From positions 1 to 37,793 of the IMG/VR virus record IMGVR_UViG_3300035670_000633: a DNA stretch of 37,793 nucleotides; one strand, given 5' to 3'. The first letter of the stretch is position 1. Every line of letters starts with the position of its first letter. The position numbers were made by a program, and so were the translations under genes. The notes under the pieces were generated by a model. That model saw nothing but the letters and a program-made list of their open reading frames with translations, was not told the origin of the DNA and searched no databases. This stretch comes from a virus. Shown in pieces: positions 1 through 37,793 of the stretch.

Positions 1-127
1 TTCCGCACGCCAGCCTGCGAGATCGGGCTGGATGCGCTGGGAAGCTATCACACAAAAGAGGTCGACCGCGGCAAGATCATCTCAAGCGTGCCGGTGCATG
101 ACTGGTCAAGCCACACTGCCGATGCGC
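1..127. repeat. Terminal direct repeat, left copy
   Basis: Bases 1-127 are identical to 37667-37793. Both copies lie inside the large terminase gene and the reading frame continues exactly from one end to the other. A 127-base overlap is what a de Bruijn assembler using k=127 leaves when it closes a circle. The simplest reading is therefore a complete, circular or circularly permuted genome of about 37,666 bp. A true short terminal repeat of the T7 type is less likely, because those normally lie between genes. Confidence 0.95.
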
Positions 128-243
128 TGCGCTACATGGCAGAAGCGATCGGATCCGGCATGGTCAAAGCACCTGGCATCACGGGTCGCCATGAGTCATC
201 CAGGCGTCGAGGTGGCATGCAGCAAGGCGGTTTCGTCGGCTAA
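1..243 (+). CDS. terL: Terminase large subunit, C-terminal part (joined to 36599-37793)
   Basis: This is the 3' end of the large terminase gene, which starts at 36599 and is cut by the window ends. Codons begin at position 1, and the stop is TAA at 241-243. Allowing for the 127-base overlap the whole protein is 436 aa. The part here holds the end of the RuvC-like nuclease domain: the stretch H-D-W-S-S-H-T-A-D-A-L-R-Y-M carries the third acidic metal ligand, D397 of the full protein. The tail after it is short and rich in Gly, Arg and Gln. The next gene starts 12 bases downstream. Confidence 0.93.
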   Translation, partial: FRTPACEIGLDALGSYHTKEVDRGKIISSVPVHDWSSHTADALRYMAEAIGSGMVKAPGITGRHESSRRRGGMQQGGFVG

Positions 244-255
244 CCTTTACAACCT

Positions 256-582
256 ATGTTCAACCCAACCATCGCAGCGTGCGACAAGCTACAAGAACTA
301 GGCGAAGACTTCGAGGAACGTCTGGCCTGGAACCTGGCGCACGGTTACGTCTACGCCAGCCCGACGGCGTTTGCCATGGCGCATGTTTACGACCTGCTGG
401 GCGAACAAACAATGTGGGTTGACATTGTGGCCGGCGACATGCTGGAAGCTATTTCTCACGCTCCTGACGTAAAAAGGGTTTGCTATCTCAGACGCGGCAA
501 GTTAAAGTCGGTGCAATTCGCCCATTTATGGAAACGCCTGACTGCCCAGCAACCTTCGGAGAGTTCCGCCCTAACGCTCTAG
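256..582 (+). CDS. Small conserved-looking phage protein, function unknown
   Basis: This 108-aa protein starts at ATG 12 bases after the terminase stop, inside the packaging and head block. The N-terminal half is rich in acidic residues and aromatics (E-E-R-L-A-W-N-L), followed by H-G-Y-V-Y-A-S-P-T-A-F-A-M. The C-terminus is basic. There is no membrane segment or signal peptide. I do not recognise a family with a known function. Its 3' end overlaps the next gene by 55 bases if that gene starts at 528. The ordered mix of hydrophobic and charged residues supports a real protein, probably a packaging or head accessory. Confidence 0.7.
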   Translation: MFNPTIAACDKLQELGEDFEERLAWNLAHGYVYASPTAFAMAHVYDLLGEQTMWVDIVAGDMLEAISHAPDVKRVCYLRRGKLKSVQFAHLWKRLTAQQPSESSALTL

Positions 583-812
583 GCGGCAAGCCACCGCTCA
601 ACGGAGGAGGTAAACCTGTTAAGCCGAAGCCGGCACCTCCTGCGCCTGCTCCTGTGCAGGCCGATCCCCAGGCTGGACTTGAGCAAGCGACCGCAGCCAA
701 CAAACGACGCAAGGGACTGCGTGCATCGATCATTTCGCAGATGGCAGGTGAGCAACAGTCGCAAACGCTTGGTGCTTCTACTGCGCTCGGAAAAATGGGG
801 CAAGGATATTGA
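528..812 (+). CDS. Small Pro-rich structural or packaging accessory protein
   Basis: This is a 94-aa protein from ATG 528; a TTG at 480 would add 16 residues. It begins M-E-T-P-D-C, has a Gly/Pro/Lys-rich middle (repeated P-A-P and P-K-P) and ends in a compact basic helix followed by G-A-S-T-A-L-G-K-M-G-Q-G-Y. Small proteins with a Pro-rich hinge and a Gly-rich tail are common just upstream of portal genes in short-tailed phages, but no function can be assigned. It overlaps the previous gene by 55 bases, and the portal ATG follows after three bases. The start is uncertain because neither candidate has a Shine-Dalgarno sequence. Confidence 0.65.
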   Translation: METPDCPATFGEFRPNALGGKPPLNGGGKPVKPKPAPPAPAPVQADPQAGLEQATAANKRRKGLRASIISQMAGEQQSQTLGASTALGKMGQGY

Positions 813-815
813 CCT

Positions 816-2465
816 ATGATGACCCAAGATGCCGTCGAGCAGCTGTGCAAGCGCTACAAAGCGCTGAAGGATTTTCGCGCCACCGCTTACGATCCGCAGT
901 GGCAGGACATCGCCGACTACATCATGCCACGCAAAGGCGGCATCAATCGCAAGCAATACAACGTCCAGAACGCCGGCGAACAGAACATTTTCGATACGAC
1001 TGCCGAGCATGCCATCACCGTCGCCGCAGCGGGTCTGACGTCCTGGACGACGCCCGCCTACGAACCTTGGTTTAAGTTCACGCCGGCACGCAATCTGCGC
1101 GGCGAAGATGCAGTGCAGCGCTGGATGACTGAATGCACGCAGCTGATCCAGGAATACCTGAGCAACAGCAACTTTTACAACGAAATCCACGAAGATAACA
1201 TCACGCATTTGACGTTTTGCACTTCGGCCATGTTCAGCCAGGTGCAGAATCAGAAGCTTGTCTTCAACACGCTGCGCATCGGTTCCTATGTCATCGACGA
1301 AAACTACCTGGGCGTAGTTGACACGCTGATGCGGGAGTTCGAACTGACTGCCCGAGGCGCCGTCGACAAGTTCGGCCTGGACAAGGTGTCGCCAAAGATT
1401 CGCGAAGCTTACCAGCAGGGTGGCAAGATGCTCGATGCCGAGTTCAAGTTCCTGCATGCGGTGTATCCTCGCAGCAACGCCGAGCAAGGTCGCACGGTGC
1501 CCGAGAAGAAACCGTTTGCGTCGGTCTACATCGAACTGGAGGACCGGCACGTTTGCCAGGAAGGTGGGTTTGATTCGTTCCCTTTCCACGTTGGTCGATA
1601 CGAGAAATGCGACTTCCTCGAAACCCGTTCGCCCTATGGCTACGGTCCAGGTTTCAAGATGCTGCCCGAAGCTCGACAGCTGAATTTCCTGCAGAAGATG
1701 CTCGACGTTGCCACCGAGAAACTGACCTTCCCGCCGCTGATGGTGCCGGAAGGTTTCGAAGGTGAACTGATCACATCTGCCCGTGGCGTGAATTACTATC
1801 CGCCAGGGATGAATGACGACCGCATTTATCCGCTCAACACGAGCTTGGACATCCGTGCGAGCATGGAGCGTGCGAACCTGCGTCAGCAGATTGTCGGTCA
1901 GAAGACGCACCTGGACATGTGGCAGATGATGTCCAACCTCGAGGGCATCCGAACCGCGACCGAGATCCAGCAACGTGCCGCTGAGAAGATCGACACGATC
2001 ACGCCGGCTTACACTCGCCTGACCAGCGAGAAGATCGGTCCGCTAATGATCCGCGTGTTTGAGCAATGCGCCGAGAACGGCATGCTTCCGCCTGTGCCGC
2101 GTGAAGCGATCATCGTCGAGGAGAACGGCATGGCCGAGATCCCGAACCCGTCGATCCAATACACTTCCAGGCTTGCACTTGCTATTGCCGCGGTTCGCAC
2201 GGTTGGCATGGACCGGATGATGGAACGAGTGGCGACGATCGCCACGATGCGTCCTGATGTTCTCGACCCAATCAACTTCGACTATTACGTCACTGAGACT
2301 GCCCGAAATTCCGGTGCGCCTCCCGAGTTTATCCTGCCGCCCGAGCAGGTCGAGGCGATGCGTCAACAACGCGCACAACAACAACAAATGATGCAACAGC
2401 TGCAAGCTGCGGAGATGGGCGCCAATGCCGCATCCAAAGCTGCGCCGTTGCTTGAACAAGCATGA
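816..2465 (+). CDS. Portal protein (podovirus head-to-tail connector)
   Basis: This 549-aa protein matches the bacteriophage head-to-tail connecting protein family (T7 gp8-like) in length and pattern. It forms the dodecameric ring at the capsid vertex through which DNA is packaged and ejected. Family hallmarks are the N-terminal R-Y-K-A-L-K-D-F-R segment, W-Q-D-I-A-D-Y-I-M-P-R, the G-L-T-S-W-T-T-P stretch near residue 75, R-S-P-Y-G-Y-G-P-G near 280 and Y-Y-P-P-G-M near 340. A long helix with E-G-I-R-T-A-T-E-I-Q-Q-R follows near 380. The C-terminus is Gln- and Met-rich. A second ATG directly follows the first. The next gene overlaps by four bases (ATGA). Confidence 0.93.
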   Translation: MMTQDAVEQLCKRYKALKDFRATAYDPQWQDIADYIMPRKGGINRKQYNVQNAGEQNIFDTTAEHAITVAAAGLTSWTTPAYEPWFKFTPARNLRGEDAVQRWMTECTQLIQEYLSNSNFYNEIHEDNITHLTFCTSAMFSQVQNQKLVFNTLRIGSYVIDENYLGVVDTLMREFELTARGAVDKFGLDKVSPKIREAYQQGGKMLDAEFKFLHAVYPRSNAEQGRTVPEKKPFASVYIELEDRHVCQEGGFDSFPFHVGRYEKCDFLETRSPYGYGPGFKMLPEARQLNFLQKMLDVATEKLTFPPLMVPEGFEGELITSARGVNYYPPGMNDDRIYPLNTSLDIRASMERANLRQQIVGQKTHLDMWQMMSNLEGIRTATEIQQRAAEKIDTITPAYTRLTSEKIGPLMIRVFEQCAENGMLPPVPREAIIVEENGMAEIPNPSIQYTSRLALAIAAVRTVGMDRMMERVATIATMRPDVLDPINFDYYVTETARNSGAPPEFILPPEQVEAMRQQRAQQQQMMQQLQAAEMGANAASKAAPLLEQA

Positions 2466-2758
2466 GAACCGAATTCGCAGATTTGCTGCGCAAAAACACC
2501 CCCGAGGAACACGCCCGAAAAGAAGCGGCGATCATTCGCTTGGCGAGCAATGAAGATTTTCAGATCTTGGTGCGTCACTGGAATTCCATTTCGCCCCTGT
2601 TTGCCGCCATCTTTGCCGGCGATACGCCCGAGAAAGCTGCGGCTCGAGACGGCGCCAAGGGACACCTGCGCGAGATTTTCGGCGTGCTGATGACTGCCAG
2701 TGCCGTCGAGAAACCCAAACGCAGTCGCAAACAGAAAATCGATGAACCCACCAAGTAA
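2462..2758 (+). CDS. Small helical protein between portal and scaffold, unknown function
   Basis: This 98-aa protein starts in an ATGA overlap with the portal stop, implying translational coupling. It is predicted to be mostly helical, with many Glu, Ala and Arg residues (E-E-H-A-R-K-E-A-A-I-I-R-L-A). Near residue 45 it has a W-N-S-I-S-P-L-F-A-A-I-F segment. The C-terminus is strongly basic (K-P-K-R-S-R-K-Q-K). There are no catalytic motifs or membrane segments. Its place suggests a head-assembly accessory. The next gene starts at 2742 inside its last codons. Confidence 0.75.
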   Translation: MRTEFADLLRKNTPEEHARKEAAIIRLASNEDFQILVRHWNSISPLFAAIFAGDTPEKAAARDGAKGHLREIFGVLMTASAVEKPKRSRKQKIDEPTK

Positions 2759-3038
2759 GCGTCGAGGACGACCTCCCAAAGCAATTTGCCCGAATGGTGC
2801 GCAGGGAGATCCTGCGACAGCTGTAATACCAGGTGAAAGCCTGGGGCGGTCTGTTCATGTGCCGCCTGCGTGTGAAACAAAGGGCATTTTTTCCGAACCC
2901 GAGCAGGACATCGCTGCCGGTGACAAGACCCCTGCCGTCGTCGAATGGCGCAGGCAATATTGGCCCAAAGATCAATTCGATGCCGTTTATCCACCGACGC
3001 GCCGAATGAACACGAACAACGAACCCAAAAAACAATGA
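2742..3038 (+). CDS. Small basic protein with AT-hook-like N-terminus
   Basis: This is a 98-aa protein from ATG 2742; an upstream ATG at 2700 is possible but lies deeper in the previous gene. The N-terminus reads P-P-S-K-R-R-G-R-P-P-K, which resembles an AT-hook (R-G-R-P core) that binds the minor groove of A/T-rich DNA. The rest is polar, with V-V-E-W-R-R-Q-Y-W-P-K-D-Q-F near residue 70. It overlaps 17 bases of the preceding gene and shares ATGA with the scaffold start at 3035. The DNA-binding role is inferred only from the short basic motif. Confidence 0.65.
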   Translation: MNPPSKRRGRPPKAICPNGAQGDPATAVIPGESLGRSVHVPPACETKGIFSEPEQDIAAGDKTPAVVEWRRQYWPKDQFDAVYPPTRRMNTNNEPKKQ

Positions 3039-3901
3039 GCGACGAAGCAAACACCACGACCACGACCGAAACCGCCAGCACGGCCACAGAAACCCATCAA
3101 ACGGCGACCGCAACGTCAACCGAGTCTAGCAGCACCCAAGTCGGGTTTGCCGCGTTTCTCGACGAATCTGGTGCGAAGTTCAAGGAAGGCTGGACTGCCG
3201 GCCTACCCGATCACCTCAAGCCGTTCGAAAAGACCCTGGCAAAATTTCCGTCACCGACTGACTTGCTCGGTTCTTACGCCAACCTCGAAAAGAAGCTGTC
3301 GAGCAAGACACCGACAGCACCTGGCGCCGATGCCACCGACGAGCAACGTGCCGAATGGCGCAAGCTGATCGGGGCGCCGGCAACGCCCGAGGACTACGGT
3401 TTGGCACCAGGCGAAGGCATGGAGGCTACTTGGAACGCCGAGATGGCAAAATCGGCTGCAAGCGTGGCTCATAAATACGGCATCCCCCAGGCTGCACTCG
3501 GTGAACTGGTCGAGCTTTACAATTCGACCATGCGAAGTGCGGCTGAATCTGCGGAAGCTGAAGCTGCGGGCGAGGCGGAGCGAGTCATGGCAACGCTTAA
3601 GAAGGAATGGGGCAAAGACGCTGGCGCCAACGCCGGTCGAGTCCAGCGTGCTGCCACAAGCCTGGGGCTGGATCTGTCCGATCCCAAATACGGCAACGAC
3701 CCGAACATCGCCAAGGCGCTTTTGCGCTACGACCTGCAGTTCAACGAAGACGCCGGCCTGATCGGCGCAGGCGAAGCCGCAGGCTACAAGTCGCGCATGG
3801 AGCAGATCGACAGCAAGCTTCGGTCGCTGCCAGCGAGTTCGGACGAAGCGCAAAGCCTGGTCGCTGAAAAGCGTCGACTGTGGGAAGCGCTCCAACGATA
3901 A
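3035..3901 (+). CDS. Putative scaffolding (capsid assembly) protein
   Basis: This is a 288-aa acidic, helix-rich protein placed between portal and major capsid genes, the usual site of the podovirus scaffold. Residues 1-35 are a Thr/Ser/Glu low-complexity tail. Residues about 40-130 carry a pattern seen in phage capsid-assembly proteins: K-F-K-E-G-W-T-A-G-L-P, S-Y-A-N-L-E-K-K-L, E-W-R-K-L-I-G-A-P and P-E-D-Y-G-L. A long Ala/Glu helix follows, and the C-terminus is basic and coiled-coil-like (K-L-R-S-L-P, V-A-E-K-R-R-L-W). ATG 3035 is chosen because of the ATGA overlap. Scaffolds direct capsid protein into procapsids and then leave. No protease domain is visible. Confidence 0.78.
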   Translation: MSDEANTTTTTETASTATETHQTATATSTESSSTQVGFAAFLDESGAKFKEGWTAGLPDHLKPFEKTLAKFPSPTDLLGSYANLEKKLSSKTPTAPGADATDEQRAEWRKLIGAPATPEDYGLAPGEGMEATWNAEMAKSAASVAHKYGIPQAALGELVELYNSTMRSAAESAEAEAAGEAERVMATLKKEWGKDAGANAGRVQRAATSLGLDLSDPKYGNDPNIAKALLRYDLQFNEDAGLIGAGEAAGYKSRMEQIDSKLRSLPASSDEAQSLVAEKRRLWEALQR

Positions 3902-3956
3902 CCCAGTAGAAACCCAACAGAAACCCAGCGGGAACCCAACAGGAACCCACTGGGTT
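3902..3956 (+). repeat. Tandem 11-bp iteron array, five copies (second array)
   Basis: Five direct repeats stand exactly 11 bases apart, starting at 3902, 3913, 3924, 3935 and 3946: CCCAGTAGAAA, CCCAACAGAAA, CCCAGCGGGAA, CCCAACAGGAA and CCCACTGGGTT. They match the six-copy array inside the DUF1376 replication gene at 33894-33959 in unit length, orientation and consensus (CCC-A-R-Y-R-G-N-A-A). The array begins one base before the end of the scaffold stop codon and lies between convergent genes, so it is not coding. A spacing of one helical turn fits an oligomeric DNA-binding protein. The likely ligand is the initiator protein. Confidence 0.85.
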
Positions 3957-3960
3957 TTTT
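3944..3960 (+). terminator. Short hairpin with T-run after scaffold gene
   Basis: The sequence AACCC-ACT-GGGTT followed by four more T residues could form a 5-bp hairpin ending in a U-tract, formed from the last iteron. It would end transcription of the portal-scaffold unit before the convergent minus-strand genes. The stem is short and the loop only three bases, so terminator strength is doubtful. Confidence 0.4.
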
Positions 3961-3961
3961 G

Positions 3962-4177
3962 TTAGCTTTGACCGTGGACGGGTTTTTTGGTGCGGTTTTG
4001 TTTGTCGATCAGATACTCAAGACGCTTGACGGTTTTGTATCCGGCAATCAACCCTCCGTCTGACAACAGGTAGCGGCAAAGCTCTTTTTCTTCCGTTGTT
4101 GCGGCGTGTTTTTCCAGCAGCACGATGCTGGCATAACTGGCAAAAAGGAGGTTGCTGAGGTGTTCAAGTTTGGTCAT
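3962..4177 (-). CDS. Small helical protein, minus-strand unit
   Basis: This 71-aa protein starts with ATG at 4177 on the minus strand. The start is preceded by an A/C-rich leader (TTTAACACAACC) and no Shine-Dalgarno sequence. The sequence is amphipathic and helical (L-E-H-L-S-N-L-L-F-A-S-Y-A-S-I-V-L-L-E-K, then E-E-K-E-L-C-R-Y-L-L), with a basic C-terminus. I do not recognise a family. It lies beyond the minus-strand terminator at 4485-4523 and probably has its own promoter and a roughly 170-base structured leader. It converges on the scaffold gene, with the iteron array between them. Confidence 0.6.
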   Translation of the reverse strand: MTKLEHLSNLLFASYASIVLLEKHAATTEEKELCRYLLSDGGLIAGYKTVKRLEYLIDKQNRTKKPVHGQS

Positions 4178-4484
4178 GGTTGTGTTAAAGCAAGGTTAGC
4201 TTCCAGAGGGTTTGATGGCTATTCCTGAGCATAGCAGTCCCATTGCTGGGATGCTGCTAGCTTCAAGGTCTACTTCCGTCAGGAATCAGGAACCCCGTCG
4301 CATTCGACAATCTCCCAGGTCGGCTGGCTCAGTAAAGCCTGGTCGAACGATTGTCAAAGCAGCCCACCTGTTGCCAGGTGCGCCTTTTGCATGGCTGATT
4401 CTGCTGGTCCACCATGCGCCGAACTCCTCCGCCAGCCCGCGTTGCCCGCTCGGGGACGCTACTGACTTCTGCTGGGCGAGGAAT
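4178..4484 (-). promoter_or_regulatory. Non-coding stretch with candidate promoter and stem-loops upstream of the 4177 gene
   Basis: About 300 bases hold no convincing gene on either strand. On the minus strand TTGACA is seen at 4359-4354; 17 bases later comes TACTGA, a weak -10. Two inverted repeats stand out: CACCTG-TTGC-CAGGTG at 4365-4380, and a longer one at 4232-4259. The transcript of the gene starting at 4177 would carry the second as a 5' leader structure. A regulatory RNA or leader role is inference. Confidence 0.4.
4232..4259. other. Stem-loop in the leader of the 4177 gene
   Basis: TAGCAG-TCCCA-TTGC-TGGGA-TG-CTGCTA forms an 11-bp interrupted stem: five inner pairs and six outer pairs around a two-base bulge, with a four-base TTGC loop. 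No T-run follows on either strand, so it is not an intrinsic terminator. It sits about 55 bases upstream of the minus-strand start at 4177. Confidence 0.6.
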
Positions 4485-4523
4485 GCCCAAACAAAGAGGC
4501 CGACGCTAGCGGACGTCGGCCTC
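4485..4523 (-). terminator. Strong intrinsic terminator of the minus-strand operon
   Basis: A perfect 10-bp inverted repeat, GAGGCCGACG (4496-4505) and CGTCGGCCTC (4514-4523), surrounds an 8-base loop. Read on the minus strand it is followed by TTTGTTTGG, a U-rich tail. On the plus strand no T-run follows. It therefore ends transcripts coming from the minus-strand genes at 5759-4612. Confidence 0.85.
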
Positions 4524-4578
4524 AGTGTGGTTTGCACCTCAGTGGGACGGAACACGCCCGCTAGAGCGCAAACCTATT

Positions 4579-4599
4579 GCTGGCGCCAGTGTGCCAGAA
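4579..4599. promoter_or_regulatory. Palindromic site below the minus-strand operon
   Basis: Between the last gene of the minus operon and its terminator lies the perfect palindrome CTGGCGCCAG, with another CTGGC-type half site a few bases away (CTGGCACACTGG on the minus strand). It could be a protein-binding site or a chance G/C palindrome. No promoter is clearly attached to it. Confidence 0.25.
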
Positions 4600-4611
4600 A
4601 TCGATCCCCAA

Positions 4612-4761
4612 TCAAGGATTATTTTCGACTGTTTTTACCAGCATGATCCTGGCGTTCTTGCCGGTCTGTTCACAAAAAGATTTGCGCCACTGCTTCGTGC
4701 CTTCGCGTTCGACAACTTTGCCGCAGTGCTTGCAGCGGTAAATGCTGGTGATGGGTTTCAT
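4612..4761 (-). CDS. 49-aa zinc-ribbon-like protein
   Basis: This tiny gene starts with ATG at 4761-4759, overlapping the stop of the upstream gene as ATGA, and ends with TGA at 4614-4612. The protein begins M-K-P-I-T-S-I-Y-R-C-K-H-C-G-K and has one more Cys in S-F-C-E. The C-x2-C-G knuckle suggests a small zinc-binding fold, although a fourth ligand is not obvious (H12 or the single later Cys may take part). It is the last gene of the minus operon, about 90 bases before its terminator. Start-stop overlap and composition support a real gene. Function is unknown. Confidence 0.65.
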   Translation of the reverse strand: MKPITSIYRCKHCGKVVEREGTKQWRKSFCEQTGKNARIMLVKTVENNP

Positions 4762-4967
4762 TTCGGCTTGTGCTTCTTCAAAATCTTGCTCACCTCATGC
4801 GCCGCGATGCGGTAGTCGCCAGCCATGTAGCCGCAGGCAAGCTGCCAAGGTGTAATTTGATGCGGTCTGGCACCGTCTGGAACTGCGCCTTGTTTGGCGT
4901 ATATGCGGGCCTCACGGAGGAACATTTCGCGCAGGGTTTCGAGGTCTGTGAGGATACAGTCGGGCAT
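4758..4967 (-). CDS. Small helical protein of minus-strand operon, unknown function
   Basis: This 69-aa protein starts with ATG at 4967. It has a helical N-terminal half (L-E-T-L-R-E-M-F-L-R-E-A-R-I-Y-A-K-Q) and a middle P-H-Q-I-T-P-W-Q-L-A-C-G-Y-M-A-G-D-Y-R. It ends in a basic K-I-L-K-K-H-K-P-K tail. I know no function. Coupling by ATGA to the zinc-ribbon gene downstream supports the frame. The composition suggests a soluble protein, perhaps DNA- or protein-binding. Confidence 0.65.
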   Translation of the reverse strand: MPDCILTDLETLREMFLREARIYAKQGAVPDGARPHQITPWQLACGYMAGDYRIAAHEVSKILKKHKPK

Positions 4968-5086
4968 TGTAGTTTTACTGACCAGTGAAGTTTGGCCATT
5001 CCACGAAACATTGCACTTTGTGAAAGGTAATGCCTACCGCTGCAAGGGCCAGCCTCGCAACCCTGAACATGGAGAACCCGTTTCTG

Positions 5087-5266
5087 TCAGAGCGTCGGAA
5101 TGACACGGCAGGCAAAAGGTTTTGAGATGACCTTTTTCGTGGCGTCACGGAAATGGAGCCTGCCGCCGCAAGAGTTCGCCGGTTCTCCAGCGAGGTATGC
5201 CCTCTTGCGCTTCCCGCGATTCGGTCGGTCGGCACAGACACGGCAGGCAAAATCTCAAGGCAACAT
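5087..5266 (-). pseudogene. Possible Cys-rich small gene interrupted by TGA at codon 4
   Basis: The double-HTH gene ends in TGATG, an exact stop-start overlap. The ATG at 5266-5264 is followed by TTG CCT and then TGA. After that stop the same frame stays open for 55 codons to TGA at 5089-5087. It reads D-F-A-C-R-V-C-A-D-R-P-N-R, then A-Y-L-A-G-E-P-A-N-S-C-G-G, and ends P-F-A-C-R-V-I-P-T-L. It has no other start codon. This looks like a small C-x2-C protein broken near its start, or recoded, or a coincidence. Competing frames here (4975-5250 minus and 5100-5327 plus) look less protein-like. Confidence 0.3.
5102..5252. repeat. 16-bp direct repeat pair
   Basis: The sequence GACACGGCAGGCAAAA occurs at 5102-5117 and again at 5237-5252, 135 bases apart, which is an exact multiple of three. 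Within the possible Cys-rich frame on the minus strand both copies encode the same F-A-C-R-V residues. This may reflect an internal duplication in that small gene, or two binding sites. Confidence 0.6.
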
Positions 5267-5547
5267 CACGCAAACGCAGCCAATGCAGCAAACCGCTTGC
5301 GATACGCTGACACGCATTGCCTGCTGACCCCGCGTTCGGCGCAGATTTCCTTGTTGCTGCGGCTCCAGTCGACGTTGTCCCAGGTGCTGCGGCGGACAAG
5401 CAAACTCGTTTTGCCCCTTGGAATGCCAGCTTTAATGCGACGTTGACGCACCACAGCGTAGGGCACGCCGGTTTGCCTGGAGATCTCAGCGTCGCGCAAG
5501 TTCCAATCTTGTGCCGCCACCCATTGTTTGATGTCTTGGTGTGTCAT
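5266..5547 (-). CDS. Double helix-turn-helix DNA-binding protein
   Basis: This 93-aa protein starts with ATG at 5547, which overlaps the DUF3310 stop as ATGA. Two helix-turn-helix-like units are visible. The first, residues 15-42, reads N-L-R-D-A-E-I-S-R-Q-T-G-V-P-Y-A-V-V-R-Q-R-R, and the second, residues 60-87, W-S-R-S-N-K-E-I-C-A-E-R-G-V-S-R-Q. Each begins with a Trp-containing turn and ends in an Arg-rich recognition helix. It is a good candidate for the regulator of the minus operon or of the divergent promoter region at 5760-6060. No enzymatic motif is present. Confidence 0.75.
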   Translation of the reverse strand: MTHQDIKQWVAAQDWNLRDAEISRQTGVPYAVVRQRRIKAGIPRGKTSLLVRRSTWDNVDWSRSNKEICAERGVSRQCVSAYRKRFAALAAFA

Positions 5548-5759
5548 AGCTCTTCGTTGTATCGGTATTTGAGAAGCAGTGTCGCTTCGTGGATGATTTT
5601 CTTGATGTCTTCGGCTCCGTTTTTCCTGGCATGCCGGCACGCTCGTTTGATGATGCAAGCTTCCAGGAAAGGGATCTTGTTTGCCTCGATGAACTCGATG
5701 GGCTGGATGGGCAGCGTCTTGTAATGATCGCCGCCGATTTGGGATTCTAGTGGGTCCAT
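5544..5759 (-). CDS. DUF3310 family protein
   Basis: This 71-aa protein matches the DUF3310 pattern well: I-G-G-D-H-Y-K near residue 10, P-I-Q-P-I-E-F-I-E near 18, then F-L-E-A-C-I-I-K-R-A-C-R-H and G-A-E-D-I-K-K-I. Members are common in phages and are sometimes annotated as nucleotide-kinase-like, but their biochemical role is not settled. It is the first gene of the minus-strand operon. Its ATG at 5759 follows an A/C-rich leader (ACACCGTAAACC), and the double-HTH gene is coupled to its stop. Confidence 0.85.
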   Translation of the reverse strand: MDPLESQIGGDHYKTLPIQPIEFIEANKIPFLEACIIKRACRHARKNGAEDIKKIIHEATLLLKYRYNEEL

Positions 5760-6060
5760 GGTTTACGGTGTCAAACGATAGGTCAATCGGGCGCAATAGC
5801 AAGCTGATGTTGTCACAAATTATACCCCCCTATTTCTGACAAAATCATCCCCACCGAGGAAACTTGCATGGGGACAATTATTTCCGCTTGCAAGATTTCA
5901 CGTTTTGCGCGTAAATAGTAATGCCGCCCGAAATTCGGACAACGGCAACACCTCCGCAGGACACGGCCCGCAAGGACAACCGAGGACGCGAGATCACGAC
6001 ATCTCAATCGCTGAAGGCACAACGCCGGCAGCACACCTCAACTTTTCATCACCTACCGTT
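5760..6060. promoter_or_regulatory. Divergent control region between minus operon and capsid gene
   Basis: This 301-base gap separates divergently transcribed units. A perfect TATAAT is read on the minus strand at 5824-5819, about 60 bases above the DUF3310 start. It lies between two arms of an inverted repeat, TTGTCA (5810-5815) and TGACAA (5837-5842), a plausible operator. A C-rich run CCCCCC is next to it. For the plus strand, TTGCAA followed 18 bases later by TAAATA (near 5888-5917) is a weak candidate promoter for the capsid gene. The capsid frame stays open upstream to TTG 5905 but the Asn/Gly-rich extension looks untranslated. Confidence 0.45.
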
Positions 6061-6957
6061 ATGGCACTCACGATCCCAGAATTCTATCCTAACCAGTTCG
6101 ATTCGGCCTGGAAACAGGAACTCCAGCAGAGCGATTCCCGCCTGCTTTCCGCCGTTACTCGCGCCGATTTCACCGGCAAGAAGAAGGCTTACAACCTCAT
6201 CACCGCTCGCAGCGCTGAAAAGATCCTTGCCCGCAAAGGCACGACTCCCGACGGCGAATTCGACGGCAACAAATATTGGCTCACCCAGTCTCCCTACCAG
6301 TTGGTCACGACCTTCGACGAATGGGACGAAACCTACCTGGGGCAGATCATCCTGCCGACCAGCGAAGAGTTCCAGGCTCATCGCAGTGGTTTCAACCGCA
6401 GCATCGACGACGTCATCATCGAGTCTTTCGACGCCACCCGCTACATCGGCGAGGACGGCACAACCGCTGACTCGTTCCCTGCCGGTCAAAGCATTGCGGT
6501 GAACTACGTCGAAACCGGCTCGCCGGCCAACAGCGGTCTGACCATCGGCAAGCTGCGTGCTGCCAAGCAGACCATGGACGAAGCCGAAGTGCCGGATGGC
6601 GACCGCTACATTGCGGTCACGGCTCAGGAAGTGCAGGATCTCCTCCGCACGACCGAAGTCACCAGCGCTGACTTCAACACCGTCCGTGCGCTTGCCTCGG
6701 GTCAGCTTGACACCTTCCTCGGTTTCAAGTTCATCCGCACCGAGCGTCTGCCGATCAACACCAGCACCGACGTCACCAGCGTGTTCGCCTGGCACAAGTC
6801 CGGTCTGAAGTTCTCCATGCACGGCCTCAAGGCTTACATGGACGTCCTGCCGACCCGCACGCACTCGCTGCAGCTGCGCACGACCGCTATGTTTGGCGCC
6901 GTTCGCTGCCAGAACCAGTATGTGGTCCGCGTCTATTGCGACCGCAGCCCGGCCTGA
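6061..6957 (+). CDS. Major capsid protein
   Basis: This 298-aa protein starts M-A-L-T-I-P-E-F-Y at ATG 6061. Size, position after the scaffold and sequence style fit an HK97-fold capsid protein of short-tailed phages. Supporting segments are an N-terminal helix (D-S-A-W-K-Q-E-L-Q-Q-S-D-S-R-L) and G-F-N-R-S-I-D-D-V-I-I-E-S-F-D-A-T near residue 113. A-M-F-G-A-V-R near the C-terminus is typical of the strand and helix closing this fold. Codon use is strongly biased to C-ending codons, as in highly expressed genes. A 9-bp hairpin follows the stop. Confidence 0.85.
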   Translation: MALTIPEFYPNQFDSAWKQELQQSDSRLLSAVTRADFTGKKKAYNLITARSAEKILARKGTTPDGEFDGNKYWLTQSPYQLVTTFDEWDETYLGQIILPTSEEFQAHRSGFNRSIDDVIIESFDATRYIGEDGTTADSFPAGQSIAVNYVETGSPANSGLTIGKLRAAKQTMDEAEVPDGDRYIAVTAQEVQDLLRTTEVTSADFNTVRALASGQLDTFLGFKFIRTERLPINTSTDVTSVFAWHKSGLKFSMHGLKAYMDVLPTRTHSLQLRTTAMFGAVRCQNQYVVRVYCDRSPA

Positions 6958-6965
6958 TCCTCATA

Positions 6966-6991
6966 GCCCTGGGGCGTAAAACCCCCAGGGC
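6966..6991 (+). terminator. Strong hairpin after the capsid gene
   Basis: GCCCTGGGG and CCCCAGGGC form a perfect 9-bp stem with an 8-base loop (CGTAAAAC), starting nine bases after the capsid stop. No T-run follows (AACCTTTAACC), so it may be a partial terminator or an mRNA-stabilising hairpin protecting the capsid message. Confidence 0.7.
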
Positions 6992-7023
6992 AACCTTTAA
7001 CCTCATCTTTACCCTCACCCATC

Positions 7024-7488
7024 ATGGCTACTGTCTACACCTCCTTCGCTCAAGCCCAGGTCGATGCCGCTCTGAACGGCGCCGATCGCCCCACGCTGCC
7101 CAGCAATGGCGGCAATCTGCACTGCGTCAACGTCAGCAAAACCAGCTACACGGCTGCGACTGCGGATCCGCTTTACTTGGTGAAGCTTCCCAAAGGTTCG
7201 CGCATCATCCCGCAGCTTTGCAGCGTGGACCATGGCGACGCCGGCGACGCTTGCACCGGCACGGTCGGTTACATCTACGACGACGGCACCGGCGATGCTG
7301 ACGGTTACGCGACTGCCCTTGCCCTCGGTGGCTCGGCTGGATCGGAATCGTTCAGCGCTACCGCTGGCGCCGCTGCCCTCACGCCTGTGACGCTGACCGA
7401 CGATGCTTGGGTCTATGTGACCTGGACCACCGTGACCAACGGTGCCTCGCACACGCAGACCTGGAATCTGGTCTATACCCTGGCTTAA
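7024..7488 (+). CDS. Probable capsid decoration or minor head protein
   Basis: This 154-aa protein is rich in Thr, Ala, Gly and Asp with alternating hydrophobic residues, indicating an all-beta fold. Examples are D-P-L-Y-L-V-K-L-P-K-G-S-R-I-I-P and, near the C-terminus, D-D-A-W-V-Y-V-T-W-T-T-V. It has no signal peptide. It follows the capsid gene and is enclosed by two strong hairpins (6966-6991 and 7515-7549), a layout expected for an abundant structural protein. C-rich codon bias matches the capsid gene. I do not recognise a named family, so decoration protein is inferred from place and composition. Confidence 0.7.
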   Translation: MATVYTSFAQAQVDAALNGADRPTLPSNGGNLHCVNVSKTSYTAATADPLYLVKLPKGSRIIPQLCSVDHGDAGDACTGTVGYIYDDGTGDADGYATALALGGSAGSESFSATAGAAALTPVTLTDDAWVYVTWTTVTNGASHTQTWNLVYTLA

Positions 7489-7514
7489 TCGCCGCCCGCC
7501 TTGCAACCCCCAAC

Positions 7515-7549
7515 AAGCCGGGAGGGTGTCAAAACCTTCCCGGCTTTTT
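7515..7549 (+). terminator. Intrinsic terminator after the decoration gene
   Basis: AAGCCGGGAGGG and CCTTCCCGGCTT pair over 12 bp with one G-T wobble, around an 8-base loop, and run straight into a TTTTT tract. This is the best plus-strand intrinsic terminator in the genome. It should separate the capsid transcript from the tail genes that begin at 7559. Confidence 0.88.
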
Positions 7550-7558
7550 GCATGACTT

Positions 7559-8395
7559 ATGACAAAAACTGACATCGCCAACTTGGCAATCACTCATCTC
7601 GGCGGGCGGCAAATCAAAGACGTCGACTCCGATCAGACGCCCCAGGCTATCGTTGCTTTGCAATGGTTCGCCACCGCAGCCAAGGAAGCGCTGAAGTCGC
7701 ATCCCTGGAACTTTGCCATCGCTCGCACTCGGTCGACGATTGCATTTACTTCGTTGTCAGGATCTGCGCTGGCAGACAACGGTAGCGGCGAATTTCGCGT
7801 GACGTCCAACAGTCATGGGCTTGTTACCGGTGACCGCATCCTGCTGCGCAATGTCGAGGGCGCCACCACGGCAAATGCGACCTGGTATGTCACCAAGGTC
7901 AGTGCCAACGCCTTCGACCTTGACGATTCGGTTTACGTTTCCGGTTACACCAGCGCAACCGGCGAATGGGTCAAGGTGCCGATGTTTGACTGGGAATTCC
8001 AGCACGCCCTTCCAGATTGCTGCCTGCGCGTTCTCAAGATCAACGGTGAGTCTGGCGGGCTGAAAGACGACTCGGACGATTTCAGCGTCGAGAAGGAGTT
8101 CATCCTGTGCAACAGCGAAACTGTCAACATCACCTACATCGACGACTTGTCTGCAGAACCGAACCTGTGGCCGGCGGATTTCTGCAACGCATTCTCGTTC
8201 CTGCTGGCGTCCTACATGGCGCAAAGTCTCGCCGGTCCTTCGGGTCAGTCCCAGGGTCTGCGGCAGTCTTATGAAGGATTGCTGGCGCCCATGGCAAAAA
8301 CTCGAGATTCACGCGAGGGCAAGAAACCACGCACGTTGCCCTTCCCTGATTCGCAATTGCTCCAGTCCCGTTCCGGTGTTATTCAAACCGCATGA
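7559..8395 (+). CDS. Tail tubular protein A (T7 gp11-like) with inserted FCCH-like domain
   Basis: This 278-aa protein opens with the gp11 pattern: I-A-N-L-A-I-T-H-L-G-G, then D-S-D-Q-T-P-Q-A, and K-S-H-P-W-N-F-A near residue 58. The protein forms the ring joining portal to nozzle. Residues about 75-140 are an insertion resembling the FCCH beta-barrel domain found in many phage gp11 relatives: S-H-G-L-V-T-G-D-R-I-L-L, then A-N-A-T-W-Y-V-T-K and N-A-F-D-L-D-D-S. After it the gp11 pattern resumes, with P-D-C-C-L-R-V-L and W-P-A-D-F-C-N-A-F-S-F-L-L-A-S-Y-M-A. The next gene overlaps by four bases. Confidence 0.85.
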   Translation: MTKTDIANLAITHLGGRQIKDVDSDQTPQAIVALQWFATAAKEALKSHPWNFAIARTRSTIAFTSLSGSALADNGSGEFRVTSNSHGLVTGDRILLRNVEGATTANATWYVTKVSANAFDLDDSVYVSGYTSATGEWVKVPMFDWEFQHALPDCCLRVLKINGESGGLKDDSDDFSVEKEFILCNSETVNITYIDDLSAEPNLWPADFCNAFSFLLASYMAQSLAGPSGQSQGLRQSYEGLLAPMAKTRDSREGKKPRTLPFPDSQLLQSRSGVIQTA

Positions 8396-11300
8396 GCGCA
8401 TTCCACACTCTCAGCAGCAACTTCAACGGGGGCTTGGTGACTCCCAAAATGAGCGGACGCTTCGACCTCGACAAGCTCAAGTCGGGCTGCGTCGAATTGA
8501 AGAACATGCTTGTTTCGCCTTATGGTGGCGTGTTCAAGCGTCCTGGCACGCAGTTTGTGCGCCGAGCAACATCAGATGTGTCCGACCAAACTCGGTTGGT
8601 GTCCATCCGAGCCACTGGATTCGATCCTGCTTCTGGGGGAACTGTAACCGTCACCGAGAGTATTGTTTTTGAGATTGGCATAAATCGAAACATGCGCCCG
8701 CTTCAATTCAATTCCATTTATTTGAATCCGTGGGCAACTTCGACAGCTTACGTCATCGGCGACATTGTTGGCATTTACGATGCCATCAACGACGAAACTA
8801 CTGTTTATTATTGCATCGAAGATCACACAAGTTCCGGTTCATTCGATTCATCAAAATGGTTCACACCAATCAGCGCTGGCGTTTATAGCGGTGACATTAC
8901 AAACACCACGCAGGACAATATCATAAACATCCCAATCCCAAACGATTGGATCAATTACGGCACCGACAAGCTGCGCAGCATTCAAATCAACGATGTTGTT
9001 TTTTTCGTTCATCCAGATGTGCCACCGTATCGGTTGATCGCTCGAGATGGGCAACTGGACAATGCTGGAAGCACATGCCGGTTCAAATACCGATTCGAAC
9101 CCGTTCCGTTTGACTTTGCTCCTGCGCTCGATGTCAACGAAACACTGACAAATGTGCAGGTTCAATATGATTACAACGACTGGGTCACTGCAACGTCTTA
9201 CGCCGTAGGAGATCGAGTCATCGGCACCGATGGTAAACTTTACACCTGCTATTCCGCGCACACTTCTGGATCGACAACTGCGCCCGTGACCGGTGCCAGC
9301 TATTTGACAGTCTGGAATCCAGGCACCAGTTCTGCCAACATTCCTGCGTGGGCAAACGCTACAAGCTACACTGCTGGAACCTCGTTCGTCAAATACCGGA
9401 ACGTCATTTACAAATGCACGACGAGTCACACATCCACGACACCGACTTCTGGTGCTTATGGTTGGATCGGCGGCAATCGCCCAGGAACCTCGCAGCTGTG
9501 GGCTAAATTCTGGGAAGTGTCTGGAGGTGACTTTGATTTGTCCAATGTCGCGTTTAAGCTTGTCGCAACAGAAAGCCTGTTTACTGCGGAAGATGCAGAC
9601 ACCACTTGGCGCATCCAGTTCGGCGTGGAAAAGTATTTCCGCGAGATGATCATCAACGGAACAGGTGTCGACCTGGGTCCGACGGAATCCATTTTTGTGC
9701 AGAATGCGTTCACTGTTTCCACCAATTGGAACACAGGAGCGGCGCCCATTTCGACCCTTGTTCTGAGCGAATCTGCTGACGGTGTAATCTGGCGCGAGCT
9801 TCGCCGCTGGGAAATTCTTGACAGCAACGAAGGCAACATCTCATACGCTGGCGACGGCGGCAGCACGGGCACATACTATCGTTTGTCCGGTTATGTGACC
9901 AGCGGCGGCGGCACCGCCAAACGCATTCGCATTGAGCCGGCAACCGCACTGCTGACGTTTCCCTTCAAGATCAACACCTACACCGATGCCAAAAACGTCA
10001 AAGGCGAACTGATCATTCCTGGCAGTCAGCTACCTCCGATTAACGTCATCGGCGTTGCATCCAACAGCTTCCGCAAGCCGGCGTTTAGCGCTGCGCAAGG
10101 ATACCCGTCTGCAGTGGCATTCCATGATCTGCGCCTGTGGTTCGGTGGCACTCGGGGTCAACCTGCTCGCATTTGGGCAAGTCAGACAGATGATTTTTAC
10201 AACTTTTTGACCGGATCCCAGGACACCGATGCTTTGGACATCACACTGGGCGCCACGAAACGCAACGAAATCAAATGGCTGCAGTCCTTCAATCGAGTGC
10301 TGGTCGTCGGCACCAATCTGCAGGAATGGACAATCGACGGTGGCGATGAAGAGACAAGCATCAAGCCCAGCAGTTTTCGCGCACGCCCGCGCACGAATTA
10401 CGGCAGCGGTGATGTTACTCCAATTGTCATCGAGGAAGCGCTTTTGTGGTCGCCGAACTCTGGCAAAAAGCTGTTGGAATTTGCTTACAACTTCCAATCC
10501 GATGGATACACAGCACCCGACTTGTCGATCTTTCTTGGCCCCAGGCTTGGCGTTGTGAAGCGCATGGCATTCATGCGCAACCCGTTTCCATGCCTTTGGG
10601 TCGTTAACGAAGACGGACAACTGTTCTCGTTCTTTTATGACCGTGCGCAGGAACTCACTGCATGGAGCATTCACCTGACTGGTGAAGACGCTGGCGACAT
10701 CTTTGAAGATGTTGTGACAACCGACGAAGTGTCCGACCAGGTCTGGTTCGTCGTGCGTCGTTCGCTGGGGAATTCGCAATATGGCAGGTTCATCGAAAAG
10801 ATGGACGTCAACATCAACACGGCACTAGCGTCGGATACAAACCACGACACAGGCAGCGCCATGAGTTTTGACCCAGTTCACTTGGATTGCGTCGTCATCG
10901 ACAATCCTGGTCAATCCGGCGCCAACACTATATACACAACAGGCTTGCATGGTCCGTTTGTTGGTCGATCCCTTTGGCTATTCCAAAACGGTGCAAACTT
11001 CAGCATCGCCGGTCCATCCGATCCGGTTCCCAACGTGTCGCCCTACAACGCAGTGTTTCCAAACTTCACCAACCTGGCGGGCAATTATCAATTTGGTTTC
11101 CAGATCAAGTCGACGATTCAAGGCTTTCCCGTCGAGGTCATGCTCAGGGACGGCACTGGTCAGGGCAGGAAATGGCGACCGAACCGCATCACGTTCCTGA
11201 TGCAGAACAGTCATGGCGGGGCGTATGGCGACACCCTAGCCAATGCCACGCAGCCGATCGAATACCCAAGATCGCCGGCGCCGGTGTTTACCGGACGCAC

Positions 11301-11433
11301 CGATGAGGATCTGCAACCGTCGCACTTCCAGGCGGATTGGCGCAACTATTCCCAGGTGGCTATCGTCCACAACGACCCGTCGCCATTTGGCTTGCTTGGC
11401 TACATCCTGACGCTAGAGGTGGAAGGCGAATGA
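8392..11433 (+). CDS. Tail nozzle protein (gp12-like) with three carbohydrate-binding-like inserts
   Basis: This 1,013-aa protein begins with the nozzle signature: F-N-G-G-L-V-T-P-K-M-S-G-R-F-D-L-D-K-L, then S-P-Y-G-G-V-F-K-R-P-G-T-Q-F-V. A central F-H-D-L-R-L-W-F-G-G and L-Q-E-W-T-I-D-G-G are typical of the propeller-like body. Three modules at residues about 114-156, 264-308 and 320-374 share W-x5-Y-x2-G-x2-V, a later Y-x-C, H-T-S and a closing Trp. This is the pattern of family 5/12 chitin/cellulose-binding modules. They may touch surface glycans. The start overlaps gp11 as ATGA. Confidence 0.85.
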   Translation: MSAFHTLSSNFNGGLVTPKMSGRFDLDKLKSGCVELKNMLVSPYGGVFKRPGTQFVRRATSDVSDQTRLVSIRATGFDPASGGTVTVTESIVFEIGINRNMRPLQFNSIYLNPWATSTAYVIGDIVGIYDAINDETTVYYCIEDHTSSGSFDSSKWFTPISAGVYSGDITNTTQDNIINIPIPNDWINYGTDKLRSIQINDVVFFVHPDVPPYRLIARDGQLDNAGSTCRFKYRFEPVPFDFAPALDVNETLTNVQVQYDYNDWVTATSYAVGDRVIGTDGKLYTCYSAHTSGSTTAPVTGASYLTVWNPGTSSANIPAWANATSYTAGTSFVKYRNVIYKCTTSHTSTTPTSGAYGWIGGNRPGTSQLWAKFWEVSGGDFDLSNVAFKLVATESLFTAEDADTTWRIQFGVEKYFREMIINGTGVDLGPTESIFVQNAFTVSTNWNTGAAPISTLVLSESADGVIWRELRRWEILDSNEGNISYAGDGGSTGTYYRLSGYVTSGGGTAKRIRIEPATALLTFPFKINTYTDAKNVKGELIIPGSQLPPINVIGVASNSFRKPAFSAAQGYPSAVAFHDLRLWFGGTRGQPARIWASQTDDFYNFLTGSQDTDALDITLGATKRNEIKWLQSFNRVLVVGTNLQEWTIDGGDEETSIKPSSFRARPRTNYGSGDVTPIVIEEALLWSPNSGKKLLEFAYNFQSDGYTAPDLSIFLGPRLGVVKRMAFMRNPFPCLWVVNEDGQLFSFFYDRAQELTAWSIHLTGEDAGDIFEDVVTTDEVSDQVWFVVRRSLGNSQYGRFIEKMDVNINTALASDTNHDTGSAMSFDPVHLDCVVIDNPGQSGANTIYTTGLHGPFVGRSLWLFQNGANFSIAGPSDPVPNVSPYNAVFPNFTNLAGNYQFGFQIKSTIQGFPVEVMLRDGTGQGRKWRPNRITFLMQNSHGGAYGDTLANATQPIEYPRSPAPVFTGRTDEDLQPSHFQADWRNYSQVAIVHNDPSPFGLLGYILTLEVEGE

Positions 11434-11843
11434 TTATGGTCGATATTCGCAAAGTAACACCAAATGACATGCCAACCCTTGCGACTTGGGCGCAACGTCG
11501 GGGCTGCGGTCTTGTCTCCGAACTGTTGCCGCCGGATGGTTTTCTCGCCACCATTGATGGTAAACCGCTTATGACGGCATGGGCATCGTTTGCCATAAAC
11601 TGCCCAATTGTTTATGTCGATCACGTTTACCTTCCGAGGCGGTTTGACATTGACGCGGCAAGGGAAGCGTGGCGCATGATTATTGAACGCATTCGCACAC
11701 TAGCGACAGACGTGAGCAAATCCGCCAAAAAGCCTTATTTGATAATTGAAATTGTCATGAATCCTGTTATGGAAAGGGAAGCAATTGCAGCTGGCGGAAT
11801 TGTTTCGGTTCGTGAATACAAAAAATGTCATTTTTTAATTTAA
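11430..11843 (+). CDS. GNAT-acetyltransferase-like protein in the gp13 position
   Basis: This is a 137-aa protein from ATG 11430, overlapping the nozzle stop; a second ATG at 11436 would remove two residues. The start V-D-I-R-K-V-T-P-N-D-M-P-T-L resembles the first strand and helix of GNAT N-acetyltransferases. I-V-Y-V-D-H-V-Y-L fits the central strand preceding the acetyl-CoA loop. The canonical Q/R-x2-G-x-G/A loop is not clearly present, so activity is uncertain. Short-tailed phages often carry a GNAT-like gene between gp12 and gp14. Its codons are more A/T-rich than those of its neighbours. Confidence 0.6.
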   Translation: MIMVDIRKVTPNDMPTLATWAQRRGCGLVSELLPPDGFLATIDGKPLMTAWASFAINCPIVYVDHVYLPRRFDIDAAREAWRMIIERIRTLATDVSKSAKKPYLIIEIVMNPVMEREAIAAGGIVSVREYKKCHFLI

Positions 11844-11847
11844 AACC

Positions 11848-12363
11848 ATGGGACTAGAAACAGCAACTATTGCCGCAATTGCTGCCGGCGTTTCTGCTGC
11901 ATCAGCTGGCGCTGCAACTGCCATGCAGATCCGCCAGGCTGGCAATGCCGCCAAGCAGGCCGAAATGAATGCCGACGCTCAGGCCAAGGCAATCGCGCAA
12001 GAGAAGAAGCGACAGTCATTGGAGCAGGCTGAAAACCAACGCCGCGCAGCTGTGGAACAAAAGCGGTTCCGCGCTTCTCAGTTTTCCGCCATGGCATCGA
12101 GCGGCGCCATGACCGGCACCGGCACCGCACTGGACATCGAGGCGGACACCTGGGCGCAGCAACAGCTGCAGCTTGCCGATCGTCAATACCTTGCCGACAT
12201 CGGTCAGCGTGCGCTATCCGCCCAAGCGTCGACGGTGCGGCAGCAGGGCTATGCGCAAGCTTCGCAGATCCGTGGCACTCGGGCCGGCACTGCGCTGCAG
12301 GGTCTGGCTAGCATGGCGCAAACGGCGATGATGTATAAAGCAAACGCACCGACCACCACATAA
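11848..12363 (+). CDS. Internal virion protein, gp14-like
   Basis: This 171-aa protein has an Ala/Gly-rich hydrophobic N-terminus (A-T-I-A-A-I-A-A-G-V-S-A-A-S-A-G) followed by a long Gln/Ala/Lys coiled coil (residues about 30-75). A Gly/Met turn A-S-S-G-A-M-T-G-T-G-T-A follows near 85, then another helix. This is the layout of the small ejection protein of T7-like phages, which enters the outer membrane of the host on infection. Its place before two larger helical proteins supports this. It uses ATG after AAAACC, with no Shine-Dalgarno sequence. Confidence 0.75.
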   Translation: MGLETATIAAIAAGVSAASAGAATAMQIRQAGNAAKQAEMNADAQAKAIAQEKKRQSLEQAENQRRAAVEQKRFRASQFSAMASSGAMTGTGTALDIEADTWAQQQLQLADRQYLADIGQRALSAQASTVRQQGYAQASQIRGTRAGTALQGLASMAQTAMMYKANAPTTT

Positions 12364-12364
12364 C

Positions 12365-13996
12365 ATGGCACGCATTCCAATCGCACCACTGCCTGGTCAG
12401 CTTGAGTCGGGCAACCAGACTGTCAGGACAGCACAAATCCCGGTCGAGGCGCGATCCGCCACTGCCGAAGGCTTGATGGCAGTCGCTGACACATCGGCCC
12501 GCATTATGAAGCTTGCCGCCGAAGCGGATGACTTCAAGAACATGACCCAAGCGGGCATGGCCATGCAGGATGCGCAGATGTCATTTGCCAAATATCAGCA
12601 AGACAATGCCAACAACGAAAGCGCTTGGCTGGACGGATGGAATAAACACGTTGAAAGTGTGAAAAGTAAAGTCGCAGAAATGCGCTTGTCGCCAACTGCT
12701 CGAGAGCAAATGACGGCACGCTTGTCCAAATGGGCGACCGAAGGCACGATCCAGGTGAACTCGGATGTGTTTCGTCAGAAGGGCAGGAATGCCATCCAGG
12801 TGCTCGACAATGCCGTGGATCGTTTGCGTCTTGACGGTGACCCCACTGTTGTAAATGATGCGCTCAACAATCCGAACATCACAAACATTGTGCCGGAGCC
12901 TGTTCGTGAATCTTATAGAAACAAAGCGGAACAGGTGCTGCAACAAACGTGGCAACGCAATTATATTGAGGCGCGTGAAAGCGCGGTAGCCAATGACGCA
13001 TGGGACGAAGTTGATCAACTCGATGAGCAGGCGCGGCAACGAAATCTCATCAGCGATGATCAACTGAATACCCGCAAACAAAATTCCGAACGGGGCAGGC
13101 AAGCTGCAATGGTAAAGCTAACGGCTGAAACCGATCCAGATGCCGCCCGCGCAAAACTGAAAGAGACAAACCTTTCCGACCAAGATCGACGCACGCTCCA
13201 AGGATTCATCGATCAAGCAGAACGTGGTCTGGTAATCGGTGAACTTGCAAGCATTGCCGACAAGGTGGCAGAAGGTAAAATTACCCGTGGCGATCAAGTC
13301 GAGTCTCGGTTTTTGCGCCCAGCAGAATTGCAGAAAATCCGCGCCGAAATCGACTCGGCGCCGCCAAGTCTTGACATGGTAGCTGCGGAAGTTTTCAAGC
13401 TGGAGGCTGAGATCGGGCAACTGACCGTGGCATCATTTGGCAACCGTGATCCAAAGACTACTGCCCAGCTTGTTTCCCTAGCGGCACGAATTTCCAAACT
13501 GCCGGAAGGTCAAGCAACCGAATTGCGGGCGCAACTGGACAAACGTCGTCGCGGAGAGAACCCGACAGATAAAGAAGCTTACATCGCGCAGGGCATCAAG
13601 ATTATCGACACGCTATTTGAAGAACGGCGCAAAGATTTCTTCGATGATGACAACGTGTTGAAGGCGGGCAAAGAGGAAGAGTATTCCGCTTTCATGCTCA
13701 ACCTGACAAAAAAGTCCGAAGAATTGAAACGCAGGATGCCACAGGATGTCGACGACAAGCGTGCGAAAGAAATTATTTTCAACGTGCTTCAAGAAGACAT
13801 GGCAGCAAAGGCCAAACGCGAACTCAACCTGCGCCGTGCGACGACGTCCATGCGTCCCAATGTGATCCCGCCTGGGATGCCTTACTTCCCGCCGATTCCT
13901 GGTGGAGGCGCCAGCCCTACCATTCCAGGTGGAATAGGAGGCTTTGAGCCAATGAACCCACTGTTTCCAGAAAACCTTGAGCAGCCCAAAGAATAA
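12365..13996 (+). CDS. Internal virion protein, gp15-like
   Basis: This 543-aa protein is almost entirely helical and charged. It starts M-A-R-I-P-I-A-P-L-P, and the 350 residues that follow include repeated short helical hairpins (A-E-A-D-D-F, W-L-D-G-W-N-K-H-V, D-P-D-A-A-R-A-K-L). The tail from about residue 495 is Pro/Gly/Met-rich (I-P-P-G-M-P-Y-F-P-P-I-P-G-G-G). Size, order and helical content match the middle ejection protein of podoviruses, which forms the periplasmic tunnel with the gp14- and gp16-like proteins. There are no catalytic motifs. The next gene begins three bases after the stop. Confidence 0.7.
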   Translation: MARIPIAPLPGQLESGNQTVRTAQIPVEARSATAEGLMAVADTSARIMKLAAEADDFKNMTQAGMAMQDAQMSFAKYQQDNANNESAWLDGWNKHVESVKSKVAEMRLSPTAREQMTARLSKWATEGTIQVNSDVFRQKGRNAIQVLDNAVDRLRLDGDPTVVNDALNNPNITNIVPEPVRESYRNKAEQVLQQTWQRNYIEARESAVANDAWDEVDQLDEQARQRNLISDDQLNTRKQNSERGRQAAMVKLTAETDPDAARAKLKETNLSDQDRRTLQGFIDQAERGLVIGELASIADKVAEGKITRGDQVESRFLRPAELQKIRAEIDSAPPSLDMVAAEVFKLEAEIGQLTVASFGNRDPKTTAQLVSLAARISKLPEGQATELRAQLDKRRRGENPTDKEAYIAQGIKIIDTLFEERRKDFFDDDNVLKAGKEEEYSAFMLNLTKKSEELKRRMPQDVDDKRAKEIIFNVLQEDMAAKAKRELNLRRATTSMRPNVIPPGMPYFPPIPGGGASPTIPGGIGGFEPMNPLFPENLEQPKE

Positions 13997-13999
13997 TTC

Positions 14000-16900
14000 A
14001 TGACCCCCGAACAACGCATTGCCCGTCAGCAGAAAGAAGCGGAAGCAGACATCCGCCGCGCTATTCTAGGCCAGGAGACGTTTGAGATCAAAGCGCTCGA
14101 TGAAGGTGACGCGCATTCTATCGTCGCCGACAAAACGAAGTTTACTCGAGACATTGCAGTGGCAAGCTGGATGGACGGCATCAACGGGAAAGACAACATT
14201 CCCGGCACGATGGATTGGCAGGCAAACAAAGACGCTTTGGCGCAGGAATACTTCAAGCAGGACGTTCGGGGAATCTCCGACGATGACTTTGCTGGTTTGG
14301 TGCGTGACCACATCACCGCACAGTCTGCTTTTGCTGATGTTGCATTCACCGCTGCCGCCAAGGAAACACCGCTTCCAGAAGCAATCAAAGAAGCGCGAAA
14401 AAAGTCGGGTTTATTTGGCATCGGTCACAAATTCGCCGCCAACGAAGGGCGATACCTTGCCGACTTCACCCGTCAGTATGCCGACACCAAGGAAAAGCTG
14501 TTCCCCTACCGTGAGCAGATCAATCAGCTGACCGAGATGGGGCGAGGCGCTGAAGAGCGCATCGCCGCCGGCGAGGGTTCACCATGGGAAGACATGGCCA
14601 AGGTCATGCTGACCATCCCGGCGGAAGATCGTGAAGACGTTCTGCATGCCATTGCAGCCCAAGACAAGAAAGAAGGGGAAACCGAAAAAGACGCTTTTAC
14701 TCGCACCGTGTTGGCGTTTGACCGAGGTCTGGAACGCTACGTCATGACGGCGGGCGAAGGCATGCGCGACATTGGGTTCACTGCACTCATGGCCGGCGCC
14801 GCTGCAGAATCTGCCGAAGCTCGCCGCTTTGGCGCACCTGCGGAAATGCCGAAATCGTTCATCCGCCCCGAGGAGGAGCAGCAAATGGACTTCCTCAAGC
14901 GGCAAATGCGCGACCTTTCCCGTGGCAGTCTCGACCCACTAGATCGCGTGGAACTGCTAGGCATGTCCATTTCCGGTGCCGCTGAAAACCTGCCCATGAT
15001 GGCGGCAAGCTTTATCCCCTACGTCGGGCCTGCGATGATGCTGGGCAGTTTCAAGGCTGAGACGGAGTATCAACTGCGCCAGCAATATCCCGAGATGGAC
15101 AGCGCCACCATCGAAGGGTTCTCCATGTTCGCAGCGCCATTCCAGGCTGCGTCCGAAGTGATTGGCAATCGCTTGCTGTTTGGTCGCTTGCCAAACCTCG
15201 GTAGGTTTATCAACTCGCCGGCGTTCAAGTCGGGCGCTATTGTTGGTCAGCTTGCTGGTCGTGTTGGTATCGGTGGCACAATCGAATACACCGAGGAACT
15301 GTTTCAGCAGGCTTTCCCGCAGGTCATGGTCGACCTGGCCGAAGCGATGGGTGCTGACATTCCCGACGTTAACTGGGGCGATTTCTGGCGAGACTGGAAG
15401 GCAAATCAAGGCGAACTTATTGCCACCATCATTCCGCTGGTCCTGCTCGGTTCTGGCGTCGGTCAGTTCTCGGACTTCCAGAACAGTCGAGCGCTTGCTC
15501 GAGATCAGGATCTTCTGGTTGCCGCCGGCTATTCCGTCGAAAACGCTGCCAAGATTAAAGAGTTTGCCGACGCTGGCAAGTGGGGCGAGGCGCAGGATCT
15601 CATGCTGAAGGACTGGCGTGCCGTCAACGCCAAGGGTGTTTCCATTCCCGAAGTCAGCAATGAGGCGGCAACCAAGATCCTGGCGGAACGTGAAGCGGCA
15701 AAGGAGAAGGTTCTTGAGAAACTGCAGCAAGTGCAAGACGACGTCGGGCGCATTGCTGCCCAGGGTGGCTACAGCTTGAGCAAGGTCGCAGGAGGCTGGC
15801 AGGTCACGACGCCAGATTCGCAGGTGACCGTTGCCAGCGCTGAAGAAGCGACGGCACTGCTGCAGAATCACTACAACGAAGCCGAACGCGAGAACATCCT
15901 TGCAGTCGCCAAGCTTGCCGACGAACTCGAAAAGCAGGGAGACACTCAGCGAGTCGAGATCAAGCCTGGCGAGCAAGTCCAGATCACCTGGGAAGACAAC
16001 CAGCAAGCTGTCGAGGTTGCCGCCCGCATGGCTGGACTGACACCGGAACAAGCGAAGCGCGTGACGTTTTCCGTGCTGGGATCCAACCGATTTGAGCATG
16101 CCGAAGGCTTGAAGCGTGCCGTGTCCACGATCTTCCAAGGTGGCAACGTGCTGACCATGGTCGAGGAAACCGTCGAAGGCAGATTCAAGCGTGCGCTTGA
16201 TACTGGCGCACTGACCAAGGAAGAAGCGACCAAAATGGTCCAGCTTGCCGAGTCTATTGTCAACGAGGGCAAGACCGGCGCCGATCGCCAAACTATTTTC
16301 GACACCCAAGCTGCAGACCAGGATCGTGCGCTGATCGAAGCGGTTTCCAAGATCGTTTACCTCGACGTCTTTGGCCGGCGCAAGGAAGGCGGCAGGTTTA
16401 CACCCGGCCTGATTAGCCGAGGCTTGAAGGCTGCGGTTCAGATGCAGGCGCCCACGGAGGCGCTTGCCTTCCAGATGCAGCAGGCAGCGCAGGGCAAGAC
16501 CGCGGAAGCGTCGCAGATGCACGCATTCCTGTCCGCTTTCCGCACCCTGTTCGGCAGCGTGTTCAAGGCTGCGCGTGCGCTGAAGCAAGCCCGCGCCCAA
16601 GGGAAGACCGAAGAACTGGACACGTTCATCAACAAGCTCATCGGCGTGCAGGCCGAAGTGGTTGAGCAGGAAGCCACCTTCCAGGAGGCGCAGACCCTAC
16701 TGGCAGAGATGCCGCAGCTTGAGGGGCAACCGTATGAGACGTTTTCGATGAGAGCTGGCACTGTGTCAGCGGAGCAACTGGAAAGCCCCAACAGGTTTTT
16801 CAGAGTCATCGTGGGCGATGAGGCTTTTCAAGACATTGTGACATCCGGCGAGGTGCGAACCAACGCCGCGACAAAAGGTGGCACTAGCCTGATGGAAAAA

Positions 16901-19900
16901 CTGGCACTGCGTCCGACTGCGTTTCCGTCATTCAGCAAAGGCGCAATCGCCATGAGCTATGCGGCTGCAAATCCAAATCACTATGTGATTGCAACCGAAT
17001 CGAGCTTGATGCAACCCTCGACCCTTGGACGGCACGGGGCTGGCACTACTCATTTTCCAACTGACGCTGCTACTGGGCAACCGCTTAAAGCAATGCCAGC
17101 GGGAGAAGTACAGGTTTATAAACATATAGGCAATGGTCGCTATGCTTTGGCCTACGATCAAGGCGTGCTTGTTGCGCAACCTTATGAGACGTTTGCCATG
17201 CGCGTTTTGATGACGCGCAAAGCATTGACCGATGCTGCGCTTCAGCAGGAAAGCTGGCGTGATTGGTATGAGGAACATCAAGCTGTTCTCGATGACTTCT
17301 TTGGTGAATATGCCCCGCTTTTTCAAGACATCCTTTCGATCACCTCTCAAGCCGCAAGCGTCAAAGCCAACGTCGGATTGGCTTTGAAAGCATTTGGTTT
17401 GTATGTGCGAGGCGAATCGTTTGACGCAAGAGAACGTGGCGAAGAAAAGCCAGGCTTCTTGCCTGCGGTGATCATGAATCTGAATCGTCTGCGTGAAGAC
17501 AAGCAGATCCAAGGTCAAAAAATTAAAGCATACAAAGCCAGCAACGAAGGCGCAGTTGATCAAGCTGTCATCGATAGACACATCACTCGTTTGCTGTTTG
17601 GAGTTGATACACCATCGGCAAAACAATTCGCCAAAGCACAACGAGTGTTGTCCGAAATTGCCGATGACATCGGTTGGACACCTCGACAAGTTCAAGCTGC
17701 GCTTTGGGCGCACTCAATCTACAAAAGCGGAAAAACCCCCGAATCTTATGGAGCCTACCTCACCAAACTTGAAGCAAAAGGAACTATCGCAAAACGAATT
17801 GGAGATCTTGCTGGCAGAGGCGCAGGCTTCGATGCAGCAGGTCGAGGACGGGGCAGATTTGCTCCTCTTGGCGCAGGAAAAGCTGAAGTCCCTGGAGTAA
17901 CCTTCTCCATGCGTCCCCAGGCGAAACTGGACTCATACAAGGACCGAGCGGGATACCAAGCTGGCGAATCGTTCACTGAAACCGAAATCCGCGAAGGGAT
18001 TGAGGACGAGTCTGGAACGGTGGCAGACATTGAAATTGATGACGATGCTTTTTCCAGCGAGGTGGACACGACGTTTTCCATCGCTGTTTCTGCACCTCTT
18101 ATTACTAGAGCATCCCTTAAGGGCAAAAAAAAGTTTGTTTATTTTTCAGACTGGACACGTGTTGGCACTTACACTGGACTGCACGATGGCAGCGGAATCA
18201 GCATTCCCCTGCAAGGTGGACCATTGTATCCATACATTGGCAAAAACGCCAAGGCCGGGGCTGGGTGGGCATTTACCGCTGAAGGGATGTTTACAAGGTT
18301 CCAAAAACGGGTCGATGCAACTGATGGCATTGGCTTGACTACCCTGTATGGCAAAGACAATCTTCGGGCAAACCCAACTTTCCTTGCCGCCTACGTTGAG
18401 GAATTGCGATATGCGGTCCGTGCTGGGCTAATCAAAGAAGGCGACATGCTTTCAAGCCTTAATCAAGCGAGAATTCAAGTGCTTGGCCTAAGTCAGAAAA
18501 GAACCGACAGAGAGACGGGTACAGTAAAGGTCAAGTTTACGGTATCCCGCGATTCGGAAGCGTTTGCACTTTTTTCTGAGGAATGGAAAAGCATCGAAGA
18601 TTTTCAATCCGCGATGAGTTCGGCAACATTTGAAGTTCGGGCTGCGATGTTTTCAACATCTCCAAAAGAGGTCACTCGCGACAAGGTAAAAACAAGGGTT
18701 CCAGGTCAATTTTCTGGCGGCAGGCTTGCCAGCCAAAAAAATGTCAACGCCGGGATGCCAGACGTCATCAAGATGATCGACCTGTTTGCAGACCCTAGGT
18801 TTGACGGTGGCGAGTACGGTACAATCATAGGAGCTGTTCAATTTGAAAAATCACAAAGTGCGTCCACTAAAGCAGAAGACATTGGCGCTGAAATTCACCT
18901 GTCATATCCCGTGGTGATTAAGGGGACGGGCATCGGTCTGTTTAGTGATCCAATTCATGTCACCTCAATCATCAAAAAGGCAGGCAAAAAAGCTTCAGAG
19001 ATTACAAGGTCCGCCGAAGTCTCTATGGCTGATGCCACCTTTTCCATGCGTCCCTCTTTTGAGGACCGTCTGACCGGCGTCTTCAGCCCGCTCATGCGCG
19101 ATCCAGTGGTGCGTCGTGAACTGGCGCAGCGTGCGCTGGAAAAGGCAAAGTCGGCAGCAACGAAGCTTGGCAAGCTAAAGAAAGGTGAGGTGACTCCCCA
19201 GGAACAGCGTGACCGAACTGTCGCCGGATTGCGTGTGCTGAATGCTGCGCTGGCAGCAATGCCGCCCGTTGTTCGCACCCGTGTTGGTGGCTTTATTGCC
19301 GTCGCCCAGCGCACGACCGCAGAGGGCATGATGCGCGAGATCGAACGCCGCATTGCCAAGCTCGACGTTGAGCTTGAACGCTACCTTGCCGAGGAAGCGA
19401 CCCAGGAAGCTGAAGACCTGTTCGACCGCTACAAGTCGCAGCGTGACAGCGGCGGGCGCCAGGCTGGCAAGATCATGGCGAGCGCCACCGAGCAGATCGA
19501 CTACGCCTTGGGCATTTACGATCTCGACGATGATCAGCAGGACACGACGATCGGTGGCTTGCAGAAGCGCATCGACGATGCCGACAATGCAGACGACCTT
19601 GCCGATGCCATGAACAAGCTGGCGATTGCCGAACTGTTCAGCCACTGGGAAAAGCAAGATTCCGAATCCCGTTACGCTGCAGTCGACTGGATGCGCGACA
19701 TCATCGAGACGGGCAAACTGGGTCGGTCGATTATCGACGAGGAACGCAAGCAGTTCCTGGCTGCGCTGAAGGAAGACGCACGCACCTCGGTGCTGGGCGA
19801 TGTCCGCGCCAGCCTGGCCGAAGCGGAAAACAAGGACAACCAGACCGACAGCAGCGCCTGGCAGACGTTTGTCCGCAATGTCAAATCCGCAGGCGGATCT

Positions 19901-21997
19901 TTGCTGTGGACTACTGCCCAGCAGATCGAACTGCTGTTTGGCGCCGATTCCCAGGTCTACAAATACTTCACCGACAAGATTGTCGAGGCGGCGAATCTCA
20001 GCACGGACATCAAGACTGCAGCCGACAAACGTCGTGTTGCATTCATGCAACAGCTGTTTGACACCAAGAGTTCGCTGAAGCTCGCCCAGGCCATGGCGCG
20101 ACTGCAGAAGGCTCGCAGTTCCGGCGTCTTTGTGAACGTGGGTCGAGTCGTGGAAAAGGTGAAGATCCCGGTCGAGGTTCTCGAGCGCTTGTCTGATGGC
20201 ACCGTGACTCCCGAAGACATCGGGCTGAACGACGCCCAGGCGCAGCAGGCACTGGAAGACTTTGCTGCCGCCGGCCCGATGAAACGTCAGATCGAGGTCG
20301 AGAAGGTCGTCAATGCCGGCGAGCAGGTTGAAAAGTTCATGTCCGAAGGTCAGGGCATCATGTGGTTCCTTTGGAGTCGGCAGGATGTCAGTCGCAAACA
20401 AATGGAACGCGATGGCTGGAACGAAGACAGCTTGAAGCAACTCGATGCCTTCCTGTCCGACGAAGCAAAAGCGATTGCTGACTTCATCGCCCAGGATCTG
20501 CAAATGGCTGGCGACATGATCGATCCGGTTTACCGGCGCTTGTTCAACGCCCCGATGCCGCGCAACAAAAACTATGCGCCCATCTATCGACTCAAGCCTG
20601 CCGACACGGCAGCGATGGATTTTGAAGCGGGGATGAGCAGTGGACTCGATGCCGGGTTTACCAAGGCGCGAGTCAACAACAGCTTGCCCTTGCGCGAGAT
20701 GGATGCGTTTGTCGTTTTCCTGTCGCACTGGGAACACGTTTCGCACTGGGTCAGTCATGCCGAACTGATGCGCGACATGAAGTCGGTGATGTTCGATGCC
20801 AACGTGCAAAACGCAATTCGCACAAAGTCCGGCAAAGGTGCTTTGGAAGGCATCAACAACAGGCTCAAGGCAATCGAATCGAACGGCAATCGCGCCGCCT
20901 GGGACTTGCATTCCGTCAACAAGATCTGGTCGAACTTGACGAAGTTCCGGGCGTTCAAAGGTCTGGCGTTCCGTGTGTCGCCCGTCGTCAAGCAAACGAG
21001 CGCTTTCCTCAATCCTCTGTTGGCAGACGTTCCTGCGCACGCTTACGCTATCGGCTTGGCAAACGCCTTCGGGGATCCGGTCAACTTTTCCTCGGACGTT
21101 GCAGCGATGTGGGAATCTCCAATCATCCAGCGTCGACTTGATGGTGGGTTTTCTGCCGAAGCTCGGATCGCCATGGGGCGTGCTGGCATCACCGGTTCGA
21201 CGCTTGTTGCCGCCATGCAGAAGGGCATGATGCCGATGGCAATGACCGACGCCGGCTGGACTGCCTTGGGCGCAGCAATTTCGTTCCGCTACTACAAAAA
21301 GGTGGCGATGCGAGAAGAAGGCACGACCGAGGAACAAGCAAACGCGATTGCCATGAAACGGGTCGAACGCATGATTGCCACCTCTGCGCAGCCCGCTGAC
21401 CTGGTCAACCGAGCGTTGATCGAGAACCAGACAAACCCAATTGTCAAATCGCTGTGGATGTTTGCCAGCGAATCTCGAAAGTCACTGGCGATCGAACTGA
21501 TGGCGATGCGCAACCTTGCCAAGGGCAAAGAAGTCGGCATGAACATTCAGCGCATTCTCGTCGCGCATTTTGTGCAAGCTGCGGTGACGCAGCTTATGGG
21601 CAGTTTCCTGATGTCCATCATGGGCGACGACGATGACAAGGAGCGTGCATGGAGTTTGGACACCTGGGCGCTGTCGCTCGCACTCGGTCCGATCAACGGT
21701 CTGTTTGTCTTGGGATCGGTCATCGATACCGCTGCCCGTCGTGCTGCTGGCATGTATACCTTCCCGAGCGAACTGCTGCCCGGCCAGGTTTACAGCGTCA
21801 CGGAAAAAGCGGTGCGCAACATCGACGACCTGTTCCAGGACGATCCCGACTCGGTGCTTGATGAGATCGACAAGATTTCCGCCGCAGTCGGCACGATCAT
21901 GTCGACCATCTTTGGTCCTGCAGGCGGTGCGGTTGACGTCTTTGGCAACGTCGCCAGAGATGCCCGCAAAATTTACAAGTCGCAAACCGAAGACTGA
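14000..21997 (+). CDS. Giant ejection (gp16-like) polyvalent protein
   Basis: This 2,665-aa protein is in the slot of the T7 gp16 internal virion protein. It has an N-terminal helical part with hydrophobic segments near residues 331-350 and 471-490. The middle is modular and punctuated by T-F-S-M-R-type motifs at residues 914, 1064, 1301, 1358 and 1680. A long helical C-terminal half follows, with hydrophobic segments near 2520-2540 and 2560-2585. The C-terminal third (F-R-A-F-K-G-L-A-F-R-V-S-P-V-V-K) resembles large polyvalent-protein-associated regions of phage proteins. It is expected to be packaged and injected with the DNA. An N-terminal lytic transglycosylase domain is not evident. Confidence 0.82.
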   Translation: MTPEQRIARQQKEAEADIRRAILGQETFEIKALDEGDAHSIVADKTKFTRDIAVASWMDGINGKDNIPGTMDWQANKDALAQEYFKQDVRGISDDDFAGLVRDHITAQSAFADVAFTAAAKETPLPEAIKEARKKSGLFGIGHKFAANEGRYLADFTRQYADTKEKLFPYREQINQLTEMGRGAEERIAAGEGSPWEDMAKVMLTIPAEDREDVLHAIAAQDKKEGETEKDAFTRTVLAFDRGLERYVMTAGEGMRDIGFTALMAGAAAESAEARRFGAPAEMPKSFIRPEEEQQMDFLKRQMRDLSRGSLDPLDRVELLGMSISGAAENLPMMAASFIPYVGPAMMLGSFKAETEYQLRQQYPEMDSATIEGFSMFAAPFQAASEVIGNRLLFGRLPNLGRFINSPAFKSGAIVGQLAGRVGIGGTIEYTEELFQQAFPQVMVDLAEAMGADIPDVNWGDFWRDWKANQGELIATIIPLVLLGSGVGQFSDFQNSRALARDQDLLVAAGYSVENAAKIKEFADAGKWGEAQDLMLKDWRAVNAKGVSIPEVSNEAATKILAEREAAKEKVLEKLQQVQDDVGRIAAQGGYSLSKVAGGWQVTTPDSQVTVASAEEATALLQNHYNEAERENILAVAKLADELEKQGDTQRVEIKPGEQVQITWEDNQQAVEVAARMAGLTPEQAKRVTFSVLGSNRFEHAEGLKRAVSTIFQGGNVLTMVEETVEGRFKRALDTGALTKEEATKMVQLAESIVNEGKTGADRQTIFDTQAADQDRALIEAVSKIVYLDVFGRRKEGGRFTPGLISRGLKAAVQMQAPTEALAFQMQQAAQGKTAEASQMHAFLSAFRTLFGSVFKAARALKQARAQGKTEELDTFINKLIGVQAEVVEQEATFQEAQTLLAEMPQLEGQPYETFSMRAGTVSAEQLESPNRFFRVIVGDEAFQDIVTSGEVRTNAATKGGTSLMEKLALRPTAFPSFSKGAIAMSYAAANPNHYVIATESSLMQPSTLGRHGAGTTHFPTDAATGQPLKAMPAGEVQVYKHIGNGRYALAYDQGVLVAQPYETFAMRVLMTRKALTDAALQQESWRDWYEEHQAVLDDFFGEYAPLFQDILSITSQAASVKANVGLALKAFGLYVRGESFDARERGEEKPGFLPAVIMNLNRLREDKQIQGQKIKAYKASNEGAVDQAVIDRHITRLLFGVDTPSAKQFAKAQRVLSEIADDIGWTPRQVQAALWAHSIYKSGKTPESYGAYLTKLEAKGTIAKRIGDLAGRGAGFDAAGRGRGRFAPLGAGKAEVPGVTFSMRPQAKLDSYKDRAGYQAGESFTETEIREGIEDESGTVADIEIDDDAFSSEVDTTFSIAVSAPLITRASLKGKKKFVYFSDWTRVGTYTGLHDGSGISIPLQGGPLYPYIGKNAKAGAGWAFTAEGMFTRFQKRVDATDGIGLTTLYGKDNLRANPTFLAAYVEELRYAVRAGLIKEGDMLSSLNQARIQVLGLSQKRTDRETGTVKVKFTVSRDSEAFALFSEEWKSIEDFQSAMSSATFEVRAAMFSTSPKEVTRDKVKTRVPGQFSGGRLASQKNVNAGMPDVIKMIDLFADPRFDGGEYGTIIGAVQFEKSQSASTKAEDIGAEIHLSYPVVIKGTGIGLFSDPIHVTSIIKKAGKKASEITRSAEVSMADATFSMRPSFEDRLTGVFSPLMRDPVVRRELAQRALEKAKSAATKLGKLKKGEVTPQEQRDRTVAGLRVLNAALAAMPPVVRTRVGGFIAVAQRTTAEGMMREIERRIAKLDVELERYLAEEATQEAEDLFDRYKSQRDSGGRQAGKIMASATEQIDYALGIYDLDDDQQDTTIGGLQKRIDDADNADDLADAMNKLAIAELFSHWEKQDSESRYAAVDWMRDIIETGKLGRSIIDEERKQFLAALKEDARTSVLGDVRASLAEAENKDNQTDSSAWQTFVRNVKSAGGSLLWTTAQQIELLFGADSQVYKYFTDKIVEAANLSTDIKTAADKRRVAFMQQLFDTKSSLKLAQAMARLQKARSSGVFVNVGRVVEKVKIPVEVLERLSDGTVTPEDIGLNDAQAQQALEDFAAAGPMKRQIEVEKVVNAGEQVEKFMSEGQGIMWFLWSRQDVSRKQMERDGWNEDSLKQLDAFLSDEAKAIADFIAQDLQMAGDMIDPVYRRLFNAPMPRNKNYAPIYRLKPADTAAMDFEAGMSSGLDAGFTKARVNNSLPLREMDAFVVFLSHWEHVSHWVSHAELMRDMKSVMFDANVQNAIRTKSGKGALEGINNRLKAIESNGNRAAWDLHSVNKIWSNLTKFRAFKGLAFRVSPVVKQTSAFLNPLLADVPAHAYAIGLANAFGDPVNFSSDVAAMWESPIIQRRLDGGFSAEARIAMGRAGITGSTLVAAMQKGMMPMAMTDAGWTALGAAISFRYYKKVAMREEGTTEEQANAIAMKRVERMIATSAQPADLVNRALIENQTNPIVKSLWMFASESRKSLAIELMAMRNLAKGKEVGMNIQRILVAHFVQAAVTQLMGSFLMSIMGDDDDKERAWSLDTWALSLALGPINGLFVLGSVIDTAARRAAGMYTFPSELLPGQVYSVTEKAVRNIDDLFQDDPDSVLDEIDKISAAVGTIMSTIFGPAGGAVDVFGNVARDARKIYKSQTED
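16754..17188 (+). other. ADP-ribosyltransferase-like module of the giant protein
   Basis: Residues about 919-1063 start near R-F-F-R-V-I-V-G-D-E-A-F and continue F-P-S-F-S-K-G-A-I-A-M-S-Y-A, N-H-Y-V-I-A-T-E-S-S and P-A-G-E-V-Q-V-Y-K-H-I. An early Arg, a middle Ser-x-Ser and a late Glu in a strand are in the order expected of the R-S-E class of ADP-ribosyltransferases, a fold common in phage polyvalent proteins. The match is by eye only, and the Q/E-x-E pair is incomplete. Confidence 0.4.
17204..17899 (+). other. Helical HhH-like module of the giant protein
   Basis: Residues about 1069-1300 include W-R-D-W-Y-E-E-H near the start, D-I-L-S-I-T-S-Q, K-I-K-A-Y-K, V-I-D-R-H-I-T-R-L-L-F-G and G-W-T-P-R-Q-V-Q-A-A-L-W. 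This order (helical start, K-I-x-x-Y, then V-x-D-R-H) occurs in uncharacterised modules of other phage polyproteins. It recalls helix-hairpin-helix DNA glycosylase folds. Function is unproven. Codons are more A/T-rich than in the flanking protein. Confidence 0.4.
18086..19036 (+). other. Unidentified 317-residue A/T-rich module of the giant protein
   Basis: Residues about 1363-1679 include V-Y-F-S-D-W-T-R-V-G-T-Y-T-G-L-H-D-G, P-L-Q-G-G-P-L-Y-P-Y, A-G-W-A-F-T and, later, R-V-P-G-Q-F-S-G-G-R. Two 60-base lines counted by eye (18121-18180 and 18841-18900) have 40% G+C, against 58% for 19381-19440 just beyond the module. That points to separate ancestry. No family is recognised with confidence. 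Confidence 0.5.
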
Positions 21998-22034
21998 CCT
22001 TGCTTTTTCACTTTGAGAACGTAAAAATACCCTT

Positions 22035-22388
22035 ATGGCATGCGCTGACATTTCAAATCTAAATGTGACATTCCTGCGAAACATTGATTTCGTGGCGGTG
22101 CAATATCAATTGTGCGATGAGGACGGCAACCCCATCAATTATTCGGGTTACACCATCGACGCAGATGCCCGCAAGGACGTTGATTCTGCCCTAGCTTTCA
22201 CCATGGGAATTTCCTGGGTCGACGATTCGACAGGCACTTACCAGATTGCCAAAACCGACACCGAGACTGCCGCCATGACGATTGGCGATTACATTTACGA
22301 CGTCGTGTTGACAAACGGCAGCGGCATTCGCCTGCCTCCGGTGTTCACCGCTAAAGTCTTCGTCCGTAACGTCTGCACCCAGTCCTAA
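22035..22388 (+). CDS. Tail adaptor with Ig-like / BppU-like fold
   Basis: This 117-aa protein shows the pattern of small beta-sandwich proteins that sit before phage fibres. It has V-T-F-L-R-N-I-D-F at the start, then D-E-D-G-N-P-I-N-Y-S-G-Y-T-I-D-A and D-S-T-G-T-Y-Q-I. It closes with G-D-Y-I-Y-D-V-V-L-T-N-G-S-G and a beta strand. Such proteins resemble the N-terminal domain of upper baseplate proteins and connect fibre to tail. It stands 37 bases after the giant gene and ends one base before the fibre ATG. The role is inferred from fold style and place. Confidence 0.65.
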   Translation: MACADISNLNVTFLRNIDFVAVQYQLCDEDGNPINYSGYTIDADARKDVDSALAFTMGISWVDDSTGTYQIAKTDTETAAMTIGDYIYDVVLTNGSGIRLPPVFTAKVFVRNVCTQS

Positions 22389-22389
22389 T

Positions 22390-25300
22390 ATGGCGATCAA
22401 GGTATACGTCACAAATCCCGCTCCCGGTCCTGTGCAGGTCACCGTGACGAACCCGACGCAGGACATTCGAACCATTGAGGTCAGTCCGACGCTGGTGCCT
22501 GGACCTGGCGTTCCAAGCGGAGGTGCTGCCGGCGACCTGCTCGTCAAGAACTCGGCGACTAACTTCGACACGGCATGGACCGACAGTCCGACCGTTGACA
22601 AGCTGACCTTCGACACGGCTGCTGCTGAGACGCTAAATGCTCAAGGCCAGATGGCTTGGAACTCCGATGAGGAAACGGTGGACATTCAGCTGAACGGCTT
22701 TGCCCTGCACACCGGCGAGCATGTCGTTTATCATGCAAAGAACCAGACGCTTTCGACCATCGCTAAAGGCGTTCCTGTAATGTTTGCTGGCACCGATGGC
22801 AACAGTGGCAAGCTGCTCATTCAGCCTTGGAACGGAACCGGGCCGAGCACCTATTTTATGGGGTTGACCGCCGAGGAGCTATCGGTGGACGAAGAAGGTT
22901 TTGTCATAGCCTTCGGCAAACTGAGGGGCATTCAAACCGATGGCGCGAACTACGGGCAAACTTGGACGAACGGCGAGATCATCTATGCCGGCACGACAAC
23001 CGGCAGTTTGACCGACACGCAGCCCGCCGCACCGAACCCTCACATTCAGGTCTGCGCGGTCATCTCCGCGCACGCTACGAACGGCACCCTGTTTATCCGA
23101 CCGACCCTCGGCTCCAACATCAAGGACGACGAAGGCGTGACGATCACCAGTCTGACGAGCGGGCAACTTCTTATCGCCAACTCGGCTGGGACCGTGTTCG
23201 AGAACAAGAGCTTGTCTGGCGATGCCACCCTGACCAACACGGGTGCATTGACCGTGTCCAATGATGCAGTCACGTATGCAAAAATGCAAAACGTCTCAGC
23301 GGCGTCGAAATTGCTCGGTCGTGGAGATGCTGGAAGCGGAGACGTTCAGGAAATCACCCTTGGCACCGGTCTGGCCATGTCGGGAACTACGGTTTCCGTC
23401 TCGGGCAGTTTTACTCCGACGGCGCACGCCAGCAGCCATGTTACGGGCGGCACAGACAAAATCCGCGATGCCACAGCTTCGCAGGATGGGTTGATGACGT
23501 CTGCATATGCCGGAAAGCTCGACGGCATTGAGGCAAATGCTGATGTCACCGATGCGGGCAATGTCGGTGCATCGATTGACGGTGCGACAGCTAAAACAAC
23601 GCCGGTTGATGCCGACGTCGTGCCCATTTTGGACAGTGCCGTGTCCAACGTCCTCAAGAAAGTGACTTGGGCAAACATCAAGGCCACGCTCAAAACCTAC
23701 TTCGATACGCTCTACCCAAGTGGCAGCGGCACAAGTTCCGGCACCAACACAGGCGACCAGAATCTTTTCCAGACGATTGCCGTTGCTGGGCAATCTAACG
23801 TCGTTGCCGACACGACCTCGGATACTTTGACTTTGGCGGCAGGCAGCAACATTACAATCACGACAAATGATTCAACCGACACTGTGACCATTGCTGCAAG
23901 CGCAGGTCTTGGCGGCAGCACCGGATCGACAGACAACCGAGTTTTGCGTGCCGATGGCACGGGAGGCTCAACTGTTCAAAGCAGTTTGCTATCGGTTGAC
24001 GACGACGGCAAAACAATCATCAACCTAAGCGCCAACACTGACGAAGCTTTAACCATTCAAGGCACTGACCGCAGCGGGTCTTTGGGTGTCAGCAATTATG
24101 GCGCCGGCATTCGCAGTAAAAACTTGGTTGAAATTGCCGATGGTTCTGGCGTCGTGGTAACGTCGTCAAATGCAACGGTCGGTCATTTTTACCTGCGTGG
24201 CGACACCGATGCAAATGTGGCTGCGCTTAAAGACTCGGCGTCGGCTGCAGGAACCGGCACAAATCCGCAAACCCTGCGCATTTACGAAACCAATCCATCG
24301 AGCGGCAATTACGAGCGTCTGACCATTTCTGCGGCGTCTGGAACAAACGTCATCAAACCGGAAGCGGCGGGCAGCGGCACTGCGTCCAAGGTAGACTACC
24401 ACCTGACCGCAACCGATGTCCGCATCACTAGCGGCAGCGGCTCACCGGAAGGCGTCGTCACCGCTCCTGTTGGCACGACATATCACCGCACCGATGGCGG
24501 CACCGGCACGACGGTTTACATAAAAGAAAGCGGCACGGGAAACACTGGTTGGGTTGCCATCGACGACACGGGCATCACTCAACTGACAGGAGATGTGACC
24601 GCTGGACCTGGCAACGGTAGCCAAGCCGCTACGATTCAGCCCACTGCCATCTCCGGCAAGACAACCGCCACGCTCGTAGGCACGGAAGAAGTGCTGGTCA
24701 ACGACGCCGGAACGCTCAAGAAGACGACCACTCAAGACATCGCTGACTTGGCTCCGCCAGCAGGATTGGCCGACCCCGGTGCCAACGGCATCGTTGTCCG
24801 CACCGCTCTGAACACCACCACGGCCCGCAGCGTTGCCGCCGGCACGAACGTCACGGTGTCCAACGGAGACGGCGTAAGCGGCAACCCGACCGTCAACGTG
24901 GCTGATGCGTCCACGACAGTGAAGGGCGTGGTTGAGCTTGCGACCAGCGCCGAGACGACCGCCGGCCTTGCGGTTCAAGCGAGCGACACGCGGCTTTCCG
25001 ATTCACGCACGCCAACCGCACACGCCAGCAGTCACGTCACGCCAGGTAGCGACAAGATTCGGGATGCCTCGGCTTCGCAGGATGGTTTGATGACCACGGC
25101 CTACGCCTCCAAGCTCGACGGCATCGAGGCAGGCGCGGATGTGACCGACGCCACGAATGTTGGAGCCGCCATTAACGGAGCAACGGCCAAGACAACGCCA
25201 GTTGACGCCGACACGGTTGGCTTGATTGATAGCGCAGCATCCAACGTCTTGAAGAAGCTTTCTTGGTCGAACATAAAAGCCACGCTCAAGACCTACTTCG

Positions 25301-26508
25301 ACACGCTCTACCCGAGCGGCAGCGGCACCAGTTCGGGCACCAACACCGGGGACCAGAATCTGTTCAGCACCATCGCAGTCGCTGGACAATCAAACGTCGT
25401 GGCAGATACGACCACCGACACGCTGACGTTGGTCGCGGGCAGCAACGTGACCATCACCACAAACGCCACGACCGACTCCATCACGATTGCTGCGACGGAT
25501 ACTGGAATCACCCAACTGACAGGAGATGTTACGGCGGGGCCGGGAAGCGGTTCGCAGGCAGCGACCATTGCCAACGATGCGGTCACGTTCGCCAAGATGC
25601 AGAACGTCTCGGCAGCATCAAAACTGCTCGGACGAGGAAGTGCGGCTGGCTCGGGCGATGTGGAAGAAATTACTCTTGGCTCCGGCTTGTCTATGAGCGG
25701 CACCACGCTGTCGGCAACGGGCGGCGGCACTGGAGACGTGGTTGGCCCCGCGAGCGCCACCGACAACGCCATCGTTCGGTTCGACCTTACCACTGGCAAA
25801 CTCATTCAGAACAGCGGCATCACTATCGCCGATGGCGCAAGCGGAACTTTGGCTGGAACCAACAGCGGCGACGTCACCCTGAGCGCATCCGTCTCGGACA
25901 TCTTTGGCCTCACCGGACAAGACCTGACTGCCGACGACCCTGCCGCAGACCGCATCGTTTTCTGGGACGACTCGGCGAGCAAGCTGACCCACCTGGAAGT
26001 CGGCTCCGGCTTGTCGATCTCTGGGACGACGCTGTCTGCAACAGGCGGAGGCGGCGGGGGCGCCACCTACGAGCAAGTCGCCTCAGACGTTGCTATTACA
26101 AACAATAGCGTGTTTCAAGACATCACCGGTCTGTCCTTTACTGCCGCCGCAAATACGGATTACCTCATTCGACTCAATTTCAGCGTTACGACTAGCGCAA
26201 CTTCAACCGGCTATGAAATTGGGTTGAACGGCCCAGCAAGCCCGACAAACTACTTTTCCATTGTTAGTCTCTGGAACTCGGCAACAGCCGAGTCTGCCAC
26301 CATCACGGATTCAAATTCCTACGGGTCAATCGGGAGCAACGTCAATGCGGGCGGGGCGACTGCTCGACCGGCGATTGGCACCATTTTGTTTCGCAACGGC
26401 GCCAACTCAGGAACAGTTCAAATTCAAGGCAAGGTTGAAAACTCCGTTGTTGGCACTGTTACCTTCAAGGCCAACAGCTTCATCACTTGGGAGGTGGTAA
26501 CGACATGA
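22390..26508 (+). CDS. Tail fibre protein with internal duplication
   Basis: This 1,372-aa protein is rich in Thr, Ser, Gly, Asp and Ala, with short beta repeats as in trimeric fibres. A 158-residue block starting H-A-S-S-H-V-T at residue 346 recurs at residue 878, including L-K-T-Y-F-D-T-L-Y-P-S-G-S-G. The segments A-K-M-Q-N-V-S-A-A-S-K-L-L-G-R-G and G-I-T-Q-L-T-G-D-V-T-A-G-P-G also occur twice. After a poly-Gly hinge (residues about 1218-1223) comes a C-terminal domain of about 145 residues with the look of a jelly-roll receptor-binding head. The next gene overlaps by four bases. Confidence 0.88.
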   Translation: MAIKVYVTNPAPGPVQVTVTNPTQDIRTIEVSPTLVPGPGVPSGGAAGDLLVKNSATNFDTAWTDSPTVDKLTFDTAAAETLNAQGQMAWNSDEETVDIQLNGFALHTGEHVVYHAKNQTLSTIAKGVPVMFAGTDGNSGKLLIQPWNGTGPSTYFMGLTAEELSVDEEGFVIAFGKLRGIQTDGANYGQTWTNGEIIYAGTTTGSLTDTQPAAPNPHIQVCAVISAHATNGTLFIRPTLGSNIKDDEGVTITSLTSGQLLIANSAGTVFENKSLSGDATLTNTGALTVSNDAVTYAKMQNVSAASKLLGRGDAGSGDVQEITLGTGLAMSGTTVSVSGSFTPTAHASSHVTGGTDKIRDATASQDGLMTSAYAGKLDGIEANADVTDAGNVGASIDGATAKTTPVDADVVPILDSAVSNVLKKVTWANIKATLKTYFDTLYPSGSGTSSGTNTGDQNLFQTIAVAGQSNVVADTTSDTLTLAAGSNITITTNDSTDTVTIAASAGLGGSTGSTDNRVLRADGTGGSTVQSSLLSVDDDGKTIINLSANTDEALTIQGTDRSGSLGVSNYGAGIRSKNLVEIADGSGVVVTSSNATVGHFYLRGDTDANVAALKDSASAAGTGTNPQTLRIYETNPSSGNYERLTISAASGTNVIKPEAAGSGTASKVDYHLTATDVRITSGSGSPEGVVTAPVGTTYHRTDGGTGTTVYIKESGTGNTGWVAIDDTGITQLTGDVTAGPGNGSQAATIQPTAISGKTTATLVGTEEVLVNDAGTLKKTTTQDIADLAPPAGLADPGANGIVVRTALNTTTARSVAAGTNVTVSNGDGVSGNPTVNVADASTTVKGVVELATSAETTAGLAVQASDTRLSDSRTPTAHASSHVTPGSDKIRDASASQDGLMTTAYASKLDGIEAGADVTDATNVGAAINGATAKTTPVDADTVGLIDSAASNVLKKLSWSNIKATLKTYFDTLYPSGSGTSSGTNTGDQNLFSTIAVAGQSNVVADTTTDTLTLVAGSNVTITTNATTDSITIAATDTGITQLTGDVTAGPGSGSQAATIANDAVTFAKMQNVSAASKLLGRGSAAGSGDVEEITLGSGLSMSGTTLSATGGGTGDVVGPASATDNAIVRFDLTTGKLIQNSGITIADGASGTLAGTNSGDVTLSASVSDIFGLTGQDLTADDPAADRIVFWDDSASKLTHLEVGSGLSISGTTLSATGGGGGGATYEQVASDVAITNNSVFQDITGLSFTAAANTDYLIRLNFSVTTSATSTGYEIGLNGPASPTNYFSIVSLWNSATAESATITDSNSYGSIGSNVNAGGATARPAIGTILFRNGANSGTVQIQGKVENSVVGTVTFKANSFITWEVVTT
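23425..23898 (+). repeat. Fibre duplication, first copy
   Basis: This copy encodes residues 346-503 of the fibre. It is closely similar at protein level to the block encoded at 25021-25494, starting with H-A-S-S-H-V-T and ending in a T-I-A-A beta strand. Nucleotide identity is clearly lower than protein identity because many third positions differ, so the duplication is old. Confidence 0.88.
25021..25494 (+). repeat. Fibre duplication, second copy
   Basis: This copy encodes residues 878-1035 of the fibre and aligns without gaps to residues 346-503. Both copies are embedded in the same order of flanking shorter repeats, so a unit larger than the 158 residues was probably duplicated. Confidence 0.88.
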
Positions 26509-26894
26509 CGTATCTTTTTCACTGCGCATTTATTCAACGTTTTGCCACACAGGTTGGTGAGCAGATCACGTTTGACGACGGCCTGCCTCCGCCGACGCAG
26601 GAAGAATTGGATTCTACGCGAGCCGATGCGGAAGCGGAGTGGCACCGACAGCAAAACCCACCGAAGTCTTGGCCCGACGTTGAAACCTTCATCGCCGAGT
26701 TTACAATGGACGAGATGGTAGCCATGAGCTTGTCTTCTGACCCGACCATTGCCGGTCTTCGACTGCTGCTCTCCGCGTGGCGTTCGTCCGTTCAATCTGA
26801 TGACCCTAGGGTCATTCTTGGCTTGAACGCCCTAGTGAATACGGGTATCATCTCGCGGCATCGCCAACTCGAAATCCTTAACGCTCCTATGTGA
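26505..26894 (+). CDS. Small protein after the fibre, possible fibre chaperone
   Basis: This is a 129-aa protein from ATG 26505, overlapping the fibre stop as ATGA. It starts M-T-Y-L-F-H-C-A-F and has a charged Gln/Glu stretch with P-P-P-T-Q-E-E-L near residue 30. A helical C-terminal half follows (T-I-A-G-L-R-L-L-L-S-A-W-R). There is no signal peptide. Translational coupling to the fibre suggests a fibre-assembly chaperone or a distal tail part, but no family is recognised. Confidence 0.65.
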   Translation: MTYLFHCAFIQRFATQVGEQITFDDGLPPPTQEELDSTRADAEAEWHRQQNPPKSWPDVETFIAEFTMDEMVAMSLSSDPTIAGLRLLLSAWRSSVQSDDPRVILGLNALVNTGIISRHRQLEILNAPM

Positions 26895-26896
26895 CC

Positions 26897-27151
26897 ATGC
26901 CACCCGAAGTCATTGCCGCTCTTGAACCTGTCCTGAAATCTGGACCTGTCGCCGCTCTTCTCATTTTGGCCGTCTGGTGGCTAACCAAAGGCAACGAAAA
27001 GCTGGTCACGGCACTCAACACTGAGCGCAAAGAGCGTCTAGACAGTCTCACTCAACAAGTTGACAAGCTGGAGAAACGCTCGGACGATTGCGAAAAGGAC
27101 AGGCTCAACCTCCACCGACTTTTGGCCGAAGTCACTCGATCCACCCACTGA
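26897..27151 (+). CDS. Inner-membrane spanin-like protein (Rz-like)
   Basis: This is an 84-aa protein from ATG 26897; GTG 26891 would add two residues. One N-terminal membrane helix (V-A-A-L-L-I-L-A-V-W-W-L, residues about 18-30) is followed by a charged coiled coil to the C-terminus (L-T-Q-Q-V-D-K-L-E-K-R-S). That is the layout of i-spanins, which join the inner membrane to an outer-membrane lipoprotein in the last step of lysis of Gram-negative hosts. The lipoprotein gene follows after three bases and the amidase lies just downstream. A holin is an alternative, but the long coiled coil favours a spanin. Confidence 0.65.
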   Translation: MPPEVIAALEPVLKSGPVAALLILAVWWLTKGNEKLVTALNTERKERLDSLTQQVDKLEKRSDDCEKDRLNLHRLLAEVTRSTH

Positions 27152-27154
27152 CCT

Positions 27155-27349
27155 ATGAAATACGCACTCCTTCTTCTCCTCACTCTTCCGCTGACATCCT
27201 GCACGAACTTCGACCAGAAGCTCCGCGACAAGACCGGCCTAGACACACTCGGTTGGGTAACTCTCGGCCTTTCGGCCAAACTCAAAGGCGAGCAACTCAA
27301 GAGCGAATACGAAACCCTTAAAACGGTTGAAGTGACTGCTCAAAAGTGA
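27155..27349 (+). CDS. Outer-membrane lipoprotein spanin (Rz1-like)
   Basis: This 64-aa protein has an N-terminal K followed by a Leu-rich signal (Y-A-L-L-L-L-L-T-L-P) and the lipobox L-T-S-C with the lipidated Cys at residue 16. The mature part is only 49 residues, charged and probably helical (K-L-K-G-E-Q-L-K-S-E-Y-E-T-L-K). Together with the preceding membrane-anchored coiled-coil protein it makes a two-component spanin pair. Here the genes follow one another rather than overlap as in lambda. This supports a host with an outer membrane. Confidence 0.72.
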   Translation: MKYALLLLLTLPLTSCTNFDQKLRDKTGLDTLGWVTLGLSAKLKGEQLKSEYETLKTVEVTAQK

Positions 27350-27390
27350 AACGCCCCAACTACCACCCATTGTTCCGTCCCTCCAAGCGT

Positions 27391-27567
27391 ATGAAGACTA
27401 TCCTCACCAAACTTCGTGAACGGTCCACCTGGGCCGGTGTCGCTGTCCTGACCGCAGCTTTTGGTCTGCCCATTCCGCCAGGCGTGATGGAACTTGCCGG
27501 TGAAGCTGTGGGTGCCGTCGCTGGCATCCTGCTAATCCTCAAGACCGACAAGCCGAAAGCTCGATGA
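27391..27567 (+). CDS. Small holin
   Basis: This is a 58-aa protein from ATG 27391; a GTG at 27346 would add 15 basic residues and overlap the lipoprotein gene by four bases. After a basic start (M-K-T-I-L-T-K-L-R-E-R-S) come two hydrophobic helices: W-A-G-V-A-V-L-T-A-A-F-G-L and A-V-G-A-V-A-G-I-L-L-I-L. They are separated by a P-I-P-P-G-V-M turn, and the end is K-T-D-K-P-K-A-R. Two short membrane helices with a charged tail next to an endolysin gene are typical of class II holins, which open the inner membrane at lysis. The amidase start overlaps by four bases. Confidence 0.72.
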   Translation: MKTILTKLRERSTWAGVAVLTAAFGLPIPPGVMELAGEAVGAVAGILLILKTDKPKAR

Positions 27568-28109
27568 CCATCATCCTGGATCCTGGTCATGGTCTGAGCA
27601 ACCGCAAAGACGGTGTCTTCGACCCTGGCGCCGCATCCAACGGCGTGCGCGAAGCCGACGTCGTGATGGACTGGGTCAACGAGATCCGTGCTTTCCTACG
27701 GTGCGCCGGCTACAAGGTCATCCGCACCAGGATCAACAACGCAGATCCGGCGCCCGTCGGTGAACGTGCGGCAATTGCAAAAAAGTTCGGCGGCGACATC
27801 ATGTTGTCGATACATTGCAACGCTGCCAACGGAAACGCCAACGGCACCGAAACCTTCTACCGCGGAGAAACAAACCGCAAGAAAGCCGAGGTCATCAACA
27901 AGGCCGTGGTCGATACTCTCGGGACCAAGGACCGTGGCGTGAAGCTGGAGTCTGCCAGCCAGCACAAAAGGCTCGCTGTGATGACGTTTCAGCCCTGTTT
28001 CTTGGTGGAACTGGGCTTTATCGACCACGAAGGGGACCGAGCCAAGATGCTCGACCCCGAACTGCGGGCTAAAGCCTGCGAAGCTATAGCCAACGCATTG
28101 ACTGCATGA
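27564..28109 (+). CDS. Endolysin: N-acetylmuramoyl-L-alanine amidase (Amidase_3)
   Basis: This 181-aa protein cuts the bond between N-acetylmuramic acid and L-alanine in peptidoglycan. The zinc ligands are visible in order: H9 in L-D-P-G-H-G, E30 in G-V-R-E-A-D and H84 in S-I-H-C-N-A. The catalytic Glu, E149, is in V-E-L-G-F-I-D-H. It is a single catalytic domain of normal length, with no signal peptide or cell-wall-binding repeat, so it needs the holin to cross the inner membrane. It overlaps the holin and the phosphoesterase genes by four bases each. Confidence 0.93.
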   Translation: MTIILDPGHGLSNRKDGVFDPGAASNGVREADVVMDWVNEIRAFLRCAGYKVIRTRINNADPAPVGERAAIAKKFGGDIMLSIHCNAANGNANGTETFYRGETNRKKAEVINKAVVDTLGTKDRGVKLESASQHKRLAVMTFQPCFLVELGFIDHEGDRAKMLDPELRAKACEAIANALTA

Positions 28110-28837
28110 AACCGCTCCGCTTTATTTTTGCCACCGATTTGCATGGCGACCGGCAAAATGAGGCGGCGGTGAAAGTGCTGCATGCCGTGACCAAGGACTT
28201 CAAGCCCGATGTCCGAATCTTCGGTGGCGACCTGTTCGACCTCCGACCGCTGCGACGGGGCGCCTCCGCCGAGGAGCAATGCGAAACGATGCAGGATGAT
28301 TGGAATGCCGGCGTTGAGTTCCTTCACGCCTGGAAACCCACGCATTTGTTGATGGGCAACCACGACGACCGCTTGTTCGAACTTGCCGAAAACAGCAGCG
28401 CCGGCATCAAGGCCGATTATGCGCGAAAACTATGCGGTGATCTGGAGAATAATCTGCGCAAATTGCGCTGTGAATGGCGACCATACCACAAACGTCACGG
28501 TGTCTTTTCTTTCGGAAAGCTGAATGTCCTACACGGCTACCATCACGGAATTTATGCGGCTCGACAGCACGCCGCCGTGTACGGCTCCTGCCTTTTTGGT
28601 CATGTTCACAGTTTCGATGTCCATACTTTCGGGACGTTCAGCGAACGCAAAGCGGCCTATGCCTGCGGAGGCTTGCTGGAAGTCGATCAGGAATACAACA
28701 AGAGGCACACCACCACACTTCGGCATGAAAACGGATTCTACCTCGGGCTTCTTCACGAAGACGGCGCCTTCACCGTCCAAGAAGGGCGCCAAACCAACGG
28801 TCATTGGCACATTCCTACGGGATTCAAATGCTTCTGA
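28106..28837 (+). CDS. Calcineurin-like metallophosphoesterase
   Basis: This 243-aa protein carries all metal-site motifs of the metallophosphoesterase superfamily: D-L-H-G-D near residue 11, G-G-D-L-F-D near 40, M-G-N-H-D-D-R near 87, L-H-G-Y-H-H-G near 140 and G-H-V-H-S near 164. Phage members may act on DNA ends, nucleotides or phosphoproteins; the substrate cannot be read from the sequence. It is coupled to the amidase by ATGA, although it is not a known lysis function, and opens the accessory block. Confidence 0.85.
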   Translation: MKPLRFIFATDLHGDRQNEAAVKVLHAVTKDFKPDVRIFGGDLFDLRPLRRGASAEEQCETMQDDWNAGVEFLHAWKPTHLLMGNHDDRLFELAENSSAGIKADYARKLCGDLENNLRKLRCEWRPYHKRHGVFSFGKLNVLHGYHHGIYAARQHAAVYGSCLFGHVHSFDVHTFGTFSERKAAYACGGLLEVDQEYNKRHTTTLRHENGFYLGLLHEDGAFTVQEGRQTNGHWHIPTGFKCF

Positions 28838-28841
28838 CTGG

Positions 28842-29057
28842 TTGGCCGCTCTGACCCTGCCGGCAGAACTCGAAACACCCGGTCCCGAGTGGAAGACCCG
28901 ACAACAGCTTTGCGAAGAACTCGGCATCACTCGCTGGGCTGCGCAGTCTCGACTGGCAAAAGGCGTTCAAGCCGGCAAAATTGAAATTCGGAAATTCTTG
29001 GTTCTTGGGACTAGCGGGAACCGTCACATGACACCCCACTACCGTCTCGCCAAATGA
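28842..29057 (+). CDS. Small winged-helix-like DNA-binding protein
   Basis: This is a roughly 71-aa protein with a helix-turn-helix region T-R-Q-Q-L-C-E-E-L-G-I-T-R-W-A-A-Q-S-R-L followed by G-K-I-E-I-R-K-F, as in a short winged helix. The start is uncertain. No ATG lies near the phosphoesterase stop in this frame, so TTG 28842 is proposed; an ATG inside the phosphoesterase gene, over 100 bases upstream, is possible but its product reads as out-of-frame sequence. The stop overlaps the next ATG by four bases. Confidence 0.6.
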   Translation: MAALTLPAELETPGPEWKTRQQLCEELGITRWAAQSRLAKGVQAGKIEIRKFLVLGTSGNRHMTPHYRLAK

Positions 29058-29296
29058 GCAAGCCCAAACTGCCGCAGGTAATCGAACGCAAACTTGGCCG
29101 GCACCAAGCCGACGGTTTGTGCTGGGACGACGGCACCATAGAAATTGATCCACGGCTTACAGGGAAGCGACGACTCGAAACGCTGATACACGAATTTTTG
29201 CACTACCGGCACCCGCATTGGACCGAGGAAAAAGTGACCGAAGAAGGCGCTGTCATGGCAAAATTTTTGTGGCAACACGCTCGACCTGAGCGATGA
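29054..29296 (+). CDS. Small HExxH (SprT-like) metallopeptidase
   Basis: This 80-aa protein has a zinc-peptidase motif H46-E-F-L-H50 within L-E-T-L-I-H-E-F-L-H-Y. It is preceded by G-T-I-E-I-D-P-R-L-T-G, the strand-turn typical of minimal SprT/ImmA-type domains. A third ligand could be the Glu in V-T-E-E-G downstream. It has no signal peptide, so it would act in the cytoplasm. Small stand-alone domains of this type are common in phages. Targets are unknown. Confidence 0.75.
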   Translation: MSKPKLPQVIERKLGRHQADGLCWDDGTIEIDPRLTGKRRLETLIHEFLHYRHPHWTEEKVTEEGAVMAKFLWQHARPER

Positions 29297-29302
29297 TTTG
29301 GC

Positions 29303-29476
29303 ATGCCTCGCTATTGGGACGAACCACCTGAGATGCCGGAACCGCCGGAATGCTGCGGCGACCTGACCGACATGATGCACGACGGGAGTTGCATTTGCCC
29401 GCAGTGCGGTCGCTTGTTTGTCGCACCTCCAGACATTGAGCCATGCCCTACGGACTCCCAGGAGCGCTGCGACTAG
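29303..29476 (+). CDS. 57-aa Cys-rich zinc-ribbon protein
   Basis: The gene runs from ATG 29303 to TAG 29474-29476, seven bases after the preceding stop. The product is acidic at the N-terminus (E-P-P-E-M-P-E-P-P-E-C-C-G). It then has G-S-C-I-C-P-Q-C-G-R-L-F-V, a zinc-ribbon knuckle paired with the earlier C-C-G. Further Cys residues stand near the end. It overlaps the next gene by 34 bases. Spacing and the C-P-x-C-G-R motif make it likely to be real. Confidence 0.65.
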   Translation: MPRYWDEPPEMPEPPECCGDLTDMMHDGSCICPQCGRLFVAPPDIEPCPTDSQERCD

Positions 29477-29664
29477 ACGCTGCAGTGCATGCGCGAGACT
29501 GGCAGACCGGTCGCACCATCATTGTGCAGCAGGATGCAATCCTAGCGCCGTGTTTTCCCGCCGCCGACCAGGACGGTTGGAACGGTGAATGGTGCTGCAA
29601 AATCGCAGCGACCGGGCAACTCGTTGCAATCCCAGGCGAAAAACTGCCTGTTGCAAAGCGTTGA
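29443..29664 (+). CDS. Small beta-rich protein, unknown function
   Basis: This 73-aa protein starts with ATG at 29443 after GAGCC. Composition (A-V-H-A-R-D-W, R-T-I-I-V-Q-Q-D-A, C-F-P-A-A-D-Q-D-G-W-N-G-E-W, L-V-A-I-P-G-E-K-L) suggests a small beta barrel of SH3 type. Two adjacent Cys follow the second Trp. I do not recognise a family. It is the last gene before a 110-base gap with a candidate promoter. Confidence 0.55.
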   Translation: MPYGLPGALRLDAAVHARDWQTGRTIIVQQDAILAPCFPAADQDGWNGEWCCKIAATGQLVAIPGEKLPVAKR

Positions 29665-29775
29665 TCTTCAGCGCAAAACAACAAAACAAAAAAAAGAACA
29701 AAAAAAGTGTTGCGCGTGTCGTGGCATGTGGCAAGATGGCGTTGTCAGCGAAACACAACACACACAAAACAGACC
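29665..29775 (+). promoter_or_regulatory. Candidate early promoter region with A-rich tract
   Basis: The gap begins with a long A-rich tract (about 29677-29706, near-continuous A with a few C and G), which could act as an UP-like element. TTGCGC stands at 29709-29714 and CAAGAT about 16 bases further on is a poor -10. An A/C-rich leader (ACACAACACACACAAAAC) then leads to ATG 29776. It is the best gap for a promoter of the recombination and replication genes. Confidence 0.4.
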
Positions 29776-30006
29776 ATGCAATACCGAGTTTACGACACCT
29801 TCAACCGCTGCGAACGCAGCCGTCATCGCTCCCTCCGCACGGCGGTCATGGCCAAAGACAAGTTCAACCGAGACGTTCGCCGACGCAACGGCAGCAACAG
29901 CTACATCCCCACGCGAATCGAGCATCTCGATGACGATGAAGACTGGCTTCCAGTCGACATCGACGAAGTTCACGACATGGAGCAACACCTTTACTACAAC
30001 CGATAA
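29776..30006 (+). CDS. Small basic-acidic protein, first gene of the early block
   Basis: This is a 76-aa protein from ATG 29776 (context GACC-ATG). The N-terminal half is basic (N-R-C-E-R-S-R-H-R-S-L-R-T-A), the second half acidic (H-L-D-D-D-E-D-W-L-P-V-D-I-D-E-V-H-D). Such a charge split suggests nucleic-acid or protein binding, perhaps host takeover, but no family is recognised. ATG 29776 is preferred because the upstream in-frame ATG at 29707 lies before the candidate promoter. Confidence 0.6.
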   Translation: MQYRVYDTFNRCERSRHRSLRTAVMAKDKFNRDVRRRNGSNSYIPTRIEHLDDDEDWLPVDIDEVHDMEQHLYYNR

Positions 30007-30007
30007 A

Positions 30008-30262
30008 ATGACACCACGACCCAACGATCGCATAACCGACATGCGCCCCGAGTTCTCCGCCCGATTCCGCGACCACCAAGCTGCGCAGGACGCCATTGCC
30101 GCCGATTACACCCCGCTTGGCTACTGGCGCCCCATCGAGGAAGCTCGCCGGCAAAAAGCGCAAGACCTGGCGGCATTTAAAGCAACGCTCATCGACATCG
30201 CTGGCGCTTCGTTTATCGCCGCAGCCGGCTGGGCAATCCTGCACATTATTTTCTCCCTGTGA
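30008..30262 (+). CDS. Small protein with C-terminal membrane anchor
   Basis: This 84-aa protein starts with ATG one base after the previous stop. A polar helical body (F-S-A-R-F-R-D-H-Q-A-A-Q-D-A-I-A) includes Y-W-R-P-I-E-E-A-R-R. It ends in a single hydrophobic segment (A-S-F-I-A-A-A-G-W-A-I-L-H-I-I-F-S-L). This predicts a tail-anchored inner-membrane protein with its body in the cytoplasm. Function is unknown. A superinfection-exclusion role is possible but not supported by any motif. Confidence 0.6.
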   Translation: MTPRPNDRITDMRPEFSARFRDHQAAQDAIAADYTPLGYWRPIEEARRQKAQDLAAFKATLIDIAGASFIAAAGWAILHIIFSL

Positions 30263-30264
30263 CC

Positions 30265-30468
30265 ATGACAAACGAACAACGCATCACCATCCTGGTGGCA
30301 CTGAAAAACATGCTCGACGACTCGGCCAAATGCCGTGACAACGCGCAAAAACAACTCGCCAAAACCGGCGACCCGTATTGGCAGGAGTCCATTGACTACT
30401 GGCAAAGCTCTCACCAACGCTACCTGTCTGCACACAGCACCATGCTGCACCTCAACACCATCAACTAA
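30265..30468 (+). CDS. Small helical protein, unknown function
   Basis: This is a 67-aa protein from ATG 30265 (context GACC-ATG). It is helical and polar: I-T-I-L-V-A-L-K-N-M-L-D-D-S-A-K, then W-Q-E-S-I-D-Y-W-Q-S-S-H-Q-R-Y and a short polar tail. There are no motifs. It lies between the tail-anchored protein and the annealase gene and probably shares their transcript. Confidence 0.6.
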   Translation: MTNEQRITILVALKNMLDDSAKCRDNAQKQLAKTGDPYWQESIDYWQSSHQRYLSAHSTMLHLNTIN

Positions 30469-30487
30469 ACCCAACGAAACCACGACA

Positions 30488-31324
30488 ATGAACACTGAAC
30501 TCACCACCACCACCACCGAAGTCACTGACCTGCAGATCCAGCGTGAAAACGCGGCATTTGAACTGCTGCAGCGCCAGGCAAAAATGTTTGCCAGCAGCAG
30601 CCTGGTCCCGAAGGAATTCCAGGGCAACCTGGCCAACTGCGCGATCGGCATCAACATCGCCAAGCGCTTAGGCGCGGACCCGTTTATGGTGCTGCAGAAC
30701 ATCGACATCATCCACGGTCGTCCCAGCTTCCGCGCTTCCTTCCTGATCGCCATGGTCAATGCCAGCGGCAGGTTTGAACCGCTGCAGTTCAAGGTCGAAG
30801 GCGAGGGTGCCAAGCGTTCCTGCATCGCTTGGACTCGACCGAAGGGGGGCGGCGAACCGCTCGAGGGTCCACCGGTGTCCTTGGAGATGGCAAAGGCTGA
30901 AGGCTGGTCCACCAAGAACGGCAGCAAGTGGCAGACCCTGCCGGATCTGATGCTGCGCTATCGTGCCGCCGCGTTCTTCGCTCGCCTTTACGCCCCCGAC
31001 ATCACCCTCGGCATGCTCACTGTCGAGGAAACGCAGGACATCGCTCCGGTGCGCGACGTCACCCCGAAGGTCAAGTCCGCCAGCCAGAGCAAGCTGTTCA
31101 GCACCCCCGAGCCGGCACCGCTGGTCGAGGTCGAGGCTGAGTCTGTCGCCAGCCAGATCGCCGGCAAATGCGCAGCCAGCGGCATCTCTTGGTCGGACGT
31201 TGCACGCATCGCATGCGACAACGGCCTGGCCGATGACATTTACCAGTCGCCCGAACAGGCGCCGGACACGACGCTGTCGGACATCCTTTCGGCCTGGTCG
31301 CAGATTGAACTTGCCGCGAAGTAA
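30488..31324 (+). CDS. RecT-like single-strand annealing recombinase
   Basis: This 278-aa protein starts at ATG 30488 after an A/C-rich leader, with a Thr-rich N-terminus. Features fitting the RecT family are helices with A-I-G-I-N-I-A-K-R-L-G-A-D-P and V-L-Q-N-I-D-I-I-H-G-R-P-S-F-R-A. The segment L-P-D-L-M-L-R-Y-R-A-A-A-F-F-A-R-L-Y-A-P is the most characteristic. RecT proteins anneal complementary single strands and work with a partner 5'-3' exonuclease; the PD-(D/E)XK nuclease gene follows 24 bases later. From about residue 195 the tail is variable and ends in a helical domain of about 45 residues. Confidence 0.85.
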   Translation: MNTELTTTTTEVTDLQIQRENAAFELLQRQAKMFASSSLVPKEFQGNLANCAIGINIAKRLGADPFMVLQNIDIIHGRPSFRASFLIAMVNASGRFEPLQFKVEGEGAKRSCIAWTRPKGGGEPLEGPPVSLEMAKAEGWSTKNGSKWQTLPDLMLRYRAAAFFARLYAPDITLGMLTVEETQDIAPVRDVTPKVKSASQSKLFSTPEPAPLVEVEAESVASQIAGKCAASGISWSDVARIACDNGLADDIYQSPEQAPDTTLSDILSAWSQIELAAK

Positions 31325-31348
31325 ACCAAACCAAACACACACACGCAC

Positions 31349-32530
31349 ATGAACACCACCGACGAACGTCACGGCCTGCCATCGGCCTCAAAGATGGATC
31401 GGGTTTCCAATTGCCCATGGTCGCACAAGGCCGAATCGTTTTTTCCAGCCGAGGAAACCAACGAAGCAGCCAGCAGTGGCACGCGCATCCATGCCGTCCT
31501 AGCCGGCGCCGCCAGTTCGGACACGCTTACCGTTGCCGAGCAGGAGACTGCCGAAATGTGCGCACGCCAGGCTGCGGAACTGATCGCGGCATGGCAAACC
31601 GAAGATGCGCACCTGGTCACGCTCAAGGAGGAACGCCTGTGGCTACACAAGGGCAGTTTGGTCATGCGCAAAGCCGGCACCGGTGCCACGTTTTCCGGTC
31701 AGGCGGACCTAATCCTGATCGACAAAAACGAGCGTCGTGCTTTGGTCATCGATTACAAGACCGGGCGCGGCGAGCAAACTGAAGCGGTCGATAACCCGCA
31801 GCTTGCAAGCCTTGCTGTGCTGGTGGCGAACTATTGCGACTGCGACCAGGTGCGCGTTGCACTCGTCCAGCCATGGGCAGGCAAGCCGACGGTCGCGGAT
31901 TACGACGAAGACGCGCTCGATCGTGCGTCGATTTGGCTGCGTGAGTCGCTGCATGCAGCCGAGTTTTCGGTGCCTGGCATGGCCAAGGCCGGACCCTGGT
32001 GCAAATGGTGCAAAGCTGCGTCAAACAACGCATGCCCTGCGTTTCGACGCTACACCGAGCAGGTGCCGGCATTGCTGCAGCCCGAAACTGTTGCAGACCT
32101 GTCGCCAAAGGAACAACTCCAAGAACTGTTTCGTCGGGCACTACGCATGCCAGCGTCTGAATTGGCAGACGCTATCGGCAAGCTTACTCTGGTCGGCAAA
32201 GCGATCGATGCGCTGAAGGACGCTGCCAAGCAACGGGCGCAGGATGACCCCGAGTTTCAGCAGTTCTACACGTTGCGCGAGAAGGCTGGGCGCCGTTCGA
32301 TCTCCGATGTCGGTGAGGCATTCAGCCGGTCGGCTGCGCTCGGTGTCAGTGCTGTCGACTTCACAAGTGCCTGCAAGGTGCCAATGTCGTCGATACGCGA
32401 TCTCCTGGGCAAAGCTACCGGGCAGAAGGGCAAAGCGCTCGACGCACTCGTCGACAGCGTGCTTGACGGCATCACCGAGCAGTCAGAACCGACTGCCGAA
32501 CTTAAAGCTGTGGAAGGAGGTGCGCGATGA
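31349..32530 (+). CDS. PD-(D/E)XK exonuclease, partner of RecT
   Basis: This 393-aa protein shows Cas4/RecB-like nuclease motifs: H48 in G-T-R-I-H-A-V-L, D120 in G-Q-A-D-L-I-L-I-D, D135-Y-K137 in V-I-D-Y-K-T-G-R-G and Q151 in N-P-Q-L-A-S-L. The N-terminus, P-S-A-S-K-M-D-R-V-S-N-C-P, and later C-K-W-C-K-A-A-S-N-N-A-C-P-A resemble phage DUF2800-type nucleases with a Cys cluster. It should resect DNA 5'-3' to make the single strands that the annealase uses. The C-terminal 150 residues are helical. The leader is A/C-rich. Confidence 0.85.
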   Translation: MNTTDERHGLPSASKMDRVSNCPWSHKAESFFPAEETNEAASSGTRIHAVLAGAASSDTLTVAEQETAEMCARQAAELIAAWQTEDAHLVTLKEERLWLHKGSLVMRKAGTGATFSGQADLILIDKNERRALVIDYKTGRGEQTEAVDNPQLASLAVLVANYCDCDQVRVALVQPWAGKPTVADYDEDALDRASIWLRESLHAAEFSVPGMAKAGPWCKWCKAASNNACPAFRRYTEQVPALLQPETVADLSPKEQLQELFRRALRMPASELADAIGKLTLVGKAIDALKDAAKQRAQDDPEFQQFYTLREKAGRRSISDVGEAFSRSAALGVSAVDFTSACKVPMSSIRDLLGKATGQKGKALDALVDSVLDGITEQSEPTAELKAVEGGAR

Positions 32531-32739
32531 GCGACACGCCACCATCACCCGGCAGCGATGCTGCCATCGGGCAGGGATGCACCTGCCCTGTCCTCGACAA
32601 CTCCCACGGGCGCGGATACATGGGCGTCGCTGGCGTCTACGTTTACTCCGGCGACTGCCCGTTGCACCGCCTCAAGCCGCAAGAGTGGAATGCTGAGGAT
32701 GAACTCGGACGCAGCAAACACCGAGCAGGAATCTTTTGA
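32527..32739 (+). CDS. Small Cys-rich protein of the recombination block
   Basis: This 70-aa protein starts within the previous stop (ATGA). It is one of the few genes here with a clear Shine-Dalgarno sequence, AGGAGGT seven bases before ATG. The motif G-C-T-C-P-V-L-D-N and C-P-L-H form a likely zinc site (C-x-C and C-x2-H). This pattern is familiar from small phage proteins of unknown role. Confidence 0.68.
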   Translation: MSDTPPSPGSDAAIGQGCTCPVLDNSHGRGYMGVAGVYVYSGDCPLHRLKPQEWNAEDELGRSKHRAGIF

Positions 32740-32741
32740 AT

Positions 32742-32903
32742 ATGAAACAACGATGTGCCATCGCATGCAACGTCCACGGTTTAAACTACGGCGAAACCGG
32801 TTGGTATTGGACAGATGCCTCCACTCCGGAGGGCTATGTCTGGTTCCTCGCTGACAGCAGGGAACGGGCAATCGCAATTCCGCAAGAATGCATTTTTGTA
32901 TGA
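32742..32903 (+). CDS. 53-aa protein, unknown function
   Basis: The gene runs from ATG 32742, two bases after the preceding stop, to TGA 32901-32903, which overlaps the next ATG. The protein reads R-C-A-I-A-C-N-V-H-G-L-N-Y-G-E, then T-G-W-Y-W-T-D-A and G-Y-V-W-F-L-A-D-S-R-E-R-A. It is compact and beta-rich, with aromatics spaced as in small barrels. Stop-start overlap and plausible composition support it. Confidence 0.6.
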   Translation: MKQRCAIACNVHGLNYGETGWYWTDASTPEGYVWFLADSRERAIAIPQECIFV

Positions 32904-33262
32904 GCATCAACTCCAGAGCAAAAGGCGCCAGGGGCGAACGCGAATGGCGTGATCAGCTTCGCAACGCAGGTTTCAACGCCCGCCGAGGACAGCAGTTCTC
33001 GGGTGGTGCAGATTCGCCCGATGTGATCTGTCCAGATCTCCCTGGTTTGCATTTTGAGGTCAAGTGCGTGCAAGCGCTTAACCTCGACAAAGTCATGCGA
33101 GAGCAGGCTGCGCCAGATGCCGGCGACAAGATGCCAGTCATCGCACACAAAAAGGATCGTTCGATCTGGTTGGTGACCATGCGTGCCGAGGACTTCTTCG
33201 TCCTGCTGCGCGAGACGAACCAACCTCGAGTCGGTGAAACCGAAACACGAACAACTCAATGA
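32900..33262 (+). CDS. Holliday-junction-resolvase-like nuclease
   Basis: This 120-aa protein starts with ATG 32900. The pattern K-G-A-R-G-E-R-E-W-R-D-Q-L followed by F-N-A-R-R-G-Q-Q, S-P-D-V-I (D41) and H-F-E-V-K (E53, K55) fits archaeal-type Holliday-junction resolvases and related PD-(D/E)XK nucleases. It would resolve branched intermediates before packaging, working with the annealase and exonuclease encoded upstream. The next gene overlaps by four bases. Confidence 0.8.
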   Translation: MSINSRAKGARGEREWRDQLRNAGFNARRGQQFSGGADSPDVICPDLPGLHFEVKCVQALNLDKVMREQAAPDAGDKMPVIAHKKDRSIWLVTMRAEDFFVLLRETNQPRVGETETRTTQ

Positions 33263-33573
33263 TCTCCGAAAAGACCGTCAAAGCTTTGCGCTTGGCATTG
33301 TGTCCAAATGCGGAGAAGGGCGAATGGCAGGCAGCAGCAGTCGCTGCCATCGGATTGCTCCGAAAGGATGGACTCGGTTGGGAAGATCTGTTCCGACCCA
33401 TTCGTGAAAAGGAGCACAACGAAACCATGCCGTTTGGAAAGTTTCGAGGCTGGAAATTGCAATCGATACCGACCGACTATTTGCGCTGGATGATCGAGCG
33501 TGCTGCAGGCGTTCCGCAAGATCTCCGCAACCGCATTCTGTTTGAACTAGACCAACGACAAAAGAACCAATGA
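33259..33573 (+). CDS. DUF3820-like protein
   Basis: This 104-aa protein has an N-terminal helical part (residues 1-45: A-L-R-L-A-L-C-P-N-A-E-K-G-E-W-Q-A-A). A C-terminal segment reads M-P-F-G-K-F-R-G-W-K-L, then I-P-T-D-Y-L-R-W-M, the hallmark of DUF3820 domains. Such domains occur in phage replication blocks and beside exonucleases, but no activity is proven. It is coupled by ATGA on both sides, between the resolvase-like nuclease and the initiator gene. Confidence 0.75.
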   Translation: MISEKTVKALRLALCPNAEKGEWQAAAVAAIGLLRKDGLGWEDLFRPIREKEHNETMPFGKFRGWKLQSIPTDYLRWMIERAAGVPQDLRNRILFELDQRQKNQ

Positions 33574-34250
33574 ACTATTATCCTTTCCATGTCGGTGACT
33601 ACCTCCGCGACACCGTCCATCTCGAGCCGATGGAGGATCTCGCATACCGACGTCTGCTCGACCTCTACTACCTGACCGAGGCGCCGATCCCGCTGGAAAC
33701 CCAGTCGGTTAGCCGTAGGTTACGTCTGGGTTTTGATGTGGTCGAAATGGTGTTGAATGAGTTCTTCAATCGCACCGATGATGGATACATTCACAAGCGT
33801 TGTGATGCAGAAATCGCATCATATCAACGTCGATCTGAGCGTGCCAGGCTCAACGGAAAGGCCGGCGGACGTCCTAAGAATCAACAAATTAAACCCAGTG
33901 GGTTCCCAGTAGGATCCCAGCAGGAACCCAGTGGCAACCCAGTGGCAACCCAGTGGAAAGCTAACCATAACCATAACCATATTACTTCCTTAGGTTTCAA
34001 AGCGTTCTGGGAAGCATATCCGAAAAAGGTTGGAAAAGGGTTTGCTGCAAAAGCTTGGGAAAAGCAAAAACCGGATGTCAACCAGGTGCTCAATGCATTG
34101 GCCTGGCAAACCGTTCAGCCGAACTGGACCAAGGACAACGGGCAATACGTTCCAAACCCGGCAACCTACATCAACCAACAGCGCTGGTTGGATGAGCCGC
34201 AACAAGGACAAAGCACGATCACGACGCTCGTCAAATCCTCCTGCCTTTGA
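33570..34250 (+). CDS. Replication initiator / helicase loader, DUF1376 family
   Basis: This 226-aa protein opens with the DUF1376 (YdaU) pattern: Y-Y-P-F-H-V-G-D-Y-L-R-D-T, then L-E-P-M-E-D-L-A-Y-R-R-L-L-D-L-Y-Y. This N-terminal domain is a winged-helix DNA binder. Residues about 100-138 are a Pro/Gln/Asn-rich linker encoded by the iterons. The C-terminus (F-W-E-A-Y-P-K-K-V-G-K-G, then P-A-T-Y-I-N-Q-Q-R-W-L) is shared by phage helicase loaders. With the DnaB-like helicase directly downstream it fills the role of lambda O and P in one protein. Confidence 0.82.
   Translation: MNYYPFHVGDYLRDTVHLEPMEDLAYRRLLDLYYLTEAPIPLETQSVSRRLRLGFDVVEMVLNEFFNRTDDGYIHKRCDAEIASYQRRSERARLNGKAGGRPKNQQIKPSGFPVGSQQEPSGNPVATQWKANHNHNHITSLGFKAFWEAYPKKVGKGFAAKAWEKQKPDVNQVLNALAWQTVQPNWTKDNGQYVPNPATYINQQRWLDEPQQGQSTITTLVKSSCL
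33894..33959 (+). repeat. Tandem 11-bp iteron array, six copies, probable origin
   Basis: Six direct repeats stand exactly 11 bases apart: CCCAGTGGGTT, CCCAGTAGGAT, CCCAGCAGGAA, CCCAGTGGCAA, CCCAGTGGCAA and CCCAGTGGAAA. They lie in the linker region of the DUF1376 initiator gene. Eleven is not a multiple of three, so successive copies are read in different frames and the repeat is kept at DNA level, not protein level. In lambda the O protein binds iterons inside its own gene in the same way. Confidence 0.9.
33963..33980 (+). repeat. AACCAT triplicate beside the iterons (possible unwinding element)
   Basis: AACCAT is repeated three times without a gap directly after the iterons, then the sequence continues A/T-rich (ATTACTTCCTTAGG). 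It encodes alternating Asn-His. An A/T-rich direct repeat beside iterons is the usual layout of a duplex-unwinding element. Confidence 0.65.
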
Positions 34251-34253
34251 ACC

Positions 34254-35510
34254 ATGAACTACATCGCAACAGCAACCGAAGACGCGCTTCTGGCGACGTT
34301 CGCCCAGTTTCCCGATACGCTGGTTCGCAACATCCATGCGATCACCGGAGAGATGTTCGCTCAACAAAACCGCCCCGTTTTTCGTGAGGTTCTCGAGGCG
34401 GCACTGGCTGGACAGCATCCAGACCTGCTGATCATTACCGCAAAGCTGCGCCAGGCCAACGAACTCGAGGCAGTGGGTGGCGCCGCCCAGATGTCCGAAC
34501 TTTGGACCGCACCCGTTTCGCCAAGGAATGCCCAAAAACTCATTGCAGACCTTCGCCGCTGCCATGAGGCTCGGAAACGGCTGGAAGCGCTAAAATCGGC
34601 ACAGGAATGCTTGGAAACGGCCATGCTGTCCGGTTCGTCGTTGCTTGAGGCGTTCCAGCAGACCGAGAATATGTTGGCCGAAGCCGGAAAAATCCCTGGC
34701 AAAGCCTTGGCGAGCAAATCGATGAAGATCCTGGCCGGCGAACTCATAGACGAACTTGAAGACCGTCTTGCGAATGCGGGTCGGATCCCTGGCGTCTCAA
34801 CCGGGTTTCCGACTATCGACCGGGAAAGCGGCGGCATGCAGGGTGGGAAAGTTTGGGTCGTCTGCGGTCGCCCAGGTGATGGCAAGTCGGTCTTGATGCA
34901 AAATTTCTGCGAGTCTGCGATCGAGCAGGGCAGGTCGGTGCGGATTTACCCGCTCGAGATGTCCCAGGCCGAGCAAGCATTTCGCGTGCTTTGCAGCACC
35001 GGTGGCATCGACAACCAGTCCATGGGCCGAGGCACACTCACTCGCACCGAGCAGGAAGCTATGGCCTTGGCGCTGAAGCGCATGAGCGCAATGAAGGCGG
35101 ATATCGTCGACGTCGATGGCGCCACTGCATCCGACATCCTGCACGACATCGAGCAGTGCGATGCCGACGTCATCATGGTCGATTATTTGCAGCTGATGGA
35201 GGACACCGGACCCCGCAAAGGCGCGACCCGTGAGGAGATCATCGCCAGCGTTTCCAGGCGCCTCAAGCGCACCGCAAAAAAGTCGAACAAGATCGTGCTA
35301 ACCGCCAGCCAGCTGAATGACAATGGACAGCTGCGCGAGTCTCGGGCGATCGGCCAGGACGCTGATGCCGTGTTTCGCATCGAGAAAATCGACGGCAAAG
35401 ACGATGCTCGCACGCTCATTTGCGACAAGCTGCGCGGCGGCAAGCGACTCTGGACAAAGCAACTCGATTTCCTCGGTCACATTTACAAGTTCCGTGAACC
35501 CATCATGTAA
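34254..35510 (+). CDS. DnaB-like replicative helicase
   Basis: This is a 418-aa protein. The N-terminal helical domain (residues 1-100: E-D-A-L-L-A-T-F, then G-G-A-A-Q-M-S-E-L) fits DnaB_N. The RecA-type core has Walker A G-R-P-G-D-G-K-S at 205-212, an E-M-S-Q-A-E motif near 235 and Walker B V-I-M-V-D-Y-L-Q-L with D310. The sensor region is A-S-Q-L-N, and the arginine-finger region is I-G-Q-D-A-D-A-V-F. It unwinds DNA at the fork after loading by the initiator upstream. No primase domain is fused, so host primase is probably used. Confidence 0.92.
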   Translation: MNYIATATEDALLATFAQFPDTLVRNIHAITGEMFAQQNRPVFREVLEAALAGQHPDLLIITAKLRQANELEAVGGAAQMSELWTAPVSPRNAQKLIADLRRCHEARKRLEALKSAQECLETAMLSGSSLLEAFQQTENMLAEAGKIPGKALASKSMKILAGELIDELEDRLANAGRIPGVSTGFPTIDRESGGMQGGKVWVVCGRPGDGKSVLMQNFCESAIEQGRSVRIYPLEMSQAEQAFRVLCSTGGIDNQSMGRGTLTRTEQEAMALALKRMSAMKADIVDVDGATASDILHDIEQCDADVIMVDYLQLMEDTGPRKGATREEIIASVSRRLKRTAKKSNKIVLTASQLNDNGQLRESRAIGQDADAVFRIEKIDGKDDARTLICDKLRGGKRLWTKQLDFLGHIYKFREPIM

Positions 35511-35530
35511 AACACAAAAACAACATTCCC

Positions 35531-35848
35531 ATGATCGACACCATCAAAGACATCCTATCCCAAACAAAATGGCACGCCAGCCGACGCATCAGCGAACTAC
35601 ACAAAGCGCTGGGCATTCCGCAGAACAAACGAGGACGCAAGCCTGTTACCGACGAAAACCGTCGCGCAGAATATCTGTCGCAACATGGCAAAGACCGCAG
35701 AAAACAATTGAAACAATGCAAAAAATGCATCAAGTGCGCCAGGGACAATGATCGCTTTCCCAAAGTGCATTGCTCGTCATGCGCAACGAAAGACAGCGCC
35801 AAACGCAGAAAACAAACCATCATCAAACGGCTGGAATCCAACGAATAA
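35531..35848 (+). CDS. Small basic Cys-rich (zinc-binding) protein
   Basis: This 105-aa protein is strongly basic. N-terminal helices (I-K-D-I-L-S-Q-T-K-W-H-A-S-R-R-I-S-E-L-H) precede R-G-R-K-P-V-T. A Cys cluster follows: C-K-K-C-I-K-C-A-R-D, then V-H-C-S-S-C-A. The four or five Cys suggest one zinc site in a nucleic-acid-binding protein. The N-terminal half could be a helix-turn-helix (A-L-G-I-P-Q-N-K-R-G-R). The gene sits between helicase and SSB-like genes, so a replication role is likely. Confidence 0.7.
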   Translation: MIDTIKDILSQTKWHASRRISELHKALGIPQNKRGRKPVTDENRRAEYLSQHGKDRRKQLKQCKKCIKCARDNDRFPKVHCSSCATKDSAKRRKQTIIKRLESNE

Positions 35849-35851
35849 ACC

Positions 35852-36229
35852 ATGAGCAACTACAACATCAGCATCGACCTCTCAGCCCTGCAGGGCGCAC
35901 GCATCGTCGAGAAGGACGGCAACAAACACCTGGTCGTCAACCTAGCCAAGTCTCGCGCCAAAGCGCACCAAAACGGCAAGGTTTACCTCAACCTCGAAGC
36001 TATCGAGGCGAAGCAACCAGGCAAGTATGGCGACACCCATTTCGTCAAAGAATCGACCACGAAGGAAGAGCGCTTGGAAGGGCTGAAACTCCCGATCATC
36101 GGCAACGGCAAGCCGTTCGGTGGCAAGCCTAAGCCGCAAAGCGACGGATGGGGCGATGAGGGGCGCAAGGTCAATTACACCGCCAAAGACGCGATCCAGG
36201 AAGATGACGGAGGTGAAATCCCCTTTTGA
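35852..36229 (+). CDS. Single-stranded DNA-binding-like protein
   Basis: This 125-aa protein is preceded by TAAACC-ATG. The first 90 residues are a beta-rich region with basic patches (A-K-S-R-A-K-A-H-Q-N-G-K-V-Y-L-N). Then comes a Gly/Lys/Pro linker and an acidic tail ending E-D-D-G-G-E-I-P-F. An acidic tail closing in I-P-F is the protein-binding tip of bacterial and phage SSB proteins. The OB-fold itself is not obvious by eye, so the call rests on the tip, size and neighbours. Confidence 0.7.
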   Translation: MSNYNISIDLSALQGARIVEKDGNKHLVVNLAKSRAKAHQNGKVYLNLEAIEAKQPGKYGDTHFVKESTTKEERLEGLKLPIIGNGKPFGGKPKPQSDGWGDEGRKVNYTAKDAIQEDDGGEIPF

Positions 36230-36231
36230 CC

Positions 36232-36612
36232 ATGATGGACTTCGACCCAACCCTTCCGCTGCGCGATAGCCAGCACGAACGCTTTGCGCAACTGCTGGCT
36301 GCGGGCAGTTCGCAAACGCAAGCTTATGCTGGCGCCGGGTATGAGGAAGACGCTGGCAATGCCAGTCGTTTAACAAGGAATGACAAGGTGGCACAACGCG
36401 TTTTGCACCTCAAGAAGCTGGGCGAAACGGAGTGCGTGCTGACCATTGCCGAGAAGCGTCGGATCTGCCGCGAGATTGCCACACAGGGCGAGAATCGTGA
36501 TCGGCTCAACGCCATCAAGGTCGACAACGACTTGGCATTCGACGGCAGCGAGGCGAACAAAACACCGACGATCGTGGTGAAAATCGGCGGTTTCGACGAT
36601 GACGACGATTGA
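36232..36612 (+). CDS. terS: Terminase small subunit
   Basis: This is a 126-aa protein from ATG 36232 (context TTGACC-ATG); a second ATG follows directly. The N-terminal region L-R-D-S-Q-H-E-R-F-A-Q-L-L-A-A-G-S-S-Q-T-Q-A-Y-A-G-A-G-Y is a small-terminase helix-turn-helix: the A-Y-x-x-A-G-Y box with A-S-R-L-T-R-N-D-K-V downstream recognises the packaging site. A helical oligomerisation part follows, then an acidic tail of five Asp. It overlaps the large subunit start at 36599 by 14 bases. Confidence 0.87.
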   Translation: MMDFDPTLPLRDSQHERFAQLLAAGSSQTQAYAGAGYEEDAGNASRLTRNDKVAQRVLHLKKLGETECVLTIAEKRRICREIATQGENRDRLNAIKVDNDLAFDGSEANKTPTIVVKIGGFDDDDD

Positions 36613-37793
36613 ACTGCAGATCAACCCCCGCAAAGCTTTCCTGCCGTATCTGAAGCGGGAGAAGCGGTTTTCCTGTCTCGTCTGTCACCGGCGAGCAGGG
36701 AAAACGTATTCGTGCCTCCAGGACATTCTAGCCAGAGCGCTGACGCACAAGCGCAAGTCGAAGAACCCGCTGCGCTACGGTTACATTGCACCGACTAGGG
36801 ACCAGGCCAAGGACATCGCTTGGAACTACCTGCAGAAGTTCACCCGTGCGATCCCCGGCACGAAAGTAAATCAGCAGGAACTCAGCCTGGTGCTGCCCAA
36901 CGAAGCGCAGATCCGCCTGTATTCGGGCGACAGCTACGACCGAATGCGCGGCCTTTACTTTGACGGCGTCGTGATCGACGAACCTGCGGACATTGACGGC
37001 AGCGCTTGGCCTTTGGTCATCCGACCTTGCTTGTCCGACTATGCCGGCTGGGCGACGTTCATCGGCACGCCAAAGGGCAAGAACGCCTTCTATTCGCGTT
37101 ACACCGAAGCGTGCGAGAACCCCGACGAATGGTTCAGCATGCTGCTGCGTGCGAGCGAAAGCGGCATCATTCCAGACGCCGAATTAGCCAGCCTGCGCTC
37201 AGGGATGCCAGAGCATGCGTTCAAGCAGGAATACGAGTGTGACTTCAGCGTGGCGACACCTGGCGCCATCTACGCTTGGGTCATCGAGAAAGCCCGCCAG
37301 GAGGGGCGCATCGGCAAGATGCCCATCGCGGATTCGCCGGTCTACACTTCTTGGGATCTTGGCAGTCCCCAAAACACTTCGGTTTGGTATTGGCAGATCG
37401 TTGGCCGCGAGATCCGCGTGATCGACTGCGACACCGGTGACCTTGGTGTCAACACCTTGCAAGAACGAGTCGCGCACATGCAGCGCAAGGGATACCCCTA
37501 CGGTCTACACTTCCTGCCGCACGACGCTGGCAAAAAAGAATACACCGGCAAGACCTTTGCGGATGAGCTAGCATCGACTGGCATCGGCCAGGTGCGCGTG
37601 TTGCCAGTCACGACGGACATTTGGCTGGGCATCAACGCCCTGATCGGCTTGTTTCCGACCATGGTCTTCCGCACGCCAGCCTGCGAGATCGGGCTGGATG
37701 CGCTGGGAAGCTATCACACAAAAGAGGTCGACCGCGGCAAGATCATCTCAAGCGTGCCGGTGCATGACTGGTCAAGCCACACTGCCGATGCGC
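36599..37793 (+). CDS. terL: Terminase large subunit, N-terminal part (continues at 1-243)
   Basis: Codons 1-398 plus one base are here; with 127-243 the protein is 436 aa. The ATPase domain has Walker A C-H-R-R-A-G-K-T (residues 29-36) and Walker B V-V-I-D-E-P-A (D127, E128). The coupling motif is F-I-G-T-P-K-G-K-N. The RuvC-like nuclease has D253 in T-S-W-D-L-G-S, D309 in P-H-D-A-G and D397 in T-A-D-A-L-R-Y-M. It pumps DNA into the procapsid through the portal and cuts the concatemer. The family pattern resembles Terminase_6-type enzymes of podoviruses. It overlaps the small subunit gene. Confidence 0.95.
   Translation, partial: MTTIELQINPRKAFLPYLKREKRFSCLVCHRRAGKTYSCLQDILARALTHKRKSKNPLRYGYIAPTRDQAKDIAWNYLQKFTRAIPGTKVNQQELSLVLPNEAQIRLYSGDSYDRMRGLYFDGVVIDEPADIDGSAWPLVIRPCLSDYAGWATFIGTPKGKNAFYSRYTEACENPDEWFSMLLRASESGIIPDAELASLRSGMPEHAFKQEYECDFSVATPGAIYAWVIEKARQEGRIGKMPIADSPVYTSWDLGSPQNTSVWYWQIVGREIRVIDCDTGDLGVNTLQERVAHMQRKGYPYGLHFLPHDAGKKEYTGKTFADELASTGIGQVRVLPVTTDIWLGINALIGLFPTMVFRTPACEIGLDALGSYHTKEVDRGKIISSVPVHDWSSHTADA
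37667..37793. repeat. Terminal direct repeat, right copy
   Basis: This copy is identical to bases 1-127. Joining the copies gives one continuous terminase frame. Confidence 0.95.

Follow-up and report, generated by a model that had tools for sequence, protein, structure and literature searches.

Related systems and overview of the locus

Phage polyvalent proteins have been described previously, together with their mosaicism and ART domains (Iyer et al. 2017, PMC5512222). They are very large multi-domain polypeptides thought to be delivered at infection, and a zincin-like metallopeptidase hub is found in about 36% of those known, hence is non-obligatory (PMC5512222). The internal virion proteins of T7, encoded in the order gp14-gp15-gp16 and ending with the large, mainly helical gp16 (internal virion protein D), provide a second reference. 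More distant parallels are offered by MARTX toxins (PMC5218395), whose conserved delivery arms enclose an exchangeable centre with short inter-module sites where the toxin's own cysteine protease cuts after leucines between effectors, and by the gp245 prohead-protease system of SPN3US (PMC10052503), in which the short phage-specific motif AXE is repeated in internal head proteins, the protease is known and cleavage was measured.

The protein studied here is encoded by a 37.8-kb stretch of an IMG/VR virus record (hereafter the window). It resembles polyvalent proteins by its size, its multi-domain organization, its presumed delivery at infection, its domain mosaicism, the ART-PolyVal cargo of its relatives, and a carboxyl-terminal fold in common with proteins of the large polyvalent protein associated domain. 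It differs from them by an exact, lineage-typed peptide at the module joints, named seam below, that is undescribed in PMC5512222, and by the absence of the proposed processing zincin peptidase from nearly all carriers of the family. Gene order, large size and a mainly helical body are common with T7 gp16, but Pfam, NCBIfam, PHROG and PDB searches reveal neither a gp16-family sequence match nor a transglycosylase domain, and the carrier is about twice as long as gp16 because of its cargo. The likeness to MARTX toxins is an analogy, homology not being claimed, and no cysteine protease is found in the carrier. Unlike SPN3US, the window has no prohead protease gene and its motif is confined to one protein. 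Polyvalent proteins being known, what appears new is the seam peptide, of which no mention was found in PMC5512222 or in the other open-access literature searched (subscription papers and bioRxiv preprints lay outside this search).

A T7-like genome with a giant gene in the gp16 position

The window codes for T7-like morphogenesis proteins, including a portal protein (PF12236), a capsid protein (PF19821) and tail proteins resembling gp11 and gp12. An internal virion protein of gp14 type (11848..12363, + strand; phrog_418, E 3e-9), present in 32 of 38 relatives, is followed by a protein assigned by position as gp15-like (12365..13996, +), whose gene lies directly upstream of the carrier gene in 36 of the 38. 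The carrier itself is an open reading frame of 2,665 aa (14000..21997, +). The order gp11-gp12-(gp13)-gp14-gp15-carrier is found across relatives. The virus is a T7-like podovirus in which the carrier gene takes the place of gp16, and the gene order suggests that the carrier is packaged in the virion and delivered. The sequence-only reading had proposed a delivery carrier, a view that gains support from the gp16-like position after the gp14- and gp15-like genes and from the ART-PolyVal cargo of relatives. Further downstream, the window encodes a RecT-like annealing protein (30335..31324, +; phrog_561, E 4e-76), a possible agent of module exchange, and its partner exonuclease (31349..32530, +; phrog_69, E 9e-41).

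Several neighbouring genes deserve a comment. The gp12-like tail tube protein (8392-11433) has stretches of the carbohydrate-binding module CBM_5_12, the best at residues 319-351 (E 3e-9), an unusual module within a tail tube protein. The gene in the gp13 position (11430-11840), kept in 18 of 38 relatives, codes for a 137-aa polypeptide that looks GNAT-like by eye without a Pfam match. Downstream of the carrier, a 1,372-aa protein with DUF5907 repeats (22390-26508; E 1.5e-18) is probably a tail fibre. About 2 kb between the scaffold-like and capsid genes (~3960-5900) have no convincing gene on the + strand. A capsid-type protease beside the portal was considered and rejected: the weak 'protease' PHROG hit at 2945-3901 falls on the protein in scaffold position, without a supporting Pfam match.

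Organization of the carrier protein

The five copies of T-F-[SA]-[MI]-[RA] reported by the sequence-only reading are present as described, TFSMR at residue 914, TFAMR at 1064, TFSMR at 1301, TFSIA at 1358 and TFSMR at 1680, with the spacings of 150, 237, 57 and 322 residues that follow from these positions. Shuffling the 2,665-aa protein 5,000 times gives a mean of 0.021 matches and a maximum of 2. T-F-S-[MI]-[RA] occurs in no window ORF other than the carrier, and a looser pattern retrieves only NFSIA, EFSVP and DFSVA elsewhere in the window. Sequence searches of Pfam, NCBIfam, PHROG and PDB with the carrier give nothing above threshold, and its two terminal bodies have no match to an isolate among 50,697 phage records, save one unannotated fragment.

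The amino-terminal body (residues 1-913; 14000..16738, +) is conserved in the family, its profile being found in ~110 relatives, and is predicted by AlphaFold2 to be helical up to residue 902. It leads to seam 1 (TFSMR, 914-918; 16739..16753, +), where the sequence shared with the N-body of the closest relative, L005, ends. Cargo module 1 (919-1063; 16754..17188, +) has a homologue at residues 953-1089 of L031 (E 8e-44), where SMSMAP and SMSMGR border it. Seam 2 (TFAMR, 1064-1068; 17189..17203, +) is preceded by a QPYET coding sequence nearly identical to that ahead of seam 1, which suggests that the boundary was duplicated upon insertion. Module 2 (1069-1300; 17204..17899, +) is homologous to segments of L333, L308, L067 and L328 (E ~1e-103) flanked by NYSIG/NYSIA; its similarity to DUF7178 and DNA-glycosylase-like proteins is sub-threshold (E 0.017-0.02) and non-significant. 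Seam 3 (TFSMR, 1301-1305; 17900..17914, +) and seam 4 (TFSIA, 1358-1362; 18071..18085, +) bound the short module 3 (1306-1357; 17915..18070, +), whose homologue in L289 (E 2e-13) has SFSVI at both flanks. Module 4 (1363-1679; 18086..19036, +) also has its homologue in L289 (E 4e-85), between SFSVI and SFSMI. Homology to L005 restarts at seam 5 (TFSMR, 1680-1684; 19037..19051, +), followed by the carboxyl-terminal body (1685-2665 and stop codon; 19052..21997, +), whose profile is likewise found in ~110 relatives and whose AlphaFold2 model is all-helical. None of the window's own modules has a Pfam match above cut-off.

The carrier is thus a single polypeptide of two bodies and four modules with separate distributions. 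It is probably an ejection protein of the T7 gp16 type and of the polyvalent kind, in which a helical N-body is followed by a seam, then by modules each closed by a further seam, and finally by a helical C-body, TFSMR being the seam.

A family of carriers with unrelated cargo

Viral contigs were scanned with the whole protein, its C-terminal part, ART modules and the C-bodies of two other lineages. About 110 uncultured relatives share an N-terminal body of ~910 aa and a C-terminal body of ~985 aa, with unrelated central cargo. The relatives were studied as 38 diverse carriers and, later, as 112 unique proteins with both bodies. Pfam assigns to their centres ART-PolyVal (L009, E 3e-19; L011, E 2e-18), DUF2293 and weak other domains, which places the carrier family among phage polyvalent proteins.

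In the complete relatives, the joints of these centres bear [FY]-S-[ILM] copies like NMAFSLAP, GSTFSLSP and PDIRFSLSP, and TYSLR/TYSLQ in L005. The cargo of the 38 carriers (28,268 aa in all) contains 167 copies of [FY]S[ILMV], their bodies (74,271 aa) 36. The density is about 9-fold higher in cargo, where shuffling predicts 28 +/- 5 copies; FSI is the tripeptide with the highest cargo enrichment. In a non-redundant set (60% identity, chosen mostly regardless of cargo), the counts are 167 in 40,898 aa of cargo and 40 in 89,598 aa of body, for 40 +/- 6 expected in shuffled cargo. Copies in or just before ART domains were left out of the latter: the look-alike KVDKFSL inside ART is not a seam and was removed from the non-redundant counts and the lineage typing, while it is kept in the 38-carrier count. 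This recurrence in relatives is stronger evidence for the motif than the shuffling of the window protein. The motif spans ~5-6 residues, [TSNA]-[FY]-S-[ILMV]-[GSRA]-[PSR], with little conservation beyond. One carrier, L283 (ORF at 6911, residues ~760-1070), has no [FY]S[ILMV] seam and displays a zincin-like HELWEH stretch in its centre.

Modules are exchanged at the seam

Carriers with C-bodies at least 70% identical and different cargo provide 137 unique pair contexts. As these are non-independent, they correspond to a minimum of 24 distinct C-side joins. In 98 of them the first shared residue lies at position -1 (66), 0 (29) or +1 (3) relative to the motif aromatic residue. The sequence common to L006 and L007 stops at 'MAFS' and restarts at the F of FSLSP; that of L013 and L016 stops at NMAFSI and restarts at RFSISP; L009/L016 and L011/L003 restart at the F, and the window and L005 at seam 5. 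Among carriers less than 60% identical, 56% of homologous module starts and 49% of the ends fall no further than 10 aa from a motif, whereas random positions do so in 7.6% of cases. The breakpoint figures derive from anchored comparisons, a BLAST-based version being blurred by related ART cargo and over-extension. The median module length, 191 aa, is that of one domain.

Carriers without cargo give the reciprocal view. L291 has no cargo and one seam (SPLSLAPAS). Its backbone sequence at the joint is also that of L298, in which two seams enclose a cargo of ~220 aa. A single seam is likewise found in L296, a second carrier devoid of cargo. Across this comparison of empty and occupied carriers, there is one more seam than there are modules. 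The alignments show carriers acquiring, losing and exchanging modules exactly at the seam. The earlier proposal of a seam for module swapping between phages is thus strongly supported, because swaps in related carriers start and stop at the motif and because the window's own modules are found elsewhere between other seams.

No relative has the pieces encoded by separate genes divided at a seam. Three broken ORFs were considered as cases of separate polypeptides and discarded: L282 has an in-frame stop (~8915) inside a cargo module, and L306 (~2100-2460) and L018 (8430-9605) look like frameshifts, all away from seams. Sequencing error and decay are both possible origins of these interruptions.

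Each lineage has its own version of the seam

Seam copies within one protein are identical at 2.12 of the 4 variable positions. When copies are permuted among proteins this value falls to 1.34 +/- 0.07, the observed one being reached in 0 of 2,000 permutations. The result holds for each position and with carriers clustered down to 40% identity. Seam types include, besides the TFSMR of the window, NYSIG, SFSIG, SFSMI and TFSVI. Homologues of window modules 1-4 are found in other phages, between seams of the type proper to those phages: SMSM, NYSIG and SFSVI. When all homologous module pairs are compared, the motif at the module edge is closer to the other motifs of its own protein (2.01 and 2.25 of 4) than to the motif of the partner module (1.71 and 1.54), for a background of 1.25 of 4. 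Seams, as judged from these comparisons, follow the carrier more than the module.

A similar pattern is found in a set of phages with an 'IPLSQRF' ART module, selected separately by a query that omitted the motif. Although the domain is conserved, the tail that follows it differs by phage (RFSIS, RFQPD, RYMPE, RFALD, LYSAP). It recurs within the same protein 121 times, where comparison with other proteins predicts 38, and 47 of 52 proteins are above expectation. Few usable cases were left when only the ART-PolyVal tail served to group the motif classes. Other seam classes are represented by L064, which repeats LFSSP, and L081, which repeats [IL]xF[LM]P. From these repeats and the phage-specific recurring tails, the seam principle seems general for phage polyvalent proteins.

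Two very large ORFs are extreme examples of such classes. The 5,869-aa ORF of L225 has 11 similarity matches to RFALD beyond the ART tails, and the 5,994-aa ORF of L064 has several LFSSP copies. The 1,974-aa protein of L366 (7552-13476; BK063671, vir555), encoded in the same T7-like gene order, has the FQ-type repeats RFQSP, QFQAA and RFQLA, a different class again.

Conservation of the peptide and of its codons

Both TCN and AGY serine codons are found at the seams of 21 of the 38 proteins. When the same residue is compared, the codons of the aromatic residue (F), the hydrophobic residue and position +1 agree about as codon usage predicts, so that selection at the peptide level dominates. Serine codons agree more often than expected (0.36 versus 0.22), which implies that some DNA copying adds to seam homogeneity. 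Boundary duplications, a further trace of copying, are seen ahead of window seams 1 and 2 (QPYETF) and in L013 (DAGNMAFSISPVTPEQDAEYL). Codon comparison thus indicates that the seam is conserved mainly at the amino-acid level.

Predicted structure of the carrier bodies

AlphaFold2 models of the N- and C-bodies, built from 37-sequence alignments, are helical with mean pLDDT of 68 and 75. Seam 1 follows the last helix of the N-body and seam 5 precedes the C-body, both at pLDDT below 50, values compatible with a linker and short of proof. Seams 1 and 5, the only two placed, thus lie in low-confidence, linker-like sequence. Beyond seam 1, the N-body model (module 1) had zero alignment depth. At E <= 0.001 the C-body resembles 72 viral models in fold, several of them bearing the annotation ART-PolyVal or large polyvalent protein associated domain; the N-body fold was compared with viral models only. 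A protease fold in the bodies was discarded, the models being almost all-helical and the C-body having no PDB match at E <= 0.001.

Possible roles of the seam

The helical N-body, the seam-bounded modules and the helical C-body together form a cassette carrier. Exchange of modules is probably assisted by short homology at the seam codons and by the phage's RecT-like protein and exonuclease. As unrelated modules bear the seam version of their carrier, a lineage-specific partner probably reads the seam peptide. This partner is most likely a processing protease, encoded by the phage or the host, that would free bodies and modules during or after injection in a polyprotein-like manner, a hypothesis that we favour tentatively. 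It ranks first because the peptide is short, linker-placed at both backbone junctions modelled, retained by carriers that have no cargo, and of the carrier's own version on incoming modules. Module release would, in addition, explain one chain with several activities. A protease site is also consistent with 5-6 constrained residues within otherwise variable flanks, alike at all seams of a lineage, and processing into functional units was proposed for polyvalent proteins (PMC5512222). However, scanning of the window proteins recognizes no protease and that of the carrier no cis-peptidase, a search in which novel families would be missed. Autoprocessing by a zincin was rejected: HExxH is absent from the 12 closest proteins, and HExxH/HExxxH is found in 2 of 111 cargos. 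The motif is missing from the other virion proteins of the window, relatives have no natural split genes at seams, and the N4 virion RNA polymerase is reported to be packaged unprocessed (PMC5512222).

A serious rival to cleavage, somewhat doubtful in our view, is that the uncleaved seam docks to the portal, to the gp14/gp15 channel or to a chaperone for stepwise packaging or threading during ejection. Lineage typing and concerted change would be consistent with seams that co-evolve with a virion protein encoded nearby, genes of gp14 and gp15 type nearly always adjoin the carrier, and the median module has the size of one domain. Nevertheless, such a partner is hypothetical and its binding elements need not coincide exactly with the recombination point. 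That coincidence of junctions and motif codons is what is expected if seams are repeated short DNA for annealing-type exchange and the peptide has no function; the RecT-like protein and exonuclease of the window, the boundary duplications and the excess agreement of serine codons point in the same direction. The codon evidence makes a pure recombination handle unlikely: TCN and AGY serines are mixed in most of the 38 proteins, other codons match at usage level, DNA not being homogenized while the peptide is, and the peptide persists in carriers without cargo. The motif flanks often contain G, D and P, as in a generic flexible linker, but the enrichment, the exact breakpoints and the lineage typing contradict this or a chance repeat, which we consider very improbable.

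The seam could possibly act as a compatibility tag. A recogniser proper to each lineage, either a processing enzyme or an ejection partner, would co-evolve with its private peptide, and a module would become usable once it bears the seams of the carrier. TFSMR, NYSIG, SFSIG, LFSSP, [IL]xF[LM]P, FQ and RFALD would then be parallel lineage-private codes, in use among phage polyvalent proteins at large.

Effectors injected at the onset of infection are hard to find. Exact seams would allow polyvalent proteins to be cut into modules from sequence only, the modules to be counted, and their trade between phages to be traced. Should the seam serve as a signal for cleavage or ejection, it would explain how several activities are obtained from one injected chain, a question left by the description of polyvalent proteins.

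Follow-up and report, generated by a model that had tools for sequence, protein, structure and literature searches.

Replication origins that lie within an initiator gene are an already established kind. In lambda and the Stx phages, the origin sits in the middle of the O gene, where O-binding iterons are followed by an AT-rich tract; O is dimeric, and the two tract-proximal iterons are enough in vitro (PMC7466680). SPP1 has direct repeats, oriL, in gene 38 and a second site, oriR, among its head genes. Both are bound by gp38, oriR has been proposed to stall forks, and SPP1 also encodes the DnaB-type gp40 (PMC6316719). Plasmid Rep proteins are reported to contact the AT-rich unwinding element sequence specifically in its single-stranded form (PMC4081077). 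For the Rac prophage an active origin, oriJ, has been reported (PMC3945230), for which we found no coordinates in the open literature. In the open literature searched, the subscription literature being outside the scope of this work, DUF1376 is mentioned once each in five papers, and its function is not the subject of any of their titles or abstracts.

The DUF1376 gene described here was found in a virus record from IMG/VR; the window analyzed is the whole record, 37,793 bp in length. Its features are collected in Table 1. The DUF1376 protein is, we believe with good confidence, a phage replication initiator with the origin in its own gene, a reading in which binding, melting, helicase loading, and firing are all inferred. 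It rests on the arrays, the constraint on the DNA, recurrence across the family, the coupling of unit and domain, cassette exchange, and the gene neighborhood.

Table 1. Positions in the window of the features discussed in the text
Feature	Position	Strand	Basis
Second (ectopic) array of the in-gene unit, five copies, intergenic	3900..3954	+	Pattern search; kept in relative G016
3' part of ectopic array plus TTTTTTGTT, terminator-like hairpin	3916..3963	+	Folding
DUF1376 gene (226 aa), proposed replication initiator with its own origin	33570..34250	+	PF07120 and PHROG matches
Winged-helix-like DNA-binding domain codons, residues 1-97	33570..33860	+	AlphaFold model, VIA matches
Degenerate iteron cluster (AACCCAGTCGG TTAGCCGTAGG TTACGTCTGGG), in the codons of helix 2 and the beginning of helix 3	33698..33730	+	7-mer enrichment; relatives
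Six 11-bp iterons, consensus AACCCAGTGGN	33892..33957	+	TRF, pattern search, codon shuffles, relatives
TAACCA x3.3 tract (AACCAT x3), proposed unwinding/loading element	33962..33981	+	TRF; relatives
Helical domain at the C terminus (FW..YPKK...WTKDNGQYVPNPATYINQQRW), putative contact for helicase or loader	33990..34175	+	pLDDT 92-96 over most
DnaB-like replicative helicase	34254..35510	+	DnaB_C 1.1e-38, phrog_19 1.6e-57

The DUF1376 gene and its neighbors

The product of the gene matches PF07120 in Pfam over residues 2 to 83 (3.7e-24), and its score of 85.4 bits against the model cut-off of 30.1 places it in the DUF1376 family. It also matches phrog_9327, “primosomal protein” (5.7e-46), and its C-terminal part matches phrog_9474/270, “replication initiation protein.” In the AlphaFold model, helices at residues 20 to 36, 44 to 51, and 55 to 65 are followed by a wing and then by a long helix at residues 76 to 97, with pLDDT values of 94 to 98 over most of residues 11 to 90. 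Nearly all VIA matches (Z 5 to 6) are winged-helix domains, mainly across residues 18 to 82, and a Foldseek search of the model against the PDB gave no match at E≤0.001. Since the structural matches are generic winged-helix ones only (Z<6), we claim no specific structural relative for the protein. Residues 101 to 140, between the winged-helix-like domain and the helical C-terminal domain, are predicted to be disordered (pLDDT about 50). The array lies in this linker, where the preliminary description had also placed it.

That description had also called the origin lambda-O-like. As an account of how the locus may work, the comparison stands: as in lambda and the Stx phages, iterons within the initiator gene are followed by an easily melted or A-rich tract, the layout of a lambda-type origin. 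As a statement of family membership it does not. The Pfam scan gives DUF1376 only, with no O homology; no O-like family is named among the PHROG matches listed for the protein, which are to primosomal and replication initiation families; the units are of 11 bp rather than lambda sized; an extra iteron cluster lies in the binding-domain codons; and the gene next door encodes a DnaB-type helicase, not P.

The helicase ORF begins 3 bp past the DUF1376 stop codon. Upstream of the initiator are a PD-(D/E)XK/DUF2800 nuclease (31349-32530) and a RecT-like protein (30335-31324), a recombination pair; SPP1 likewise has a recombination pair near its replication genes. GC skew gave no clear or usable origin signal in the window, including around the DUF1376 gene, a point against our reading.

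The FW..YPKK C-terminal domain is also present behind other N-terminal domains, in the initiators L027 to L034, with HTH_36 in L029 and L030. In three initiators that share it and have non-DUF1376 N termini (L034, 9548-10267; L029, 7463-8275; L032, 5707-6453), the linker also contains repeats, with lengths of 22, 16, and 15 bp; TTGCCAAATCGATTTGGCAAAT is an example.

The in-gene array and constraint on its DNA

Six 11-bp direct repeats followed by three AACCAT units had been noted before, and both are confirmed by TRF, which detects each of them, and by the unit positions. The units, in order AACCCAGTGGG TTCCCAGTAGG ATCCCAGCAGG AACCCAGTGGC AACCCAGTGGC AACCCAGTGGA, start at 33892, 33903, 33914, 33925, 33936, and 33947. 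Their reading frames run 1, 0, 2, 1, 0, 2, taking in all three frames, so that the repeat is out of step with the codons. The period-11 score is 35.0, whereas 20,000 synonymous-codon shuffles of the gene reach 25.5 at most. For the window as a whole, 40 first-order Markov copies gave no score above 12.5 over periods 7 to 25. The TAACCA tract is G-free on the coding strand and adjoins A/T-rich DNA. It is short, with only three copies of a 6-bp unit, which counts against our reading of the locus as an origin.

Two close relatives, L002 and L003, encode proteins 94% and 93% identical to the window protein. Compared with these, none of 58 comparable linker codons has a synonymous change, versus 68 of 311 in most of the remaining gene (Fisher p=2e-6). 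The window sequence is common to both comparisons; L002 against L003 alone gives synonymous changes at 0 of 28 codons in the linker versus 36 of 158. The earlier inference that selection acts on the DNA is upheld by this absence of synonymous linker changes, along with the reading frames and the codon shuffles.

Repeats of this kind could in principle be a by-product of slippage, or of amino acid selection for a flexible Asn/Pro/Thr linker, and the disordered linker and the simple repeats of the tracts are what such an explanation would have. However, the periods, 7 and 11, do not keep step with the codons and are destroyed by synonymous-codon shuffles, and the explanation is already contradicted by the 0/58 synonymous linker changes and by the non-coding array at 3900 described below. 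Furthermore, the heptamer is found in almost no other viral gene among the matches listed, and the linker unit recurs in codons of a structured domain. We find a by-product scarcely credible.

A second array of the same unit

The pattern [AT][AT]CCCA[AGC][CT][AG]G has 11 plus-strand matches in the window, with six in the gene, five at 3900-3954, and none elsewhere. The ectopic units (AACCCAGTAGA AACCCAACAGA AACCCAGCGGG AACCCAACAGG AACCCACTGGG) directly follow a scaffold-like ORF (2945-3901). Neither this array nor the degenerate copy in the DNA-binding-domain codons (33698-33730) had been noted in the preliminary description. The close relative G016 has both arrays; its ectopic units 2 to 5 are identical to those of the window, and its unit 1 retains AACCCA. 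The window and G016 thus have, as SPP1 does, two sites, the second being an array of the in-gene unit away from the gene. The window is like SPP1 also in its in-gene repeats and its phage-encoded DnaB-type helicase, but it has no gp39-type loader gene between initiator and helicase, and its second array is without a tract.

Among 40 genomes, the window, G016, and G014 are clear outliers for extra arrays (mismatched-linker null, p about 0.001); that of G014 is just upstream of its DUF1376 gene. Second arrays in G021 (p about 0.004) and G009 are weak leads only. Clear distant second arrays are confined to one lineage in this set, those of most other genomes being weak or absent, which does not favor our reading, and we reject for now the idea of an ectopic array as a general rule, since it is clear only in the window lineage (window and G016) and in G014. 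In non-coding DNA, the iteron unit proper to the host gene also forms small clusters, at G024 26353, G030 18406, G026 24229, and G021 26489. They lie upstream of genes resembling terminase small subunits and are leads only.

Folding of 3895-3965 gives -22.5 kcal/mol (z -4.2, versus -2.5 for the in-gene array), and with the terminator-like hairpin found there the ectopic array may have two jobs. This stable hairpin and its U-run end would also fit arrays that act as RNA, through hairpins for termination, attenuation, or translation control. A terminator, however, requires one hairpin and not five or six direct 11-bp units on one strand; arrays of class B, class C, and the heptamer type differ widely in sequence; and the unit varies with the DNA-binding domain. 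An explanation in terms of RNA is in our judgment very improbable.

Arrays across the DUF1376 family

The check named in the preliminary description, for such repeats in other DUF1376 genes, came out in its favor: the arrays proved to be a family trait. After removal of redundancy at 75% identity, the set comprised 79 DUF1376 genes. In 46 of them a tandem period not divisible by three goes beyond codon shuffles (p≤0.01), with periods of 7, 11, 14, and 22 dominating. One gene, L146, whose best array is a run of N, was excluded from later counts. In a matched comparison, 42 of 74 non-redundant DUF1376 genes but only 7 of 256 flanking ORFs have arrays that run out of frame at a codon-shuffle p≤0.01; for chains of ACCA at 6- to 7-bp steps, the counts are 45/74 and 0/256. 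Against our reading, the strict test detects no significant simple tandem array in about 40% of DUF1376 genes, though degenerate dyads are visible in several.

The linkers share a common plan of dyad-like iterons, then a tract, and then the C-terminal domain, the iterons being 5' of the tract in all 33 scorable genes. In most array-bearing genes, 11-bp dyad iterons precede an A/C-rich tract, often (AACCAWN)n. The dyads are of the types AACCCA.TGGGTT, AACG..CGTT, AACCGA.TCGGTT, ATGCC..GGCAT, TGCGAACGCA, and TCTGAAATCAGA, and the tract takes forms such as (AACCAWN)n, (ACCAAC)n, and (ACAGAA)n. The common form (ACCAAC)n is not A/T-rich, a further point against an origin. The tract encodes NHNH, PTPT, TNTN, or TRTI, depending on the gene, and with peptides so different it is the DNA that is shared, not the peptide. 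The neighbors of DUF1376 genes encode DnaB helicases or primase, a YdaV AAA protein, or replication protein P.

A few cases stand apart. A predicted ORF in L080 has an array of period 11 on its non-coding strand; on reading, the region is without an AACCCA-type unit, and the array was not counted. Short DUF1376 proteins of 112 to 116 aa in L118 and L125 (gene start 4001) are without linker, array, and C-terminal domain, and may regulate or antagonize the full-length initiators. At a contig end (G002:C1:1-184, L047), a 15-bp unit (GCACCGCCCAGGTTG) is repeated in tandem twelve times, a stretch that probably codes for pentapeptide repeats.

Unbiased scans of viral contigs

DNA scans of 2.9 million viral contigs, made without regard to genes, lead back to DUF1376. 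The results are a sample of matches, and totals are at least those listed. For AACCAWN x4, 77 of the 80 loci among the matches listed are inside DUF1376 ORFs (66 non-redundant proteins), all on the coding strand, and two of the other three lie no more than 150 bp from the end of a contig. Matches listed for the AACGNNCGTT array fall inside DUF1376 ORFs in 52 of 80 cases and those for the AACCCA array in 29 of 80; the remaining class A and B matches among those listed are mostly in other phage initiator-like genes, at a similar gene position.

Among 50 such proteins, 17 match phrog_9327 (primosomal), 15 match phrog_9474 and 14 match phrog_2562 (replication initiation), 11 match phrog_678 (O-like), and 14 match Pfam Lin1244_N. 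Nine match DUF1376 in Pfam at E≤0.01, though they were undetected by the HMM used in the analysis. The other class A and B initiators (Lin1244_N, DUF6291, and PHROG replication initiation, O-like, or DnaD-like proteins) are like DUF1376 in the position of the 11-bp array, behind the N-terminal domain and a basic GGRPKK-like motif, but their N-terminal domains are not detected as DUF1376 by HMM search.

A PF07120 search of 14 contigs with intergenic class A arrays gave no match, and these arrays are not counted as support. In L222, L242, L245, L249, L254, L258, L263, and L264, contigs without a DUF1376 match, intergenic AACCCA 11-bp arrays are followed by AACCAT/AACCAATGG and then by GATAGATAGAATATC-type inverted repeats. 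They are possibly non-coding origins of another phage group.

Iteron copies within the DNA-binding-domain codons

The linker unit also appears in the codons of the DNA-binding domain. Across 73 genes, 7-mers from a gene's own linker occur 9.30 times per gene in the domain codons, compared to 4.34±0.39 with permuted linkers (5.89 at most in 5,000 permutations) and 5.65 when the domain codons are shuffled. Their peaks, at gene nt 110-140 and 150-180, correspond in the model to helices 2 and 3. AACCCA/TGGGTT is present in 19 of 23 class A domains versus 5 of 51 others. AACCGA/TCGGTT is present in 9 of 10 class C domains and also in 14 of 23 class A domains, TCGGTT being a possible end of the A dyad. 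Among the close relatives, gene nt 121-180 is unusually conserved, with 2 and 1 of 60 nt differing from L002 and L003, and the codon test lends this block weaker support (p=0.04).

Unit class tracks the domain tree, with 20 changes versus 43.5 when shuffled. Relatedness alone would also favor such agreement, and the within-gene match is the stronger test. That unit type goes with the DNA-binding domain is supported by the sequences, and it bears only indirectly on binding of the units by the protein, which is inferred.

Cassette exchange in Escherichia coli

The ydaU gene of E. coli K-12 is a DUF1376 gene (PF07120, 2.7e-26), followed by the gene for the AAA protein YdaV, and some relatives bear the RefSeq label “phage replication initiator YdaU family protein.” YdaU of Rac is like the window protein in its DUF1376 domain and its linker dyads (TGTTCAAACA); it differs in that the periodicity is only weak (p=0.03), which counts against our reading. 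Across 5,426 E. coli genomes, many partial ydaU matches stop at nt 485-506, just past the linker. Strain LZSFT34 has the N-terminal part of ydaU, with its TGTTCAAACA dyads, joined to a DnaT domain directly upstream of replication protein P, a lambda-like neighbor. Other strains have an unrelated N-terminal domain joined to the YdaU C terminus and then YdaV, and the dyad of that domain, GTAACGC..GCGTTAC, is present both in the domain codons and in the linker. DNA-binding domain and sites are thus exchanged as one, and the C terminus goes with the helicase-loading partner.

Two kinds of locus deserve mention. In the E. coli prophages L202 to L205 (286-1074), a domain without a Pfam match (MASNWIKLEVITPDKPEIFRLAEILN...) stands in place of DUF1376 ahead of the YdaU C terminus, with GTAACGC dyads of its own. 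In NZ_AP027197.1 at 1894123 (L200, 701-1195), ydaU is broken just past the linker beside an IS3-family element, and the broken gene retains the DNA-binding domain plus the iterons.

The position of the E. coli exchange points, just past the linker, might suggest that the arrays are recombination junctions for the exchange of initiator modules and are kept mainly for that. Yet the iterons are exchanged with the N-terminal domain, which makes the array cargo and not junction, and the units differ among families, leaving no shared homology; we see next to no chance that this is what the arrays are for. The same exchanges bear on the possibility that the arrays are operators, the winged-helix protein being an autorepressor or regulator at its own gene and at a late-gene site, with no origin role. 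Its winged-helix fold, the dyad units, and the position of the ectopic array, where a late-type gene ends, are all in keeping with a regulator. But the C terminus swaps together with the matching loader; the sites are mid-gene beside a conserved tract and rarely upstream (G014 only); the neighbors encode helicase, loader, P, or primase; and array genes of other families match “replication initiation” PHROGs. We consider operators unlikely and retain the reading of the protein as an initiator.

Proposed mechanism and implications

In the mechanism we propose for this initiator, the N-terminal winged-helix domain would bind the 11-bp iterons along one face of the DNA in the linker-coding region, and would also bind the second iteron cluster in the helix-turn-helix codons. 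Since the units are dyads, it probably binds as dimers. The nucleoprotein complex would open the adjacent G-free AACCAT/AACCAWN tract, and the C-terminal domain would then recruit the DnaB-type helicase encoded next to it, directly or via a loader. The ectopic five-unit array in the late gene region could be bound by the initiator as well, as oriR is in SPP1, and may stall forks, titrate the initiator, or serve as a second origin.

A more detailed reading, common to DUF1376 and kindred initiators, remains tentative, and we would not yet call it probable. With binding sites in both the linker and the recognition-helix codons, protein specificity and site would move and co-evolve as a single cassette; (AACCAWN)n, always on the same strand, would be a sequence-specific single-strand loading element and not merely an A/T-rich melting zone; and the distant array would control forks in some phages. 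The reported precedent of plasmid Rep proteins and single-stranded DNA (PMC4081077) makes a sequence-specific role of the heptamer tract plausible, though unproven. The family-wide origin anatomy, the heptamer signature, the iteron cluster in binding-domain codons, and the distant array of this window look new, a priority that is provisional given that subscription literature was not covered.

For the phages and prophages, many in number, that carry DUF1376, a domain of unknown function becomes a concrete candidate for an origin-binding initiator. Its DNA signatures, the 11-bp dyad arrays and AACCAWN heptamers, locate candidate origins in the genomes of uncultured phages, and since arrays also mark initiator genes of other families, origin finding from sequence appears feasible for much of phage diversity. 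Sites that lie in the codons of their reader's own helices offer an unusually tight case for the study of protein-site co-evolution.
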